Shown: positions 1 through 64,000 of the stretch, piece after piece
Layout: every line of letters begins with the position of its first letter
Numbering within the stretch: the first letter of the stretch is position 1
NCBI RefSeq assembly: GCF_026247885.1
Contig: NZ_CP110921.1
Coordinates: forward strand, 806,001-870,000
DNA: 64,000 nucleotides
Source of the DNA: Methylococcus mesophilus
GTDB taxonomy: Bacteria; Pseudomonadota; Gammaproteobacteria; Methylococcales; Methylococcaceae
Direction of reading: 5' to 3'
Made by a program: the position numbers and the translations under genes
The notes under the pieces: generated by a model
The model's input: only the letters and a program-made list of their open reading frames with translations
The model's database searches: none
Told to the model about the DNA's origin: nothing

Positions 1-212
1 GCACTGGCCGGCTGGCTGGGCTGGTAACCCGGCCGCTGCGTTTGCGAGAAGGAATTTCCGTCGGTCGAGCGCCGATAGGGTTCGCTGTATGACGGCCTGC
101 TCCCGAAAGAACTTCCCCCGCCCAGGCGTTTGGCGAACGCATCGCTCATGCTGGAAAACAGCAGCGCCGTGACGAGCGCGGTACTCAGTGCGAATCCAAA
201 AATCTTTTTCAT
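1..212 (-). CDS. Tim44-like domain protein, N-terminal part, cut by window edge
   Basis: Reading leftward from ATG at 212-210, 70 codons stay open to the edge. The peptide starts MKKIFGFALSTALVTALLF, a lysine-led hydrophobic signal sequence, and then has AKRLGGGSSFGSRPSY. A Lys-Arg-Leu-Gly-Gly-Gly stretch just after the signal peptide is typical of bacterial Tim44-like (inner-membrane, import-motor-related) proteins, followed by a Ser/Gln/Pro-rich spacer as seen here. A GAGG-type ribosome site lies just upstream. The Tim44 domain itself would lie outside the window, so the family call rests on the N-terminal pattern alone. The gene is divergent from the phosphoesterase at 411. Confidence 0.6.
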   Translation of the reverse strand, partial: MKKIFGFALSTALVTALLFSSMSDAFAKRLGGGSSFGSRPSYSEPYRRSTDGNSFSQTQRPGYQPSQPAS

Positions 213-410
213 ATGGCCCTCAAGCCTCAACGTCATCGCCGGTGTTATAGGGGAAGCACCGGCCAATTACAACTCCCCCTGTCACAGCTCCGCACTGTCC
301 CGAGCGCGTAATGTGCAGCGATTAGCCTGTCCGTTGCCGTGTCGAAAGCGACCGGCAAGCCGCCGCTCGCGGCTGAAACCGCCATAAAACCCGCACAGGA
401 GCCGATGTTC

Positions 411-2111
411 ATGCGAGTCGCACAAAAGGTGTCCCTGGCCGCCGCCCTCGTCGCGGCCGGCTTCGGTCCCGTTACGGCCAACGCCCATACCGACAGCGAA
501 ATCCGGAAAATCAAACGTTTCGTCATCATCTACCAGGAAAACCACAGCTTCGACAATCTGTACGGCGGGTGGGAAGGCGTCAACGGACGTACGCCGGCCA
601 ACTATGTTCCGCAGGTCAGCCAAGCCGGCGAGCGTTACGCCTGCCTGTTACAAAACGACCCGAACCTGACTTCGCCGACGCCGCTCCCGGTCACCTGCAC
701 CGATCCGGTCAACCAGATCGAAAGCGCGTTCACCAACGCCGAATTCCCGATCGACACCTACGTTCCGGCTACGGCCTCGACCTGCACCGGCGGCATCTCC
801 CAGGGCGACAGCTATAACGGCGGCTGCACCGAGGACATGGTGCATCGCTTCTATCAGCACCAATATCAATTGAATGGCGGCGCGATGAACCGATACGTGA
901 CCGGCAGCGATGGCGTCGGTCTGACCATGGGCTATTACGATACGAAACAGCTTCCAATTTACCGTTACCTGCACCAGGACGGCCATCCCAGGTACGCCGT
1001 TCTCGATAATTTCTTTCAAGCTGCATTCGGTGGCTCATTCCTGAACCAGCAATGGCTGATCGCGGCCAATACGCCGATCTGGCCCAACGCGGTGAATGAC
1101 GGCAGTGAAAAGGATCTCCACGCGGTGGTCGACGTCAACGGCATGCCTACCAGCTATCCGCTCTATACCTCCCCCGCAACCTACGCACTCTATGACAATC
1201 CGTTGTCCGTTTCTTGCGATCCCCCGGCCGGACGAGGCCCCACCCCTCCAAATGTCGTGTGCGGCGACTACGCGGTCAACGACCTGCCCATGCCGAGCAA
1301 TCAACCCTACCAACCGGGCACTCCAGACTATATGAAATTGCCGCTGCAAACCGCGCCGACAATCGGCGACCGGCTGAGCGCGGCGGGTGTCAGTTGGGCT
1401 TGGTATTCGGGGGGATGGTCAAACGCCAACGGCGACATCGGCGCGCCCGGCTGGACCAACGGACACGGCCCCCATTGTGCCGATCCTCATGTAATCCAGG
1501 GCGCTGCTTTCCCGAACTGTGCGGACACTTGGTTTCAATTTCACCACCAAGCCTTCAACTACTTTGCCAATTTCAGCGCCCAGACCAAAGCCGGCCGGAA
1601 AAACCGCAAGGCTCATTTGAGGGACGAAATCGAGTTCATCGACTTGGCTCAGACTTCCAAGAAAAAGTGCAAGCTGAAGAGAGTGAGCTTTGTCAAAGCC
1701 CTGGGCGAGAGCAACGAACACCCAGGCTATAGCAGCGAACCCCTAGGAAGCGACCACCTGGTCATGCTGCTCGACGCCATCGAAAGCAGCGCCTGCGCGA
1801 AGGACACCATGGTCATCGTGACCTATGACGAATTCGGCGGCCAGTACGACCACGTTCAGCCACCGGGCCAAGGCAACGACAACGGGCCACACGATCGGTG
1901 GGGACCGGGCAACCGCATTCCCGCTCTGGTGCTATCGCCGCTGCTGTCTCAGCATTTCTCGGTCGACAACACGCAGTACGATACCACCTCGATCATGGCT
2001 ACTCTGGAAGCGCGCTATGGGTTGGCCCCGGTCGCCACGCGCGACGCGGAAGTGAACAATCTGTTCTCGGTGTTCAACGCCGCCACCGCCAAAACAGCGA
2101 TGAAGCACTGA
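411..2111 (+). CDS. Secreted phosphoesterase (phospholipase C/acid phosphatase family), copy 1
   Basis: An exported hydrolase of the PF04185 phosphoesterase family, which includes phospholipases C and acid phosphatases acting on phosphate esters in the periplasm. The start at 411 is chosen because AGGAG at 397-401 is nine bases upstream and the product then begins MRVAQKVSLAAALVAAGFG, a clean signal peptide ending in TANA; an in-frame ATG at 405 and one at 339 are less well placed. Family motifs are QENHSFDNLYG near the mature N-terminus (metal/nucleophile region) and YDEFGGQYDHVQPP with WGPGNRIPALV near the C-terminus (metal ligands). Many cysteines suggest disulfides. A close paralogue follows 115 bp downstream. 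The substrate cannot be read from sequence. Confidence 0.85.
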   Translation: MRVAQKVSLAAALVAAGFGPVTANAHTDSEIRKIKRFVIIYQENHSFDNLYGGWEGVNGRTPANYVPQVSQAGERYACLLQNDPNLTSPTPLPVTCTDPVNQIESAFTNAEFPIDTYVPATASTCTGGISQGDSYNGGCTEDMVHRFYQHQYQLNGGAMNRYVTGSDGVGLTMGYYDTKQLPIYRYLHQDGHPRYAVLDNFFQAAFGGSFLNQQWLIAANTPIWPNAVNDGSEKDLHAVVDVNGMPTSYPLYTSPATYALYDNPLSVSCDPPAGRGPTPPNVVCGDYAVNDLPMPSNQPYQPGTPDYMKLPLQTAPTIGDRLSAAGVSWAWYSGGWSNANGDIGAPGWTNGHGPHCADPHVIQGAAFPNCADTWFQFHHQAFNYFANFSAQTKAGRKNRKAHLRDEIEFIDLAQTSKKKCKLKRVSFVKALGESNEHPGYSSEPLGSDHLVMLLDAIESSACAKDTMVIVTYDEFGGQYDHVQPPGQGNDNGPHDRWGPGNRIPALVLSPLLSQHFSVDNTQYDTTSIMATLEARYGLAPVATRDAEVNNLFSVFNAATAKTAMKH

Positions 2112-2130
2112 ACTGCTGGAAATCATCCTC

Positions 2131-2157
2131 CCGCCGGTCACTTATCCAAACCGGCGG
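2131..2157 (+). terminator. Hairpin between the two phosphoesterase genes
   Basis: CCGCCGGT at 2131-2138 pairs with ACCGGCGG at 2150-2157 across an 11-base loop, 20 bp after the first phosphoesterase stop. No T run follows, so it may act as a weak terminator or as an mRNA-stabilising hairpin rather than a classic intrinsic terminator. Confidence 0.45.
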
Positions 2158-2226
2158 CAATAGCCCTATGAATTGTTAATAAATGCTTCATCCACACAAA
2201 CCCATAACATCCTAGGAGCCATTGAT

Positions 2227-3918
2227 ATGCCGACCACACGCAAACTACCCCTTGCTGTAGCCCTAGCGGCAACCGGTTTAGCGCCGCTTTTCGCCGATGC
2301 CCATCCATCCCAAGAGATGAAGAGAATCAAACGGTTCGTCATCATCTATCAGGAAAATCACAGCTTCGACAACCTGTACGGCGACTGGGAAGGCGTGAAC
2401 GGACGCACGCCGGCCAACTATATTCCGCAGGTCAACCAGGCAGGCTCCCCCTATGGCTGCCTGCTGCAGAACGACCCCAGCCTGACGTCTCCGTCGCCGC
2501 TACCGGTGAGCTGCACCGATACCGAGAACGATATCGCCAGCGCATTCACCAACGCGGAATTTCCGATCGATACCTATATTCCGGCTACGGCCCCGACCTG
2601 CACCGGCGGCTATGACCAGGGCGACAGCTACAACGGCGGCTGCACCGAGGACATCGTACATCGCTACTATCAGCAGATTTACCAGTTGAACGGAGGCAAG
2701 CTGAACCGCTACGTCACCGGCAGCGACGCCGTCGGCCTGACCATGGGCTATTACGACACCAGACAGCTCCCCATCTACCGCTACTTGCACCAGGACGGTC
2801 ATCCCAACTATGCGATCCTGGACAACTTCTTCCACGCGGCCTTCGGCGGCTCGTTCCTGAACCACCAATGGCTGATCGCGGCGACCACGCCGATCTGGCC
2901 CAATGCGGTGAACGACGGCAGCAAGAAGGATTTGCACTCGGTAGTGGACGGCAACGGCATGCCGACAAACTACCCGCTCTATACCTCGCCGGCGAGCTAT
3001 GCGCTCAACGATGCTCAGTTGACCGCGTCATGCAATCCGCCGCCGGATCGCGGCCCCACGCCATCGGGTGTCGTATGCGGAGACTATGCGGTCAACACCA
3101 CCCAGCCCACCAACCAGCCCTACCAGCCGGGAACCAAGGATTACAAGATGCTGCCGCTTCAAACCGCGCCGACGATCGGCGACCGGCTTTCGGCGGCCGG
3201 CGTGAGCTGGGCCTGGTATTCGGGCGGCTGGTCCAATGCCGCCGGCAACATTGGGGCGCCAGGCTGGACCAACGGACTCGGGCCGAATTGCGCGGACCCG
3301 CATACCATCCAGGGTTCGACTTTCCCGAACTGCCCGGACACCTGGTTCCAGTTCCACCACCAGCCGTTCAACTACTTTGCCGGCTTCAGCGCCCAGACCA
3401 AGAGCGGCCTGAAAAACCGCAAGAAGCACCTGCGGGATGAAATCGAGTTCATCAAGCTGGCACAGACTTCGAAGAAGGAGTGCAAGCTGAAATCGGTGAG
3501 CTTCGTGAAACCCATCGGCGAAGGCAACGAGCATCCGGGCTATTCCAGCGAGCCCATCGGCAGCGACCATCTGGTCGTCCTGCTCTCGGCAATCGAAAAC
3601 AGCGCCTGCGCGAAGGATACGCTGGTCATCGTGACCTACGACGAATTCGGCGGCCAGTACGACCACGTCCAGCCGCCGGGCCAGGGCAACGACAACGGAC
3701 CGCACGACAAGTGGGGACCGGGCAACCGAATCCCGGCCTTGATCGTGTCGCCGCTGCTGCCTCGTGCCTTTTCAGTCGACAGCACGCAATACGACACCAC
3801 TTCGATTATGGCGACTCTGGAAAAACGCTACGGGCTGGCTCCAGTCGCCGAGCGGGATGCGCAGGTCAATGACCTTTTTTCGGTCTTCGACGCTGCATCG
3901 GCGACAACCGCCCACTGA
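2227..3918 (+). CDS. Secreted phosphoesterase (phospholipase C/acid phosphatase family), copy 2
   Basis: Tandem paralogue of the gene at 411, with near-identical motifs: QENHSFDNLYG, a GDSYNGGCTED segment, YDEFGGQYDHVQPP and WGPGNRIPALI. The start at 2227 follows AGGAG at 2214-2218 by eight bases and gives a signal peptide (MPTTRKLPLAVALAATGLA, cleavage near ADA). Mature length is about 540 residues, as in copy 1. The two differ mostly in the signal peptide and scattered substitutions, so this is an old duplication with both copies intact. Each has its own ribosome site and a hairpin lies between them, so they may be expressed separately. Family PF04185; the natural substrate is unknown. Confidence 0.85.
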   Translation: MPTTRKLPLAVALAATGLAPLFADAHPSQEMKRIKRFVIIYQENHSFDNLYGDWEGVNGRTPANYIPQVNQAGSPYGCLLQNDPSLTSPSPLPVSCTDTENDIASAFTNAEFPIDTYIPATAPTCTGGYDQGDSYNGGCTEDIVHRYYQQIYQLNGGKLNRYVTGSDAVGLTMGYYDTRQLPIYRYLHQDGHPNYAILDNFFHAAFGGSFLNHQWLIAATTPIWPNAVNDGSKKDLHSVVDGNGMPTNYPLYTSPASYALNDAQLTASCNPPPDRGPTPSGVVCGDYAVNTTQPTNQPYQPGTKDYKMLPLQTAPTIGDRLSAAGVSWAWYSGGWSNAAGNIGAPGWTNGLGPNCADPHTIQGSTFPNCPDTWFQFHHQPFNYFAGFSAQTKSGLKNRKKHLRDEIEFIKLAQTSKKECKLKSVSFVKPIGEGNEHPGYSSEPIGSDHLVVLLSAIENSACAKDTLVIVTYDEFGGQYDHVQPPGQGNDNGPHDKWGPGNRIPALIVSPLLPRAFSVDSTQYDTTSIMATLEKRYGLAPVAERDAQVNDLFSVFDAASATTAH

Positions 3919-3930
3919 CATCCATGAATT

Positions 3931-3952
3931 CCGCCGGCCGCGCGGCCGGCGG
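3931..3952. terminator. Perfect 22-bp palindrome between convergent genes
   Basis: CCGCCGGCC at 3931-3939, loop GCGC, then GGCCGGCGG to 3952. It lies between the ends of the convergent phosphoesterase (+) and rubredoxin (-) genes, the place expected for a two-way terminator. There is no T tract on either side, so the role is inferred from position and stem strength. Confidence 0.5.
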
Positions 3953-3966
3953 ATACCGATTTCTGC

Positions 3967-4137
3967 TCAATCCAGCAGTTCGAAGAAACTCTTGTCCACG
4001 CCGCACTCCGGACAGCCCCAGCCTTCGGGAATGTCCTCGAAAAGGGTTCCGGGCGGAAGACCCGCGTCCGGATCGCCTTCGGTTTCGTCGTAGATGTAGC
4101 CGCAGGCGGAACATTGGTACTTGTGGTATTCGACCAT
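3967..4137 (-). CDS. Rubredoxin
   Basis: A 56-residue one-electron carrier with an Fe(Cys)4 centre. Both CxxC pairs are present (CSACGY near the N-terminus and CPECGVDK near the C-terminus), with the usual family sequence between them ([27 protein letters not shown]). The start at 4137 is chosen over an in-frame ATG ten codons upstream because AAGGAG lies about seven bases before it and [14 protein letters not shown] is the normal rubredoxin beginning. It is 36 bp downstream of prlC on the same strand and may share its transcript. Rubredoxins pass electrons to oxygenases or peroxide-reducing enzymes; the partner is not identifiable here. Confidence 0.95.
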
Positions 4138-4173
4138 ATTCGTCTCCTTGTCGATCGTGAAGCTCAAAAAGAC

Positions 4174-6222
4174 CTAACCGGCGGACGCGAGCATCCCGCT
4201 ATGGCGCAACAAGGCTTCGATTTCCGGCTCGCGTCCGCGGAAGGCGACGAAGGACTCCAGCGCGCTGCGCCGCCCACCCTGTTCCAGCACATTGCTGAGG
4301 AAGGCATGGCCGGTGTCCGGATCGAAGATGCCGCGCTCTTCGAACAATGAAAAGGCATCGCTCGACAGCACTTCCGCCCACTTGTAGCTGTAATAACCGG
4401 CCGCATAGCCGCCGCCGAAGACGTGCTGGAAGCTGTGCGGGAAGCGGTTATACGGCGGAGGCGGCATGACCGAGACCTGCCGCCGCACGTCGTCGAGAAT
4501 TTCATAGACACACCCGCCTCGGGCCGGATCGTATTCGTGATGAATGCGGAAATCCAGCAGGGCGAACTCCAATTGACGGACCGTCTGCATGCCGGCCTGG
4601 AAGTTTTTGGCCGCCAGCATCTTGGCCAGCAGTGCGTCGGGCAGAGGCTCGCCGGTGCGGTGATGACCCGAGATCAGTGCCAGCGCCTCGCGTTCCCAGC
4701 AGAAGTTCTCCATGAACTGGCTGGGCAGTTCCACCGCATCCCATTCCACGCCTCGAATACCTGACACGCCGAGGTGCTCGACCCGGGTGAGCAAATGGTG
4801 CAGGCCGTGGCCGAATTCGTGGAACAGCGTCACCACGTCGTCATGCCGAAGCAGCGCGGGTTCGTCGCCGGCCGGGGGGGTGAAATTGCAGGTCAGGTAG
4901 GCGACCGGACTCTGAATGCTCCCGCCGAGACGGCGCCGGCTGACGCATTCGTCCATCCAGGCGCCGCCGCGCTTGCTGGGCCGGGCGTAGAGGTCGAGAT
5001 AGAACCCACCCCGCAGTTCGCCTGCCCGGTCGAATATCTCGTAGTAGCGGACGTCCGGGTGCCAGACATCGACACCGTCGCGACGCTCGATATCCAGGCC
5101 GTACAGCCGCTGCACCACCGCGAACAGGCCGGAAACCGCGCGTTCGGCGGGAAAATACGCCTTCACTTCCTCTTCGGAAAACGCGTATTTGTGCTCGCGG
5201 AGCTTCTCGGAATAGTAGGCTACGTCCCAGGACTGAAGCGCCTCGATCCCATGCTGACCCCGCGCGAACTCCCGCAGTTCCTCCAGGTCGCGCCGGGCGA
5301 CGGGCATGGCCTTTTCGGCGAGATCGTTCAGGAAACTCAGCACCTGTTCCGGGCTCTCCGCCATCTTGGTCGCCAGGGACAATTCGGCGTAGTTGGAAAA
5401 TCCCAAGAGACCGGCCTCTTCGTGACGCAAGGCCAGGACCTTCTCCATCACCTCGCCGTTGTCCCAGCGTCCGCCATGCGGCCCGGTTTCCGAAGCGCGG
5501 GTCGCATAAGCCCGGTAGAACTCTTCCCGCAGCGCCCGGTCATCGGCATAGGTCATGATCGCGATATAGGACGGAAAGGCGAGGCCGAAAACCCAGCCGG
5601 ACTTGCCTTCGGATTCTGCGGCCTGGCGGGCGACGGCGAGGTCGGTTTCGGGCAGCCCGGCCAGCAGCGCCTCGTCTTCGATATGGCGAGTCCAGCCCTT
5701 GGTGGCATCCAGCACGTTGTCGGAAAACCGGCTGCCCAGTTGCGACAGCTCCTGGGCGATTTCCTTGAAGCGCGCCTTGCTCTCGCCTTCCAGAGCAACC
5801 CCGGAAAGGCGGAAATCGCGCAGGGCGTTGTCGACGATCTTGCGCTGTGCGGTGTCGAGCCGGGCAAATTCCACGCCTTCGGCGATTTCCCGGAACGCGG
5901 CATATAGCGCCGCATTCTGGCCCATTTCGGTGGCATATTCGCTCAACAGGGGCAGACTGGCATTGTAGGCTTCCCGCAAAGCCTCACTGTTCATCACGGA
6001 GTTCAGATGCCCGACCGGCGACCAGGCCTTGTTCAGGCGGTCATCGAGATCATCCAGCGGTTCCACCAGACCGGACCAGGTGAACGGCCCGCCGCGCCCG
6101 AGCAGAGCGTCCACCGCGGCCCGGCTTTCGGCCAGGATTTGTTGAACCGCCGGCACTACATGGCTCGCTTCGATGCGCGAGAACGGCGGCAGTTCATAGT
6201 CTTCCAGCAAAGGGTTGGTCAT
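4174..6222 (-). CDS. prlC: Oligopeptidase A (M3 family zinc metallopeptidase)
   Basis: A cytoplasmic thimet-type oligopeptidase that degrades short peptides, including cleaved signal peptides. The zinc-binding motif HEFGHGLHHLL is intact (HExGH class, glutamate as catalytic base), with downstream M3 features such as WDAVELPSQFMENF and the C-terminal NRFPHSFQHVFGGGYAAGYYSYKWAEV. Length from ATG at 6222 is 682 residues, close to E. coli OpdA (680). The start at 6222 has GAGG nine bases upstream and gives MTNPLLEDYELPPF, which aligns with family N-termini; an ATG eleven codons earlier is less likely. Rubredoxin follows on the same strand. Confidence 0.95.
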   Translation of the reverse strand: MTNPLLEDYELPPFSRIEASHVVPAVQQILAESRAAVDALLGRGGPFTWSGLVEPLDDLDDRLNKAWSPVGHLNSVMNSEALREAYNASLPLLSEYATEMGQNAALYAAFREIAEGVEFARLDTAQRKIVDNALRDFRLSGVALEGESKARFKEIAQELSQLGSRFSDNVLDATKGWTRHIEDEALLAGLPETDLAVARQAAESEGKSGWVFGLAFPSYIAIMTYADDRALREEFYRAYATRASETGPHGGRWDNGEVMEKVLALRHEEAGLLGFSNYAELSLATKMAESPEQVLSFLNDLAEKAMPVARRDLEELREFARGQHGIEALQSWDVAYYSEKLREHKYAFSEEEVKAYFPAERAVSGLFAVVQRLYGLDIERRDGVDVWHPDVRYYEIFDRAGELRGGFYLDLYARPSKRGGAWMDECVSRRRLGGSIQSPVAYLTCNFTPPAGDEPALLRHDDVVTLFHEFGHGLHHLLTRVEHLGVSGIRGVEWDAVELPSQFMENFCWEREALALISGHHRTGEPLPDALLAKMLAAKNFQAGMQTVRQLEFALLDFRIHHEYDPARGGCVYEILDDVRRQVSVMPPPPYNRFPHSFQHVFGGGYAAGYYSYKWAEVLSSDAFSLFEERGIFDPDTGHAFLSNVLEQGGRRSALESFVAFRGREPEIEALLRHSGMLASAG

Positions 6223-6339
6223 TGCATTACCTCGAATTCGGTTTGAATCCTGCAAACCGCTCAGGCGACGGCTTGGTTGGCCGCCGGGAATCTCTGGGGG
6301 GAGTATCGAAGGAGGGAATATACAGGGAGTTGGCCTCGG

Positions 6340-6450
6340 CCCTCACCCCACCGTCCCAATGTTTCCGGGCTTTCCTGCCCGGAACCCTCCGGGCGGGCCA
6401 AGCCCGACCAAATCCGCTCCCGGCGGATTTGTCCCGGAGGGGGAGGGAGA
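6340..6450. repeat. Intergenic palindromic repeat, copy A
   Basis: This stretch between prlC and hppA holds an inverted repeat AAATCCGC at 6410-6417 with GCGGATTT at 6423-6430, followed by GTCCCGGAGGGGGAGGGAGA. A related element at 22470-22531 has AAATCTGC/GCAGATTT then GTCCCAGAGGGAGAGGGGAG: one stem pair has changed on both sides. A further GC-rich hairpin (CCGGGCTTTCCTGCCCGG, 6385-6402) lies within the block. It may end hppA transcription or be a REP-type element. Confidence 0.6.
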
Positions 6451-6461
6451 CAAGCGGGGGT

Positions 6462-8594
6462 TTAGAGCAGGGGTACGATCAACAGGGCTACGATGTTGAT
6501 GATCTTGATCATCGGATTCACCGCCGGGCCCGCAGTATCCTTGTACGGATCGCCGACGGTGTCGCCGGTCACCGCCGCCTTGTGCGCCTCCGATCCCTTG
6601 CCGCCGAAGTTACCGTCCTCGATGTATTTCTTCGCGTTGTCCCAGGCGCCGCCACCGGTCGTCATCGAGATGGCGACGAACAAGCCGGTGACGATGGTGC
6701 CGATCAGCACGCCGCCCAGCGCCTCCTTGCCGAGCAGCAGCCCCACGACGACCGGAATCGCCACTGGCAGCAAGGAAGGCACGACCATCTCCTTGATCGC
6801 CGCCTGGGTCAGCATGTCGACCGCCTTCGAGTAATCGGGCTTGGCGGTATGCTGCATGATCCCCGGAATCTCCCGGAACTGCCGGCGCACTTCGTTGACG
6901 ATGCCGCCGGCGGCCCGGCCCACGGCCTCCATGGCCAGCGCGCCGAACAGGTAGGGCACCATGCCGCCGATGAAGAGGCCGATGATGACCATGTGGTTCG
7001 ACAGGTCGAAGTTCACGTTGCCGCCCAAGGCATGGGTGTAGTCGGCGAACAGCACCAGCGCCGCCAGCCCCGCCGATCCGATCGCATAGCCCTTGGTCAC
7101 CGCCTTGGTCGTGTTGCCCACGGCGTCCAGCGGGTCGGTGATCGCCCGGACCGAATCCGGCAGCTCGGCCATCTCGGCGATGCCGCCGGCGTTGTCGGTG
7201 ATCGGGCCATAGGCATCCAGCGCGACGATCATCCCGGTCAGGGACAGCATCGAGGTGGCCGCCACCGCGATGCCATACAGTCCCGCCAGTTCGTAGGCGC
7301 CCCAGATGCTGGCGCAGACCGCCAGCACCGGCGCTGCCGTCGCTTTCATCGATACCCCGAGGCCGGCGATGATGTTGGTGCCGTGGCCGGTGGTGGAGGC
7401 TTCGGCGATATGGCGTACCGGCGCGAATTCGGTAGCGGTGTAGTACTCGGTGATCACCACCATCAGCCCGGTCAGGCCCAGGCCGATCAGGGCGGCGAAG
7501 AACAGGCCGAACCAGGACACGTCGGTGCCGCCGAGACTGACGCCGCCGCCGAACATGAAGCCGGTGATCGGCAGGAAGGCCACGGCCGCGAGCCCCCCCG
7601 ACACGATCACGCCCTTGTACAGCCCGCTCATGATCTTCTTGCCCGGCGTGATCCGGACGAAGAAGGTCCCGATGATCGAGGCGACGATGGAAATGCCGCC
7701 CAGCACCAGGGGGTACACGATGGCCGCTTCGCTTCCCCCGGTCAGGAGCCCTCCCAGCAGCATGGTGGCAACGATGGTCACGGCGTAGGTTTCGAACAGG
7801 TCGGCCGCCATGCCCGCGCAGTCGCCGACGTTGTCGCCGACGTTGTCGGCGATCACGGCCGGATTGCGCGGATCGTCTTCGGGAATCCCCGCCTCGACCT
7901 TGCCGACCAGGTCCGCGCCCACGTCGGCGCCCTTGGTGAAGATGCCACCGCCCAGACGCGCGAAGATCGAGATCAGCGAACCGCCGAACGCCAACCCCAC
8001 CAGGGCATGGAGCGGATCGCTCGCGCCGGCCGACTTCAGCAGCGCGTAATAGCCGGCCACCCCGAGCAAGCCGAGCCCAACCACCAGCATTCCCGTGATG
8101 GCGCCGCCGCGGAACGCCATGGAAAAAGCCTCATCCATGCCGGTCATGGCTGCCTGCGCGGTCCGCGAGTTGGCGCGGACCGAGATGTTCATGCCGATAT
8201 AGCCCGCCGCGCCGGAGAGCGCAGCACCGATGACGAACCCGAAAGCGATGGTCCATCCCAGAAAGGCTCCGATGACGAAGAACAGCAGCCAACCGACTAT
8301 CGCGATGGTCCGATACTGCCGATTAAGGTAGGCCTGGGCGCCCTGTTGTATCGCCGCGGCGATGTCTACCATCCGCTCGTTGCCGGCGGGCTGGGCATTG
8401 ACCCAGCCGATGGAGAGAATGCCATAGAGCAGCGCAGACAGCGCAGCGGTAAAAGCGAATGCGGTTCCCCAGTCGACCAGCAGGCCGATCGCGAGAAATT
8501 CCGCGAGCCCCGCCAAGGTGATCGCCTTGGTCCGGGGGTTGCGCATCAAACAACACAGCCCCTCCCGGGCGCAGGACAGAACCGAGCAAGCCAT
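6462..8594 (-). CDS. hppA: K+-independent proton-translocating inorganic pyrophosphatase
   Basis: An integral-membrane pump of 710 residues that couples PPi hydrolysis to proton export or, run backward, makes PPi. The substrate-binding signature [13 protein letters not shown] and the acidic [13 protein letters not shown] are intact, along with the second acidic site near the C-terminus ([15 protein letters not shown]). GNTTKA places lysine at residue 497 where K+-dependent enzymes have alanine, so this is predicted to be the K+-independent class. The start at 8594 has GAGGAG about eight bases upstream. It lies 48 bp downstream of the PPi-phosphofructokinase on the same strand, an operon known from Methylococcus; together they tie glycolysis/gluconeogenesis to PPi and proton-motive force. 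Confidence 0.95.
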
Positions 8595-8642
8595 AGCGAT
8601 ACTCCTCGAACGTTGTTGTTGGTGTTACAAAAAAAGAGGAAT

Positions 8643-9905
8643 TCAGACGCTGAACGACGTAGCCAGTTTCTTCGGGACGGCGACATTCCTCAATGTCACA
8701 TAGTCCGGCAAGCCCCCGGCGTAGGGGGGGTAATCCTCGCCTTCGATCAGCGGCTGCAGGTATCTGCGGCAGTCTCCGGTAATCCCGAAGCCGTCGGCAC
8801 TGATGAATTCGAGGGGCATCTTCTTCTCGACGTTGGCCACTTCCGCCAGATTGGCGGCGCTAATTTCCCAGCGGTAAGGCGAATCGGAGGTCCGTATGAT
8901 GGCCGGCATCACGGCATTGTGCCCTTTCAGAGCCATTTCGACACCGGCCTTTCCCAGAGCATAGGCCTGCTCGACATCGGTGCGCGAAGCGACGTGGCGC
9001 GCGGCGCGCTGCAAATAATCGGCGACGGCCCAGTGGTACTTGTAGCCCAGGCGTTCCTTGATCATACCGGCGACGACCGGCGCCACCCCGCCGAGTTGGG
9101 CATGGCCGAACACGTCCCGGCTGCCGGATTCGGCGACGAACCTGCCGTCGGCGTCCTTAATGCCCTCCGACACCACGATCGAACAATAGCCGGTGGTACG
9201 GACCTTCTCGTCCACTGCGCGCAGAAACCGTTCCGGGTCGAATACTTGCTCGGGAAACAGGATGATCAGCGGCAACTCGTGCCGCGCGTCGCTCGCCAGG
9301 CCACCCGCCGCGGCGATCCAGCCCGCGTGCCGCCCCATGACCTCGAGCACGAAGATGCAGGTGGAAGTGGCCGCCATGGAGCGCACGTCGAAACTCGCCT
9401 CGCGCACCGAGACGGCAATGTACTTGGCGACCGAACCGAAGCCCGGACAGCAGTCGGTGATCGGCAGATCGTTGTCCACCGTTTTCGGGATATGGACGGC
9501 CTGCAGGGGATAACCCAGCTTTTCGGAGAGTTGGGAGACCTTCAGGCAGGTATCGGCCGAGTCCCCCCCACCGTTGTAGAAGAAATAGCCGATGTCGTGG
9601 GCGCGGAATACCTCGATCAGCCGCTCGTACTGAGCCCGGTTTTCCTCCAGCCCCTTGAGCTTGTAACGGCAAGAACCGAAAGCCCCGGATGGCGTGTGGC
9701 GCAGTGCGGCGATGGCTTCGGCGCTTTCCTGGCCGGTATCGATCAGGTCTTCGGTCAGGGCGCCGACGATGCCGTTGCGCCCGGCATAGACGGTACCGAT
9801 GCGGTCGGGAAACTGCCTGGCGGTTTCCAGTACTCCGCAGGCCGATGCATTGATAACGGCGGTCACACCGCCGGATTGGGCGTAAAAAGCATTCCGCGCC
9901 ACCAT
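8643..9905 (-). CDS. pfp: Pyrophosphate-dependent 6-phosphofructokinase
   Basis: Reversible phosphorylation of fructose 6-phosphate with PPi rather than ATP. Residues 112-116 read GGGDS, the Asp-containing loop typical of PPi-dependent enzymes (ATP enzymes have Gly there); residues 140-146, PKTVDND, carry the catalytic aspartates and the Lys associated with PPi use. MGRHAGWIAAA is the sugar-phosphate binding segment. Length is 420 residues, in the range of the non-allosteric group. The start has GGAGGGGAGG just upstream. Related Methylococcus enzymes also act on other sugar phosphates such as sedoheptulose 7-phosphate in the ribulose monophosphate cycle; that breadth is family knowledge, not visible here. 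First gene of the operon with hppA. Confidence 0.95.
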   Translation of the reverse strand: MVARNAFYAQSGGVTAVINASACGVLETARQFPDRIGTVYAGRNGIVGALTEDLIDTGQESAEAIAALRHTPSGAFGSCRYKLKGLEENRAQYERLIEVFRAHDIGYFFYNGGGDSADTCLKVSQLSEKLGYPLQAVHIPKTVDNDLPITDCCPGFGSVAKYIAVSVREASFDVRSMAATSTCIFVLEVMGRHAGWIAAAGGLASDARHELPLIILFPEQVFDPERFLRAVDEKVRTTGYCSIVVSEGIKDADGRFVAESGSRDVFGHAQLGGVAPVVAGMIKERLGYKYHWAVADYLQRAARHVASRTDVEQAYALGKAGVEMALKGHNAVMPAIIRTSDSPYRWEISAANLAEVANVEKKMPLEFISADGFGITGDCRRYLQPLIEGEDYPPYAGGLPDYVTLRNVAVPKKLATSFSV

Positions 9906-10299
9906 GAACCGCCTCCCCTCCAGTATTGTTGGCTGGCGCCTAACTTAGAACAAACGCCCCCTTCCTTACAACAAGTTTCGGCCCGCCAGCTTCGCCCGAA
10001 TGCGCGTAAAAACAGTTGAATCGAACTCACGACCCCGCTACGCTAACGACCGGGGCATCCCAGCCTCTCACCGATAACCATGCTCGAATCCTCAACGTAT
10101 CCCAACCGCCGGTTCTGCCGGACGGATGACTGACGGACTGCCTCGTGTCCGACGAATACCCCAGTTCGTGCCCATGGCATGAACTTTTTCCGACTCCTGA
10201 GCCTCCTCGTCATTTCGCATTCCTCCGTCCGGCCTTCCGGGGATCGCGAACACCCATGACTTCCACCCAGGCGCCCGCATCCCGCCTCGCTCCGAGTCT
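9906..10299. other. Divergent intergenic region between pfp and the CBS/DUF21 gene
   Basis: About 390 bp with no convincing gene. It must hold the promoter of the pfp-hppA operon (leftward) and that of the membrane protein gene (rightward). No strong sigma-70 pair, operator palindrome or riboswitch was recognised by eye. The rightward frame is open from 10201, which leaves the downstream start ambiguous. Confidence 0.4.
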
Positions 10300-11631
10300 T
10301 TGCCGTTTTTCCAACTACCCGCTCCCCTTAAAGTGATCCAGATCGGATTGGTTCTGTTCCTTATCTTTGTCAACGGCCTGTTCGCCATGTCGGAAATGGC
10401 CATCGTGTCCGCCCGGAGGTCCCGCCTCCAGCAACAGGCCGACAAGGGCGGTGCCGGCGAAGTCCGCGCCCTCGAGCTCGCGGCGCAGCCTTCGCGGTTT
10501 CTCTCCACCGTTCAGGTCGGCATCACCACGATCGGCGTGCTGAACGGAGCCCTGGGTGAAGCCTCGGTTTCCAGCCAGATCGAGCCGCTGTTGATGACGA
10601 TGCCGGAACTGGCGCCGTACGCCCACGAGATCAGCCTGACCATCACCGTTTTCGCGATCACCTATCTGTCTCTGATCATCGGCGAACTGGTGCCCAAGCG
10701 CTTGGCCCTACTCCACGCCGAATCCATTGCAGCCGCCGTGGCGCGGCCGATGCATTACCTGTCCCTGATCGCCCTCCCCCTGGTCAAGTTCCTGAGCATT
10801 TCCACCGACATCGTGCTGCGGATCGTGGGCGCCCGCCCGGTTCGCCAGCCTTCGGTCACCGAGGAAGAGATCAAGCTGCTGCTGCAGCAAGGCATCCTGG
10901 AAGGCGTGTTCGAGGAAGTCGAGCAGGAGCTGGTGGAAAACATCCTGAGGCTGGACAGCCGCAAAGTCGGCGCGATCATGACGCCCCGCAAGGATGTGGT
11001 CTACCTGGACGTCACCAAGTCCTACGAGGCGAACCGCGGCATCCTGACCGACCATCCGCACTGGATCATCCCGCTGTGCCGGGGCGGCGTGGACAACGTT
11101 GTCGGCTTCGTGAAAACCAAGGATGTGCTGAACCGGCTGCTGGCCGGCGAGAAACCGGAGCTGGCGGAACTGGTGACCCGCGCGCTTTTCGTCCCCAACT
11201 CGCTGTCGCTCATGCAATTGCTGGAGCACTTCAAGCGATCGCACCTGCAGACGGCACTGGTCGTGGATGAGTACGGCGAACTGACCGGCCTGGTGACGCT
11301 GACCGACGTGCTGGAAGCGATCGTCGGTGCCATCGCCTCCGAAACCGCGGAAGAAGAACCTCAGGTCTCGCAGCGCGAGGACGGCTCCTGGCTGGTCGAC
11401 GGCATGCTCGACATCGACCGGTTCAAGCAGCTGTTCGAACTAGACGCTCTGCCGGAGGAAGAAAGCGGCAATTTCCATACCATGGCCGGCTTCGTCATGC
11501 TGCGGCTGGGCAACGTGCCGAAGGTGACCGATACCTTCGAATTCGAGGATCTGCGGTTCGAGGTCGTGGACATGGACCGCAACCGGGTCGACAAGATTCT
11601 GGTTACCCGCCTTCCGCCGGCGACCGGATAA
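10300..11631 (+). CDS. CNNM/CorC-type membrane protein (DUF21, CBS pair, CorC/HlyC domain)
   Basis: A family often called hemolysin-like or UPF0053, linked to Mg2+/Co2+ or Na+ transport. The N-terminal ~190 residues form a DUF21 membrane domain starting with a hydrophobic helix (QIGLVLFLIFVNGLFAMSEMA). Then come a CBS pair (from about residue 210, with IMTPRKDVVYLD and LVVDEYGELTGLVTLTDVLEAI) and a C-terminal CorC/HlyC transporter-associated domain (from about residue 350). There is no ATG near the N-terminus; TTG at 10300 or GTG at 10333 are candidates, neither with a good ribosome site, so the start is uncertain by about 11 codons. Convergent with the phosphatase gene downstream, 17 bp apart. 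The transported ion is unknown. Confidence 0.8.
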   Translation: MPFFQLPAPLKVIQIGLVLFLIFVNGLFAMSEMAIVSARRSRLQQQADKGGAGEVRALELAAQPSRFLSTVQVGITTIGVLNGALGEASVSSQIEPLLMTMPELAPYAHEISLTITVFAITYLSLIIGELVPKRLALLHAESIAAAVARPMHYLSLIALPLVKFLSISTDIVLRIVGARPVRQPSVTEEEIKLLLQQGILEGVFEEVEQELVENILRLDSRKVGAIMTPRKDVVYLDVTKSYEANRGILTDHPHWIIPLCRGGVDNVVGFVKTKDVLNRLLAGEKPELAELVTRALFVPNSLSLMQLLEHFKRSHLQTALVVDEYGELTGLVTLTDVLEAIVGAIASETAEEEPQVSQREDGSWLVDGMLDIDRFKQLFELDALPEEESGNFHTMAGFVMLRLGNVPKVTDTFEFEDLRFEVVDMDRNRVDKILVTRLPPATG

Positions 11632-11648
11632 TCCCTCCGGGGGGCGGT

Positions 11649-12272
11649 TCACGCGGCCGGCGTCCCGCCGTGGAACACCAGCTGGGACAGGAATTCGTCA
11701 CCCTGCTCGATGCACTCGATGCGCGTGATGCCCGCGTTGGCTACTTTGATGTGGAACAGGTTGGCAAGCGGAACGTCGAGCACATGCGAGATCACCATCC
11801 GGACCGTCCCGGCATGGCAGACGACCAGGATGTGTTTGCCGAGATGCCGTTCCAGCATGTCTTTCCAGCCCGCGATGACGCGGCTGCGGAAATCGCCCAG
11901 GCCTTCCGCGTTTTCCGGACGATGGTTCAGGGGATCGCGATAGAAGCGCTGCAGCACACCGGGATCGTATTCGGTGGCGATTTCTTCCCGGGTCTTGCCC
12001 TGCCACGCACCGAAACCGAGCTCCTTGAAGCGCGGCTCGATTTCCAGCGGGCGCTGGTGGCGTTCGCTGAAAACCTCGGCAAAGGCCTGACAGCGCAACA
12101 GCGGGGAGGTGACGATGACATCCCACGGACAATGCCGCCCCAGCGCACGCCACATCTGATCCCAGCCCACGGCGCTGAGCGGGTCGTCGATCTGGCCGCG
12201 GTAGCGGCTGCCGCCGGCGGGCTCGCCATGGCGCATCAGGTCGACCAGGGTATTGCAGCTTTCGCCGGCCAT
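11649..12272 (-). CDS. Histidine phosphatase family protein (phosphoglycerate mutase-like)
   Basis: A 207-residue enzyme of the branch-1 histidine phosphatase superfamily. The catalytic motif LMRHGEP (phosphohistidine) is near residue 12; the second conserved histidine is in VVCHAGTVRMVI. The start at 12272 is set by overlap with the argH stop (TGATG, one shared base), which indicates translational coupling. Short members of this type include alpha-ribazole phosphatase (cobalamin synthesis) and broad sugar-phosphate phosphatases; nothing nearby selects between them. The pairing with argH looks like shared transcription rather than a shared pathway. Confidence 0.8.
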   Translation of the reverse strand: MAGESCNTLVDLMRHGEPAGGSRYRGQIDDPLSAVGWDQMWRALGRHCPWDVIVTSPLLRCQAFAEVFSERHQRPLEIEPRFKELGFGAWQGKTREEIATEYDPGVLQRFYRDPLNHRPENAEGLGDFRSRVIAGWKDMLERHLGKHILVVCHAGTVRMVISHVLDVPLANLFHIKVANAGITRIECIEQGDEFLSQLVFHGGTPAA

Positions 12273-13669
12273 CAGCTCTCCTGCAGGGCGGCCAGGCGAA
12301 CCCGCGCGTCGGCCACGGCCCGTTTCACGCAGTCCGGCGCGGTGCCGCCCACGTGCGAACGCGCCGCCACCGAACCCTCCAGCGTCAGGACCGCATAGAC
12401 GTCCGGCCCGATGGCGGCCGACAGGGATCGAAGCTCCTCCAGCGGGATATCCGCCAGGTCGCGGCCGGTGTCTATCCCTAAACGGACGGCCTTGCCCACG
12501 ACCTCGTGGGCATCGCGGAACGCCGTACCGCACCGGACCAGGTAGTCGGCCAGATCGGTGGCAGTCGCATAGCCCTTGCGGGCCGAGGCGTACATGGCCG
12601 GCCGGTTCGGCCGCACGTGCGGCATCATGTCGGCGAAGGCACGGAGACAACCGGACAAGGTATCGACCGTGTCGAACAGCGGCTCCTTGTCCTCCTGGTT
12701 ATCCTTGTTGTAGGCGAGTGGCTGGCTCTTCATCAGGGTCAGCAAGGCAAACAGATGGCCGAACACCCGCGCGCTCTTGCCGCGGATGAGCTCGGGCACG
12801 TCGGGATTTTTCTTCTGCGGCATGATCGAGGAGCCGGTGCAGAACGCGTCGGGCAGATCGATGAAGCCGAACTGGGCGGAGGTCCACAGAATCAGCTCCT
12901 CGGAAAAGCGCGAGAGATGCATCAGCACCAGGCTGGCGCAGGCGGCGAACTCGATGGCGAAATCGCGGTCGCTGACGGCGTCCAGCGAATTCGCCGCCGG
13001 CCGGGAGAAGTCGAGCAAGGCCGCGGTATAGTCGCGGTCCAGCGGAAAGCTGGAACCGGCCAGGGCCGCCGCCCCCAGCGGCATGACGTTGACCCGCTTG
13101 CGGCAATCGCGCAGGCGGTCGTAATCGCGCGACAGCATTTCGTACCAAGCCATCATGTGATGGCCGAAGGTGATCGGCTGTGCCACCTGGAGATGAGTGA
13201 AACCCGGCAAGATGGTGTCGGCCTCGCGCTCGGCCAGGTCCACCAGTGCGGTCTGCAGGCGCAGGATGAGGCCGCAGATGCGGTCAATTTCGGCGCGCAG
13301 GTACAGCCGCACGTCGGTAGCGACCTGATCGTTGCGGGAACGCCCGGTATGCAGCTTCTTGCCGGCCTCGCCGATCCGCTCCGTGAGACGGGCTTCGATG
13401 TTCATGTGTACGTCCTCGAGGCGCACCGACCAGGGGAATTCCCCGGCCTCGATTTCCGCACCTATGGCTTCCAGACCACCGACGACCGCCTGAAGTTCCC
13501 CGCCGGTCAAAAGTCCCAGCCGCTCCAGCATGGTGGCATGCGCAATCGAGCCCCGGATGTCGTGGGACGCCAGCCGCTTGTCGAAATCGACCGAGGCGGT
13601 GAAAGCCTCGACGAAGGCGTCCGTCGCCTCCTCGAACCGCCCTCCCCAGGGCTTTTGCTGAATACTCAT
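12272..13669 (-). CDS. argH: Argininosuccinate lyase
   Basis: Last step of arginine synthesis: argininosuccinate to arginine and fumarate. The superfamily signature [15 protein letters not shown], which carries the mobile catalytic serine loop, is intact, as are [18 protein letters not shown] near residue 110 and [13 protein letters not shown]. Length from ATG at 13669 is 465 residues, normal for ArgH. That start ([12 protein letters not shown]) matches the family and has GGAAG about eight bases upstream; an ATG eight codons earlier is less likely. Divergent from pgi and overlapping the histidine phosphatase by one base. Confidence 0.97.
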
Positions 13670-13807
13670 TACGTCTTCCGCTGCGAGGATCAAAGCGGCT
13701 CATTATAAACCCAACGCTGCCGGAGCTTCGCCCATCCCCGCCGCTTGTAGTAGCATTTATATATGAGCGGCAACCACGAGCTCGCGCGACGCCATAATAA
13801 GGAAACC

Positions 13808-15448
13808 ATGCCACAATCGACCGACCTTCCCGCCTGGCGGACTCTTTCCGAACACTTCAAGACCATCGCCCCGCGCCACATGCGCGACATGTTCGCCGAC
13901 GATCCTGGGCGTTTCGACGCTTTTTCCGTCCGGATCGGCGATCTGCTGTTCGATTATTCGAAGAACCGGATCACCCGGGAAACCGTCGATGCGCTGGTTC
14001 GGCTCGCCGGGGAGGCCGGCCTGCGCGAAAAGATCGACGCCATGTTCGGAGGCGAGCGGATCAACGTCACGGAGAACCGGGCGGTGCTCCACATCGCCCT
14101 GCGCAACCGCTCCAACCGGCCGATTCTCGTCGGCGGCAAGGACGTCATGCCCGAGGTCAACCGCGTGCTCGAGCGCATGCGCCGCTTCTCCCAGTCCGTG
14201 CGCACGGGAGAATGGCGCGGCGCGACCGGCAAGACCATCACCGATGTGGTCAACATCGGCATCGGGGGGTCCGACCTCGGCCCCAAGATGGTGGTCAAAG
14301 CCTTACTGCCTTACGCCGACCCGGACCTGCGCGCCCATTTCGTCTCCAATGTGGACGAATCCGACTTGATCGAGATCCTGCGGCCGCTGAATCCGGAAAC
14401 CACACTGTTCGTCGTCGCGTCCAAGACGTTCACGACCCAGGAAACCATGACCAACGGCCGCTCGGCCCGCGCCTGGTTCCTGGAGCGCATCCCGGACGAG
14501 AATGCCATCGCCCGCCATTTCGTCGCCATTTCGACCAATCGTATCAAGGTCGCCGAGTTCGGCATCGACCCCCGCAACATGTTCGAGTTCTGGGACTGGG
14601 TGGGCGGCCGCTATTCGCTGTGGTCGGCCATCGGCCTGCCGATTGCGCTGAGCGTCGGCATGGACCGCTTCGAGGAAATGCTCGAAGGCGCCCATTTCGT
14701 CGACGAGCATTTCCGCACCGCCCCCTTCGAACGCAACATCCCGGTGCTGATGGGCCTCCTGGGCATCTGGTACATCAATTTCTTCGGCGCCCAGAGCCAC
14801 GCCGTGCTGCCGTACGATCAATACCTGGAGGATCTGCCGGCCTATCTTCAGCAGGCCGACATGGAAAGCAACGGCAAGACCGTCGACGTCGAGGGCCGAG
14901 CGGTGGCCTACCCCACCGGTCCCGTCATCTTCGGCCAGCCCGGCACCAACGGCCAGCACGCTTTCTACCAGCTGCTCCATCAGGGCAGCATGCTGGTCCC
15001 CTGCGATTTCCTCGCCGCGGCCGAAAGCCATCACCCCCTGGCCGAGCACCACGACATCCTGATCTCCAATTTCCTGGCCCAGACCGAAGCGCTGATGCGC
15101 GGACGCACTACGGACCAGGCCCGGCAGGAGATCGCCTCGGACAATCTGACCCCAGAACGCCTCGGAGCGCTGGCCGCCGCCAAGACTTTCCCCGGCAACA
15201 AACCGACCAACAGCTTCCTGTATCGCCGCCTCGACCCCCACACCCTGGGCATGCTGATCGCCTTGTACGAACATAAGATATTCACCCAGGGCGCGATCTG
15301 GTACATCAATTCCTTCGACCAGATGGGCGTGGAACTCGGCAAGCAACTGGCGAGAACCATTCTTGCCGAGCTTCCCGGCGATGGCCCGGTCGATACGCAT
15401 GACGCCTCCACCAACGGCCTGATCCGATACTTCAAGTCGCTGCGTTGA
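13808..15448 (+). CDS. pgi: Glucose-6-phosphate isomerase
   Basis: Interconverts glucose 6-phosphate and fructose 6-phosphate; in a methanotroph using the ribulose monophosphate cycle it links that cycle to glycogen and sugar-nucleotide synthesis. Family motifs are present: [15 protein letters not shown] (SIS phosphosugar site), [26 protein letters not shown] and the C-terminal signature [13 protein letters not shown] with the catalytic Lys. Length from ATG at 13808 is 546 residues (E. coli 549). AAGGAAACC directly before this ATG supports it over an ATG fifteen codons upstream. The giant signalling gene begins 13 bp after the stop and could be co-transcribed. Confidence 0.97.
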
Positions 15449-15460
15449 AAAACGTTCCCT

Positions 15461-18400
15461 ATGGTCGAGGACGCCAACAGCAAGGACAGGGAAAAAGCCG
15501 GCGAGGGCCTGTCCGCCGTTCGGCTGGTCGTCGCTTCGTGGAATAAGGTAGATTCGGCAAGAAAGTTTCTTGAGGCGCTTCCCCCAAACTGCAGGGCTGC
15601 GTTCTTCCTCCCCGCCTTGCCGGAAGACGCCTTGGCGGGCCTGGCGGAAGCGCCTCTGCCCGTGGCTGTGGGGATCGCCGAAGCCGGCGCCGCCGTTCTG
15701 CCGGCACACGCATACCTCCCGCCTGCCGGGAAACACCTCTCCGTCGACGGCGGACTGATCAGGCTGGGCAGCCGCCTTTTGGCCGGCCATCCGGTCGGCC
15801 ATTTCGTGCAATCTCTCCCACCCGACCGCCACGGACAGACCGCCGTCGTATTCCCTCCCGGCGCCACGGATCGGGAACGCGCGCTCGCAGGCGTCGTCGA
15901 ACGCTCCGGCGGCCTGGTGTTCGCGGTACCTCCGTCCGAAGCCGGCGCCGAGAACGCGGATTTCGCTCCGGAGGCCATCGCTCGGACCATCGGCGACTGG
16001 GCGCGCAGCGAGGCGGAGACCGGCTCCGGAACCCTGGACGCGATCCTCGATCTGGTACGCAGCCGTACCGGAGCCGATCTACGTGCCTACAAACCCCCGC
16101 CACTGGTGCGCCGCATCGAACGCCGCATGGGCGTCGCCCGCGTCGAGGGCACGGGCGATTACCTGAAACTGCTCGAGACCGACGTGAACGAGCTCGACCG
16201 GCTGGCCCAAGATCTGCTGATCGGGGTTACCGCCTTTTTTCGCGATGCCGAGGCCTTCGCTCTGCTGGAAACCGCCGTCGTTCCGGCGATTTGCGATGGA
16301 GAGCGAGCGGACCGGCCGGTCCGCTGCTGGATAGCCGGTTGCTCCACCGGCGAGGAAGCCTATTCGATCGCCATCCTTCTGACCGAAGGATTCGAGCGGA
16401 ACGGGCGGCAGACGCGCCTGCAGATATTCGCAACCGACATCGACGCCGATGCACTGGAAGTCGCCCGCCATGGCATGTATTCCGAAGCTTCGCTGGCGGG
16501 CGTTTGCGAAGCGCGGCTGAAGCGTTACTTCGTCCGGGAGGGGACGGGATACCGCATCGCCAAACAGATAAGGGAAACTATCGTCTTCGCGCCCCACAAT
16601 CTGATCAGCGACCCGCCGTTTTCCAAGCTCGACCTGGTGGTATGCCGCAACGTCCTGATCTACCTGAACCCAAAGACCCAGGAAAAGCTGCTCGAAATCT
16701 TCCATTTCATTCTCAATCCCGGCGGCCACCTGTTTCTGGGCAGTTCGGAAAGCCTCGGCGACACCGCCCACCTGTTTGACGAGATTTCGAAGCCCTGGCG
16801 GATATTCCGGCGCAACGACGCGGCGGTGGCCGTACGGCCGAGCCTGCCGCTGTTTGCTCCGGCCACCACGGCTCGCATCGCGGACGGAAGGATTCTGACC
16901 ACCGATCCGGACGGCCATGAAATCCAGGAAAGGCTCTACCGCGGACTGCTCGAACGCCACGCCCCCACCCTGATCGTGGCGAATGAGAGGCATGAAGTCG
17001 TCTACATCAGCGGAAATACTCAATCGTACCTGGAGCTGCCGCCCGGAGAGCCCACCCTCGACCTGTTCAAGCTTGTCAAACCCCCCTTGCGCGCCATGCT
17101 GCGCTCTTCGCTGGATCTGTGCCTGCGGGAGGGCAGAAAGGTCGGCACCGTAGCAACGGGTGGCGGCCCCGCCTCCCCGATACCGGAGGCGGTCCGAATC
17201 ACGGTCACCCCGATCGCCGATGGCCAAGTCTCCGATCTGCTTCTGATCGGGCTGGAAGCGGAAGCGCTGGCCGGCCCGGTTTCGACGGCGGCAGCCAAGA
17301 ACGGGGACGACGGCTGGCTGCTGCAGCAGCTCGAACGGGAACTCGCGGCGACCCGGGAGGATCTGCGGCGCACCATCGAGAAGACCCGCCATACCAACGA
17401 TGAACTGCGGGCATCGAACGAAGAAATCATGGCCATGAACGAGGAGCTCCAGTCGGCCAACGAAGAACTGGAAAGCTCGCGGGAAGAACTGCAATCGCTC
17501 AATGCCGAACTCACCGCCACCAACACCATGCTTGACGCCAAGGTCGGCGAACTGGAAGCCACCGGCAACGACCTCAACAATCTCCTGGTCGGCACCGACT
17601 TGGCGACCCTGTTCCTCGACCGTAGCCTCAACATCCGCCGCTATACTCCCGCCTGCAACCGTCTGATGCACCTCATCCCGAGCGACATCGGCCGGCCTTT
17701 CGCCGACATCGTCCACCACTTCGAAGACGGCGAACTGTTCGGCGACGCGGCGGGCGTGCTCAGGGGCGAAGGTTCCAAGAGCCGGGAAATTCTCGACCAC
17801 CAGGGAGCCTGGTATCTTCGCAAGGTCCTGCCCTACCGGTCGCGGGACAACTGCTGCGTGGAAGGCCTGGTGATCACCTTCGGCGAAGTGACGTCGCTGA
17901 AGCAAGCGGAGCAGGAATTGATCGCGCAAGCTGCGGAACTGCGCCAGCAGGCGGAGCTGCTGAAACACGCCCATGTCCTGGCGCGTGATCTGGACGACCG
18001 CATCGTCTTCTGGAATGCCTACGCCGAAAAGTTCTATGGCTGGAACAAGGACGAGGCGCTCGGCCGCACCTCCCACGAATTGCTGAACAGCCGTTTTCCC
18101 CTTCCGCTGGCCACGATCCGCCAGCAGATACTCGCGGACGGTTATTGGAAAGGCGAACTCACCCATGTCGACCGGCAAGGCAGGGAAAGAACCGTGGCCA
18201 CCCACTGGGAACTTTACCGGGATGCCGAAGGCACGCCTCGCGCCATCGTCGAAGTCAACAACGACATCACCGAACGCAACAGCTTCGAGGCCCAATTGCG
18301 GCAAAGCCGCCACTACCTCGATTATCTGGCGTATTACGATCCGTTGACCCAATTGCCGAACCGTCTCCGGTTCCAGCAACGGCTGGAGCAGGCCGTCGCC

Positions 18401-19624
18401 CAGGCGCTGTCGGGCGGCAAACGGCTGGGGCTTCTGTTTCTCGACGTCGACCGCTTCAAACTCGTCAACGACAGCCTGGGCCACGACGTGGGCGACAGCC
18501 TCCTGTTGGAGGTCAGCCGGCGCCTTGAAGAGCGGCTGGGTCCCCGGGACACCCTCGCGCGCATCGGAGGCGACGAGTTCGCCGTCCTGATGGAAGACCT
18601 CGACGACATCGGCTACGCCTCGCGCTTCGCCCTGGCGGCCATCGAGGCCGTCAAGGCGCCGGTCGTACTGGACCGCCATGAGCTGTTCGTCAGTCTCAGC
18701 GGTGGGATCAGCCTGTTTCCCGAAGATTCCCGCGACGCCGACGGGCTGCTCCGCAGCGCCGACGCCGCGATGTTCCTGGCCAAGGAAAAAGGCCGGGGCA
18801 ACTACGAATTCTTTACCCCCGATCTCAACCGCCGGGCGAACCGGCTGCTGTCGATCGAAACCCGGTTGCGGAAAGCCTTGGAGAACGGCGAGCTGGATCT
18901 CGCCTTCCAGCCCCAGATGAACCTGCAAAGCGGCGCCATCACCGGCGCCGAAGCGCTGGCGCGCTGGAACAACCACGAACTGGGCCGGGTGCCCGCGGAC
19001 GAATTCATCCAGGTGGCCGAGGACAGCGGCCTGATCGTCCCGCTGGGCGAATGGGCCATCCGAACCGCCTGCCGCAGGATCGCCGAATGGCAGCAGTCGG
19101 GCCTGACGCCGGTCCGCATCGCGGTGAACATCTCCGCCCGCCAGTTCGGCGAACCGAATTTCGTCCGGCTGATCGCGGATTCTCTCGCCGAGACCTGCGT
19201 GGATCCGGCCCTTCTGGAACTCGAATTGACCGAGCGGTTGCTCCTGCAGGACGTGGATACGGTCGTAAGGACGCTGCTGGAACTCAAGCGCACCGGCGTC
19301 AGTTTCTCGATGGACGATTTCGGCACCGGCTATTCTTCGTTGAGCTACCTGCGCCGGCTGCCCCTGAGCCATCTCAAGGTGGCGCGAGAGTTCGTCCCCT
19401 GGGGCGCAGACGACTGCAACAACCTGTCGATTTCCCGAGCCATCGTCTCCCTCGCCAAGAGCCTGGAACTGACCTGCACCGTCGAAGGCATAGAAACCCA
19501 GGCGCAATTGGATTGCTTCAAGACTCTGGGCTGCGACCAGGCGCAGGGCTATCTGATCAGCCCGCCGCTGCCGCCTGGAGAATTCGAGGATTTTCTGCGC
19601 CACCCTCCGCCGTTCGAACTTTAG
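15461..19624 (+). CDS. CheB-like/CheR/PAS/GGDEF/EAL fusion signalling protein
   Basis: A 1,387-residue cytoplasmic protein. Order: degenerate CheB methylesterase-like region (about 20-180), CheR methyltransferase (about 190-450, SAM loop CWIAGCSTGEEAYS), a long coiled coil (about 627-710, heptads of the NEELQSANEELESS type), two PAS-like domains (about 711-830 and 830-950), GGDEF (RIGGDEF near 1035) and EAL (EALARW, ELELTE, MDDFGTGYSS, VEGIET, DQAQGYL). The CheB part keeps HAYLPPAGKHL but the usual GASAGG serine loop reads VASWNK, so esterase activity is probably lost. No RxxD inhibition site stands before GGDEF. GGDEF and EAL catalytic residues look complete, so both c-di-GMP synthesis and breakdown are possible. 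No chemotaxis operon is nearby. Confidence 0.9.
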   Translation: MVEDANSKDREKAGEGLSAVRLVVASWNKVDSARKFLEALPPNCRAAFFLPALPEDALAGLAEAPLPVAVGIAEAGAAVLPAHAYLPPAGKHLSVDGGLIRLGSRLLAGHPVGHFVQSLPPDRHGQTAVVFPPGATDRERALAGVVERSGGLVFAVPPSEAGAENADFAPEAIARTIGDWARSEAETGSGTLDAILDLVRSRTGADLRAYKPPPLVRRIERRMGVARVEGTGDYLKLLETDVNELDRLAQDLLIGVTAFFRDAEAFALLETAVVPAICDGERADRPVRCWIAGCSTGEEAYSIAILLTEGFERNGRQTRLQIFATDIDADALEVARHGMYSEASLAGVCEARLKRYFVREGTGYRIAKQIRETIVFAPHNLISDPPFSKLDLVVCRNVLIYLNPKTQEKLLEIFHFILNPGGHLFLGSSESLGDTAHLFDEISKPWRIFRRNDAAVAVRPSLPLFAPATTARIADGRILTTDPDGHEIQERLYRGLLERHAPTLIVANERHEVVYISGNTQSYLELPPGEPTLDLFKLVKPPLRAMLRSSLDLCLREGRKVGTVATGGGPASPIPEAVRITVTPIADGQVSDLLLIGLEAEALAGPVSTAAAKNGDDGWLLQQLERELAATREDLRRTIEKTRHTNDELRASNEEIMAMNEELQSANEELESSREELQSLNAELTATNTMLDAKVGELEATGNDLNNLLVGTDLATLFLDRSLNIRRYTPACNRLMHLIPSDIGRPFADIVHHFEDGELFGDAAGVLRGEGSKSREILDHQGAWYLRKVLPYRSRDNCCVEGLVITFGEVTSLKQAEQELIAQAAELRQQAELLKHAHVLARDLDDRIVFWNAYAEKFYGWNKDEALGRTSHELLNSRFPLPLATIRQQILADGYWKGELTHVDRQGRERTVATHWELYRDAEGTPRAIVEVNNDITERNSFEAQLRQSRHYLDYLAYYDPLTQLPNRLRFQQRLEQAVAQALSGGKRLGLLFLDVDRFKLVNDSLGHDVGDSLLLEVSRRLEERLGPRDTLARIGGDEFAVLMEDLDDIGYASRFALAAIEAVKAPVVLDRHELFVSLSGGISLFPEDSRDADGLLRSADAAMFLAKEKGRGNYEFFTPDLNRRANRLLSIETRLRKALENGELDLAFQPQMNLQSGAITGAEALARWNNHELGRVPADEFIQVAEDSGLIVPLGEWAIRTACRRIAEWQQSGLTPVRIAVNISARQFGEPNFVRLIADSLAETCVDPALLELELTERLLLQDVDTVVRTLLELKRTGVSFSMDDFGTGYSSLSYLRRLPLSHLKVAREFVPWGADDCNNLSISRAIVSLAKSLELTCTVEGIETQAQLDCFKTLGCDQAQGYLISPPLPPGEFEDFLRHPPPFEL

Positions 19625-19705
19625 GCGCCGACAGACGGACCGGCGCGGCCGCTTTGCTATACTTCCTCCCCCTCGCACCCATCCCGGACATTCCCGCACC
19701 CACCC

Positions 19706-21145
19706 ATGGCGGAACACATCCTGTTCCTCACCGGCAAGCTGGCTGAAAAGCAGTTGCACCGGATACTCGAGGAAATGGCGCCGGAATTCGCGTACACGGT
19801 GCACCAGCTCGGCCTCAGCGTGGCCGCGCTGATGACCGCGGACATGATCCGCCGGCGGCTGAAGGATACCTATGGCGCCGACCGCATCCTGGTGCCGGGC
19901 CGCTGCCGCGGCGACCTCGAAACTCTGTCCCAGGACCTGGGACTGCCGGTGGAACGCGGGCCGGAGGAACTGCGCGACCTGCCGGAATTCTTCGGCCGGG
20001 CGGCCAGGAAGCCGGATCTCAGCCGCTACGACCTAAGAATCTTCGCCGAGATCGTGGACGCCCCCAACCTGGACGTGGACGGAATCCTCCGCCAGGCCGC
20101 CGACTACCGCAACCACGGCGCGGACGTCATCGACATCGGTTGCCTCCCCGCCACGCCGTTTCCCCATCTCGAAGCAGCGATCGCCGCGCTCAAGGCGGGA
20201 GGGTTCCGGGTCAGCGTGGATTCGCTGGAAACCGACGATCTGGTGCAGGGCGGCAGAGCCGGCGCCGATTATCTGCTCAGCCTGCACGAAGACTCGCTGT
20301 GGGTCGCCGACCAGGTCCCCGCCATCCCCGTCCTGATCCCCGCCAGGCATGGCGATCTGGATTCGCTCGACCGCGCCATCGCCGGCATGCGAACCCGCGG
20401 CAAACCGTTCCTGGTCGACCCCATCCTCGACCCCATCCATTTCGGCTTCGCGGATTCCCTGGTGCGCTACCACGAAACCCGCCGCCGCCACCCGGATGTC
20501 GAGATCATGATGGGCGTTGGCAACCTCACCGAACTGACCCACGCCGACACCGCCGGCATCAACGCCATGCTGCTCGGCGTGTGCTCGGAGCTGGGCATAC
20601 GCGCCATCCTGGCGACCCAGGTCAGCAAGCATGCGCGGCGGGCCGTGGCCGAAGCCGATCTGGCGCGGCGGATCATGCACGCGGCCCGGGAACTCAACGC
20701 GCTGCCCAAGCACATGGGGGACGGCCTGATGGCCCTGCACGAACGCGCTCCTTATCCCTACAGTGAAGCGGAGATCCGGGAGCTTGCCGAAGCCATCCGC
20801 GACCCCAGCTACCGGATACAGATCAGCGCCGAGGGCGTGCACATCTTCAACCGGGACGGCTTCCACAGCGCCACCGATCCGTTCCAGCTCTATCCCTCAC
20901 TGAGCGTGGAACACGACGGCGGACACGCCTTCTATCTCGGGGTGGAACTGGCCCGCGCTCAGATCGCCTGGCAGCTCGGAAAACGCTATGCCCAGGACGA
21001 AGCCCTGGATTGGGGCTGCGCCGTCGATACGCAGGACTCGAAGAGCAGCGGAGCTGACTCGAAGAGCAGCGGAGCTGAATCCGCGGTCGACCCGCACGCC
21101 TATAAACCGGCCGGCACCACGCTGGCCAAACCGACGGGTGACTGA
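19706..21145 (+). CDS. Dihydropteroate synthase-like protein of the tetrahydromethanopterin pathway (DUF6513-type)
   Basis: A protein of 479 residues. About 140 N-terminal residues (EHILFLTGKLAEKQLHRIL) precede a TIM-barrel region resembling pterin-binding dihydropteroate synthase (ADVIDIGCLP, RVSVDSLETDDL, FLVDPILDPIHFG, IMMGVGNLTELTHAD). Such genes occur in methylotrophs that use tetrahydromethanopterin and sit in the C1-transfer gene clusters; a role in cofactor synthesis is inferred from that context. It is the first of three tightly packed genes with DUF447 (4 bp gap) and mfnB. The C-terminus carries two tandem seven-residue units (DSKSSGA twice) encoded by the 21-bp repeat at 21035-21076, not expected for the family. 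Confidence 0.8.
   Translation: MAEHILFLTGKLAEKQLHRILEEMAPEFAYTVHQLGLSVAALMTADMIRRRLKDTYGADRILVPGRCRGDLETLSQDLGLPVERGPEELRDLPEFFGRAARKPDLSRYDLRIFAEIVDAPNLDVDGILRQAADYRNHGADVIDIGCLPATPFPHLEAAIAALKAGGFRVSVDSLETDDLVQGGRAGADYLLSLHEDSLWVADQVPAIPVLIPARHGDLDSLDRAIAGMRTRGKPFLVDPILDPIHFGFADSLVRYHETRRRHPDVEIMMGVGNLTELTHADTAGINAMLLGVCSELGIRAILATQVSKHARRAVAEADLARRIMHAARELNALPKHMGDGLMALHERAPYPYSEAEIRELAEAIRDPSYRIQISAEGVHIFNRDGFHSATDPFQLYPSLSVEHDGGHAFYLGVELARAQIAWQLGKRYAQDEALDWGCAVDTQDSKSSGADSKSSGAESAVDPHAYKPAGTTLAKPTGD
21035..21076 (+). repeat. Two tandem copies of a 21-bp dispersed repeat inside a coding region
   Basis: Units at 21035-21055 and 21056-21076 are identical and begin GACTCGAAGAGCAGCGGAGC. 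Being 21 bp long the unit keeps frame and adds DSKSSGA twice near the end of the dihydropteroate-synthase-like protein. Further copies lie at 21233-21253 (two mismatches) and 24707-24727 (exact). Confidence 0.9.
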
Positions 21146-21148
21146 ACC

Positions 21149-21739
21149 ATGATCCGCGAAACCGTGGTGACCACGGCCGCCGCCGGAGAGGCCGCGCACA
21201 TCGCCCCCATGGGCATCCACGTGCTGAACACCGACTCGAAGAGCAACGAAGCTCAATACCTCGTCATGCCGTTTCGGCCCTCCCGGACCCTGGACAACAT
21301 ACTAGCTTCCGGCTGCGCCGTGATCAATTACAGCGACGACGTCCGCATCTTCGCCGGCTGTCTGACCGGCCGCCGCGACTGGCCGCTGGTTCCGGCCGAA
21401 CGCGTCGCCGGCCAGCGTCTGGATGGTGTCCTGGCGCATGCCGAGCTCGAACTGAGCCGGGTAGAGGACGATCCGGAACGGCCGCGCCTCTACTTCCGCG
21501 TGGTGCACGAGGCCAACCACGCGCCGTTCCGCGGCTTCAACCGCGCCCAGTTCGCCGTACTGGAGGCCGCCATCCTCGTCAGCCGCCTGCACTTCCTGCC
21601 CTGGAGCAAGATCGAGCGGGAGCTGGATTATCTGCGCATCGGACTGGACAAGACCGCCGGCCCGCGTGAGCTGGAAGCCTGGAGCTGGCTGATGGAAGCC
21701 ATTGAGGCGCATCAGACCGGCCGTGAGGAAATCGAATGA
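21149..21739 (+). CDS. DUF447 family protein (flavin-reductase-like fold), C1-cofactor cluster
   Basis: A 196-residue protein of the DUF447 family, found in methanogens and in methylotrophs carrying the tetrahydromethanopterin pathway; the exact reaction is not established. Recognisable parts are an N-terminal IRETVVTT, HIAPMGIH, FRPSRTLDNIL, and ANHAPFRGFNRAQFAVLEAAILVSR in the second half. It starts 4 bp after the upstream stop and its last four bases overlap the mfnB start (ATGA), so the three genes are translationally coupled. Residues 29-35 (DSKSNEA) come from a degenerate copy of the 21-bp repeat at 21233-21253, sitting between HIAPMGIH and the flavin-reductase-like strand. Confidence 0.75.
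   Translation: MIRETVVTTAAAGEAAHIAPMGIHVLNTDSKSNEAQYLVMPFRPSRTLDNILASGCAVINYSDDVRIFAGCLTGRRDWPLVPAERVAGQRLDGVLAHAELELSRVEDDPERPRLYFRVVHEANHAPFRGFNRAQFAVLEAAILVSRLHFLPWSKIERELDYLRIGLDKTAGPRELEAWSWLMEAIEAHQTGREEIE
21233..21253 (+). repeat. Degenerate copy of the 21-bp repeat inside the DUF447 gene
   Basis: GACTCGAAGAGCAACGAAGC plus T; it differs at two positions from the copies at 21035-21076. In frame it encodes DSKSNEA. Confidence 0.8.
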
Positions 21740-22548
21740 CCGGCATGCTCGCCAGCGTCCGCAACCTCGCCGAGGCGCGCCTCGCCCTGAAGACGGGCGT
21801 CGACATCGTCGATCTCAAGGCGCCTGAGCACGGCAGCCTGGGCGCCCTGCCGGCGGACGAAGTGGGCCGGATCGTGGCCGAAATGGGCGGCACGGTGCCG
21901 GTCAGCGCCACTATCGGCGACCTGCCGCTGGACCCGGACCCGATCTGCCGCGCCGTGCTGGAGATGGCGGCCACCGGGGTGGATTACGTCAAGATCGGCA
22001 TGTTCCGCGGCGGCGACTGGGGCTCCACCCTGGTCACCCTCTCGCACCTGGCCAGCCGCGGCACGCGGCTGGTCGCCGTACTGTTCGCGGACAATCTGCC
22101 GGACTTCGACTGGATCGCCCGGCTGAAAAAATCGGGTTTCGCCGGCGTCATGCTGGACACCCAGGACAAGACCCGAGGATCGCTGACCGGGCTGCTCGAT
22201 CGTCCGACCCTGGAACGCTTCGTGGACGAAACACAGGAGCAGGGTCTGCTGTGCGGCCTGGCCGGTTCGCTGCGCAGCGCCGACATTCCCGATTTGCTCA
22301 CGCTCCAGCCCGATTACCTCGGCTTCCGCGGCGCGCTCTGCCACAGCGCCCGGCGCACCGCCGACCTCGACCCGGAAGCCTTGGCAGCCGTACGCCAGAT
22401 GATCCCATCCGCTCATCCCCTCCCCTTCTCATGCCAAGCGTCGTGCCCTGGCACCCTTCGGATAAAGGCAAATCTGCTCCCGGCAGATTTGTCCCAGAGG
22501 GAGAGGGGAGCAAAGTCCCTCTCCCTCTGGGAGAGGGATTCAGGGTGA
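21736..22548 (+). CDS. mfnB: (5-Formylfuran-3-yl)methyl phosphate synthase, first step of methanofuran synthesis
   Basis: DUF556 family TIM-barrel enzyme that condenses two glyceraldehyde-3-phosphate molecules in methanofuran synthesis. The active-site pair is visible as [13 protein letters not shown] (Asp26, Lys28, matching the archaeal Asp25/Lys27) and [12 protein letters not shown] (second Asp and Lys). The ATG overlaps the DUF447 stop by four bases. Family members are about 235 residues; this reads 270 because the C-terminal ~35 codons run into a palindromic repeat (22470-22531), giving a tail unlike the family. The true end may have been displaced by that insertion. Methanofuran works with tetrahydromethanopterin in formaldehyde oxidation. 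Confidence 0.85.
22470..22531. repeat. Palindromic repeat, copy B, with a 15-bp stem, overlapping the mfnB 3' end
   Basis: AAATCTGC (22470-22477) pairs with GCAGATTT (22483-22490). A second perfect stem follows at once: CCCAGAGGGAGAGGG (22493-22507) with CCCTCTCCCTCTGGG (22517-22531). Copy A at 6410-6450 shares the first stem with a compensated base-pair change. The second part resembles the widespread 'CCCTCTCCC' intergenic repeats of proteobacteria. A strong hairpin 50 bp before pyrD may affect its expression. Confidence 0.8.
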
Positions 22549-22580
22549 GGCCCCGTAACCTGCAACCCTCCACCCTCCCC

Positions 22581-23600
22581 ATGTACGAAAATCTGCTCCG
22601 TCCTCTGCTGTTCCGCCTGGACCCGGAAACCGCCCACGAACTCAGCCTGTCCGCGTTGCGGCTGACGGCCAAGCTGGGGACGGCGAATCCGTTGCGGCAA
22701 ACCCTGCCCGCCAGCCCGCGCACAGTCATGGGGCTGGACTTCCCCAACCCGGTCGGCCTCGCCGCCGGCCTGGACAAGAACGGCGACTGCATCGACGGGC
22801 TGGCCGCGCTCGGCTTCGGCTTCCTCGAAATCGGTACGGTCACGCCGCGCGCCCAGCCCGGCAACCCCAGGCCGCGCTTGTTCCGGCTGCCGCAAGCCGG
22901 CGCTATCGTCAACCGCATGGGCTTCAATAACGCGGGCGTCGAACACCTCATCGCCCGCGTCCGGCAGACCCGCTACCGCGGCATCTTAGGGATCAACATC
23001 GGCAAAAACCTGACAACTCCGGTGGAGCGCGCGCTGGACGATTACCGCGCCGGGCTTAAAGCGGTCTATCCGTATGCCCACTACGTCACCCTCAACGTGT
23101 CCTCCCCCAACACGCCGGGCCTGCGCAGCCTGCAATTCGGCGCCCAGCTCGACGAATTGTTGGGCGGGCTGATGCAGGAACGCGAGGAGCTGACCGGAGA
23201 ACACGGCAGGCGGGTGCCGCTGGCGCTCAAGGTCGCGCCGGACATGGAGTCGGAGGAGATCAAGGCGCTAGCCAGCGCCCTGGTCCGCCACGGGGTGGAC
23301 GCGGTCATCGCGACCAATACCACGGCTTCGCGGGACGGCGTAGAGGGGCTGAAACATGCCGATGAGGCCGGCGGTCTGAGCGGCAAACCGTTGTTTTCGC
23401 GTTCGACCGAGGTCGTCGCCCGGCTGGCCGATGCCCTGCAGGGCCGGGTCCCCATCATCGCCTGCGGCGGCATCTTTTCCGGCGCGGATGCCGTGGCGAA
23501 GCTCGGCGCCGGCGCCAGTCTGGTGCAGGTCTATACCGGCTTCATCTACCGCGGCCCGGCGCTGCTGCCCGAAGTCGGCCGAGCCCTCGCCGCACCGTGA
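22581..23600 (+). CDS. pyrD: Dihydroorotate dehydrogenase, class 2 (quinone-linked)
   Basis: Fourth step of pyrimidine synthesis, oxidising dihydroorotate with FMN and passing electrons to membrane quinone. The start [21 protein letters not shown] is the amphipathic membrane-associating N-terminus of class 2 enzymes; the frame is open further upstream but that part is the repeat and the mfnB antisense-like frame. FMN and substrate motifs are visible: [41 protein letters not shown] with the class 2 catalytic serine, and [11 protein letters not shown]. Length 339 residues (E. coli 336). The stop overlaps the GTG of the next gene by three bases. Confidence 0.96.
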
Positions 23601-23956
23601 GCTACGTTGCGCTGGCGACCCGGCGATTCGAGACTTTGACGGATTTCTACGGCGAGGCGCTCGGTTTCGCCGTCTTGAAACAATGGGATCGCCCGAACGG
23701 CCGCGGCTGCGTGTTCGACCTGAACGGATTGAAACTGGAAATCCTGGATGCCGCCCAGGAAAAGGCGGCCTTGGAACTCGGTCCGGTCGGCGACCGAATC
23801 CATCTGGTAATCGAAGTCGCAGACGTGGATGCCGTATACCGGAACCTAGCGATCGACGCTCCACCCCCGGTCACGACGAGCTGGGGCGCCCGAACGTTCG
23901 CGCTGCGCGATCCCGACGGCACGCCTGTACACTACCTGCAATGGACAAACGAATAG
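23597..23956 (+). CDS. Small VOC-superfamily (glyoxalase/bleomycin-resistance fold) protein
   Basis: A 119-residue protein starting with GTG that overlaps the pyrD stop (GTGA), so translation is probably coupled. The paired beta-alpha-beta pattern of the vicinal-oxygen-chelate fold is visible: [20 protein letters not shown] at the start, [13 protein letters not shown], then [16 protein letters not shown] and [16 protein letters not shown]. Metal-ligand positions are not clear, so it may be a binding protein or an enzyme with unknown substrate. No ATG alternative exists in the N-terminal part. Confidence 0.75.
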
Positions 23957-23972
23957 GCTTTGCCCAGGCCCC

Positions 23973-24566
23973 TCAGATATCGGCAGCGCCGGTGTCGATA
24001 TCTTCCCCCCAGCGCTTGGCCCGGCCCACGTCGATGTCGAATAAATCCAGCACCCGGCACACGGTGTCGGTGACCATGTCGTCGATGGTCTGCGGCCGGG
24101 TGTAAAAGGCCGGCACCGGCGGCATGACGATCGCGCCGCATTCAGTCACGGCGAGCATGTTGCGCAGATGGATGGCGTGCAGCGGGGTTTCCCGCACCAG
24201 CAATACCAGCCGCCGCCGCTCCTTCAGCACCACGTCGGCGGCACGGGTCAGCAAGGTGCTGGTCACGCCGGTGGCTATCTCGGCCAGGGTGCGCATGGAA
24301 CACGGCAGGATCACCATGCCCGCAGTGCGGAAAGAACCGCTGGAAAGCGCCGCGCCGACGTCGTTGGCGCCGTAGCTCACGCTGGCGAGCCCCCTCAGCG
24401 CCGCGGCGCTCAGCTCCAGCTCGTGCGCCCGGGTCAGATCGGCGGCCCGAGACACCACCAGGTGCGTCTCGATCCCGGTCTCCTTCAGCAGCTCCAGCAG
24501 CCGCGCGCCATAGATGATTCCTGTGGCGCCGCTGATGCCGACGATGAGGCGTTGGGGTTGTGGCAT
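23973..24566 (-). CDS. ubiX: Flavin prenyltransferase UbiX
   Basis: Makes prenylated FMN from dimethylallyl phosphate and FMN, the cofactor of UbiD-type decarboxylases in ubiquinone synthesis. The N-terminus has the flavin-binding GISGATGIIYGARLLELL; other family segments are VILPCSMRTLAEIATG, RRLVLLVRETPLHAIHLRNML and MPPVPAFYTRPQTIDDMV. The start at 24566 gives 197 residues, normal length; GGAAG is about 13 bases upstream, a rather long spacing, and an in-frame ATG at 24617 is the alternative. Convergent with the VOC gene, 16 bp apart. No ubiD in the window. Confidence 0.93.
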   Translation of the reverse strand: MPQPQRLIVGISGATGIIYGARLLELLKETGIETHLVVSRAADLTRAHELELSAAALRGLASVSYGANDVGAALSSGSFRTAGMVILPCSMRTLAEIATGVTSTLLTRAADVVLKERRRLVLLVRETPLHAIHLRNMLAVTECGAIVMPPVPAFYTRPQTIDDMVTDTVCRVLDLFDIDVGRAKRWGEDIDTGAADI

Positions 24567-24706
24567 GGCAGGCTGGCTTCCAATCGGTAGGTGAGACTCG
24601 ATTGTATCCCGAGCCAATCTCCGATTCCCGCCCTCGGTTGGCGGCGCGGGCAGGAAAGCCGGATTTTGCTAAACTGCCGCAGCCACCTTGGATCGAGCTG
24701 ACTTCG

Positions 24707-24727
24707 GACTCGAAGAGCAGCGGAGCT
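24707..24727 (+). repeat. Exact copy of the 21-bp repeat in intergenic DNA
   Basis: Identical to the unit at 21035-21055. It lies between ubiX and the RND pump gene, 52 bp before the pump start, and is preceded by GAGCTGACTTCG, which looks like part of another degenerate unit. Confidence 0.85.
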
Positions 24728-24778
24728 GATTTCCAGGAGTTCTCGGCCACCCTGCGATAAACCACAGACTGCTCCCCC

Positions 24779-27700
24779 ATGATCGAATCCCTCATCCGCG
24801 CGGCCCTCCGGCAACGCCTCGTCGTCGTGATCCTAAGCTTGTGCCTGCTGGGCTTCGGGATCGCCGCAATGCAGGAACTGTCGGTGGATGCCTTCCCCGA
24901 CGTGACCAATGTCCAGGTCCAGGTCGCGGCGGAGGCGCCGGGGCGCTCGCCCGAGGAGGTCGAGCGCTTCGTGACAGTGCCGCTGGAAATCGCGATGACC
25001 GGCCTGCCGGGCCTGACCGAGATGCGTTCGGTCAACCGCAACGCCCTGTCCCAGATCAACCTGGTGTTCAGCGACGACACCGACGTCTACTTCGCCCGCC
25101 AATTGGTGCTGGAGCGGCTGATCGAAGCGGCTGCCCAGTTGCCGGAAGGCATCACGCCGGTGCTGGGGCCGGTGTCGACCGGCCTGGGCGAAGTCTACCA
25201 GTTCACCCTGGAGCGCCCGGACGACCGTGACCGTGTCCTGACCGAGCAGGAGCTGACCGAGCGCCGGACCATTCAGGACTGGGTAGTCCGCCCCTTGTTG
25301 CGCGGCGTCCCCGGCGTCGCGGAAATCAACTCGATCGGCGGCTTCGAGCGGCAGTACCAGGTGCTCGCCAACCCGGACCGCCTGAGGCATTACGGCATCT
25401 CGCTCAAGGACATCTACACGGCCCTGGCGCTCAACAACGCCAACAGCGGCGGCGGCAAGCTGCCCCGCTATGCCGAGCAGTACCTCATCCGCGGGCTGGG
25501 GCTGATCGAGAACATCGAGGACATCCGCAACATCGTGCTCAAGGAAAGCGGCGGCACACCCGTGTTCATCCGCGACGTGGCCGAGGTGAAGATCGGCCAC
25601 GCGGTGCGCTACGGGGCCGTCATCAAGAACGGGCAGACCGAGGCCGTGGGCGGGATCGTGATGATGATCCGCGGGGGCAACGCCAAGCGCATCGTCACGG
25701 AACTGAAGGAACGGATCCGCGAGATCAACGACAAGGGCATGCTGCCCGGCGGCCTAAAAATCGTGCCTTACTACGACCGCACCACGCTGGTGGACGCTGC
25801 CGTCCACACCGTGACCAAGGTGCTGATCGAAGGCATCGCGCTGGTCGTCGTCATCCTGCTGCTTTACCTGGGCGACGTCCGTTCCAGCCTGATCGTGGTG
25901 GCGACCCTGGTGGTCACGCCGCTGGTGACCTTCATGGTCATGAACCGCTATGGCATTTCGGCCAACCTGATGTCGCTGGGCGGGCTGGCGATTGCCATTG
26001 GCATCATGGTCGACGGCTCGGTGGTGGTCGTGGAAAACACCTTCCGCCACTTGGGCGAAATGAAGGATACCGGGGAACCCAAGCTGCAGGTGGTGCTGCG
26101 CGCCGCCGCCGAGGTCGGCACGCCGGTATTGTTCGGGGTCGGCATCATCTGCCTCGTGTTCCTGCCGCTGATGACCATGACCGGCCTGGAAGGGAAGCTG
26201 TTCGCCCCGCTGGCCTACACCATCGCCATCGCGCTGTTTATTTCGCTCATCGTATCGCTGACCCTCTCGCCGGTGCTGTGCGCCTACCTGCTCAAAGGCG
26301 GGGCCGAGCACGACACCCGTATCATCGCGGCAATGAAGCGCCCCTACCTCGCCCTGCTGCGGGTTGCGCTCGGCCGGCCGCGGACGGTGGTCGCCACGGC
26401 CCTGGCCCTGCTGGCCTCGAGCCTTGCGCTGTTCCCCTTGCTGGGCACCTCGTTCATTCCCGAGATGAAGGAGGGTTCGATCGTCACCGGCATCAACCGG
26501 GCCCCCAGCATGTCGCTGGACGAATCGATCGAAATGGAGACTGAGGCGATGCGGCTGGTCATGCAGGTTCCGGGCATCGAACGCGCCGTGTCTCAGCTCG
26601 GCCGCAGCCAGAACCCGACCGACACCCAGCCGGAGAACGAATCCACCCCCATCCTTACCCTCAAGCCGAAGGACGAGCTGCCGCGCGGCTGGGACCAGGA
26701 CGACGTGATGGACGCCCTGGCCGAGAAGCTCAAGGTGCTGCCGGGCGTTCAGGTCGTGATGGCCCAGCCGATCTCGGACCGGGTCGACGAGATGGTCACC
26801 GGCGTGCGGTCCGACATCGCCATCAAGATCTTCGGCGATGAACTCGAGACGTTGAAGCTCAAGGGCGATGAAATCATCCGGGTGCTCAACTCGATCCGGG
26901 GTTCGGCGGACATCCGGATGGAGCGGGTCAGCGGCCAGCAGTACCTCACCATCGACATCGACCGCTGGGCCATCGCCCGCCACGGAATCAACGTGCAGGA
27001 CATCAACGACATCATCGAAACCGCGATCGGAGGGCGCGACGCGACCCAGATCTATGAGGGCGAAAGGCGGTTTCAGACCGTGGTAAGGTTTCCCGACGGC
27101 TTCCGCGGCAGCCAGGAAGCCATCGGCAAGATCATGCTGGAATCTCACCATGGCGCGCTGGTGCCGCTGGAGCATCTGGCCCAAATCCGGCTGACCGACG
27201 GCCCGGCCCAGATCAGCCGGGAAATGGCCAAGCGCCGCCTGGTGATCGGTGCCAACGTGCGCGGCCGCGACCTGGGCGGTTTCGTGGCCGAACTGCAAAA
27301 GGCCGTCGGCGAAAAGGTCAAGCTGCCCGAAGGTTATTACCTCAAGTGGGGCGGCCAGTTCGAGAACCTGGAGCGCGCCATGAATCGCCTGCTCGTCATC
27401 ATTCCAATCACCATCGCGGCGATCTTTTTCCTGCTGTTCCTACTGTTCAATTCGCTGCGATTCGCCAGCCTCATCATTCTGGTCCTCCCCTTCGCCTCCA
27501 TGGGTGGGATTTTTTCCCTGTTCGCCTCTGGCGAATATCTGTCGGTGCCGGCTTCGGTCGGCTTCATCACGCTTTGGGGTATCGCGGTGCTGAATGGCGT
27601 CGTCCTGGTTTCCTACATACGGAGTCTGCGCGAAACCGGCATCGACTGCGAAGCCGCCATCGTCGAAGGCTGCAAGCAGCGTTTCCGGCCGGTCATGATG

Positions 27701-27877
27701 ACCGCCACCGTCGCCATGCTGGGCCTGGTGCCGTTCCTGTTCGCCACCGGCCCCGGTTCGGAAGTCCAGCGGCCGCTGGCCATCGTTGTGATTGGCGGCC
27801 TCATCACCTCGACACTGCTTACCCTGGTGGTTCTGCCAACCTTATACCGGTGGTTCGAAGGCCGCTTCTCGCCATAG
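24779..27877 (+). CDS. Heavy-metal RND efflux pump, inner-membrane subunit (CusA/CzcA family)
   Basis: A proton-driven inner-membrane transporter of 1,032 residues that normally works with a periplasmic adaptor and an outer-membrane channel. The HME-type N-terminus (AALRQRLVVVILSLCLLGFG, then DAFPDVTNVQVQV), two large periplasmic loops and the terminal GPGSEVQRPLAIVVIGG are clear. In the fourth helix GLAIAIGIMVDGSVVVVEN keeps the Asp and Glu of the proton relay but has Ala where CzcA-type divalent pumps have a first Asp, so the pattern is nearer to the CusA (Cu/Ag) type; this is inference. No adaptor or outer-membrane gene lies beside it, so it must use partners encoded elsewhere. Confidence 0.9.
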   Translation: MIESLIRAALRQRLVVVILSLCLLGFGIAAMQELSVDAFPDVTNVQVQVAAEAPGRSPEEVERFVTVPLEIAMTGLPGLTEMRSVNRNALSQINLVFSDDTDVYFARQLVLERLIEAAAQLPEGITPVLGPVSTGLGEVYQFTLERPDDRDRVLTEQELTERRTIQDWVVRPLLRGVPGVAEINSIGGFERQYQVLANPDRLRHYGISLKDIYTALALNNANSGGGKLPRYAEQYLIRGLGLIENIEDIRNIVLKESGGTPVFIRDVAEVKIGHAVRYGAVIKNGQTEAVGGIVMMIRGGNAKRIVTELKERIREINDKGMLPGGLKIVPYYDRTTLVDAAVHTVTKVLIEGIALVVVILLLYLGDVRSSLIVVATLVVTPLVTFMVMNRYGISANLMSLGGLAIAIGIMVDGSVVVVENTFRHLGEMKDTGEPKLQVVLRAAAEVGTPVLFGVGIICLVFLPLMTMTGLEGKLFAPLAYTIAIALFISLIVSLTLSPVLCAYLLKGGAEHDTRIIAAMKRPYLALLRVALGRPRTVVATALALLASSLALFPLLGTSFIPEMKEGSIVTGINRAPSMSLDESIEMETEAMRLVMQVPGIERAVSQLGRSQNPTDTQPENESTPILTLKPKDELPRGWDQDDVMDALAEKLKVLPGVQVVMAQPISDRVDEMVTGVRSDIAIKIFGDELETLKLKGDEIIRVLNSIRGSADIRMERVSGQQYLTIDIDRWAIARHGINVQDINDIIETAIGGRDATQIYEGERRFQTVVRFPDGFRGSQEAIGKIMLESHHGALVPLEHLAQIRLTDGPAQISREMAKRRLVIGANVRGRDLGGFVAELQKAVGEKVKLPEGYYLKWGGQFENLERAMNRLLVIIPITIAAIFFLLFLLFNSLRFASLIILVLPFASMGGIFSLFASGEYLSVPASVGFITLWGIAVLNGVVLVSYIRSLRETGIDCEAAIVEGCKQRFRPVMMTATVAMLGLVPFLFATGPGSEVQRPLAIVVIGGLITSTLLTLVVLPTLYRWFEGRFSP

Positions 27878-28141
27878 GTCGCAGCGACACCCTGCCGGAA
27901 GAACCTCGGGCTCCGCCGGCAATCCTTTTGCACTCCCATTATTCCCCGTCACTTCCTTCCCCATAATGGGGCTGCCGGCTCCATTTCAGTATGTCCCTTG
28001 AATTCCTCCGGATTCTTGTTACGTTGAACTTCGACGCAACCCCCGCTAGGTCACGTTGGCGTCTCAAAGTTCCATCGTAAAGCTAGCATCATCTCTCATG
28101 CCCAATCCTGGGCAGTTCCTTTTTTCAGGAGGACATACCCA

Positions 28142-31100
28142 ATGCGTACCGAAACCGCTCAACCGATCGCCGTTATCGGCATGGCCTGCCGCTATCCCGG
28201 CGCCGGAAACCTGTTGCAACTGTGGGAAAACATTCTTGCCCGGCGCCAGCAATTCCGCGAAATGCCCGATGTCCGGCTGCCGCTAGGCGACTATTACGAC
28301 CCGGACCCTGCGGTCTCCGATAAAACCTATGGACGCAAAGCCGCGGTCCTCGACGGCTTCGAGTTCGATCCCGGCAGCTACCGCATCCCGAAGTCGACGT
28401 TCGATACCACGGACATCGTCCATTGGCTTTCGCTGGCCACGTCCCTGGAGGCGCTGAGCCATGCCCGCGTCAGCCGCGATTCCCTCCCGAAGGATACCGC
28501 CGGCGCAATCATCGGCAATACCCTGACGGGAGAGGAAACCCGCGCCGGCACGATGCGGCTGCGCTGGCCCTTCGTCCGCAGGGTGCTACGGAAGACGGCG
28601 GAGGCGCGCGGCCTCCCCGAAGACCTGATGCAGGAATTCGAAACCGCGATGGAGGAGGTCTACAAGTCGGTGTTCCCGGCAGTGAACGAAGACACGCTGG
28701 CCGGCAGCCTGGCCAATACCATCGCCGGCCGCATTTGCAACTACCTCGACTGGCACGGCGGCGGCTACATCGTTGACGGGGCCTGCTCATCGTCACTGCT
28801 GGCGGTGGCCACCGCCGCCGATTACCTGCAACAGGGCAAGATGGACTTGGCGATCGCCGGCGGCGTCGACGTGAGCCTCGACACGCTCGAACTGATCGGC
28901 TTCGCCAAGGCAACCGCCCTCACCCGCGACGAAATGCGGGTCTACGACCGGCGCGGCAAGGGATTCATTCCCGGCGAGGGCTGCGGCATGGTGGTGCTGA
29001 AACGGCTGGAGGATGCCCGCCGGGACGGCGACACGGTATATGCGGTATTGCGCGGCTGGGGCGTGTCGTCCGACGGCCGCGGCGGCATCACCGCGCCCAG
29101 CGCGAAGGGCCAGACCCAGGCGCTGCTGCGCGCCTACAGGGCGGCGGGCTACGCCCCCCAGACGCTGGCATTCGTGGAGGGCCACGGCACCGGGACCGCC
29201 GTGGGCGACCGCACCGAACTCGAGGGCGTGGCCGGCGCACTGGCGGCTCACGGTCCGGTCGAGGACCACTCGGTCGGCATGACCTCCTTCAAATCCATCG
29301 TCGGCCATACCAAGGCGGCAGCCGGCATCGGGGGATTCATCAAGGCGGTGTTGGCGGTCAACCGGCGCGTGGTGCCGCCCACTGCCGGCTGTGCCGAGCC
29401 GCACGCCAGCTTCGCCGATTCGGCGCGGGGGCTTTACCCGGTACTGGACGGGCAGATAAAGGCGCCAGGCGAGCGCCTGCGCGCCGGTGTTTCGGCCATG
29501 GGGTTCGGCGGCATCAACTGCCACGTGACTCTGGAAAGCGGCGACCCGCCTGCGCCGGAACTCGCCCCCTCCCTGCCGGAGCGGATCCTGCTGGCCAGCC
29601 GCCAGCATACGGAAGTTTTTCCATTCTCGTCTTCCGACCCACACTCGCTGCTCCGAACCGTGCGCGTATTTCTGCAGCAGGTCAGAGGAATGGCGGCCGG
29701 AGAACTGGTGGACGCGGCGGCCCAGGCGGCGGCCCTGGCCGATGACCGGCCCTGGCGGGCGGCGGCGGTCGCCGGTTCGGTCGAAGAGCTCGAAGCCCGG
29801 CTCGAACTGCTGGCGCAGCGGCTGGAGCAAGAGCTCCCGGCGGCGGGCACCTTGTGGCAGGGAGATCAAGTCTGGATCGGCCACGCGGCCGCCCCGCAGC
29901 GGGTCGGCTTCCTGTTTCCGGGCCAAGGCTCCCAGCAGATCGGGATGGGCCGCAGCCTGGTGGAGCGTTTCGAATGGGCGCGGGACACCATCGAACGCTC
30001 GGACTCCGAATCGGCGGCATTGCGCCCCAACGGCCAGGACGGCCCCCTGAGCCGGTTGTACCTGCGCCCCAGCGAGCGCGATCCGGCGAAAACGCTCGAA
30101 CCGGCCTGGATGGCGGAGCTGACCGCCACCGAAAACGCCCAGCCTGCGATCTGCACCACCTCCCTTCTGTGGAAACAACGGCTCGAATCGCTCGGCATCC
30201 TTCCCGCCGTAGTCGGAGGACACAGCCTGGGCGAACTCACCGCGCTGTCCGCGGCCGGCGCTTATGACACTTCGACCCTCATCCGTCTGGCAACCCTGCG
30301 GGGGCTCGCCATGGCGGCGCCGGAAGGCGAGGCAGGCGCCATGGGTGTGCTGGCCTGCGACGCCTCGGCCGCGGAGGCGATCATCGCCCGCGCGGCGAGC
30401 GGCTATTGCGCGATCGCCAACGTCAACTCGCCATCGCAGACCGTGATTTCGGGCGAGCGTACGGCCGTGTCCCGCGCCGTCGAGCTGGCGAACGCCGATG
30501 GCATCCGCGCCAGCCTGTTGCCGGTATCCAATGCCTTCCATTCGAAACTGGTCGAAAGCGCAGGGGAGAACTTCCGGCGGGGCGCTGACCTCCCCGACCG
30601 CGCCGGCGACCTGACCGTGCGGGTATTCTCCAGCATCGACGGCAGCGAAATCGCGTCCGGCGCGGACCTGCGCGCGCACCTGTCCCGCCAAGTCGTATCG
30701 CCGGTGAACTTCACCCGCCTGCTGGAAACGATGTCGGACCATTGCGACTGGCTGGTGGAAGTCGGTCCGGGCCGGGTGCTTTCAGGACTGGCGCAAAGCC
30801 ACGCCGCTGTCCGCGTGCGTCCCTGCCTGCCGGTCGAAGGGCGGCCGGGACGCGACGGCGATTTCAATGCGGTGGTGGCCGAAGCCCATGTTCGCGGACT
30901 CGCCCTGCGCTGGGAACGCCTGTACGAAAACCGGCTGGTGCGGCCCTTCGTACCGGCGTCGGAACGCAAGTTCTACGTTGCGCCCTGCGAACGCGAACTC
31001 GCCGCCGTCCCCGCCGCCGCAGGGTCCCGCCCCCTCCTGACGGCCGGTCCGCTCCGCCGGATCGAGGGGCAAGCAAATTCCGATCTCGCCCAGTTGTCGG

Positions 31101-34100
31101 AAACGCTGACGGCGGCCTTCCGCGACGCCGTTCACGCCGAGCACGCCGCGGTGCTGCTGTACGAACAGGCCGAGGATGCCTTGCGGGTCGTCCTGCCCTT
31201 CGACGCCTTCGCCAATCGGCTGAGCGCCGCCGACGGCATCTTCGCCGACGTGCTCCGCTCCGGGGCGCCGGAGGCCATCGAAGTGCTGGGGGAAGATCCC
31301 CGTTTCCGGGCCGAACTCGAAGCCCTCGGCGTCCCGCTCGAATGGACCGCTCTTTACGTGCCTTTCCCCAGCGGAGCCGGCCACCCTCTCGGCCTGGTTC
31401 GCGTCGCCCGACGGCCCGGCGAACCCTTTACCCCAATGGACGCCGAAATCCTGGCCGAGCTGGCGGCGATTGCCGCACCCGGCCTGATCCAGGCCTACAT
31501 GGCCGAACGCGCCCGCGAACTGCAGGGAATCGAGACGCTGCTGCACGGCGCGGTGGCGAGAGGAACCGCGGACCGGCCCCCGGAGGCAATCATCGGCAAC
31601 CTGGTGGAATCGGCCAAGGACAGCCTCGGAGCCGAATACGGCGCGATCCTGCTGCACGACCGCGACACCGGCACGCTCCATCCCGCCATCCACGACAAGG
31701 CCGAAGTCCTGCGCCTGAGCGCCGAGAGCGGCATCCCCGGCGAAGTATTCGCGACCCGGCGCTCCCTGCATTTGGCCAATGCCCATGCCGACCCGCGTTT
31801 CGAGCCGGCGCTCGACCGTCTCGCCGGCACCCGCACCCGCACCGTAGACTGTGTTCCCATCCTGACGATCCAGCATTCTCCGCTCGGCGTGCTGCTACTG
31901 GTGAACCGCCGGTTTCCCGGCAACCGGGATTACCTGGCGGAACTGGGTCTGAGAATCGGCGCCCTGCTGGCCAGCCGGCCACTGCTGGACCGCATGCGGG
32001 CCGTCTCGGAAGGCCTGAAGGGCGAGATCGTCGCCGAGGTGCCGCGGCCCCCGGCGGAATGGTCACCTGAACCAGTGGCCGCCGCTCCCGAAACCGCTGA
32101 CGTGACGGCTGCCTCGGCGCGCAGGGTCGTCCTGGAGCTGCTGGCCGAACGCACCGGCTTCGCGATCGACACATTGAAAGACGACGCCCGCCTGATTGAC
32201 GACCTCAACCTGGATTCGATCAAGATCGGCAGCTTGCTCGGCGATGCCGCGATCCGCCTGGGCGTGCAAGGAAAGATCGATCCGATGCGAATGAACGCCG
32301 AGACCGTCGGCAATGTGATCGAGTCCTTCGACGCCGTCGCCGCACCCGCGGCGCCTGCAAAGGCCTCCGCAGTGCCGGCGCCGGCATCGGCGATGGACCT
32401 GCTGCTCGGCCTGGTCGCCGAGCGCACCGGCTTCAGCCGCGACTGTCTGGCGCCCGACCAGCGCCTGCTGGACGACCTCAACATCGATTCGATCAAAGCC
32501 GGCGCGCTGTTAGGCGACCTCATCCTCAGCACCGGCACCCAGGACCGGATCGAAGCCGCGCCGCTGGCCAACGCGACCCTGGGGGAAATTGCCGCCGCGC
32601 TCCAGGCCGCGATCGGCGGAGATTCCGCACGCTGCGAACCGGCGGCGGCTGCCGCAACGGAACCCGCAAGACGCATGCACTGGGTGAGGGCATTCAACCA
32701 GGCTAGAGTCGCCGCTCCGCTCCTTTCGCCTTCGGCCGCGACGGAACCTCCAGCCGGCGAATGTCTCATCCTGCTCCCCCAAGCCGGCGTTCCATTCGGA
32801 GAGAATCTGGGACGGCGCCTTGCCGCCCGCGTGCTGAATGCGAGGGCTCTGGACGAGGCCCATCTCGCGGACGGCACCAAACGGCTGGTGGTCGTGCTAT
32901 CGGATACCCATGCGCCGCGCACCGGCTCGGTCGCCGGCGCCGGTATCCACGAGCTCGCGGTGATTCACGGTCTGGCCCGACGGGCTCCCGCCGCCTGGCG
33001 AAACCTGAGGAGCATCATCTTCCTCCAGCGCAGCGGCGGCAGCGAGCTGCCGGGTGGCGGGGCGCCCAGCGCCTGGTCCTTCGCCGGCAGCCTTTCGCTG
33101 GAACGGCCGGAACTCGAGGTCGGCGTGATCGATTTCGATCCCTCCCTGGCCGCCGATTTCGTCGCCGACCGGACCCTGGCCGAACTGTCCGGACAGCCCG
33201 GCTACAAGGCGGTGGAATACGACGCCGAAGGCATGCGCTGGACCCGCTGCATCCGCCCGGTCGAGCCCGAGGACTGCGCGGCGCGCTCGATCGAATGGTC
33301 GGCGAAGGACGTGGTCCTGGTCACCGGCGGCGGCAAGGGCATCACCGCGGAGTGCGCGCTGGCGTTCGCCCTTGAGACCGGCGTCAGGCTCGCCCTGGTC
33401 GGCCGCTCGCCGGCACCGCAGCCCGGCGAAACCGGAGAACTGGCGGCGACCCTGCAGCGGTTCGCGGAAGCGGGCATCGACTGCCGGTACTACGCGGCCG
33501 ATGTCGCCGATTACCCGGCAATGGAACGGGCCGTCGCGACGATCCGGGGCGAAATGGGGCCGGTGACCGGCGTGATCCATGGCGCCGGCACCAATACCCC
33601 GCGGCCCGTGGCCGAGGTCTCCGCCGAACAGGCCCGGCTCGAAATCGCGCCCAAGCTGCAAGGCGCCGAGAACCTGCTGGCCCTGTTCGAGAACCATCCG
33701 CCCAAGCTGTTCGCGGCACTGACTTCGATCATCGGTGTGACCGGCATGAAGAACAACGCCTGGTACGCCTATTCGAACGAAGCGGTGGCGCGGCTGCTCG
33801 ACGGATTCGCACAAGCCCATCCGGACACGGCGGTAGTCTGCCATGCCTTCAGCGTATGGGACGAGGTCGGCATGGGCGTGAAGCTCGGCAGCGTCCGCCA
33901 CCTGGGCCAATTGGGCATCGACGCCATTCCGATCTCCGAGGGCGTGCGCCAGTTCCTGCGCTGGATGCGCACCGCGCCGCCGGCACGGGAAGTGATCGTG
34001 GCCGCCAGTGCCGACGGCCTTGCCACCTGGGTTCGCCCCCCGATGGCCGAGGCGACCACCCCGCCCGGCCGATTCCACGGCGAGGTGCAACGCTTCGAGG

Positions 34101-36886
34101 CAGGGATAGAACTCATCACCCAGGTCAGCCTCGACACCCGGCACGATCTCTATCTGGCCGACCACGACTACCGCGGTTCCCTGCTCCTGCCTACCGTCAT
34201 GGGGCTGGAAGCCATGGCCCAGGCGGTACTGCGGGTCGCCGGGAGTGCGGAGACGGCGGTCGTGCGGATCGAGGACATCCGGCTGGAACGGCCGATCGTC
34301 GTGAGCCGGGAACGGCCGCAGCGCATCGAGATACGGGCGCTGGCGCTGGAACGCACGGAGGTCTCTGACCCGGTCGTGGTGGAAGCGTCGATCCATGCCG
34401 AACAGACCGGCATGGAACCTGCGCATTTCGCTGCCCGCTTCGTGCTGGGGCGGCGTCGAGACGCCGCAGCGGGAGAAACCGCTCTGCCGCCGCGCCAGTT
34501 GCTGGGCATCGTGCCGAAGATCGATCTCTACGGCGGCGTGCTGTTCCAGGGGCCGCTGTTCCAACGTATCAGCGGCGTGGAATCACTGGACGACAGCCAT
34601 GTCGTTTTCGTGACCGAGGCAAAGGGTGAGACGATTCGTAACCCCGAAGGATTCTCGGATACGGTGCGGGCTCCGCTGGTGCTGGGCGATCCGTTCTACC
34701 GCGACACCCTGCTGCAGGCCGCCCAGATATCGCTAACACCGGAAGTCTGCCTGCCGGTCCGTATCGGACGCATCGACCTCTATAGCGGCGATGCGCCCGG
34801 CGCCAGCTATCGGGCCGAAGCCAAGGTCGTCGGACGCAACGGCAGCCGGATACTGGGAGAAGTCACGGTGTTCGACGGCCAGAACCGGGTCATCGAGCGC
34901 ATCACTGGCTACGAAGTGCAGAGGCTGGATCGGCGCGCCGATCTGCCGACCCCGGCCCAACTGCTGGCGCGGGCAAACTTGTCGGACGATCCGGCGCTGC
35001 AGAGCGAAGCGGACCAAAGGGCCCGTGAATTCGGTCTTTCGGCCCCATCCGTGATCGTCCGCAACATTCCCAATCTCCATGCCAGCAAGCGCGACAGAAG
35101 GCGCGTCATATGCCGTCCGGTCTTTCACGCTGCGGTTCGCGAGGCCGGGCTCCGCTTCGCCGTAGATACCTCGCACCTCGAGGTACGCTGGCTGGAAACC
35201 GGCAAACCGGTGCTGTACCGCTCGCACAGCCGGTCGGGAACGGATGCGGCGGGCGGACTCATGGAGCCGGAAGCGGCTTTCGCACCGCTGGAAGTATCAC
35301 TGAGCCATGACGACGAGGTTCTGCTTTGCGTTGCCGGCATGGGGCTCCAAGGCTGCGATCTGGTGGGTCCAATCCAGCGCAGCCGGGATCAATGGCGTGC
35401 GATGCTGAACGCCGGGCTGTTTGCACTCGTCGACCGCCTGGAACGCGAAGGGGACGCACTGGATGAGGCCGGAACGCGGGTTTGGTCTGCGCTGGAGGCG
35501 GCTATGAAGGCTCTCGATACCCGCGACATCACGCTGGATATCGAGGCCCGGCATGCCGATACCGTCCTGTTCCGCGCCACCTGGGAAGAGGTCCGGGTGC
35601 GGGTCGTGAGCTTCCCGGCAATGGTCGCCGGACGGAAGCGTTGCATGGTAGCCATGGTCGTAAACGGCGGGTCGAATCCGAACGGAAAGGATACGCTCGA
35701 TCGGGAACAGCGTGACGAGAGCTCACCGGAAACGGCGGAGGACGGACCGGTCCGGGAGGTTGCGGCAGCGACTCAACCCGAGACCGTGGCTGGACGCGAT
35801 GGATCTTGGACCCGTTGGCTGGCGGCGGGCGGAAATCCCTCCGATTTTCTCCGGGTCGAAACCCATATCGCCGACCCGGATTGCGACCACCATATCGCGT
35901 TCCGTTTTCCTCTGGCATTCAAAGATGGCGCCAACGCCGACGGTACGCTTTATTTCTCCCGCTTCTTCGAGTGGATGGGACGGCTCAGGGAAATGGCGCT
36001 AAGGCCTGTTTTGGCCCGGCTCACCGACGAATTCACATCGGGCGAGCATGCCTGGGTCACCAACCGTTCCTGGGCATCCATCGAAAGGCCGGTACATGCG
36101 GGGGAGATCATGGAGGTGTCATGCCGCTTCCTTGGCCGCAATGGCCCCGGGGATTCGACGGTCGCCGTCGGATTCGAATGGCACCGGGTCCTGCCTGATG
36201 GGACGCAGGAGCGCGTGGCAACCAGCCAGATCCAGATGACCTGGGCCAGGGTCGTCTCCCACGGGGTGGTCACGCCCGAACCGTATCCGCCGTATCTCGA
36301 CGGCTTCTTCCGGGAGCTCGGATCCACGGCCGACGGGTTCGAACAAAATGACCAGCCCAGCCATGTCCCCGCATCGGACCGCATCGGCGCCGCCTTGTGG
36401 CGCGAAAAACCGGGGCCCGTCGCCGGCCTGGTGCTTTCCGAGCAGAATGTCGCCACCTCGCCGAATGACGCGAATCTGGTGGGCAATATCTACTATTCGA
36501 AGTACTATGAGTTGCAAGGGGTACTCCGGGATGGCTATTTTTACGGCATCGTTCCCGATGCCTATCGGATCGGCGAAGCGCAAGGAGGCTTTCGGTGCAT
36601 CTTCACCGAAGTCCGGCACCTCCGGGACGCAATGCCGTTCGATACCATCAAAGCCCGTATGTATTTGGCAGGGATCTACCAAAAAGGCGTCGTACTGGCA
36701 TTCGACTTTTTCCGGCTCATGCCCGGCGGCCGATCGGAAAAACTTGCCACCGGCACGCATGTAGCGGCCTGGAGGGCGACGGCGGAAGCCGGCAGCATCG
36801 CTGACCTGCCAGCAGCGCTGCGTGACCATTTGCTCGGCAAAGTCAGGAAAGACATACTGGAGATGAAGAGCAGATCGGCTGCTTGA
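28142..36886 (+). CDS. Giant iterative type I polyketide synthase: KS-AT-GAF-GAF-ACP-ACP-KR-DH-PPTase-hotdog-hotdog
   Basis: A 2,914-residue synthase. AGGAGG eight bases before ATG supports the start. KS (1-470): Cys215 in DGACSSS, His348 in EGHGTGT, His389 in GHTKAAAG. AT (590-900): Ser695 in GHSLGE, His800 in AFHS (malonyl type). Two GAF domains follow (about 980-1125 and 1130-1290; the second reads GIPGEVFATRRSLHL, HADPRF, TRTRTVDCVPI). Two ACPs carry Ser1359 and Ser1450 in DSIK. KR: LVTGGGKGI, Tyr1875/Asn1879. DH: His2008 in HDYRGSLLLP and DTLLQ. A PPTase-like part (about 2,380-2,480: SLSHDDEV, VWSALEAAMKAL) precedes two CalE7-like hot-dogs with Asn2598 and Asn2778. The core order matches enediyne/polyene synthases, which self-phosphopantetheinylate and make a conjugated polyene. 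GAF domains and fused thioesterases are odd. Confidence 0.9.
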   Translation: MRTETAQPIAVIGMACRYPGAGNLLQLWENILARRQQFREMPDVRLPLGDYYDPDPAVSDKTYGRKAAVLDGFEFDPGSYRIPKSTFDTTDIVHWLSLATSLEALSHARVSRDSLPKDTAGAIIGNTLTGEETRAGTMRLRWPFVRRVLRKTAEARGLPEDLMQEFETAMEEVYKSVFPAVNEDTLAGSLANTIAGRICNYLDWHGGGYIVDGACSSSLLAVATAADYLQQGKMDLAIAGGVDVSLDTLELIGFAKATALTRDEMRVYDRRGKGFIPGEGCGMVVLKRLEDARRDGDTVYAVLRGWGVSSDGRGGITAPSAKGQTQALLRAYRAAGYAPQTLAFVEGHGTGTAVGDRTELEGVAGALAAHGPVEDHSVGMTSFKSIVGHTKAAAGIGGFIKAVLAVNRRVVPPTAGCAEPHASFADSARGLYPVLDGQIKAPGERLRAGVSAMGFGGINCHVTLESGDPPAPELAPSLPERILLASRQHTEVFPFSSSDPHSLLRTVRVFLQQVRGMAAGELVDAAAQAAALADDRPWRAAAVAGSVEELEARLELLAQRLEQELPAAGTLWQGDQVWIGHAAAPQRVGFLFPGQGSQQIGMGRSLVERFEWARDTIERSDSESAALRPNGQDGPLSRLYLRPSERDPAKTLEPAWMAELTATENAQPAICTTSLLWKQRLESLGILPAVVGGHSLGELTALSAAGAYDTSTLIRLATLRGLAMAAPEGEAGAMGVLACDASAAEAIIARAASGYCAIANVNSPSQTVISGERTAVSRAVELANADGIRASLLPVSNAFHSKLVESAGENFRRGADLPDRAGDLTVRVFSSIDGSEIASGADLRAHLSRQVVSPVNFTRLLETMSDHCDWLVEVGPGRVLSGLAQSHAAVRVRPCLPVEGRPGRDGDFNAVVAEAHVRGLALRWERLYENRLVRPFVPASERKFYVAPCERELAAVPAAAGSRPLLTAGPLRRIEGQANSDLAQLSETLTAAFRDAVHAEHAAVLLYEQAEDALRVVLPFDAFANRLSAADGIFADVLRSGAPEAIEVLGEDPRFRAELEALGVPLEWTALYVPFPSGAGHPLGLVRVARRPGEPFTPMDAEILAELAAIAAPGLIQAYMAERARELQGIETLLHGAVARGTADRPPEAIIGNLVESAKDSLGAEYGAILLHDRDTGTLHPAIHDKAEVLRLSAESGIPGEVFATRRSLHLANAHADPRFEPALDRLAGTRTRTVDCVPILTIQHSPLGVLLLVNRRFPGNRDYLAELGLRIGALLASRPLLDRMRAVSEGLKGEIVAEVPRPPAEWSPEPVAAAPETADVTAASARRVVLELLAERTGFAIDTLKDDARLIDDLNLDSIKIGSLLGDAAIRLGVQGKIDPMRMNAETVGNVIESFDAVAAPAAPAKASAVPAPASAMDLLLGLVAERTGFSRDCLAPDQRLLDDLNIDSIKAGALLGDLILSTGTQDRIEAAPLANATLGEIAAALQAAIGGDSARCEPAAAAATEPARRMHWVRAFNQARVAAPLLSPSAATEPPAGECLILLPQAGVPFGENLGRRLAARVLNARALDEAHLADGTKRLVVVLSDTHAPRTGSVAGAGIHELAVIHGLARRAPAAWRNLRSIIFLQRSGGSELPGGGAPSAWSFAGSLSLERPELEVGVIDFDPSLAADFVADRTLAELSGQPGYKAVEYDAEGMRWTRCIRPVEPEDCAARSIEWSAKDVVLVTGGGKGITAECALAFALETGVRLALVGRSPAPQPGETGELAATLQRFAEAGIDCRYYAADVADYPAMERAVATIRGEMGPVTGVIHGAGTNTPRPVAEVSAEQARLEIAPKLQGAENLLALFENHPPKLFAALTSIIGVTGMKNNAWYAYSNEAVARLLDGFAQAHPDTAVVCHAFSVWDEVGMGVKLGSVRHLGQLGIDAIPISEGVRQFLRWMRTAPPAREVIVAASADGLATWVRPPMAEATTPPGRFHGEVQRFEAGIELITQVSLDTRHDLYLADHDYRGSLLLPTVMGLEAMAQAVLRVAGSAETAVVRIEDIRLERPIVVSRERPQRIEIRALALERTEVSDPVVVEASIHAEQTGMEPAHFAARFVLGRRRDAAAGETALPPRQLLGIVPKIDLYGGVLFQGPLFQRISGVESLDDSHVVFVTEAKGETIRNPEGFSDTVRAPLVLGDPFYRDTLLQAAQISLTPEVCLPVRIGRIDLYSGDAPGASYRAEAKVVGRNGSRILGEVTVFDGQNRVIERITGYEVQRLDRRADLPTPAQLLARANLSDDPALQSEADQRAREFGLSAPSVIVRNIPNLHASKRDRRRVICRPVFHAAVREAGLRFAVDTSHLEVRWLETGKPVLYRSHSRSGTDAAGGLMEPEAAFAPLEVSLSHDDEVLLCVAGMGLQGCDLVGPIQRSRDQWRAMLNAGLFALVDRLEREGDALDEAGTRVWSALEAAMKALDTRDITLDIEARHADTVLFRATWEEVRVRVVSFPAMVAGRKRCMVAMVVNGGSNPNGKDTLDREQRDESSPETAEDGPVREVAAATQPETVAGRDGSWTRWLAAGGNPSDFLRVETHIADPDCDHHIAFRFPLAFKDGANADGTLYFSRFFEWMGRLREMALRPVLARLTDEFTSGEHAWVTNRSWASIERPVHAGEIMEVSCRFLGRNGPGDSTVAVGFEWHRVLPDGTQERVATSQIQMTWARVVSHGVVTPEPYPPYLDGFFRELGSTADGFEQNDQPSHVPASDRIGAALWREKPGPVAGLVLSEQNVATSPNDANLVGNIYYSKYYELQGVLRDGYFYGIVPDAYRIGEAQGGFRCIFTEVRHLRDAMPFDTIKARMYLAGIYQKGVVLAFDFFRLMPGGRSEKLATGTHVAAWRATAEAGSIADLPAALRDHLLGKVRKDILEMKSRSAA

Positions 36887-36912
36887 CGGAAACGTCGCTT
36901 GAAATACCTCGC

Positions 36913-36939
36913 CCGCCCTTTCCTTCCGGGAGAGGGCGG
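36913..36939. terminator. Hairpin after the polyketide synthase gene
   Basis: CCGCCCT at 36913-36919 pairs with AGGGCGG at 36933-36939 around a loop containing CCTTCCGGGAG, 26 bp after the synthase stop. No T run follows. It likely separates the synthase from the GGDEF/EAL gene, but may also be a short relative of the palindromic repeats. Confidence 0.4.
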
Positions 36940-37145
36940 AAACGAGGGCTATGGCGAATGGGTACAATGGTTGGCATCCGGAGCGTCCATTCCCCATGGC
37001 TACGATACGCAAAGCCGCCTTAAAATCCAGGAAGTTCGTCCCGACACCGAACACGGACCGAACGGTGGCGGACTCCTCCGGCGAAGGCGCTAAAATATCT
37101 CCGCCACGTCACGACAGACGTGGCCACGAGAACAAGAACCAATCA

Positions 37146-39134
37146 ATGCCCGATCCCCGCAGTTTCCGTACACCGGAAGCCAGGGGACAAAGCGAGAACA
37201 GGAATAAGCGGGTGACACTCATCATCATCTTGGGGAAGTACCTGTGGATTGCCGGCATTCTGGCTTCCGTAGTGATGTCCGAAGTCGTGACCGCAGCGAT
37301 GGGTTTGCTCCTCAAAGGGGAAGTCACCTACGACTATCTGGCCACGGGGATGGTGGCCGCCCTCCTGGTTTCCGGGATTGTCGTTGCCGGCACCATGAAA
37401 CTTGAGGATCTGGAACGGCGCCGCCAGGAGGAAGTGGCCAAGAACCGCGCGCTCCGCGCCAGCGAACGGCGTTACCGCACCTTGATCGAGGTCGCCAACG
37501 ACGCCATCCTCGTCACCGATTCCGAGACCGGAACCCTGGTCGACTGCAACCGGCAGGCCGAAACTTTGCTGGGAATGTCCCGCAATGAAATCATCGGCCA
37601 GCACATGAGCAATCTCCAGGAAACCCGCAAAGATGCCGATAGTGCGGAAACCGATTTTCTCGGCTATATGTTGCGCGGCAAAACCGGAACCATCGAGCTA
37701 TCGCTGATCAGGGCCGACGGCACCACCATTCCGGTGGAAGTCAGCAGCAGCACCTTCGAAATGGATGGGCGGCGCTATGTCCACGGTGCGTTCCGCGACA
37801 TTACCCAACGAAGAGAGGCAGAGGACCGGATCAAGCATCTCGCCCATCACGACCCGCTCACCAATCTGCCCAATCGCATTTTCCTGCACGGACGCCTCGA
37901 ACAAGCGGTCGAATTCGCCCGGCGGGAGCAGAAGCAGGTCGCGGTGATGTTCATCGACCTGGACAATTTCAAGAGAATCAACGACACCCTGGGCCACCGG
38001 ATCGGCGATGCGCTGCTGGGACAAGTTGCAGGGCGGCTGACCGAAAATGTGCACGGAAGCCAGGTGGTCGGGCGGCTGGGGGGCGACGAGTTCATCGTCG
38101 TGATCACCGGCAATAATGTCTCGACGACCGCAACGTCCATGGCGGAGCGAATCCTGGAAAGCGTCTGCCGCCCTTATACAGTCGAGGACTATCAGCTGCA
38201 CTCCGGCGCAAGCATAGGCATTGCCATTTATCCCGCCGACGGAAACAGCGCGGAGACCCTGATGAAGCACGCTGACGCCGCGATGTACCATGCCAAAAAC
38301 CGGGGACGCAACACCTTCGAATTCTTCAGCCAGGCCATAAATCGCGGCGTCAGGGAACGGCTCGAAATCGAAAACGGCCTGCGCGACGCGCTGAAGCACG
38401 GGGGCTTCAGACTCCATTACCAGCCCCAGATCGATCTGGCCACCGGCTCCGTCTGCAGCGTCGAAGCGCTATTACGGTGGCGCCATCCGGTACTCGGCGC
38501 CATCACTCCCGACCGGTTCATACCCATCGCCGAAGAGACCAAACTCATCCTGCCCTTGGGGCTGTGGGTCATCGACCGGGCATGCCATCAGATGCGAAGC
38601 TGGCGGAACGAAGGCATCGCCGGCGTACGCATGGCCATCAACGTTTCGGTGAAACAACTGCAGGATGAGTCATTTTTCGAAGCCCTGGGCTCGATCGTCG
38701 AACGCCATGGCCTATCCGGCTCTGATATCGAACTCGAAATCACCGAATCCGCCATCATGGAAAATCTCAGCCGTGTTCAGGCAATATTGAAATCGCTACA
38801 GGATTATGGAATCACGCTCTCCATCGACGATTTCGGCACCGGCTATTCCTCATTGGGCCGACTCAAACTCCTGCCCATCCAAAGCCTGAAAATCGATCGT
38901 TCCTTTGTTCAGGACATTGAGACCGATCACGGAAATGCCAAGATTTGCGACGGTATCATCGCACTCGGCCACAGCCTTGGACTGACAATCATTGCCGAAG
39001 GTGTGGAAACGGAGGCGCAAAAAAACTTGCTGCAAAACTCTGGCTGCGATGCGATTCAAGGCTTCCTCATTGCTAAGCCATTGCCTGCGGAGGACGTTGC
39101 GAAACTTATCGTCCAGGTAAACGGAATAAACTGA
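37146..39134 (+). CDS. Membrane-anchored PAS-GGDEF-EAL c-di-GMP signalling protein
   Basis: About 662 residues from ATG at 37146; an open frame extends upstream but codes no recognisable protein. Two hydrophobic helices (LIIILGKYLWIAGILASVV and ATGMVAALLVSGIVVAG) anchor it with little periplasmic loop. PAS (YRTLIEVANDAILVTDSETG, about 100-220) precedes GGDEF (LGGDEFIVVI) and EAL (EALLRWRHPVLGAI, ELEITE, IDDFGTGYSSLGRL, LKIDRSFV, AEGVET). Both catalytic motifs look intact; no RxxD inhibitory site precedes GGDEF. Bifunctional or PAS-switched turnover of c-di-GMP is expected. The ribosome site is weak. It lies 259 bp after the polyketide synthase, with a hairpin between, so co-regulation is possible but not shown. 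Confidence 0.88.
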   Translation: MPDPRSFRTPEARGQSENRNKRVTLIIILGKYLWIAGILASVVMSEVVTAAMGLLLKGEVTYDYLATGMVAALLVSGIVVAGTMKLEDLERRRQEEVAKNRALRASERRYRTLIEVANDAILVTDSETGTLVDCNRQAETLLGMSRNEIIGQHMSNLQETRKDADSAETDFLGYMLRGKTGTIELSLIRADGTTIPVEVSSSTFEMDGRRYVHGAFRDITQRREAEDRIKHLAHHDPLTNLPNRIFLHGRLEQAVEFARREQKQVAVMFIDLDNFKRINDTLGHRIGDALLGQVAGRLTENVHGSQVVGRLGGDEFIVVITGNNVSTTATSMAERILESVCRPYTVEDYQLHSGASIGIAIYPADGNSAETLMKHADAAMYHAKNRGRNTFEFFSQAINRGVRERLEIENGLRDALKHGGFRLHYQPQIDLATGSVCSVEALLRWRHPVLGAITPDRFIPIAEETKLILPLGLWVIDRACHQMRSWRNEGIAGVRMAINVSVKQLQDESFFEALGSIVERHGLSGSDIELEITESAIMENLSRVQAILKSLQDYGITLSIDDFGTGYSSLGRLKLLPIQSLKIDRSFVQDIETDHGNAKICDGIIALGHSLGLTIIAEGVETEAQKNLLQNSGCDAIQGFLIAKPLPAEDVAKLIVQVNGIN

Positions 39135-39429
39135 ATTGGCGGCCCGACAAATAGTCGCGGCGCCGTTATGAGATTGGCATTCGCAATTCTGTGCCGTCTT
39201 CGCACCAAGGTTTTCCGAATGGATTCCGCAACGAAAAGCGGCGATCGAAAAACTTGGGAGACTATTAGAACTCGCGCCAAGAAGATCTCGGATCTGAAAA
39301 ATCCGATGATGCCAGTGCAGGGGCAAACGTGGGGACATCCGCCCATCATCTTTCACATTCAACCGCACGGCGCATTCTCATGCATCGTTCCATACGAACG
39401 ACGCAGCGAACCGAAAGCCATTGCGTTTA
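39135..39429. other. Non-coding stretch left of the tRNA fragment
   Basis: About 295 bp between the GGDEF/EAL gene and the tRNA-Glu fragment. Short open frames here are not supported: the longest runs straight through the tRNA fragment. No promoter or repeat was recognised. It is presumably the chromosomal flank of the integrated element. Confidence 0.4.
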
Positions 39430-39473
39430 TGGCGTCCCCAGGGGGATTCGAACCCCCGTCGCCGCCGTGAAAG
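39430..39473 (-). other. 3' half of a tRNA-Glu(TTC) gene: integration (att) site
   Basis: Read on the minus strand the 44 bases run from the anticodon loop CTTTCAC (39473-39467) through the anticodon-stem 3' side CGGCGG, the T arm GGGGG-TTCGAAT-CCCCC, the acceptor strand TGGGGAC, discriminator G and encoded CCA. This matches bacterial tRNA-Glu (E. coli has CCCTTTCACGGCGG and GGGGACGCCA). The 5' half is absent: upstream of 39473 the sequence no longer matches a tRNA. Such half-tRNAs are left when a tyrosine integrase inserts an element at the anticodon loop, and an integrase begins 229 bp away. Confidence 0.85.
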
Positions 39474-39592
39474 AGTTGCAACTAGACTTCTCTTAGCTCC
39501 AGTAAACTCTGGCAGCCTCCGAATTAGTTTTTCATCTCGTTGACAACGTTATCTTTTTATTCTGATAATCTCCGACAAACTCCGAGAATATC

Positions 39593-39641
39593 TGGCGGAC
39601 ATATGGCGGACACGGACACTTTTAGGAACACTTGGCGGACA
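39593..39641 (+). repeat. Three direct repeats TGGCGGACA before the integrase
   Basis: Exact copies at 39593-39601, 39604-39612 and 39633-39641, with two CTCCGA half-repeats just upstream (about 39570-39585). They lie between the tRNA fragment and the integrase start, where arm-type integrase or excisionase binding sites usually sit. The rest of the 39474-39701 gap is AT-richer and has no gene. Confidence 0.6.
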
Positions 39642-39701
39642 TTTCGCTGACATCTGGCAGGCACCGGAGCGACCTGACAAACCCAATACAAGGTCATCAC
39701 A

Positions 39702-40985
39702 ATGGCACGCGCAGTACGATCAACAGGGCTAGAGAGCCGGACGGCACGGCTCAAGCTCGAAGCCGGCAAACGGCACGCATTAAACATCGGGCCGGGCGCG
39801 AGTCTGGTTTACCGTCGGGGGAAATCTGGCGCAGGTGCATGGTTTTGCCGCGTCGTGGATTCATCGGATAAAGAGTCGCTGACCAAGATCGGCCCCGCCG
39901 ACGACTACGCCGACTCAGACGATGTGCTGGTGCTGAACTTCAGCCAGGCGCAAGCCCGATGCCGGGAGATTTCCGCCGAAGCCCGGTTGCCGCCGCATAA
40001 GCGGGTTAAACCGCTGACCGTCGCCGAGGCCGCCGAACACTATATGGGATGGTTCCGCGTGCACCGGAAATCCTTCAAGGACACGGAGCGGACGATCAGT
40101 GCCCACATCCTACCTAAACTGGGAGCAAAACAAGTGCACGAGCTGACGGTCCGAGAGCTGCGGAAATGGCACGAAGGACTATGCACCGTGCCCCCACGGA
40201 AACGGCTCAAGGCGGGTGAATCCGGCGTGCAGCACCTGTCAGCGTGGGAGGCCACACCGGACAATATGCGGGCGCGGAAGTCGACCGCAAACCGCGTCTT
40301 GACCGTGCTGAAAGCGATCTTGAACAAAGCCTTTCAAGACGGACTCGCGGTAGACGACTCAGAGTGGCGGCGGGTCAAACCGTTCGGGCGCGTTGACGAA
40401 CCCGTGATTCGGTTCCTATCCGTGGACGAATGTACCCGACTGGTGAACGCCTGTCCGGCTGACTTCCGGCAATTGGTCCGGGCTAGCTTACTGACTGGGG
40501 CGCGCTATGGCGAGCTGGCGCGGATGATGGTCGGCGACTTCCACTACGGCACCGGCGCGGTGCGGATTTCGGGCGAAGGCAAAACCGGCCGGGCACGGTG
40601 GGTACCGCTGAATGAGGAAGGACAGGCGTTTTTCTTAGGTATGGCGGCTGGCAAGCTGGACCAAGACTTATTGTTTATGCGGGAGGACAGACAGCCTTGG
40701 GGTAGTTCACACCAGTGCCGCCGGCTGGCGGATGCCTGCAAGATCGCCCGGATCGAGCCGGCGATTTCTTTCCATGACCTACGGCATTCTTACGCATCGT
40801 TGCTGGCCCAAGCCGGGGCGGACCTGTTGACCATATCCAAGCTGCTCGGGCACGCGGATACCCGGATCACGTCTCGGCACTATGCCCACCTGTGTGATCG
40901 CACCTTGGCGGCGGCCGTGCAGTCCAAATTGCCGAGTTTTGGCGTGCCAGAGTCGTCAAACGTGGTGACGCTACGAGGTCGGTAA
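39702..40985 (+). CDS. Tyrosine-type site-specific integrase
   Basis: A 427-residue phage/island integrase. The N-terminal part may bind arm sites; residues about 105-220 form the SAM-like core-binding domain (LTVAEAAEHYMGWF); the catalytic domain follows, with the first Arg in LLTGARYGELARM, the HDLRHSYAS box, LLGHADTRITSRHYAHL with the second His and the nucleophile Tyr. All catalytic residues are visible. The start has AAGG about nine bases upstream. It is the first gene inside the element after the tRNA-Glu fragment, so it most likely cuts within that tRNA's anticodon region. Confidence 0.95.
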   Translation: MARAVRSTGLESRTARLKLEAGKRHALNIGPGASLVYRRGKSGAGAWFCRVVDSSDKESLTKIGPADDYADSDDVLVLNFSQAQARCREISAEARLPPHKRVKPLTVAEAAEHYMGWFRVHRKSFKDTERTISAHILPKLGAKQVHELTVRELRKWHEGLCTVPPRKRLKAGESGVQHLSAWEATPDNMRARKSTANRVLTVLKAILNKAFQDGLAVDDSEWRRVKPFGRVDEPVIRFLSVDECTRLVNACPADFRQLVRASLLTGARYGELARMMVGDFHYGTGAVRISGEGKTGRARWVPLNEEGQAFFLGMAAGKLDQDLLFMREDRQPWGSSHQCRRLADACKIARIEPAISFHDLRHSYASLLAQAGADLLTISKLLGHADTRITSRHYAHLCDRTLAAAVQSKLPSFGVPESSNVVTLRGR

Positions 40986-41016
40986 GCGCGTTCCTCTATA
41001 GCAAAAAAGGCATATA

Positions 41017-41343
41017 ATGGTGGTACATCGATGGGTCATTGAACTGATCCCGGAAGCAGAAGCGGAGCTGAAAGCGATACCGGCGGACATCCGGGCGCGG
41101 TTTATCCATATCAGCGGGATGATCGCCGAGTCCGGTCCGCACCACGTAGGCATGCCGCATGTGCGGCATCTGGAAGGCAGGCCGTGGGAAATGCGGATGA
41201 AGGGGCGCGATGGCATCGCCCGCGCCGTCTACGTAGCGCAGCACGGATGCCGGCTTACCGTAATCCATGTGTTCGCCAAGAAGACCCAGAAAACACCCCG
41301 TCGTGCCATTGAAATTGCCATGAACCGAATGAGGACGCTATGA
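41017..41343 (+). CDS. RelE/HigB-like toxin (phage Gp49-like family)
   Basis: A 108-residue protein of the RelE/ParE fold, Gp49-like (DUF891) branch. Recognisable parts: ELIPEAEAELKAIPADIRARF at the start, PHVRHLEGRPWEMRMKGRDG, then IARAVYVAQHGCRLTVIHVFAKKTQKTP, the usual strand pair with terminal basic helix. Members are mRNA-cleaving toxins held by a helix-turn-helix antitoxin. The gene ends in ATGA shared with the antitoxin start, giving the toxin-first order typical of HigBA. In a mobile element such pairs favour maintenance. Confidence 0.85.
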   Translation: MVVHRWVIELIPEAEAELKAIPADIRARFIHISGMIAESGPHHVGMPHVRHLEGRPWEMRMKGRDGIARAVYVAQHGCRLTVIHVFAKKTQKTPRRAIEIAMNRMRTL

Positions 41344-41627
41344 AAACGCTAGACGAACTGACCCATGAATTGCTGGAAGACCCGGATGTGAGGCGGGAGT
41401 ACGACGAGATGGAGCCTGAATTCTCCATCGCGCGGGAACTGGTCCGGGCGCGAGCGGCCGCCGGGCTGACTCAAACGGAATTGGCCATACGGATGGGAAC
41501 CACACAAAGCGTTGTCGCCCGCATGGAAAGCGGAGCCCGTATTCCTTCATGGCGCAGCATCGAGCGATTCGCTAAGGCGCTGGGAGGGCGGGCCGGCGTC
41601 CATATCGAGTTGCATCCGGCAGGGTAG
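41340..41627 (+). CDS. XRE-family HTH antitoxin
   Basis: A 95-residue partner of the toxin at 41017, overlapping it by four bases. The Cro/C1-type HTH is clear: ARAAAGLTQTELAIRMGTTQSVVARMESG followed by PSWRSIERFAKALG. It should neutralise the toxin and repress the pair by binding the promoter before 41017. The N-terminal 22 residues (MKTLDELTHELLEDPDVRRE) are repeated in diverged form at the start of the next gene. Confidence 0.88.
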   Translation: MKTLDELTHELLEDPDVRREYDEMEPEFSIARELVRARAAAGLTQTELAIRMGTTQSVVARMESGARIPSWRSIERFAKALGGRAGVHIELHPAG

Positions 41628-41628
41628 G

Positions 41629-42192
41629 ATGAAGTCGTTGGACGAACTGACCCACGAATTGCCGGAAGACCCGATTGTGAGGCGGAAGTATGAATCCCCG
41701 GACAACTTTTGCATGTTCTTGCTGGGTAACGCTGATATGGACCTCACTGGCAGGTTGACCGAGGCCAAGAATTACCTATCCAAACAGCCCCCTGATTCAG
41801 TCGCGAATGTCGCGGCCTGGGCACTGGCGATAATGAGTATGTCGGTACACGACCGCATCGCGGCGGAACGGTGGGCGACAAAGATGCCTTACGAGCGTTC
41901 GCTGGCGTTGTATACCAAGGAACAGTGGAAAGCTCAGGCCCAGGCCGCGGAGGCCCGAGCCAAAGGAGCAAAAGCCAACAAAGAGAAAGCTCAAAATAAC
42001 CAAAAATTCATAAAAACCGTGAATGCCGACTTGTTGAAGCACCCAGACACATGCAGGTTGAAGCTGAGCGAACGGGCTGCGTTGATTTTGAAATCTTGCG
42101 CTGCCAACCGTGTAACCCAACTCAACGGCACCCCATACTCGCTGAGTTACATAAAAAAGCTCATCGCGGAGTCGCGTAAACCCACTGTCTGA
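41629..42192 (+). CDS. Hypothetical protein with a duplicated antitoxin N-terminus and a charged coiled coil
   Basis: A 187-residue protein starting one base after the antitoxin stop (TAGGATG). Residues 1-20, MKSLDELTHELPEDPIVRRK, copy the antitoxin start, and then the sequence departs completely. The middle has a predicted coiled coil rich in Ala, Lys and Glu (AQAQAAEARAKGAKANKEKA, about residues 105-130), and the end LSYIKKLIAESRK may be a DNA-binding helix. The HTH of the antitoxin is absent. It looks like a fusion between an antitoxin leader and another element gene. Function unknown. Confidence 0.7.
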   Translation: MKSLDELTHELPEDPIVRRKYESPDNFCMFLLGNADMDLTGRLTEAKNYLSKQPPDSVANVAAWALAIMSMSVHDRIAAERWATKMPYERSLALYTKEQWKAQAQAAEARAKGAKANKEKAQNNQKFIKTVNADLLKHPDTCRLKLSERAALILKSCAANRVTQLNGTPYSLSYIKKLIAESRKPTV

Positions 42193-42314
42193 TCTGACTT
42201 ATCGCACAATGGGACAAGTCAGGCCAGGCTTGTCCCGGATATCCGCTAGGATTCCTGGCGCCCCCCGCTTGGTCAATTCAAACTGGACACCAGTTAATCG
42301 AACTGGAGCTCCAA

Positions 42315-42539
42315 GTGCCAAATTCATCCCACCAGACGAAGGCGATCCGCCCAATTTTGACCGATATCAAGGGCGCTTCACAGCTTCTATGCATTCCGAT
42401 TTCGTCGCTATACGAGCTCCGGAACACCGATCCAGCGTTTCCAATCCCAGTAGAAGCCAACAAGAAACGGCGGCTCTTTTTCGTTTCAGAATTGGAAGCG
42501 TACGCATGCAGCCTTCCTCGCGTGGGAACGGCAGAGTGA
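42315..42539 (+). CDS. AlpA-like helix-turn-helix protein (excisionase/regulator type)
   Basis: A 74-residue protein from GTG at 42315 with GGAG about seven bases upstream. The winged-helix pattern of AlpA/MerR-like excisionases is visible: ILTDIKGASQLLCIPISSLYEL, then FPIPVEANKKRRLFFVSELEAYA, where the recognition helix is followed by a basic wing. In integrated elements these proteins act as recombination directionality factors or activate integrase expression. Its stop overlaps the next gene's GTG (GTGA). Confidence 0.7.
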   Translation: MPNSSHQTKAIRPILTDIKGASQLLCIPISSLYELRNTDPAFPIPVEANKKRRLFFVSELEAYACSLPRVGTAE

Positions 42540-42985
42540 AAAATTTGTGTCCGCCAAACCTTTTGCGTCACCTATCGGGCGTCCGGCAGACCGGCCCCGG
42601 CAAATGGGTGGCGAAATGCCCCGCGCACGAAGACCGGACGCCCAGCCTGTCGATCCGCCAGACTGAAGACGGCCGCATCCTGACCCACTGCTTCGTCGGT
42701 TGCGGCGTCGATGACGTGCTGGTCGCGGTCGGTCTGTCCGTCAGCGACCTCTTTCCACCCCGAGAACCGCCGCCAAAAGGCTATCGACCGCACCAAGGCA
42801 TCCTTGAGCACCGCGCTCGCGATTTGATTGTGCTGGCGGCGCGCGAGGCCTCCATTTGCGCCATCGTGGTTGGCGACATGCTCGACGGCAGGGGCACAAG
42901 CGTTGCTGACTGCCTGCGGGCACGCCAAGCCGTCGAGACGATCCACGGCATTGCTCGAGAGGTGCGCCATGCGAGCCACCGCTGA
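42536..42985 (+). CDS. Primase-type CHC2 zinc-finger protein
   Basis: About 149 residues from GTG at 42536, which overlaps the AlpA-like stop. The zinc-binding pattern of DnaG-type primases is visible: CPAHEDRTPSLSIRQ and, 16 residues further, HCFVGCGVDDVL. The rest (ARDLIVLAAREASICAIVVG) lacks a Toprim catalytic domain, so it may be a truncated primase or a DNA-binding accessory to the helicase downstream. The frame is open much further upstream but that part overlaps the AlpA gene in another frame. Confidence 0.7.
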   Translation: MKNLCPPNLLRHLSGVRQTGPGKWVAKCPAHEDRTPSLSIRQTEDGRILTHCFVGCGVDDVLVAVGLSVSDLFPPREPPPKGYRPHQGILEHRARDLIVLAAREASICAIVVGDMLDGRGTSVADCLRARQAVETIHGIAREVRHASHR

Positions 42986-44315
42986 ACGCCGACTCGATGA
43001 CCTGGCCGACCAACTCGCAGGCAGCGCCCCGGTCGATCCGCCCCCGCCGGAAGCCTTGCGGCTGACGGAAGAGGAAATCAGCGCAGCTACGCTGTCGCCC
43101 CGCTGCATTGTGCAGGATTACCTCTATGCCGACGTAGCGACATTGATTGCGCCCGGGGGCACGGGGAAAACCACGATCCTGCTGCATGAAGCGGTGTCTA
43201 TTGCACTGGGACGTGATGTCTGGGGCATGGTGACCCGTGCGCCAGGGTGGACGCTGATCGTCACCGCGGAGGATCCACGGGAAGCCCTCGCCGCCAGGCT
43301 GCGCGAGATCATGGACGCTATGGAATTGCAGCCCCCGGAGCGGCGCATCGTTTTAGATCGTGTGCGGGTATGGGACGTGACCGGCCTGGACGTGCGTCTT
43401 GTGCATGCCGCAGGCGGGAGCATCTTCGCCGGAGGGTTGGTAGATCGCATCGTCAACGCCTACCGCGACGATCCGCCCGTGATGGTGGTCTTCGATCCCC
43501 TTGTGAGTTTCGGCGCGTCCGAGGAATCGGTGAACACGAATGAACAAGCCCTGATTACCGCCGCTCGGCGGATCGTTCGCGGCCTGGGCTGTTGCGTCCG
43601 ACTGGTGCACCACACCGGCAAGGCGGTGGCCCGAGACAGGACGCTGGACCAGTACGCCGGCCGGGGCGGTTCCGCGCTGGCGGACGGTGCCCGCATGGTA
43701 GCGGTCTTGCAGCCCTACGCCCTCGAGAGAGGCGGAACCCATCGCCCCCCGCCGACCCTACGCCATGAGCCTGACACCAACATCGTCGCGCTGGCAAGAC
43801 CCAAGTTGAGCTATGCGAAACCGAACTTGCCGATTATTTGGATCAAGCGGGCGGGATATGCGTTCGAGCACGCCATCGAGACCAAGGCCGCGCCGGAACA
43901 GGTTCGTAAAGCAGAAGCGGAGCAGCTTGAGCGTTTCCTTGTCAGCGAACTTGCTCGAGATCGCCGGCACAGCAAAGCCACACTCGATGCCGCTTTTGGA
44001 AGTATCGCGCTATCTCGTTCCGCCGGAAGAACTGCGCTTGCCGAGTTGCTTGTATCCGGACGAGCGGTAGAAGCCGAACTACCCAATGAACGTCGTCAAG
44101 GAGGTCGTAAAACCTACCTGCATCCGGTAGCTTACCCCGCCAATACAAATGGCGAGGTACATACTGAATCATCCATAGCAAAAGAATCTACCTCGCCACT
44201 TTCAACCTCGCCGCCGCCCTATAGGAAAGAGAATGGCGGCGAGGTTGACGCCGCAAATTCTTTCCCCTGTTCCTCTACCCCGCCGCATGAGATCGGCGAA
44301 GTTCGGCGAGGTTAG
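42969..44315 (+). CDS. RepA-like hexameric replicative helicase (AAA_25 ATPase)
   Basis: 448 residues from ATG at 42969, overlapping the zinc-finger gene by 17 bp. Walker A APGGTGKTT and Walker B VMVVFDPLVSFG are intact; VNTNEQALITAARRIVRGLG and LVHHTGKAVARDR are the following RecA-fold strands with the conserved HH-x-GK element of plasmid RepA/phage helicases. The C-terminal ~110 residues are a DNA-binding-like tail. With the zinc-finger protein it forms a mini-replication module, suggesting that the element can replicate when excised. Confidence 0.8.
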   Translation: MRATAERRLDDLADQLAGSAPVDPPPPEALRLTEEEISAATLSPRCIVQDYLYADVATLIAPGGTGKTTILLHEAVSIALGRDVWGMVTRAPGWTLIVTAEDPREALAARLREIMDAMELQPPERRIVLDRVRVWDVTGLDVRLVHAAGGSIFAGGLVDRIVNAYRDDPPVMVVFDPLVSFGASEESVNTNEQALITAARRIVRGLGCCVRLVHHTGKAVARDRTLDQYAGRGGSALADGARMVAVLQPYALERGGTHRPPPTLRHEPDTNIVALARPKLSYAKPNLPIIWIKRAGYAFEHAIETKAAPEQVRKAEAEQLERFLVSELARDRRHSKATLDAAFGSIALSRSAGRTALAELLVSGRAVEAELPNERRQGGRKTYLHPVAYPANTNGEVHTESSIAKESTSPLSTSPPPYRKENGGEVDAANSFPCSSTPPHEIGEVRRG

Positions 44316-44401
44316 CGTAGTAACGACCGGTAAAAACCGACCTGGAAGCTACTATCCGGTTTGGTGCTCCCCCATCCGTCCGATAACGCGGTGGCGTTTT
44401 G

Positions 44402-44647
44402 ATGAGTGCAGCCGCCCTCCTTGTCAGCCTTCACGCACTCGGCTTCGTCTTCACGGCGGTGGACGGCCGTATCCACGTTTCGCCTTGGTCGCGGCTCTCC
44501 GAAGACCAGCGCGCCGCCATCCGCGACCGGAAGGCCGAACCGCTGGCGCTGCTGCAACAGGAGCACGCCAACGATATGACCGAGTACGTCAACGAACGAG
44601 CCGCAGTTCTGAAGGTAGACCACCAACTTTCCCGGGCGGCCGCGTAA
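44402..44647 (+). CDS. Small protein resembling a TubC N-terminal docking domain
   Basis: About 81 residues: MSAAALLVSLHALGFVF then PWSRLSEDQRAAIRDRKAEPLALL. This short alpha-beta unit resembles the TubC_N docking domain, which also turns up as a free-standing protein next to plasmid and island replication genes. The ATG at 44402 is used; a TTG one codon earlier is possible. Function in the element is unknown. Confidence 0.6.
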   Translation: MSAAALLVSLHALGFVFTAVDGRIHVSPWSRLSEDQRAAIRDRKAEPLALLQQEHANDMTEYVNERAAVLKVDHQLSRAAA

Positions 44648-44656
44648 CAAGAGGCG

Positions 44657-44830
44657 GTGCGCCGGGCGGCGATCCATTTCCGGTTGGCCGAACTCTACGG
44701 CGATCCGTACCGGCCCGGTGGTGAAACCGCGATCGGCGAATGCTCACCCAATGAATTACTGGTCTTGCTTCGCGAGAAGTACGGCCCCCGGCTAGTCCTA
44801 CCGGCAACCATTGCTTGCTTGGTTGATTGA
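44657..44830 (+). CDS. Small hypothetical protein, 57 residues
   Basis: An open frame starting at GTG 44657, 9 bp after the previous stop, reading RRAAIHFRLAELYGDPY, then SPNELLVLLREKYGPRLVLP. Amino-acid use is normal for this genome and the AAGAGG just upstream could serve as a ribosome site. It is followed by GATTGATTGATTG repeats and a T-rich run (44820-44850) that may end transcription. No family was recognised. Confidence 0.4.
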   Translation: MRRAAIHFRLAELYGDPYRPGGETAIGECSPNELLVLLREKYGPRLVLPATIACLVD

Positions 44831-45086
44831 TTGATTGTTTCTTTTTTAAGAAGCATTTTCGGAGAAATGGCGAGGGGGTACCCCCTGGCGACGAATATGA
44901 AACATAAGGTGAACCGATGAGTGACGGCGGCGGCGGTGAGGGCAATTCAGGTTCCAGCAGCGCGCCGGGCGAGGCGCTGAACACAAGGCCGAAACAGATA
45001 AGCCGGCCCGAAAGCTGTGCAAGAAGACCGCTCAAAAAGCACATACTGCTTGTATGGCTGAGGCCACATCTGACCTGCTCCCCGAT

Positions 45087-46115
45087 TTAGTCCGAAACGG
45101 ACATAGAGTCTGCGGTTAAAAATGTGTCTGCAAACTGATCTGGCGTCAGGTAAGCCAACGAACTGTGGGGGCGTTGCTCATTGTATTCCCGACGCCACTC
45201 CTCAATGACTTGGCGAGCATGGCGCATCGAGACGAACCAATGCTCGTTCAGGCATTCATCCCGGAATTTGCCGTTGAAGCTTTCGATGTAGGCGTTCTGC
45301 TGTGGCTTACCTGGCTGGATGAAGCTCAAGCACAGTCCTTGGCTATCGGCCCATTCATCCAAAGCCTTGCCGGCAAACTCGGGGCCGTTGTCGACGGTGA
45401 CTGATTTGGGCAATCCGCGGATCTCTGCCAGCCGTTGCAGCACACCGACTACACGTCTGCCAGGCAGCGAAGTATCGACTTCGATGGCCAAGCACTGCTT
45501 CGTGAAGTCATCGACGATATTCAGGCACCGCAGCCGCCGACCATCGGCCAAACCGTCCGAAACATAGTCCATAGACCAACTCTCGTTAGGCGCCGATGGC
45601 GCGACCTTGATTTGGCGCTCCACGCCGGCAATGCGCTTCCGCTTTCGTTTGCGGACCATCAGGCCGGCCTCGTGATACACGCGATAGGTGCGCTTTCGGT
45701 TGATTTCCCAACCCTCTCGGCAAAGTAGCACGTGCAGCCGGCGATACCCATAGCGCCGCTTCTGCGCTGCCAATTCGCACAGTCGTTCCTTGAGCTCCTG
45801 GTCTGCTGGCCGCTTAGCTTCGTAGCGATACAGCGACCGAGAAATACCGATCAGCCCACAAGCCCGCGTGACGCCCATCTGGTGCTTTGTCATCAGATGG
45901 GAGACCGCCGCCCTCTTGGCTTGTGGGCTTACCACTTTCGGCCTACAACCTCTTTCAACGCAGCATTGTCCAGCATCGCCTCCGCCAGCAGGCGCTTGAG
46001 CCGGGCATTCTCGGTCTCCAGTGCCTTGAGCCGCTGCGCATCCGACACTGTCAGGCCGCCGTATTTCGCTTTCCAGTTGTAGTACGTCGCCTCGCTGAGC
46101 CCGTGCTTGCGGCAC
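45087..46115 (-). CDS. IS3-family transposase OrfB (made as OrfAB by frameshift)
   Basis: The integrase-like catalytic part of the transposase. DDE residues are visible in WSMDYVSDGL, VDNGPEFAGKAL and NAYIESFNGKFRDECL. Ahead of them is the usual HTH_21 segment (KRRYGYRRLHVLLCREGW). The true reading joins orfA near 45947 by a -1 shift around GTTGTAGGCCGAAAG, so the first ~56 codons of this frame, which lie opposite orfA, are probably not used. It ends 16 bp from the left terminal repeat. Confidence 0.9.
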   Translation of the reverse strand: MPQARAQRGDVLQLESEIRRPDSVGCAAAQGTGDRECPAQAPAGGGDAGQCCVERGCRPKVVSPQAKRAAVSHLMTKHQMGVTRACGLIGISRSLYRYEAKRPADQELKERLCELAAQKRRYGYRRLHVLLCREGWEINRKRTYRVYHEAGLMVRKRKRKRIAGVERQIKVAPSAPNESWSMDYVSDGLADGRRLRCLNIVDDFTKQCLAIEVDTSLPGRRVVGVLQRLAEIRGLPKSVTVDNGPEFAGKALDEWADSQGLCLSFIQPGKPQQNAYIESFNGKFRDECLNEHWFVSMRHARQVIEEWRREYNEQRPHSSLAYLTPDQFADTFLTADSMSVSD

Positions 46116-46192
46116 AGCTCCGCTACTTTTAGGCCGGCTTCGGCTTCCTTCAGGATGCCAATGATCTGTTCTTCGGTGAAACGCTTCTTCAT
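45929..46192 (-). CDS. IS3-family transposase OrfA (DNA-binding subunit)
   Basis: 87 residues: MKKRFTEEQIIGILKEAEAG and CRKHGLSEATYYNWKAKYGG form the transposase_8 helix-turn-helix; the second half is a leucine zipper (LKALETENARLKRLLAEAML). It recognises the element's inverted repeats and is fused to OrfB by programmed frameshifting. It ends in VVGRKW and stop just past the shift site. Confidence 0.92.
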   Translation of the reverse strand: MKKRFTEEQIIGILKEAEAGLKVAELCRKHGLSEATYYNWKAKYGGLTVSDAQRLKALETENARLKRLLAEAMLDNAALKEVVGRKW

Positions 46193-46489
46193 GCCGCCTC
46201 CTATCGAGGCAGACTCTACATCACGACCGGACTAATCTCGGGGAGCAGGTCACATCGACCAAGAAATCCTGCAAGGCGACCTATTCTTGCAATAAACCTG
46301 GCAATACGAACGGCAAGATCGACAAGAACGGATGCACGATAGGATCGACCTGTTGGCATCCCCCAATGAACCATTGCATGTCTAAGTCCCTCTGCGATCT
46401 ACCGCAGTACGCGGGACAATGCCTTTGTACCAATTGAGCCCAGGTAGGATTGGCTGAGATACGAAGCCTATCGATCATTGGGTGTGTGC

Positions 46490-46750
46490 CTACCGATTTC
46501 GACGCCAGTTTCCGGCCTGGCCGGGCGGAGTGACACCCGCGTCGCGATTGCTGCAATCGACGGGCAGCACCAACGAAATCACACTGCCGGTGGGAAAATA
46601 GGCATGGCGTATCGGATCGCCGGGGTTTCGCAGGACATTGGCCACTCCGAGTTCGACCGTCTCGCAATTCGCCAGTAAACGTTGACGGTTTTTCTCCGGG
46701 ATGGCGGCCAATAGACGATTGGTGGCGGGAACAACTTGGGTGTATGGCAC
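46490..46750 (-). pseudogene. Truncated Crp/Fnr-family regulator (N-terminal fragment)
   Basis: From GTG at 46750 (GGAGAG about eight bases upstream) the frame gives TNRLLAAIPEKNRQRLLANC and NPGDPIRHAYFPTGSVISLV, which match the start of the cyclic-nucleotide-binding-like fold of the complete regulator at 46913-47695. After about 60 residues (LVLPVD) it becomes unrelated and stops at 46490. The sensor core, dimer helix and HTH are missing. The decay lies beside the IS3 element. Confidence 0.65.
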
Positions 46751-46912
46751 GGCGGCTCTCCGGAAATCACTGGAAAACCCAGCCGGCGACACCAGGAGAG
46801 GATGCAATGTCGTCCCGACGCAGGGGGCCGAAGACACGGAGATGGACTCCCGCGTCTCAAAAACCTAGATTTATCCAAAAAATTCGCACCGTCTGTGCGT
46901 TGGCAGACAAAC

Positions 46913-47695
46913 CTACGCTGGATCGGGCTTAGGCGGACACGCTAAACGGATCGTCCCGAGGGTCGCCCTGCCGGGGGGGGGGAGCAGACGCTCGAATTCC
47001 GCTTTGACCACTTGGTAGCATTCGCACACCCGGGCTTCCAATCCCGGCCGGTCCAGCACCGCGATGTGGCCGCGGCTGTAATCAATCAATCCTGCTCGCT
47101 GCAATTTCCCAGCGGCTTCCGTCACGCCTTCACGGCGCACACCTAGCATATTGGCAATCAATTCCTGGGTCATGGTCAACTCGTTCCCGGGCAGCCGGTC
47201 CAGGCTGAGCAGCAGCCAGCGACAGAGTTGCTGGTCGATGGAATGATGCCGATTGCAGACCGCCGTCTGCGCCATCTGAGTCATCAGCGCCTGGGTATAG
47301 CGCAGCAACAAATCGTGCAATGCCCCGTTTCGGCATTCCCCCGAGCGGTCGAACTCCTGCATAAGGATGTGGGCCGGCAGCCGATATGCGTAGCCCGCAC
47401 TCTGCACGACGGCACGATTCGGCATGGTTGCACCGCCCATGAAGAGGGCAATACCGATGACGCCGTCGTTGCCGACCACGGCGATTTCAGCCGACGCGCC
47501 ATTTTCCATGACGTAAAGCTTGGAGACGATGCAAGTCGCAGGGAAATAGGCGTAACGCAACTGGCTCCCTGCCTCGTGAAGAACATGGCCGAGCGGCATT
47601 GGGATCAACTCAAGATGGGGCAAAAGGCGCTCGTATTCGGCTGCAGGTAGCGCATCGAGAAGGCGGTTTTGGCGAGGACTTTCCAGGTCGGTCAT
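46913..47695 (-). CDS. Crp/Fnr-family transcriptional regulator
   Basis: 260 residues. The N-terminal domain (NRLLDALPAAEYERLLPHLE, AYFPATCIVSKLYVM, EIAVVGNDGVIGIALFMGG) is the Crp-like sensor fold; the C-terminal winged helix is MTQELIANMLGVRREGVTEAAGKLQRAGLI. The four cysteines expected of an Fnr iron-sulfur sensor are not present in the right pattern, and cAMP contacts are not clear, so the signal is unknown. A run of ten G (46973-46982) lies in codons near the C-terminus; slippage there would change the tail. It is transcribed away from the glucan synthase and small stress genes and may control them. The start lacks a strong ribosome site. Confidence 0.88.
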   Translation of the reverse strand: MTDLESPRQNRLLDALPAAEYERLLPHLELIPMPLGHVLHEAGSQLRYAYFPATCIVSKLYVMENGASAEIAVVGNDGVIGIALFMGGATMPNRAVVQSAGYAYRLPAHILMQEFDRSGECRNGALHDLLLRYTQALMTQMAQTAVCNRHHSIDQQLCRWLLLSLDRLPGNELTMTQELIANMLGVRREGVTEAAGKLQRAGLIDYSRGHIAVLDRPGLEARVCECYQVVKAEFERLLPPPGRATLGTIRLACPPKPDPA

Positions 47696-48203
47696 AGGCA
47701 GCAGTCACATTTACCGATGGAGATCGAAGGCCTGCATCCGTGAGGCCAAGCGCAAAATTCCAGGTGATGCGATTCGCACGAAGCTCGTATTTCGACGTTA
47801 ATTAAAGCAACCCCATGGCGTTCTGCAAGGGGGCAAGCGGATATTTTCGTTGAGCATTCGAATAGTGTGGGATTCGCTGTGCGCGGCATAGCAAGAGGCG
47901 TTCAGCCCCGGAGCGGGAACAACCGCCAACCCGGCCATTCTTGTGGCCTGGAGGGGGAAGCCGCCTTGCCGGTTTCCCCAACGGGAATCCGGAAATCTAT
48001 CCGCGACAGCGGCTTACGTGCGTTACCGTACCGACGGCGCCTGATGTTGCGGTTAGGCTGCTTTCCAGTGACTGAAACGACAAGCAACGACTGACCGCAA
48101 AGCGCGCTCTTTCCGGGGATCACATCGGCATCGACGCCTCTCGAAGCCGCACAAACCGATACGGAGCGACGTAAGAACGCCGATCAACACCACAGACAAA
48201 CCC
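47696..48203. other. Intergenic region between the Crp/Fnr regulator and the coiled-coil gene
   Basis: 508 bp between divergent genes. The part at 47720-47870 is AT-richer and probably holds promoters and the regulator's target sites, but no clear TGTGA or TTGAT half-site pair was recognised. Short frames here have no recognisable product. Confidence 0.4.
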
Positions 48204-48491
48204 GTGAAAACAAAAGACGAGTATATAGAAAGCCTGGCTTCAGAACTGAAAGAGTGGAGCGCTCAGATTGATCTCTTGGCGGCCAAGGCGGAGAACGCCG
48301 CGGCAAATGTGAAGCTCAAGTACCTCGAAGAACTCGATGCCTTACGTGCCAAACAGCATGCGGCCGCTGAAAAGATGAAAGAGTTACAGGACGACAGCGG
48401 CGATGCGTGGGAGACGGTCAAAGAGACTGCGGATAGGGTCTGGGATGACCTGAGGACCGGCTTGGCCAACGCTGTCTCCAAGCTCAAATAA
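48204..48491 (+). CDS. Coiled-coil stress protein of the sll1863 type
   Basis: 95 residues from GTG at 48204, almost wholly helical: EYIESLASELKEWSAQIDLL, AENAAANVKLKYLEELDALR, then AWETVKETADRVWDDLRTGL. Heptad patterns run through most of the length; no membrane segment. Proteins of this kind are found beside small membrane proteins in stress-induced gene sets of proteobacteria and cyanobacteria. The precise role is unknown. The neighbours (Crp/Fnr, ndvB, lmo0937-type proteins) fit a stress/envelope role. Confidence 0.7.
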   Translation: MKTKDEYIESLASELKEWSAQIDLLAAKAENAAANVKLKYLEELDALRAKQHAAAEKMKELQDDSGDAWETVKETADRVWDDLRTGLANAVSKLK

Positions 48492-48934
48492 GCCAATGGC
48501 GGCGCCTCGCAAGCGCAGCCTTTCGGCTCAGCGGGACAAATTGCTGCGCCAAGGGCGGAACCCCAGCCCTGATTCGGTTTCCCTTACCTGAAAGGCGTTG
48601 CCTTTCTTTATGGCTCGTCCCACGCCTCAGCAGTCTGTCCTGAACCTGTCGAAGCCGCCGGGATCGGAGGAAATAAAAGAAATCCCTACTCCCGCCCGGT
48701 GCCAAGGTTCCGGGGACGGCCGACAGCGACCTTCTGTTCGATACCGTACAGACCACGCGCGACCCTGCCACTAATTTGTTCTTTCACTTAGAACCTGTCT
48801 CAGGAGGCTGCTCGCCCTGAGATATGGAAAGGTTTCTTCAGCCTACTGGAGAGGCGCCTAAGCCGGTCGCTTAGGCTCTCTGCTCAATCGAATGCAGCCG
48901 ACTGACAGCTTTTTGTTTGGGCTCGGAGCAAACC
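48492..48934. other. Intergenic region before the glucan synthase
   Basis: About 440 bp without a supported gene. It includes TCCTGAACCTGTCGAA (48638-48653), a form of a short repeat common in many proteobacterial genomes, and a GC-rich block at 48690-48730. The last 50 bases supply the ndvB ribosome site. No clear promoter was recognised. Confidence 0.4.
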
Positions 48935-51900
48935 ATGTTGAAAAGGCCAGAACGAAGGCGGCCCGCTAGAGTGGAGCATCCGGGGGGAGATGAGACACCC
49001 ATACGGTTCGAGCTGTTCAGCGCCGAACGGCTCGAACAACATGCCGTGAGTTTGGCGCAAGCGCAAAAAATCAGTAGTCGCAAGGAAGGACGGAAACTGA
49101 TCCCGAGGGTGCGCGAGAATTCCCGGGTGTTGCTTGCAGCCTATAAAGCCGTCGCCAAGGCGGTGCGCGAGCAACACGCCATCACGCCGGCCGAGGAGTG
49201 GCTCCTCGATAATTTTCATGTAGTCGAAGAGCAGGTCATCGACAACCATGTCGACTTGCCCGAAAGCTACTACCGGGAACTGCCCAAGTTGGCCGAAGGC
49301 ATTCTCGCCGGCTATCCCCGCGTCTACGGCATCGCCTGGGCCTTGACGGCCCATACGGACAGCCGCTTCGCCCCGGAGTTGCTTACGCTGTTCGTGCGGG
49401 CGTACCAAACCATCGAGCCCCTCACGCTCGGTGAACTCTGGGCGATACCGAGTACTCTACGGGTCCTGCTGGTCGAAAATCTTCGCCGTCTGGCCGTTCG
49501 CATCATGCGTTCCCAAACCGCCCGTCGAGCGGCGGATGAATTCGTTGATCAGGTCGAACGAATCGCCGCTCAATCCGATACGCCTGACCAGGCGCTTCCC
49601 GCGGCGGTATTACCCGCCCCCCCGCTGCGTCAGGCGTACGCCGTCCAGATCCTGCAGCGTTTGCACGACCCGCATCCGGGCGCAGCGCTCTCCCTCGATT
49701 TTCTGAATGACTGGCTCAACGAGCAAGGCGTCAGCCTCGATGAGATCGTGCATCGGGAACACGCCGATCAAGTCGCCGATAACCTGACGGTCCGTAACAT
49801 TATCACCAGCATGCGCGCCATCTCTGCGTTCGAGTGGCCCCAATTCGTCGAGGACGTCAGCCTGGTGGATAAGTGCCTGCGCGCTCACGATGGCTACGGT
49901 GCGATGGACTTCCTGACCCGTGATCGTTACCGCCACGCGATCGAGGATCTCGCCAGACGCTCGCCGCATTCGGAGGTGGAGATCGCTCGCAGGGTGATCG
50001 ACAAGGTCCAGCGCTTCAGCGAGCACGCTACGACCGACGAACGACAACAGGAACCGGGCTACTATTTGATCAGTGCCGGCCGGTACGCGTTCGAACGGGA
50101 AGTGGATTATCGGCCGTCGTTGAAACAACGGCTGTTGCGCGCCTATATGGCCCACGCGGGGCTCGCTTATGTGGGGAGTCTCGGGGGGTTGACCCTGTTG
50201 CTGCTCTCACTTCCTTTACGCGCGAGCTTCACGGCGGGGCTTAGCGAATTTGAGCTGTTCTTGCTCGCGCTGTTCGGCGCATTTCCCGCCTCGGATATCG
50301 CCGTGGGCCTGGTGAACCGGCTCATGATTGCGAGTCTGCCGCCGCGTCACCTGCCGCGGCTCGAACTGAAGGACGGCGTGCCCGAGAGGCTGAGCACGTT
50401 CGTCGTCGTACCGACGATGTTCGTCAACGAGGCCGGAATTAAGGAGCAGGTCGAGCAGATGGAAATCCGCTATCTGTCCAATCCGGACGGCCAGGTGCGC
50501 TTTGCCCTGTTGTCCGATTGGGCGGACGCAGAGGAGGAAACGATGCCGAACGATGACCGGCTGCTAAGTGTAGCCGCTGCCTCGGTGGCCGCGCTCAACG
50601 CCAAGTACGGAGAACAACGATTCTTTGTATTCCACCGCAAACGGTTGTGGAATCCATGCGAAGGCAAGTGGATGGGGTGGGAGCGCAAACGCGGCAAGCT
50701 GCACGAGTTCAACCGTCTGTTGCGTGGCGCCGCCGATACTTCTTTTCTCCCGATCGGCGGCAAGCCGGCCGCCGCACCGCCCGGTGTCCGTTATGTCATT
50801 ACCCTTGATGCCGACACGAAGCTGCCTATGGGCGTCGTGCCGCAATTGGTGGGCGTGGCCGCCCATCCGCTGAACCGGCCGGTGTTCGATCCGGCTACCC
50901 AATGTGTTGTCGAAGGCTACGGCATCCTCCAACCCCGCGTGACACCGACCCTGCCGCAGCGGCTGGAGCGCTCGATGTTTCACCAGATTTTTGCCGGCGC
51001 CTCCGGTACGGACGCCTACGCCAGCGAAGTATCCGAACTTTATCAGGACCTGTTCGCACTCGGTACTTACAGCGGTAAGGGCCTGTATCACGTAGACACC
51101 TTCGAAGCCGCGCTGGCCCTGCGCGTACCGGACAACACCCAGCTTAGTCATGACTTGTTCGAGAGCGTATTCGCGCGTTGTGCGCTGGTGAGCGATATCG
51201 AGTTTTTCGAGGAATTTCCTTCCCACACCGAGGTCGCAGCATCGCGCGAGCACCGTTGGGCGCGCGGCGATTGGCAGTTGTTACCGTGGATCTTTGGCGC
51301 TCGCGGCAAGGGTATGCCCATGATCGGACGCTGGAAGATGCTCGACAATTTGCGGCGATCTCTCTCGGCCCCTGGGACCTTGTGTGCATTGATCACAGTC
51401 TGGGCCATCCCGAATGCACCGCAGTCGATCCTAATCGGGTTCGTGCTGACGGCGCTGGCCTTTCCCGCGATTCTGGCGACCGCCAGTGGGTTCAGGTCGC
51501 CCCGTCGCGGTATATCGCTGGGCACCCATCTGCGGGCGGCGGGAGAGGATGTGCTATGGGCAATTGGCAACAGCCTGGTGGCGCTGACCTTGCTCGCGCA
51601 ACACGCTTGGCTGATGGTGGACGCCATCGTCAGTACCCTGGTGCGGCTATTCATTACCCGGCGCCAATTGCTGAAGTGGGTCACCGCCCTGCAGGCAAAG
51701 ACAGCGGCAGGTCACGCTCTCACAAACCTCATCCGGCCCCTGCGCAACTCGTCGACGATCGTCATGGGTGCCGGCGCCGTGGTGCTGTTTTTCAATCCGG
51801 CCGGCATCGAGGACGCTGCGCCGTTCCTGCTGTTATGGTGGCTGGCACCGGTCGCCGCCCGCGCGTTGAGCCTCCCGCCCAGACTGGATCGGGCAGAATG

Positions 51901-54900
51901 CCTGGAGCCTCGGGATAGCGTGCAATTGCGTTTGATCGGAAGGCGGATCTGGCGCTTTTTCACTACCTTCGTGACGGCGGAAGAGAACCATTTGCCGCCG
52001 GATAATTTTCAGGAGGACCCGCTACCCGTTATCGCCCATCGCAGTTCGCCCACCAATTTCGGCCTCTATCTATTGTCCGTCGTGGCCGCCCGTGATTTCG
52101 GCTGGCTCGGGCTGATAGACACCGTCGACCGGATCGAAGCCACGCTGACAACACTCGCCGCGCTGCCGCGTCTGCACGGCCACTACTACAACTGGTACGA
52201 CACCCGCGATCTGCACCTGCTGGAACCCCGCTATGTGTCGACCGTGGACAGCGGCAACCTGGCGGGGCATCTACTCGCGCTGGCCGAGGCGTGCCGGGAA
52301 ACGCTGAAGCGACCGCTCGCGTTCTCCATCGCGTTGACCGGCCTTTTGGATACCCATCAACTGCTCACGGCCGCGCTTGCAAAAATCAGCGACGATAGGC
52401 GTACGCTCACCGTGACGCTGAAAGAGTTGCGACAAAAAGTAGGCGTCCTCGGGGACCTTTTGGGAAGCCATCCTGCTGACCCGGCCGGCTGGAGCCTGTT
52501 ATGGCGGCAGTCGACACTCTGCGCCGACACGCTGCTGGACCTGGCACGTGCCTATGCCGCCGAACGCGGCGACGCGGGCGACAGCGAAGTGCTGGCGTGG
52601 GCTACGTTGCTGTGCGACGACATCCGCTCTCACGCGCGCGATGTCGATAGCCTGGTTCCCTGGATCCATTTCGCGGACCGCCTCGAAGCCGGGGCGGAAT
52701 CGGAATCGCCGTGCCCTCATCCTGTGGCGTTCCGGCAACAGATGACCCTGGAGACTCACCTGAGTGACCTCGCCGGCTGCTATGCCCTGGGCTTGGCCTG
52801 CCTTGAGGCATCGCCCGACGGACCCTTGGAACCCGGTGATCTGGACGCACTGGCGATGGCGCTGCGGAGCGCCGGAGAACGGGCCGAAGCGCTCACGGAC
52901 CGCCTGGAGAAGATGGCCGTACAGCTGGACACCTTGTTCCACGAAATGGATTTCCGCTTTCTTTATGAAACCGGACGCCACATGTTCGCACTCGGGTACC
53001 GTGTGGCGGAAGGTACCCTCGATCCCAGCTATTACGATCTGCTTGCCTCCGAGGCTCGCCTCTCCAGTTTCGTCGCGATCGCCAAGCGCGATGTGCCGAG
53101 CACGCACTGGTTCCACCTCGGCCGCCGGGTGACACGCGCCGCGCATGGTACGGTGCTGCTGTCGTGGTCGGGGTCGATGTTCGAATACCTGATGCCTTCC
53201 CTGGTGACCTTTACCCCACGTTACAGCCTGCTCGATCAGACCTGCCGCCTGGTGGTCAAACGACAGATCGAATATGGCAAAGAACGGGGCGTGCCGTGGG
53301 GCGTGTCGGAGTCGGCTTTCAACGGCCGCGACCTCTCCTTCATCTATCAATACGCCGCATTTGGCGTACCCGGCCTGGGGATGAAGCGAGGCCTCGGAGA
53401 AGAGCTGGTGATTGCTCCCTACGCCACTGCCTTGGCCGCGATGTACCTCCCGCATGCCGCCGTGGAAAACTTCGAGCGTTTGGAAAAGGAGGGCGCATTG
53501 GGCCGCTTCGGCTTCTATGAAGCGCTCGATTTCACCCCGATCCGGCTTGCGGAGGGCCAGCGCTTCGCGATGGTGCGTTGCTACATGGCCCACCACCAGG
53601 GCATGTCCCTGGTGGCCTTCTCCAATGTGGTGCATGACGGGGCAATGCGCCATCGCTTCCACCGCGCGCCACTGATCCAGGCGGCCGACTTGTTGCTGCA
53701 GGAGCGCATCCCGCGGGGCGCGGATACCCGCTGTATGCCGCTTCTCCAGGTGCTTTCCGAAGTCAAGGAATCCGTGCAACCCCCGGTCCGGCGCGTGCCT
53801 TCCCCCACGTCTTCGATCCCTTCGGCGCATCTGCTGTCCAACGGCCGTTACGCGGTGATGATAACCGCCTCCGGATCGGGCTACAGCCTATGGCAAAACT
53901 TGGCGGTGACGCGCTGGCGCGAAGACGTGACGCGGGATGCCTGGGGCAGTTATATCTATCTGCGCGATGCAGCGAGCGGCCAGGTGTGGTCAGCCGGGTA
54001 CCAGCCGACGGCGGCAGCTCCCGACCATTATGAGGTGGTCTTTCTCGAAGACCGTGCCCGTATCACCCGCACGGACGGCAGCATGGTCAGTACCCTGGAG
54101 ATTGTCGTGTCGCCCGAGGACGATGCGGAAATCCGTCGCTTGAGTTTGACCAATAATGGGGCACTCGCTCGGGAAATCGAAATCACCTCCTATGCGGAAG
54201 TCGTACTCGCACCCTTTCCTGCGGACATCGCACATCCGGCTTTTTCCAATCTGTTCGTCCACACCGAGTATCTGCCCCAGGCGCATGGGTTGATCGCGCA
54301 GCGGCGCCAGCGCGCAGCCGGCGACCCGAAAATCTGGGCAGCCCACCTGCTGGCCGATGGCCGAACCGGTGACGGGCTCCAATACGAAACCGACCGGGCC
54401 CGCTTCGTCGGACGTGGACAAACGTTGCGTGAACCGATTGCGGTGATGGACGGGCGTCCCCTGACCAACACCGTTGGCGCCGTCCTCGATCCGATATTCA
54501 GTCTGCGCACACGGGTTCGGATTGCCGCAGGTGCAACCGAACACGTGACGTTCACGACCCTGGTCGCCGCGTCACGCCAGGCAGTGGAGGATGCCGCCGA
54601 CAAATACCACAGCGTGGCTGCGTGGGACCGGGTGTCCGCCCAGGCGTGGACGCACGCTCATGTCCAGCTGCATCATCTGCGAACCAAGCCGGACGAGGCC
54701 CAGCTGTTTCAAAACCTGGCTAACCGCCTGCTCTATGCCGATCCCTCGCTGCGGCCGGCCGGCAAGTTGATGCAGATGAATACCTTGGACCGCGCCGGGC
54801 TGTGGCGGCACGGTATCTCGGGAGATCGGCCGATCGCGTTGCTGAGCGTCACGCAGCCTGAAGACCGGACCATCGTCGAACAATTGTTGCGTGCCCACGA

Positions 54901-57655
54901 GTACTGGCGCATGAAAGGACTTGCCGTCGACTTGGTGATCTTGAACGCGAAGGAGTTGTCGTACGTCGAGGATCTGCAGACTCTGTTGGAGGGCATGGTG
55001 CGGGAGAACCAGGCGCTTTCGGCCCATCACGAGCATGGGGATCACGGTGCGATTTTTGTCATGCGGAGCGATCAGCTCTCGGCGGAAGAGCGGCTTCTGC
55101 TCCAAACGGTTGCACGTGCGGTGCTCGTCAGCAATCGGGGCACGCTGGCAGAGCAACTGTTGAGGCACCCCCGACCGGCGGCCGCTTTCGTCGCTCCAAG
55201 AGCCTTGCCCGCTCCCGGAGCCCATTCGCCACGGTTGGCGTTGCCCACGCTCGAATTCTTCAACGGTCTCGGTGGGTTTAGCGACGACGGACGCGAATAC
55301 GTGATCGTGCTCGACAGCGGCCAGTGGACACCGGCCCCCTGGATCAATGTGATAGCCAATGCTGACTTCGGGTTTATGGTCTCGGAGTTGGGCAGCGGCT
55401 GCACCTGGTGTGGCAACAGCCGCGAAAATCAGTTGACACCCTGGTCGAACGATCCGGTCTGTGATCCCCCCGGGGAGGTCTTGTATTTGCGTGACGATGA
55501 GACGAACGAGTTGTGGAGTCCGACCGCCTTGCCGATCAGGGTCGATAATGCGAGCTATGTGATCCGCCATGGGCAGGGATACAGCCGTTTCGAGCACGCC
55601 TCCCATGGGATTCATAGCGAGCTTCTACAATTCGTCAGCCCGGACGATCCGGTGAAGATCTCGTCTTTAACGGTGAAAAATATGTCCGGGCGAACCCGCC
55701 GGCTGACGGTCGCGGCCTACGTGGAATGGGTGCTCGGTGCCTCGCGTACCGTGACAGCGGCTCACATCATCACCGAGCTTGATCCGGAAACGGGCGCCCT
55801 GTTCGCTTACAACCCCTGGGACGTGGAATTCGGCCATCGCATCGCGTTCGCCGATCTCGCCGGTCGGCAGACCGGGTGGACCGGGAATCGGGCTGAATTC
55901 ATCGGCCGTAACGGGAGCCTGGATGCACCGGCGGGCTTGCTGCGTCCCAAGGCGCTGAGAAACCGCGTCGGCGCTGGGCTGGATCCTTGCGCAGCACTGG
56001 AGACGGTGATCGAACTCGAGCCCAACGGTCGAGCCGAGATCGTATTCCTGCTGGGACAAGGGGATGACCGTGCCCATGCCGGCGAGTTGGTTCAGCGCTA
56101 TCGAGCAACCGAGGTCGCCGCGACGTTTAGCCGGGTGACGCAGTCGTGGGAGCAAATGCTCGGCAAGATTCAAGTGAAAACACCGGACCGGGAGCTCGAC
56201 CTCCTGTTGAACCGCTGGCTGCTGTACCAATCCCTGGGCTGCCGCATGTGGGCTCGGGCCGGGTTCTATCAGGTGGGCGGGGCATTCGGCTTTCGCGATC
56301 AACTGCAGGACAGCATGGCGCTAGTGGTTACTCGGCCCGATCTGACCCGCGCCCATCTCCTGCGCGCTGCGGCGCGCCAGTTCGTCGAGGGCGATGTGCA
56401 ACATTGGTGGCATCCCCCCACCGGCCGCGGCGTACGTACCCATTTTTCCGACGACCGGGTCTGGCTGCCCTACGCCGTGGCCCACTACATCAAAGTGAGT
56501 GGCGATGCCGGCGTGCTTGAGGAGGAGCTACCCTTTCTGGAGGGCCCCACGCTGGCGCCGGAGCAGGATGACGCCTATTACGAGCCGACCCCGTCGGCCC
56601 AGCAAGCGAGTCTTTTCGAGCACTGCGCACGCGCGCTCGACCTGAGCCTGGAAACGGGCTCGCACGGGCTGCCCCTGATGGGGAGTGGTGACTGGAATGA
56701 TGGTATGAACCGGGTCGGCCACCAAGGCAAGGGGGAGAGCGTATGGCTGGCCTGGTTCCTGACCGCCACGCTCTCCGAATTCGCAACTGTGGCGGAGGCG
56801 CGGGGAGATAACGAGCGCGCCGTGCGCTGGCGTGAACACGCCGGCCAACTCAAGGCCGCTGTGGAAACGGAAGGATGGGACGGGGCATGGTACCGGCGCG
56901 CCTATTTCGATGATGGCACACCCTTAGGTTCCGCCGCCAATGCCGAGTGCCGCATCGATTCGATTGCTCAGAGCTGGGGTGTTATTTCCGGTGCCGCGGA
57001 AGCCGAACGAGCGCAGCGGGCGATGTTGTCGGTAGGGGAATACCTCATTCGCTACGGCGACGACCTGGTGTTGCTATTCACCCCTCCCTTCGACAAAACC
57101 GAGCGAGATCCGGGTTATATCAAGAGTTATCCCCCAGGAGTTCGGGAGAACGGTGGTCAGTATACCCACGCGGCGATTTGGTCCGTCATCGCCTATGCCA
57201 TGCTCGGTGATGGCGACAAGGCGGCGGAACTGATGCGTATGCTAAATCCAATCAACCGAACGGCCACCCGCACCGGCGTTTACGCCTATAAGGTCGAGCC
57301 GTATGTGCTGCCGGCGGATATCTATGCCGAGCCTCCCCACGTGCGGCGTGGCGGATGGACCTGGTACACCGGAGCGGCAGGCTGGTTTTACCGTGCCGGA
57401 TTGGAGTGGATCTTAGGTCTGCAGGTCCGCGCCAACAGATTGGTGTTTGACCCATGCATTCCCAGAGCCTGGCGCAATTACAGCATCGTTTATCAGCACG
57501 GAAATGCCTCTTATGAAGTCACGATTGAAAACCCGAATGGCGTGGCACGTGGTGTTGCCGCGATAGAGCTGGATGGCGTACGCCAGTTAGACGGTAATAG
57601 CATTGCATTACAGGATGATAGACAACAGCATCGGGTGCGGGTACTACTGGGTTAA
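48935..57655 (+). CDS. ndvB: Cyclic beta-1,2-glucan synthase (NdvB/ChvB type: GT84 plus GH94)
   Basis: A very large inner-membrane enzyme (2,906 residues from ATG 48935; GGAG about seven bases upstream; a TTG six codons earlier is less likely). It makes beta-1,2-glucan chains from UDP-glucose and cyclises them for the periplasm. Transmembrane helices lie near 400-465 and again near 800-1000, flanking the GT84 part with the metal-binding DADTKL (about 625) and HRWARGDWQLLPW. The C-terminal half holds the carbohydrate-binding and GH94 phosphorylase-like domains (WWHPPTGRGVRTHFSDD, catalytic GSGDWNDGMNRVG near 2587), which set ring size. Length fits the rhizobial enzymes (about 2,800). galU downstream can supply UDP-glucose. 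Periplasmic glucans serve osmotic adaptation. Confidence 0.93.
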   Translation: MLKRPERRRPARVEHPGGDETPIRFELFSAERLEQHAVSLAQAQKISSRKEGRKLIPRVRENSRVLLAAYKAVAKAVREQHAITPAEEWLLDNFHVVEEQVIDNHVDLPESYYRELPKLAEGILAGYPRVYGIAWALTAHTDSRFAPELLTLFVRAYQTIEPLTLGELWAIPSTLRVLLVENLRRLAVRIMRSQTARRAADEFVDQVERIAAQSDTPDQALPAAVLPAPPLRQAYAVQILQRLHDPHPGAALSLDFLNDWLNEQGVSLDEIVHREHADQVADNLTVRNIITSMRAISAFEWPQFVEDVSLVDKCLRAHDGYGAMDFLTRDRYRHAIEDLARRSPHSEVEIARRVIDKVQRFSEHATTDERQQEPGYYLISAGRYAFEREVDYRPSLKQRLLRAYMAHAGLAYVGSLGGLTLLLLSLPLRASFTAGLSEFELFLLALFGAFPASDIAVGLVNRLMIASLPPRHLPRLELKDGVPERLSTFVVVPTMFVNEAGIKEQVEQMEIRYLSNPDGQVRFALLSDWADAEEETMPNDDRLLSVAAASVAALNAKYGEQRFFVFHRKRLWNPCEGKWMGWERKRGKLHEFNRLLRGAADTSFLPIGGKPAAAPPGVRYVITLDADTKLPMGVVPQLVGVAAHPLNRPVFDPATQCVVEGYGILQPRVTPTLPQRLERSMFHQIFAGASGTDAYASEVSELYQDLFALGTYSGKGLYHVDTFEAALALRVPDNTQLSHDLFESVFARCALVSDIEFFEEFPSHTEVAASREHRWARGDWQLLPWIFGARGKGMPMIGRWKMLDNLRRSLSAPGTLCALITVWAIPNAPQSILIGFVLTALAFPAILATASGFRSPRRGISLGTHLRAAGEDVLWAIGNSLVALTLLAQHAWLMVDAIVSTLVRLFITRRQLLKWVTALQAKTAAGHALTNLIRPLRNSSTIVMGAGAVVLFFNPAGIEDAAPFLLLWWLAPVAARALSLPPRLDRAECLEPRDSVQLRLIGRRIWRFFTTFVTAEENHLPPDNFQEDPLPVIAHRSSPTNFGLYLLSVVAARDFGWLGLIDTVDRIEATLTTLAALPRLHGHYYNWYDTRDLHLLEPRYVSTVDSGNLAGHLLALAEACRETLKRPLAFSIALTGLLDTHQLLTAALAKISDDRRTLTVTLKELRQKVGVLGDLLGSHPADPAGWSLLWRQSTLCADTLLDLARAYAAERGDAGDSEVLAWATLLCDDIRSHARDVDSLVPWIHFADRLEAGAESESPCPHPVAFRQQMTLETHLSDLAGCYALGLACLEASPDGPLEPGDLDALAMALRSAGERAEALTDRLEKMAVQLDTLFHEMDFRFLYETGRHMFALGYRVAEGTLDPSYYDLLASEARLSSFVAIAKRDVPSTHWFHLGRRVTRAAHGTVLLSWSGSMFEYLMPSLVTFTPRYSLLDQTCRLVVKRQIEYGKERGVPWGVSESAFNGRDLSFIYQYAAFGVPGLGMKRGLGEELVIAPYATALAAMYLPHAAVENFERLEKEGALGRFGFYEALDFTPIRLAEGQRFAMVRCYMAHHQGMSLVAFSNVVHDGAMRHRFHRAPLIQAADLLLQERIPRGADTRCMPLLQVLSEVKESVQPPVRRVPSPTSSIPSAHLLSNGRYAVMITASGSGYSLWQNLAVTRWREDVTRDAWGSYIYLRDAASGQVWSAGYQPTAAAPDHYEVVFLEDRARITRTDGSMVSTLEIVVSPEDDAEIRRLSLTNNGALAREIEITSYAEVVLAPFPADIAHPAFSNLFVHTEYLPQAHGLIAQRRQRAAGDPKIWAAHLLADGRTGDGLQYETDRARFVGRGQTLREPIAVMDGRPLTNTVGAVLDPIFSLRTRVRIAAGATEHVTFTTLVAASRQAVEDAADKYHSVAAWDRVSAQAWTHAHVQLHHLRTKPDEAQLFQNLANRLLYADPSLRPAGKLMQMNTLDRAGLWRHGISGDRPIALLSVTQPEDRTIVEQLLRAHEYWRMKGLAVDLVILNAKELSYVEDLQTLLEGMVRENQALSAHHEHGDHGAIFVMRSDQLSAEERLLLQTVARAVLVSNRGTLAEQLLRHPRPAAAFVAPRALPAPGAHSPRLALPTLEFFNGLGGFSDDGREYVIVLDSGQWTPAPWINVIANADFGFMVSELGSGCTWCGNSRENQLTPWSNDPVCDPPGEVLYLRDDETNELWSPTALPIRVDNASYVIRHGQGYSRFEHASHGIHSELLQFVSPDDPVKISSLTVKNMSGRTRRLTVAAYVEWVLGASRTVTAAHIITELDPETGALFAYNPWDVEFGHRIAFADLAGRQTGWTGNRAEFIGRNGSLDAPAGLLRPKALRNRVGAGLDPCAALETVIELEPNGRAEIVFLLGQGDDRAHAGELVQRYRATEVAATFSRVTQSWEQMLGKIQVKTPDRELDLLLNRWLLYQSLGCRMWARAGFYQVGGAFGFRDQLQDSMALVVTRPDLTRAHLLRAAARQFVEGDVQHWWHPPTGRGVRTHFSDDRVWLPYAVAHYIKVSGDAGVLEEELPFLEGPTLAPEQDDAYYEPTPSAQQASLFEHCARALDLSLETGSHGLPLMGSGDWNDGMNRVGHQGKGESVWLAWFLTATLSEFATVAEARGDNERAVRWREHAGQLKAAVETEGWDGAWYRRAYFDDGTPLGSAANAECRIDSIAQSWGVISGAAEAERAQRAMLSVGEYLIRYGDDLVLLFTPPFDKTERDPGYIKSYPPGVRENGGQYTHAAIWSVIAYAMLGDGDKAAELMRMLNPINRTATRTGVYAYKVEPYVLPADIYAEPPHVRRGGWTWYTGAAGWFYRAGLEWILGLQVRANRLVFDPCIPRAWRNYSIVYQHGNASYEVTIENPNGVARGVAAIELDGVRQLDGNSIALQDDRQQHRVRVLLG

Positions 57656-57794
57656 TAACTTGTTCGAATGGTCTACTGCTCTGTACGCCGGCTCAGTCTC
57701 GAGCATGGCATAAAATGCCGAAGAGGAGGAAGTAAAATAATGTGCGCCAAGGTTTTATACGTCAACCCGATTTTTTATTTTTAGGAGAAGGGCG

Positions 57795-58160
57795 ATGGAT
57801 TTAATTTCACTTGTTGTAGCTCTTATCGTCGTCGGTGTGCTGCTGTGGCTTGTCAACAGTTACATACCGATGGAAGCACGGATTAAACAGATCCTGAACA
57901 TCGTCGTAATCATTGCGGTGGTGCTATGGCTGTTGAACGTATTTGGTGTCTTGGGCGCCGTTCCGAGAGAGTTGCTTTCGGTAGTGGTGGCGCTGATTGT
58001 CGTCGGCCTTTTACTGTGGCTGGTTAACATCTATATACCGATGGAGGCTCGGATCAAGCAGATCTTGAATATCGTGGTGATCATCGCGGTGGTTCTGTGG
58101 CTGCTGAGCGCATTTGGTGTTTTGAGTGGACTCCCGCGGATCCACGTCGGAAGCCCTTAA
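57795..58160 (+). CDS. Thivi_2564-type small membrane protein, internally duplicated
   Basis: 121 residues made of two nearly identical halves with a 57-residue period (171 bp). Each half has two hydrophobic helices around a conserved loop NSYIPMEARIKQILN or NIYIPMEARIKQILN. Single-unit proteins of about 55-60 residues of this type are widespread as tiny stress-linked membrane proteins. AGGAGAAGGGCG precedes the ATG. The doubled form should have four membrane helices. It is the first of four tiny genes between ndvB and galU. Confidence 0.8.
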   Translation: MDLISLVVALIVVGVLLWLVNSYIPMEARIKQILNIVVIIAVVLWLLNVFGVLGAVPRELLSVVVALIVVGLLLWLVNIYIPMEARIKQILNIVVIIAVVLWLLSAFGVLSGLPRIHVGSP

Positions 58161-58268
58161 TTTCAGGTCCGGTCGAGGACTTTCCATGATGTGACATTTT
58201 CGACAACCCCTTGACCGTGTTAGGCGGTAGTATCGGCTACGGATGGCCTTTTTTTTGGAGAAGCAACA

Positions 58269-58418
58269 ATGCTAGAAACTATAGCGATTATCTTGATTAT
58301 TGGCTGGGTGCTGGGTTTGGTCTCTTCGTACACACTAGGCGGATTCATTCACATTCTATTGGTTATCGCGATCATCGTGATCGTGCTTCGTGTCATTCAA
58401 GGTCGAAGGCCACTGTAG
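58269..58418 (+). CDS. lmo0937-family small membrane protein, 49 residues
   Basis: ATG at 58269 with GGAG eight bases upstream. The peptide LETIAIILIIGWVLGLVSS, then TLGGFIHILLVIAIIVIVLR and RVIQGRRPL forms two hydrophobic helices with a glycine hinge and a basic C-terminus, the lmo0937-type pattern. Such proteins are often induced in stress or late growth; the mechanism is not known. It stands alone with its own ribosome site. Confidence 0.8.
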   Translation: MLETIAIILIIGWVLGLVSSYTLGGFIHILLVIAIIVIVLRVIQGRRPL

Positions 58419-58567
58419 CGCCCCTGGAATGTGGTTTTGCGACGAAGTGCCGTCGGGCCGATCCGGAAACGTCAGGTCACCCGGGAGCTTACATCCAAAA
58501 TTCGCACAGGCTGCTTACAGTTGTACCAACAATTCTTATTTTAATATTGAAATCAGGAGATGCGGTC

Positions 58568-58717
58568 ATGAGCCTAATCGATGATATTGGCAGTGCCATC
58601 GGCAGCGTGGTGGGTGCCATTGGCAATGCACTGACGACTACAGTAAACGCGGTCGCCGATACAATGAAAAGCGCCGTTAATACTGTAACGGATCTATTCC
58701 ATCGGCTTTTCCGGTGA
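58568..58717 (+). CDS. Small amphipathic protein, 49 residues
   Basis: ATG at 58568 preceded by AGGAG with good spacing. MSLIDDIGSAIGSVVGAIGN and TTTVNAVADTMKSAVNTVTD make a Gly/Ala/Val-rich amphipathic helix with a basic end (FHRLFR). The frame is open upstream to 58211 but only this part has a ribosome site and sensible composition. No family was recognised; the layout (tiny, self-standing, stress-type neighbours) matches the genes on both sides. Confidence 0.6.
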   Translation: MSLIDDIGSAIGSVVGAIGNALTTTVNAVADTMKSAVNTVTDLFHRLFR

Positions 58718-58867
58718 CCCCCGGCACAACGACTCGCGCCTGAATGGATCTATGCGCCAGGGGTGCGTGAACCGGTTCGGCGCGCTTAGGGTTCCGGCCT
58801 AGGTCGGTATTTCTGGGCGCGCAGTCCGAGGCCGGGATCCAAGGCCTTCAATCATGGGAGTGAGAAA

Positions 58868-59089
58868 ATGAACGTTATCAAGGTCGTGGCCGCCGTGCTG
58901 ATCCTAGCTGGCGTCTTTGGGCTGGTATATGGCCGTTTCAGCTATACCCGGGAAACCCAGGAAGCCAAGTTGGGCCCGTTCGAACTGTCGGTTAAAGACA
59001 CCCAAACGGTCAATGTCCCGGTCTGGGCTGGTGTGGGAGCCATAGTGGCTGGCGGCGTGCTCCTGCTTTTTGCAAGCAGGAAGAGCTAG
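58868..59089 (+). CDS. DUF3185-like small membrane protein
   Basis: 73 residues: an N-terminal helix (VIKVVAAVLILAGVFGLVYG), a short charged periplasmic stretch with FSYTRETQEAKLGPFELSV, and a second helix (VPVWAGVGAIVAGGVLLLFA). The Y-x-x-x-FSYT and NVPVWAG elements are typical of the DUF3185 family. GGGAGTGAG precedes the ATG. Function unknown; commonly found in the same small-membrane-protein islands. Confidence 0.75.
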   Translation: MNVIKVVAAVLILAGVFGLVYGRFSYTRETQEAKLGPFELSVKDTQTVNVPVWAGVGAIVAGGVLLLFASRKS

Positions 59090-59123
59090 CGGCTACGTCG
59101 ATGAGTAGACCAAGGACAATTTC

Positions 59124-60143
59124 ATGAATGCCGCAGAATTCCAGCGCTTGCTCGCGCAGATCGAGCATTTGACGCCACATCAGAGGGGACGATTGGGCGA
59201 TCGGCTTCGCACCCTGGAACAGCCAACGCCGATTCATGGAGCTATGTCAGGGCGACGGGCGGGAATGAAAAAAGTCGTCAGGAAAGCCGTGTTTCCCGTC
59301 GCCGGCCTGGGCACCCGCTTTTTGCCAGCGACCAAGGTCAGTCCCAAGGAAATGCTGCCGGTAGTGGATAAACCGTTGATTCAATATGCCCTCGAAGAAG
59401 CCGTGGCGGCGGGTATCGAAGTGATGGTCTTCATCGTCGGACGGAGTAAAGGAGCCATACTGGATCATTTCGATAAGGCTTATGAATTGGAGGCCGAGTT
59501 GGCAAATCGCGGCCAGGCGGAAACCCTGACGATCGTTCAGAACATCGTGCCACCTCATGTGACTTGCGTTTACATTCGACAAGCCGAAGCATTGGGCCTG
59601 GGTCATGCTGTGGCCTGCGCAAAAGCCGTGATCGGCGACGAGCCTTTCGCCGTGATTCTGGCCGACGACATGATAGACGACGAGCAATCGGGTTGTCTGG
59701 CTCAAATGATGAGAGTATTCGAAGATCGGCAGTGTTCCGTGCTTTGCGTTCAAACAGTGCAGCCCTCGGAAACCGGAAATTACGGCATCGTCGCCGTTTC
59801 TACCGTCAGCGATCGTCTGAGCAAGGTCGATGCGATTGTTGAGAAACCCAAGCCCGACCAAGCGCCTTCCAATTTGGCGGTAATAGGGCGTTACATCTTG
59901 ACGCCTGCCATTTTCGATAAACTGAAAGTCGTGCCGCGTGGCGCAGGTGGAGAAATTCAGTTGACCGATGCGATCGCCATGCTACTGGCGGATGAGACGG
60001 TGCTCGCGTACGAGTTCGAAGGTCAGCGCTACGACTGCGGCTCGAAGCTTGGCTATCTGGCCGCTACGGTGAAACAAAGCCTGAAGCATGCCGAACTCAA
60101 AGAACCGTTCAAGAAGTTCCTTCAAGCGCTCGATCTAGATTAA
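59124..60143 (+). CDS. galU: UTP-glucose-1-phosphate uridylyltransferase with an added N-terminal segment
   Basis: Makes UDP-glucose. The GalU core starts at Met48 (59265): [20 protein letters not shown] with the nucleotide-binding G-x-G-T-R, then [50 protein letters not shown] and the uridyl-site GGEIQLTDA. The reading starting at 59124 has the better ribosome site (AAGGA nine bases upstream), and adds 47 residues ([20 protein letters not shown]...) resembling the start of IS1595/ISXO2-type transposases. The core is full length. It lies 34 bp after the DUF3185-like gene. UDP-glucose feeds the glucan synthase upstream. Confidence 0.9.
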
Positions 60144-60278
60144 GCGGCGTCCCCTGACAGTCGGTCGCAGGCACCGGCGACTTTTGGGGCCATTGGTTTT
60201 ACGCTCTTTCCATCTCGCTACCTAATACCGAAATCAACGAGTCGCTGAGCCCATTGTAAATATTTAAAGAGGTTCACT

Positions 60279-60959
60279 ATGGAGTCCAGTTCGTTTTCGT
60301 CGCATCCGAAACCCAGAAATAGCTGGCTTGGTTTCGTAGTCGAGAACAAAGCCGAGCGATTCAATACCCTCAGTGCCTTCTCGGGTGCGATGGCCGCAGT
60401 TTTTGGGGTTGTTTGGTTGGTGGCGTTTGCTGTCCGTCAGGGCGATCTCTGGAAGATAGCAAGCTTCAGCATTTATGGGTTTACGCTCATCTCGGTCTAC
60501 GTTTTTGCAACGCTTTATCACCGCTCAGAGGGCCGCGCCAAGGCCGTCTTTTCAAAACTCGACCACCTGTCCATTTATCTTTTGATTGCCGGCACCTACA
60601 CACCTTTCACCCTGGTGACTCTCCGCGAAAGCGTAGGTTGGCAAGTATTTGTCGCCATCTGGGGAATGGCGTGCATTGGGATTATTCTTGATTTGACACC
60701 GAATAACCGGAATCGAGTGCTTCGCGTAATTATTTGTCTCGCGATGGGCTGGCTGATTATCGTCGCGCTCGACCCCTTGCTGCGAGCCATGCCCATTGAG
60801 GGCTTTTATTGCCTTCTCTTGGGTGGTTTGTTCTATACCATTGGCGTGTTGTTTTATGCGCTCGATGAAAAAGTCAGCTATTTTCATGGAATTTGGCATC
60901 TTTTCGTAATGGCAGGCAGTTTCAATCATTATGTTGCGGTTCTCTACTATGTGGCGTGA
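60279..60959 (+). CDS. Hemolysin III family (PAQR/TrhA-like) membrane protein
   Basis: 226 residues with seven hydrophobic segments. Family features are S-x-x-YHR (ATLYHRSEGRAKAVFSKLDHLSIYLLIAGTYTPF), the conserved Asp-His-x-x-Ile-Tyr, and the C-terminal FHGIWHLFVMAGSFNHY, which carry the putative zinc-binding histidines. Bacterial members affect membrane lipid homeostasis or act as CoA-dependent hydrolases in some proposals; the hemolysin name is historical. It has its own start with an AGAGG ribosome site and sits 135 bp after galU. Codon use is somewhat less GC-rich than in the left half. Confidence 0.88.
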   Translation: MESSSFSSHPKPRNSWLGFVVENKAERFNTLSAFSGAMAAVFGVVWLVAFAVRQGDLWKIASFSIYGFTLISVYVFATLYHRSEGRAKAVFSKLDHLSIYLLIAGTYTPFTLVTLRESVGWQVFVAIWGMACIGIILDLTPNNRNRVLRVIICLAMGWLIIVALDPLLRAMPIEGFYCLLLGGLFYTIGVLFYALDEKVSYFHGIWHLFVMAGSFNHYVAVLYYVA

Positions 60960-61212
60960 CGAATCGCGACCCTTTCATCAGAGTCGGCAGCGACACCGAG
61001 GACGAGTGCCAGGCCAGAACCTTGCGTCTAGAGCATGGCTTTCATGGAAAGACAAAAACCCATCTTCTCGGCGCAAACGGGATGAGCTGAAACCCTGACA
61101 GTCATTTCAGTTGAATAATCTTGCAATCGGTACGGTGGCGCACAGACATGGGTCACAGCGTCTGTATGCTGTGTTCATGGCCGCTATTTTTTGCGTCCAA
61201 GGAGCACTTCCC

Positions 61213-61620
61213 ATGAAACAATTGCACTTAGTGGTTATTTACTCTTGCATATTGTTCAGCCTGCTTTCTGTTGCGGAGCAGTCGCCTCTTGAACCACAAA
61301 CCCAAGGCGAAGTTACGTTCATCAGCGGTGGGGTGGGGGCCGATGAACGGAGCGCTATGCAAGCCATCCGCGCTGACTACAACCTGAGGCTGCTATTTTC
61401 GATGAAACGCACAGGTGAATACGCCAGCGACGTGAAAGTCCATATTACGGATTCTAGGGGAAACACTGTCCTGGAAACGGTGTCTGACGGCCCTGAGCTT
61501 TTCGCCAATCTCAAGCCCGGCCGTTACATCGTTACCGCCGATCGGGCCGGGCAGGTCGTCCATAAAGCCGCGACGCTCGAAAACAAGCAGACGGCTTCAC
61601 TATCGTTCACCTGGCCCTAA
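61213..61620 (+). CDS. Secreted/periplasmic protein with a carboxypeptidase-regulatory-like fold
   Basis: 135 residues from ATG at 61213, which has AAGGAG eight bases upstream (an in-frame start at 61111 has none). The first 25 residues are a signal peptide (KQLHLVVIYSCILFSLLSV). The mature part contains a beta-sandwich pattern: DYNLRLLFSMKRTGEYASDV, VHITDSRGNTVLETVSDGPE, LKPGRYIVTADRAGQVVHK, as in carboxypeptidase regulatory-like/transthyretin-type domains. No catalytic residues; it probably binds a surface partner. The 253 bp before it hold nothing recognised. Confidence 0.65.
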   Translation: MKQLHLVVIYSCILFSLLSVAEQSPLEPQTQGEVTFISGGVGADERSAMQAIRADYNLRLLFSMKRTGEYASDVKVHITDSRGNTVLETVSDGPELFANLKPGRYIVTADRAGQVVHKAATLENKQTASLSFTWP

Positions 61621-61654
61621 GCTATTTATAAGGCCCCTAAATACAGTACGGATA

Positions 61655-62769
61655 TGAGATACTAACCTTCTCGAAAATAGAGTCACATAATGATGTATTG
61701 GCATTCAGGCTGCCGGAAGAATGACTTCACCAACTCGGGTAATTTTTGAATGCGGCGTAGTGCAGAGAGGGCCAACCGTTTCATGTCGTCTTTGCTCTGT
61801 GCCAAGCGCTTAGACACGCGGCGCCTCACTTGGGCCCAGACTTGTTCATCCGGGTTCAGGTGGGGCGAATACGGCGGCAGGATAAACAGCTTGAGCCGGC
61901 CTTGTTGGGCCTCAATAAATTTCTGAATCAGCTTGGCTTTATGAATGGGATGGCCGTCGACGATCACGAACACGGGCTGCTGGGCCCCGATCAACAGGAG
62001 CTTGAGAATCTCCCGGAACACCGCGGCGGTTACCGAACCTTCGTGCAGCATGAAACGGAACTCGCCCCGCGGACTCACGGCCGACAACAAGTTCAGCCCG
62101 AAACGCCGGCCGGTCGCCTCAACCACGGGCGTCTGGCCTTTAGGCGCCCAGGGGGTGCCGGTGTGATAGTCCGACCGCATCCCCGATTCGTCGGCAAAGT
62201 AGATCGTGGCCCCCGTGGCTTGCGCTTCGGCTCGAATGGCCGGGTAGGTGTCGATTCCCCACTGGCGGACCAGAGCGGCATCCTGTGGCCAGGCCTGATA
62301 CAGCGGTTTCTGCGCCGTAAACCCCAGCAGCTTCATGATTCGGCTTACCGCCGCCAGCGAGAGCTGATTGCCGAACTGGCGCTGGATCAGCTCGGTGATC
62401 AGCGACAGCGTCCACAGCCCAAACTCGAATTTGAACTGCAACGGCGTGTGGTCCTTCACCGCCTGCGCCAGCCAGCGCATCTCTTCGGCGCTGACTTTCG
62501 GGGGGCGCCCCGGAATCGGTTTTGCCAGCAGGGCCTGCTGACCTCCGTTGGCAAAGTCGGCCAGCCAGCGGAACACGCTGCGGATATTGACCCCGTATGC
62601 CGCCGCTACGCTCTGCACCGCTTGGCCTTCACGCACCGCTTTGATGGCCTGCTGGCGGATCACCTGCAGCGCATGGTGATCCAGTGATCGCCCGTCCGAG
62701 TTCCGTTTGCATTTCATAATCCCATTATATCAAATATATTACATTACTTTGTTGAAGCTTAGTATGCGA
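61655..62769 (-). mobile_element. IS630-family insertion sequence
   Basis: A 1,115-bp element between TA dinucleotides (61653-61654 and 62770-62771), the target duplication of the IS630/Tc1 group. The ends are imperfect inverted repeats: TGAGATACTAACCTTC on the left and, read inward on the other strand, TCGCATACTAAGCTTC on the right, with further partial match. It carries one transposase gene. Confidence 0.85.
61683..62717 (-). CDS. IS630-family transposase
   Basis: 344 residues, full length in one frame. N-terminal helix-turn-helix (VQSVAAAYGVNIRSVFRWLA) and winged-helix linker with GRPPKVS; the DDE triad is visible in TIYFADESGMRSD, FVIVDGHPIHKAK and PPYSPHLNPDEQVWAQ. No disruption, so it may be active. 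The start of the gene lies 52 bp inside the right terminal repeat. Confidence 0.95.
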   Translation of the reverse strand: MKCKRNSDGRSLDHHALQVIRQQAIKAVREGQAVQSVAAAYGVNIRSVFRWLADFANGGQQALLAKPIPGRPPKVSAEEMRWLAQAVKDHTPLQFKFEFGLWTLSLITELIQRQFGNQLSLAAVSRIMKLLGFTAQKPLYQAWPQDAALVRQWGIDTYPAIRAEAQATGATIYFADESGMRSDYHTGTPWAPKGQTPVVEATGRRFGLNLLSAVSPRGEFRFMLHEGSVTAAVFREILKLLLIGAQQPVFVIVDGHPIHKAKLIQKFIEAQQGRLKLFILPPYSPHLNPDEQVWAQVRRRVSKRLAQSKDDMKRLALSALRRIQKLPELVKSFFRQPECQYIIM

Positions 62770-62771
62770 TA

Positions 62772-63349
62772 TTTGCAGGCGGCGCATCGTTATCACTCCT
62801 GGGCTCGGGATTCCGGTTAGGTTCGATCGACATTCTGGGGCAATATCTTAAACCGCGCCTCATGTGGTGAGGGACAGGGAGCTGGAGCCCTCTCCTTGCA
62901 CGTAAGTCTTGCGAGGATGGGTGATATAGGATTGCGCGCTTTTTCTAACGCGGGGGGCAGATTCGGTACCGGTCGCAGTGCAATGATGTATACCATTGAG
63001 CCTGTCTCCCGATCGTTTCTTCTCGACCAATGAGATATAAAAATGACTACGACATCATGGGGTTAAACGGAAAATACCACCACAGAGGGAATCAAGAAGG
63101 CTTACCACCAGGCGATTGACGACATCTTTCTATGGTCCGGCCGGAGTTTTTTTGGACGCGTTTTGGGGTCAATCATTGTGTCTGAGAGAGGAGCGGAAAA
63201 TGCGTAAGAAATCTGACGTCCTTGGGAGTTGCGGCAGATTCGCTATACTATAGCCTTACGCTAAGCGACTATTTTTCGTACAACGTATTTGAGCCGGGCC
63301 CGTCAGGATAGTTGGACTTGGCTCTTTGCCGGACTTAACAGGGGGAGCA
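62772..63349. other. Non-coding stretch between the IS630 element and the ice-binding gene
   Basis: About 580 bp. Mixed composition with several stop codons in every frame; a short frame near 63050-63190 (EGIKKAYHQAIDDIFLW) looks like a decayed gene remnant. A candidate promoter lies at 63222-63249. Confidence 0.4.
63222..63249 (+). promoter_or_regulatory. Candidate sigma-70 promoter for the ice-binding gene
   Basis: TTGGGA (63222-63227) and TATACT (63244-63249) separated by 16 bases, about 100 bp before the ATG at 63350. Both hexamers are close to consensus; no functional evidence. Confidence 0.35.
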
Positions 63350-64000
63350 ATGAACAAATTGAAATACAATGCCTTGGGTGTCTGGGCAAGCGTGGGATTC
63401 GCCATGCTTCTTGCATCGGTGCAAACCGGCGCAGCCGTGGCCGCGACGGCGCCCCCCCTGGGCGTGGCGCAAAGTTTCGCAGTCCTCGGCGGCTCGACGG
63501 TGACCAACACCGGCCCGACCGCCGTCACCGGCGATCTGGGGGTCAGCCCCGGTTCCGCAATCACCGGCTTTCCGCCGGGGAGCGTGACCGGAACCGTACA
63601 CGCGGCTGATGCGGTGGCGCTCACGGCACAAAACGACGTTACCACGGCGTACAACACGCTCGCGGGCGAGGGGGTTAATGTCGACTTGACGGGCGTAGAT
63701 TTGGGAGGGCTCACGCTGACTCCTGGCGTCTATCATTTTGCGACGTCGGCGCAGTTGACTGGGACGCTCACTCTCGACGCGCAGAACGACCCGGACGCGG
63801 TATTCGTTTTCCAAATGGGCAGCACGCTCACGACCGCCAGCAACTCCGCGGTTGTTTTGATCAATGGCGCTCAAAATTGCAACGTGTTCTGGCAAGTCGG
63901 TAGCTCGGCGACTCTCGGTACCACCACTGCGTTCGCGGGAAACATTCTCTCGCTAGCAAGTATTACACTGACCACTGGCGCAACCCTGTCTGGCAGAGCC
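63350..64000 (+). CDS. DUF3494 ice-binding-like secreted protein (runs off the right edge)
   Basis: 217 codons open to the window edge from ATG at 63350, with GGGGGAG just upstream. A signal peptide (GVWASVGFAMLLASVQTGAA) is followed by the DUF3494 start: SFAVLGGSTVTNTGPTAVTG, DLGVSPGSAITGFPPG, then TPGVYHFATSAQLTGTLTLD, DAVFVFQMGSTLTT, and NVFWQVGSSATLGTTTAFAG, the repeats that form the ice-binding beta-helix. Domains of this family are about 200-230 residues, so this is nearly complete; the C-terminus may carry a sorting or adhesion part. In non-cold organisms such proteins may serve in surface adhesion; that is speculation. Confidence 0.88.
   Translation, partial: MNKLKYNALGVWASVGFAMLLASVQTGAAVAATAPPLGVAQSFAVLGGSTVTNTGPTAVTGDLGVSPGSAITGFPPGSVTGTVHAADAVALTAQNDVTTAYNTLAGEGVNVDLTGVDLGGLTLTPGVYHFATSAQLTGTLTLDAQNDPDAVFVFQMGSTLTTASNSAVVLINGAQNCNVFWQVGSSATLGTTTAFAGNILSLASITLTTGATLSGRA

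Follow-up and report, generated by a model that had tools for sequence, protein, structure and literature searches.

Organization of the locus

The window analysed here, a stretch of 64,000 nucleotides of the Methylococcus mesophilus genome, carries a polyketide synthase (PKS) gene that occupies exactly the positions listed in Table 1. Its frame opens with ATG, preceded a short way 5′ by AGGAGG, and has no internal stops. The domains follow in the order KS-AT-GAF-GAF-ACP-ACP-KR-DH-PPTase-hotdog-hotdog. The original prediction had read KS-AT-ACP-KR-DH-PPTase followed by the hot-dog domains; Pfam and alignment bear this order out, but two GAF domains between AT and ACPs had been missed. The gene is kept in all six Methylococcus genomes and in two further genera of the Methylococcaceae, and the full-length ORFs of four other Methylococcus are 80-93% identical to it, that of a fifth 74%. 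In five pairwise comparisons, dN/dS is 0.05-0.29 for every folded domain (one cell was not computable); all folded domains are under purifying selection. Given the full-length ORFs of the relatives and the low dN/dS, the frame is not a chance one. The host had been taken for a methanotroph, rightly. By description and neighbour, the gene matches MCA1238 of M. capsulatus Bath, a strain not itself identified among the genomes compared. The M. capsulatus genome paper of 2004 calls MCA1238 an atypical PKS and ascribes to it domains without known function (PMC517821).

Upstream lies a gene for an RND pump, which is kept in 6/6 Methylococcus and absent upstream in G004, while the G001 contig ends at this point. 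An RND relative (24%) is found in G004 on the other side of the PKS. The PAS-GGDEF-EAL gene comes after the PKS in seven of the eight loci of the GAF-containing type (GAF-type). Within the window, the genes next to the PKS include no recognised tailoring enzyme, so the use that the host would make of a polyene is unexplained. Directly 5′ of the AGGAGG is a terminator-like hairpin (28099-28114), and a fold in which the Shine-Dalgarno site is paired also occurs in five other Methylococcus; the candidate leader may hide the ribosome-binding site of the PKS in six Methylococcus. Rfam had no match at gathering scores in 23000-42000, nor for the leader with E values allowed up to 10, and a scan of 27500-39400 found no promoter.

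Table 1. Features of the PKS locus (positions in the window; residues numbered in the PKS protein).
Feature	Position	Strand	Evidence
CusA/CzcA-type RND pump gene	24779..27877	+	upstream of PKS
Structured 5′ leader, candidate regulator	27990..28141	+	anti-Shine-Dalgarno pairing, z -3.54
PKS gene, 2914 aa, probable iterative type I polyene synthase	28142..36886	+	single intact ORF
Ketosynthase (KS)	28160..29551	+	Pfam PF00109/PF02801; Cys215, His348, His389 retained
Acyltransferase (AT)	29909..30769	+	PF00698 6e-30; Ser695 in GHSLG, AFHS motif
GAF domain 1 (residues 980-1112)	31079..31477	+	PF13185 2.2e-15
GAF domain 2 (residues 1147-1257)	31580..31912	+	PF01590 8.2e-16
Acyl carrier protein (ACP) 1	32126..32320	+	PF00550 0.0079; DSI with Ser1359
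Acyl carrier protein (ACP) 2	32393..32596 (limits approximate)	+	DSI with Ser1450; ACP repeats in relatives
Ketoreductase (KR)	33314..33820	+	PF08659 8.7e-26; Ser1862, Tyr1875, Asn1879 in SgcE columns
Dehydratase (DH)	34109..34942	+	PF14765/PF21089; His2008, Asp2188 retained, aligned with SgcE
Sfp-type phosphopantetheinyl transferase (PPTase) domain	35039..35701	+	invariant motifs; SgcE alignment; weak AcpS/Sfp matches
Hot-dog domain 1 (TE1)	35894..36346	+	Asn2598, Arg2616
Hot-dog domain 2 (TE2), SgcE10/CalE7 counterpart	36389..36883	+	Asn2778, Arg2796
PAS-GGDEF-EAL gene	36951..39134	+	64 bp downstream of PKS

Domains and catalytic residues of the PKS

Pfam scores are strong for KS, AT, KR and DH, and a residue check confirmed that these four domains and both ACPs keep their catalytic residues, as had been predicted. 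The AFHS motif of the AT is one that we take to mark the malonyl type. Both ACPs are weak by HMM (PP-binding 0.0079, under its cut-off); the pair is backed by the DSI serines and by likeness to each other and to the ACPs of relatives. From KR to PPTase, the chain aligns residue by residue with SgcE. The PPTase is likewise weak by HMM (ACPS 0.03-0.038, under its cut-off), and its motifs SxSH, GCD and W-x3-E-x3-K are invariant in 14/14 aligned family members, in a family profile made without G025; the integrated PPTase that had been proposed is supported by these motifs and by the SgcE alignment. The usual PPTase DxE has Val in place of its second acid here; across the GAF-type proteins this residue is Val or Ala. 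Pfam scans of the PKS found neither a separate ER domain nor a second KS, and the only stretch matched by PF13561, an 'enoyl reductase' family, is that of the KR.

Neither hot-dog domain reaches a Pfam cut-off (best match 4HBT_2 at 0.045 for TE2, nothing for TE1). A phmmer search with residues 2270-2914 (E up to 1) returned six sequences, all of them thioesterases: CalE7 (1.4e-7), DynE7 (two), an 'ACP-polyene thioesterase' and two annotated 'Thioesterase'. TE1 alone is weak in sequence search (best 0.0064). With family profiles, TE2 matches CalE7 (E=5.7e-23) and TE1 matches DynE7 (3.3e-11), in agreement with the proposal that two E10-type hot-dogs are fused at the C-terminus. The two are homologous, yet not equivalent as that proposal implied: in a tree of 30 rows, from which near-identical Texas and G013 domains were dropped (they were restored for the residue counts), TE2 groups with the free-standing SgcE10/CalE7 thioesterases (100/100), while TE1 is a separate old branch. 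Both Asn residues and both Arg residues that had been picked out are present at their positions.

Placement of the KS and the nature of the product

The KS is 53-54% identical to those of three Streptomyces PKSEs, versus 32-41% to PfaA-type KSs. A KS tree of 29 rows, including all eight GAF-type loci and six shorter forms, places it with the enediyne synthases and splits it from seven PfaA-type KSs (98/100); within that tree, the four enediyne rows form a clade without the Methylococcus KS (100/99). A concatenated tree (17 rows, in which only two of the six Methylococcus are represented and the GAF-type protein of G001 is not) likewise leaves the GAF-type PKS outside the enediyne clade (100/100). 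Searches for SgcE3, SgcE4 and SgcE5 homologues (E <= 1e-5) and for the Pfam family UnbV (E <= 0.001) gave no match in the genome that carries the window (G000) or in the other seven GAF-type genomes. The positive controls, the S. globisporus plasmid (W01) and G044, were matched by all four, the S. globisporus genes being those that we presume to be SgcE3, SgcE4 and SgcE5.

A true enediyne synthase at the core of an enediyne cluster would account for the closeness of the KS to SgcE and for the E10-type thioesterase. UnbV/FG-GAP neighbours stand beside shorter relatives in G215 and G025 and also in G500, as in enediyne cassettes, the neighbour in G265 shares 53% identity with the one in G215, and the methanotroph Methyloprofundus INp10 is reported to hold an E3/E4/E5/E/E10 cassette (PMC8788690). 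The same cassette defines an enediyne PKSE in another paper (PMC5181780); its E3, E4 and E5 were not found in G000, where the E10-type domain is fused to the PKS, unlike the free-standing E10 of enediyne PKSEs. With the KS outside the enediyne clade, and with E3, E4, E5 and UnbV not found in any of the eight genomes although the controls were matched, we rejected the enediyne producer; this reading is extremely improbable and nearly refuted. Hardly more credible is a PUFA or secondary-lipid synthase of the PfaA/HglE type. Tandem ACPs are found in PUFA synthases, and the best NCBIfam match of the PKS is TIGR02813 PfaA; however, its 587.8 bits fall far under the cut-off of 1010.1, the gene lacks both a separate ER and a second KS, and the KS tree, which holds no HglE sequences, parts it from the PfaA-type KSs, with which another PKS of the same genome does group. 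On the score and the tree, the PfaA-type synthase was also rejected.

The KS phylogeny and the hot-dog family check had been set beforehand as the tests able to refute the enediyne/polyene link, and the link survives them. Of its two halves, 'polyene' fits and 'enediyne' does not, because the KS lies outside the enediyne clade and no E3/E4/E5 homologue was found.

We conclude that the gene probably encodes a self-contained iterative polyene synthase. For the product, the number of cycles and the chemistry of release, we infer a scheme in which the integrated Sfp-type domain would place phosphopantetheine onto both ACPs, the AT would supply malonyl units and the KS would extend the chain repeatedly. 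KR and DH, without an ER, would convert every beta-keto group to a double bond, so that a conjugated polyene results, and the covalently attached E10-type hot-dog pair would release the chain by hydrolysis. Decarboxylation or dehydration after release may then give a polyene hydrocarbon or a polyenone, as described for RerAB. Since E3, E4 and E5 homologues were not found and the controls were positive, the product is likely a free conjugated polyene and not an enediyne. Weighing against the polyene synthase are the best NCBIfam match to PfaA, albeit under its cut-off, the weak PPTase HMM together with Val or Ala at the second metal acid, and the lack of a recognised tailoring enzyme next to the gene.

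Possible roles of the GAF pair and of the fused thioesterases

A sensor-type GAF pair is not expected in such an enzyme. We found no report, in the open-licence PMC literature, of a GAF domain within a polyketide synthase with a ketosynthase, nor of a Methylococcus PKS with GAF and thioesterase domains; tblastn of the pair against plasmids gave just one partial match, an ABC-type protein of Nostoc. The tandem GAFs between AT and ACPs most likely form a module for regulation or dimerisation, with a small molecule as ligand. Alternatively, they could be a passive spacer or dimer brace without a ligand, which we consider the less likely view. GAF-less relatives retain the rest of the chain, and the NK-F-DE signature of cyclic-nucleotide GAFs looks incomplete in an alignment judged by eye, most so in G004. 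Against a passive role, both GAFs are under purifying selection (dN/dS 0.06-0.23), the PAS-GGDEF-EAL gene follows in seven of eight loci, and among solved structures the nearest GAFs belong to nucleotide cyclases and phosphodiesterases, which bind ligands; the best match of the GAF-pair profile is the adenylate cyclase 1ykd (1.7e-20), together with phosphodiesterase GAFs, mostly over GAF 2.

For the hot-dogs, the Asn and Arg residues of CalE7 are reportedly catalytic. Across 15 tandem proteins, the TE1 Arg is present in all 15 and the TE2 Asn in 14, the remaining protein having Asp; the TE1 Asn and the TE2 Arg are retained in 11 and 12, respectively. A polyene synthase whose hot-dogs share the work, with one composite active site (TE2 Asn, TE1 Arg) or with TE1 doing, for example, isomerisation or dehydration, would fit this bias; such sharing is compatible with the self-contained synthase preferred above, and its chances come not far short of even. 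The corresponding position in RerB is taken by an unknown domain, Y (PMC11563203). On the other side, all eight GAF-type proteins keep both pairs intact, the counts come from few independent lineages and without a formal test, and TE1 in the shorter G001 protein was assigned from its position and not by BLAST. A fuller scheme, in which the PAS-GGDEF-EAL protein sets a second messenger (a cyclic nucleotide or c-di-GMP related) that gates the all-in-one synthase at the GAF pair, the leader gates translation and the hot-dogs share a composite release site, is speculative and we regard it as unlikely.

Comparison with known systems

Relative to the enediyne PKSEs (SgcE and relatives), with which it shares the KS-AT-ACP-KR-DH-PPTase order and a TE2 homologous to E10, the Methylococcus PKS has as insertions two GAFs, a second ACP and two hot-dogs. 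CalE8 makes conjugated polyenes and CalE7 releases them by hydrolysis (PMC3107222). PfaA-type PUFA synthases are also iterative type I PKSs with repeated ACPs; they differ in KS clade, and the PKS scores under the PfaA cut-off.

Related forms occur in Methylococcales, where the shorter TE-fused synthases of G206, G215, G265, G025 and G001 show the same chain without GAFs and with two hot-dogs at the C-terminus. Another copy in G206, cut by its contig end, shows no hot-dogs and is not in the hot-dog counts. In G500, the same GAF-less chain has its double hot-dog on a separate ORF of 347 aa. The neighbours of these shorter forms differ (UnbV/FG-GAP, Rieske oxygenase, ABC transporter). In plasmids, a search for RerB-like proteins with two double-hot-dog queries found only Gloeothece verrucosa PCC 7822 covering most of the double hot-dog. 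Its PKS pair (NC_014533), 41% identical to the query along 87% of the query's length, is KS-AT / ACP-ACP-KR-DH-PPTase-TE1-TE2, in two genes without GAFs, and has three genes for halogenases and one for a carotenoid oxygenase next to it. In the KS tree, G025 falls with the enediyne KSs (95/87), which raised the idea that free E10 arose by fission of an ancestral fused form. The concatenated tree puts the fused forms and G500 on one side at only 69/60, so neither direction is favoured. Among the relatives, the release enzyme is arranged in three ways (free single, free double, fused double), which can serve to test how the enediyne E10 thioesterase evolved.

The closest described system is RerA (KS-AT-ACP-ACP-KR-DH) with RerB (PPTase-unknown Y-TE) of Rhodococcus erythropolis PR4, published in 2024 (PMC11563203). 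It has nearly the same domains, an enediyne-like KS and tandem ACPs; the kinship is judged from the published domain description. In E. coli, RerA and RerB produced polyenes with 6-9 double bonds, up to C22, and their product in vitro was bright yellow; fusing the two proteins artificially gave a stronger yellow, and inactivation of the TE gave orange cells, possibly through enzyme-bound species (PMC11563203). With this system, and with the mention of the M. capsulatus gene in the 2004 paper, the PKS is not a new kind of natural-product machine, as had been suggested. What is new is the natural single chain and its GAF pair, and the whole chain of MCA1238, the atypical PKS of a model methanotroph, can now be read. 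Methylococcus is grown industrially, so the product is worth knowing. A GAF pair of the sensor type within an iterative PKS would allow a direct test of allosteric control in a megasynthase. Whereas RerA and RerB are two proteins in which GAF domains are not described, the Methylococcus PKS joins these functions and two GAFs in one natural chain, and hence offers a ready-made one-gene system for polyene chemistry.

A probable natural one-chain polyene synthase

The gene at window positions 28142-36886 (forward strand) is an unbroken ORF with an ATG start and AGGAGG a short way 5' of it, carried by a single-contig host genome of 4.34 Mb. Its 2914-aa product (the PKS) is probably a naturally single-chain polyene synthase of RerAB/PKSE type, the type of the Rhodococcus polyene synthase and the enediyne-type PKSs, with a fused tandem thioesterase (hot-dogs TE1 and TE2) and an inserted GAF pair. 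Each folded domain is under purifying selection: five comparisons give dN/dS 0.05-0.29, with a single cell that could not be computed. For the linker that precedes TE1 the range is 0.19-0.43.

Positions of the PKS domains and associated features
Feature	Position	Strand	Remark
KS	residues 7-416		Pfam
AT	residues 590-876		Pfam
GAF 1	residues 980-1112		Pfam
GAF 2	residues 1147-1257		Pfam
PP-binding (ACP)	residues 1329-1393 (best stretch)		Pfam, weak match
KR	residues 1725-1893		Pfam
DH	residues 1990-2267		Pfam
Candidate structured leader 5' of PKS	window 27990-28141		hairpin with T-run, and alternative pairings of anti-Shine-Dalgarno type, in six Methylococcus
Free-standing double hot-dog of G500	locus L061 8758-9798	-	347 aa, adjoins PKS without fused hot-dogs

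Full-length orthologues were found in 6/6 Methylococcus genomes (87% identity in the M. capsulatus Texas relative, 72% over the best segment in a Methylococcus MAG), in G004 (59%) and in G001, where two contigs carry one each (66% and 61%). The contigs of the Texas strain and the MAG belong to two genomes of the host's own genus, which identifies that genus as Methylococcus. Matches occur in 9/38 genomes at family level (E <= 1e-150; the ninth is a shorter relative), 12/301 at order level (E <= 1e-180) and 4/369 of the class sample (E <= 1e-150).

The KS shares 53-54% identity with the KSs of three PKSEs from Streptomyces, 50% with that of an enediyne-type synthase in the methanotroph G044 and 32-41% with KSs of the PfaA (PUFA synthase) type. 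Among plasmid records, tblastn with the PKS places Gloeothece verrucosa at the top (41% over 87%), followed by Streptomyces type I PKSs, the C-1027 producer's included; enediyne-type genes adjoin those Streptomyces PKSs whose loci were examined. Enediyne-type PKSs from cyanobacteria are reported in PMC2442094 and PMC4247773. The KS tree (29 rows) separates PKSE-like rows from PfaA with 98/100 support, which upholds the enediyne/polyene kinship of the original prediction; however, the four enediyne rows are united in a separate clade (100/99) that excludes the window PKS. The eight GAF-type rows cluster (100/100), and the shorter relative from G025 joins the enediyne rows (95/87). A concatenated tree (17 rows) again finds the enediyne clade (100/100) and does not resolve the branching order of the fused forms. 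The host genome holds a second iterative PKS (L034, C1 ~4079754-4089140) with a PfaA-like KS and ~700 residues before the KS in its frame; 3' of it lie a 613-aa ORF with a weak DH-PPTase match and ORFs akin to ABC/MacB/LolA-type genes of G206.

Catalytic residues and the PPTase domain

The catalytic residues are in place in the KS (Cys215, His348, His389), AT (Ser695), both ACPs (Ser1359, Ser1450), KR (Ser1862/Tyr1875/Asn1879, the Tyr position being taken from the SgcE alignment column) and DH (His2008, Asp2188), and SgcE, a Streptomyces PKSE, can be aligned along the whole length of the KR-DH-PPTase part. The PPTase domain is barely visible by HMM (ACPS 0.03-0.038); its family profile has AcpS (0.0019) and Sfp (0.012) as top matches. 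SxSH, GCD and W-x3-E-x3-K, the Sfp-type pattern, are invariant in 14/14 aligned family members. The GAF-type proteins have Val or Ala in place of the second acid of the DxE motif, so activity of this domain is judged likely, not certain.

A tandem of thioesterase hot-dogs

Residues 2270-2914 match six sequences among solved structures, all thioesterases (CalE7, DynE7 twice, one ACP-polyene thioesterase and two with no name beyond 'Thioesterase'). A single-sequence search with TE1 is weak (0.0064); its family profile finds DynE7 at 3.3e-11, and that of TE2 finds CalE7 at 5.7e-23. With E10, the free-standing SgcE10/CalE7 thioesterase, hhalign gives 97.7% for TE1 and 99.5% for TE2 (TE1-TE2, 98.9%), and a hot-dog tree (30 rows) sets TE2 and free-standing E10 apart from TE1 (100/100). 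Two fused domains of CalE7/SgcE10 type had been predicted: both are thioesterase-related, but only TE2 groups with E10. On the profile, hhalign and tree comparisons, TE1 and TE2 are an old tandem with TE2 as the counterpart of E10. The PKS frame of G500 (2256 aa) lacks hot-dogs, and an ORF of its own after it encodes the double hot-dog (347 aa); G044 has a free E10 of 141 aa.

As anticipated, the window PKS keeps both Asn/Arg pairs intact (Asn2598 and Arg2616; Asn2778 and Arg2796). Of 15 tandem proteins compared, all 15 keep the Arg of TE1 and 14 keep the Asn of TE2, whereas only 11 keep the Asn of TE1 and 12 the Arg of TE2. This uneven retention, seen over a small number of independent lineages, tentatively suggests a single active site composed of TE1 and TE2.

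Leader, GAF pair and genomic neighbours

The PKS leader is a candidate riboregulator. Directly 5' of AGGAGG is a hairpin whose TGCCC/GGGCA stem is identical in 6/6 Methylococcus, with a T-run after it (short in the MAG). In the window, the leader's fold has z -3.54 and pairs the ribosome-binding site with an upstream CCCUUGAA stretch; the other five leaders, with segment starts chosen by the analyst, give z -1.86 to -3.77, the site being paired upstream in each, with a varying stretch. Of 16 leaders in the window, that of the PKS has the most heavily paired Shine-Dalgarno zone (0.91), but two others likewise have z < -3. Support from covariation is poor, with 3 pairs changed on both sides and an unfavourable covariation term, and no Rfam family matched this leader.

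Among the loci compared, the GAF pair occurs only in proteins of Methylococcus, G001 (one of its two PKSs) and G004, and the shorter relatives have no GAF match in the AT-ACP interval. The GAF-pair profile (eight rows) has as its top match the adenylate cyclase (CyaB2) GAF structure 1ykd (1.7e-20), and also matches cyclic-nucleotide phosphodiesterases, most matches covering the second GAF. The nucleotide-binding signature looks incomplete in the pair when judged by eye. Immediately 3' of the PKS, 7/8 GAF-type loci (6/6 Methylococcus and G001, not G004) carry a PAS-GGDEF-EAL gene whose product has both GGDEF and EAL motifs. Elsewhere in the window, 15461-19624 encodes one 1387-aa protein uniting CheB (weak), CheR, PAS, GGDEF and EAL.

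Queries from the S. globisporus cluster for E3, E4 and E5, annotated DUF1702, CRTAC1 and RnfD-type, and the Pfam family UnbV each matched 0/8 GAF-type genomes; in the controls, S. globisporus and G044, every one of the four has a match. UnbV is present in 6/6 other methanotroph-side relatives searched (G025, G206, G215, G265, G044, G500), with no match in the Gloeothece plasmid. It adjoins the PKS in G215, G025, G500 and G044 and lies on contigs other than the PKS's in G206; the PKS neighbours of G265 and G215 share 53% identity, while the UnbV match of G265 itself is on a different contig. Three ~695-aa ORFs with UnbV matches follow the G500 double hot-dog ORF, and in G025 (C233, L030) three such matches fall in one very long frame, 1818 aa in the genome search, 3' of the TE-fused PKS.

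Next to the window PKS, no gene was recognised as encoding a tailoring enzyme. On the Gloeothece verrucosa plasmid (L042), a TE-fused PKS occurs as two genes, with three genes for tryptophan-7-halogenases and one for a carotenoid oxygenase alongside; the PKSE of Streptomyces NBC_00523 (L044) likewise has a carotenoid oxygenase nearby. Such enzymes possibly act on polyenes. Past the EAL gene, the flanks have almost no genes common to the Methylococcus loci compared; the window has an integrase (39702-40985) and transposase-type genes (45087-46115, 61683-62717) 3' of the PKS-EAL pair. At 48917-57655 it encodes a 2912-aa GH94/glycoamylase-type protein, cyclic beta-glucan synthase-like.

Comparison with described systems

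Ward 2004 (PMC517821) describes MCA1238 of M. capsulatus Bath as a single, atypical PKS gene with domains of unknown function, adjoined by the diguanylate cyclase/phosphodiesterase gene MCA1237. Searches of open-licence PMC turned up no published match for the GAF pair or for a natural fusion of the whole chain. The GAF-less arrangement is already described: RerA and RerB together yield polyenes with 6-9 double bonds (Prasongpholchai 2024, PMC11563203), but they are two proteins, whereas the window PKS is one chain with a GAF pair.
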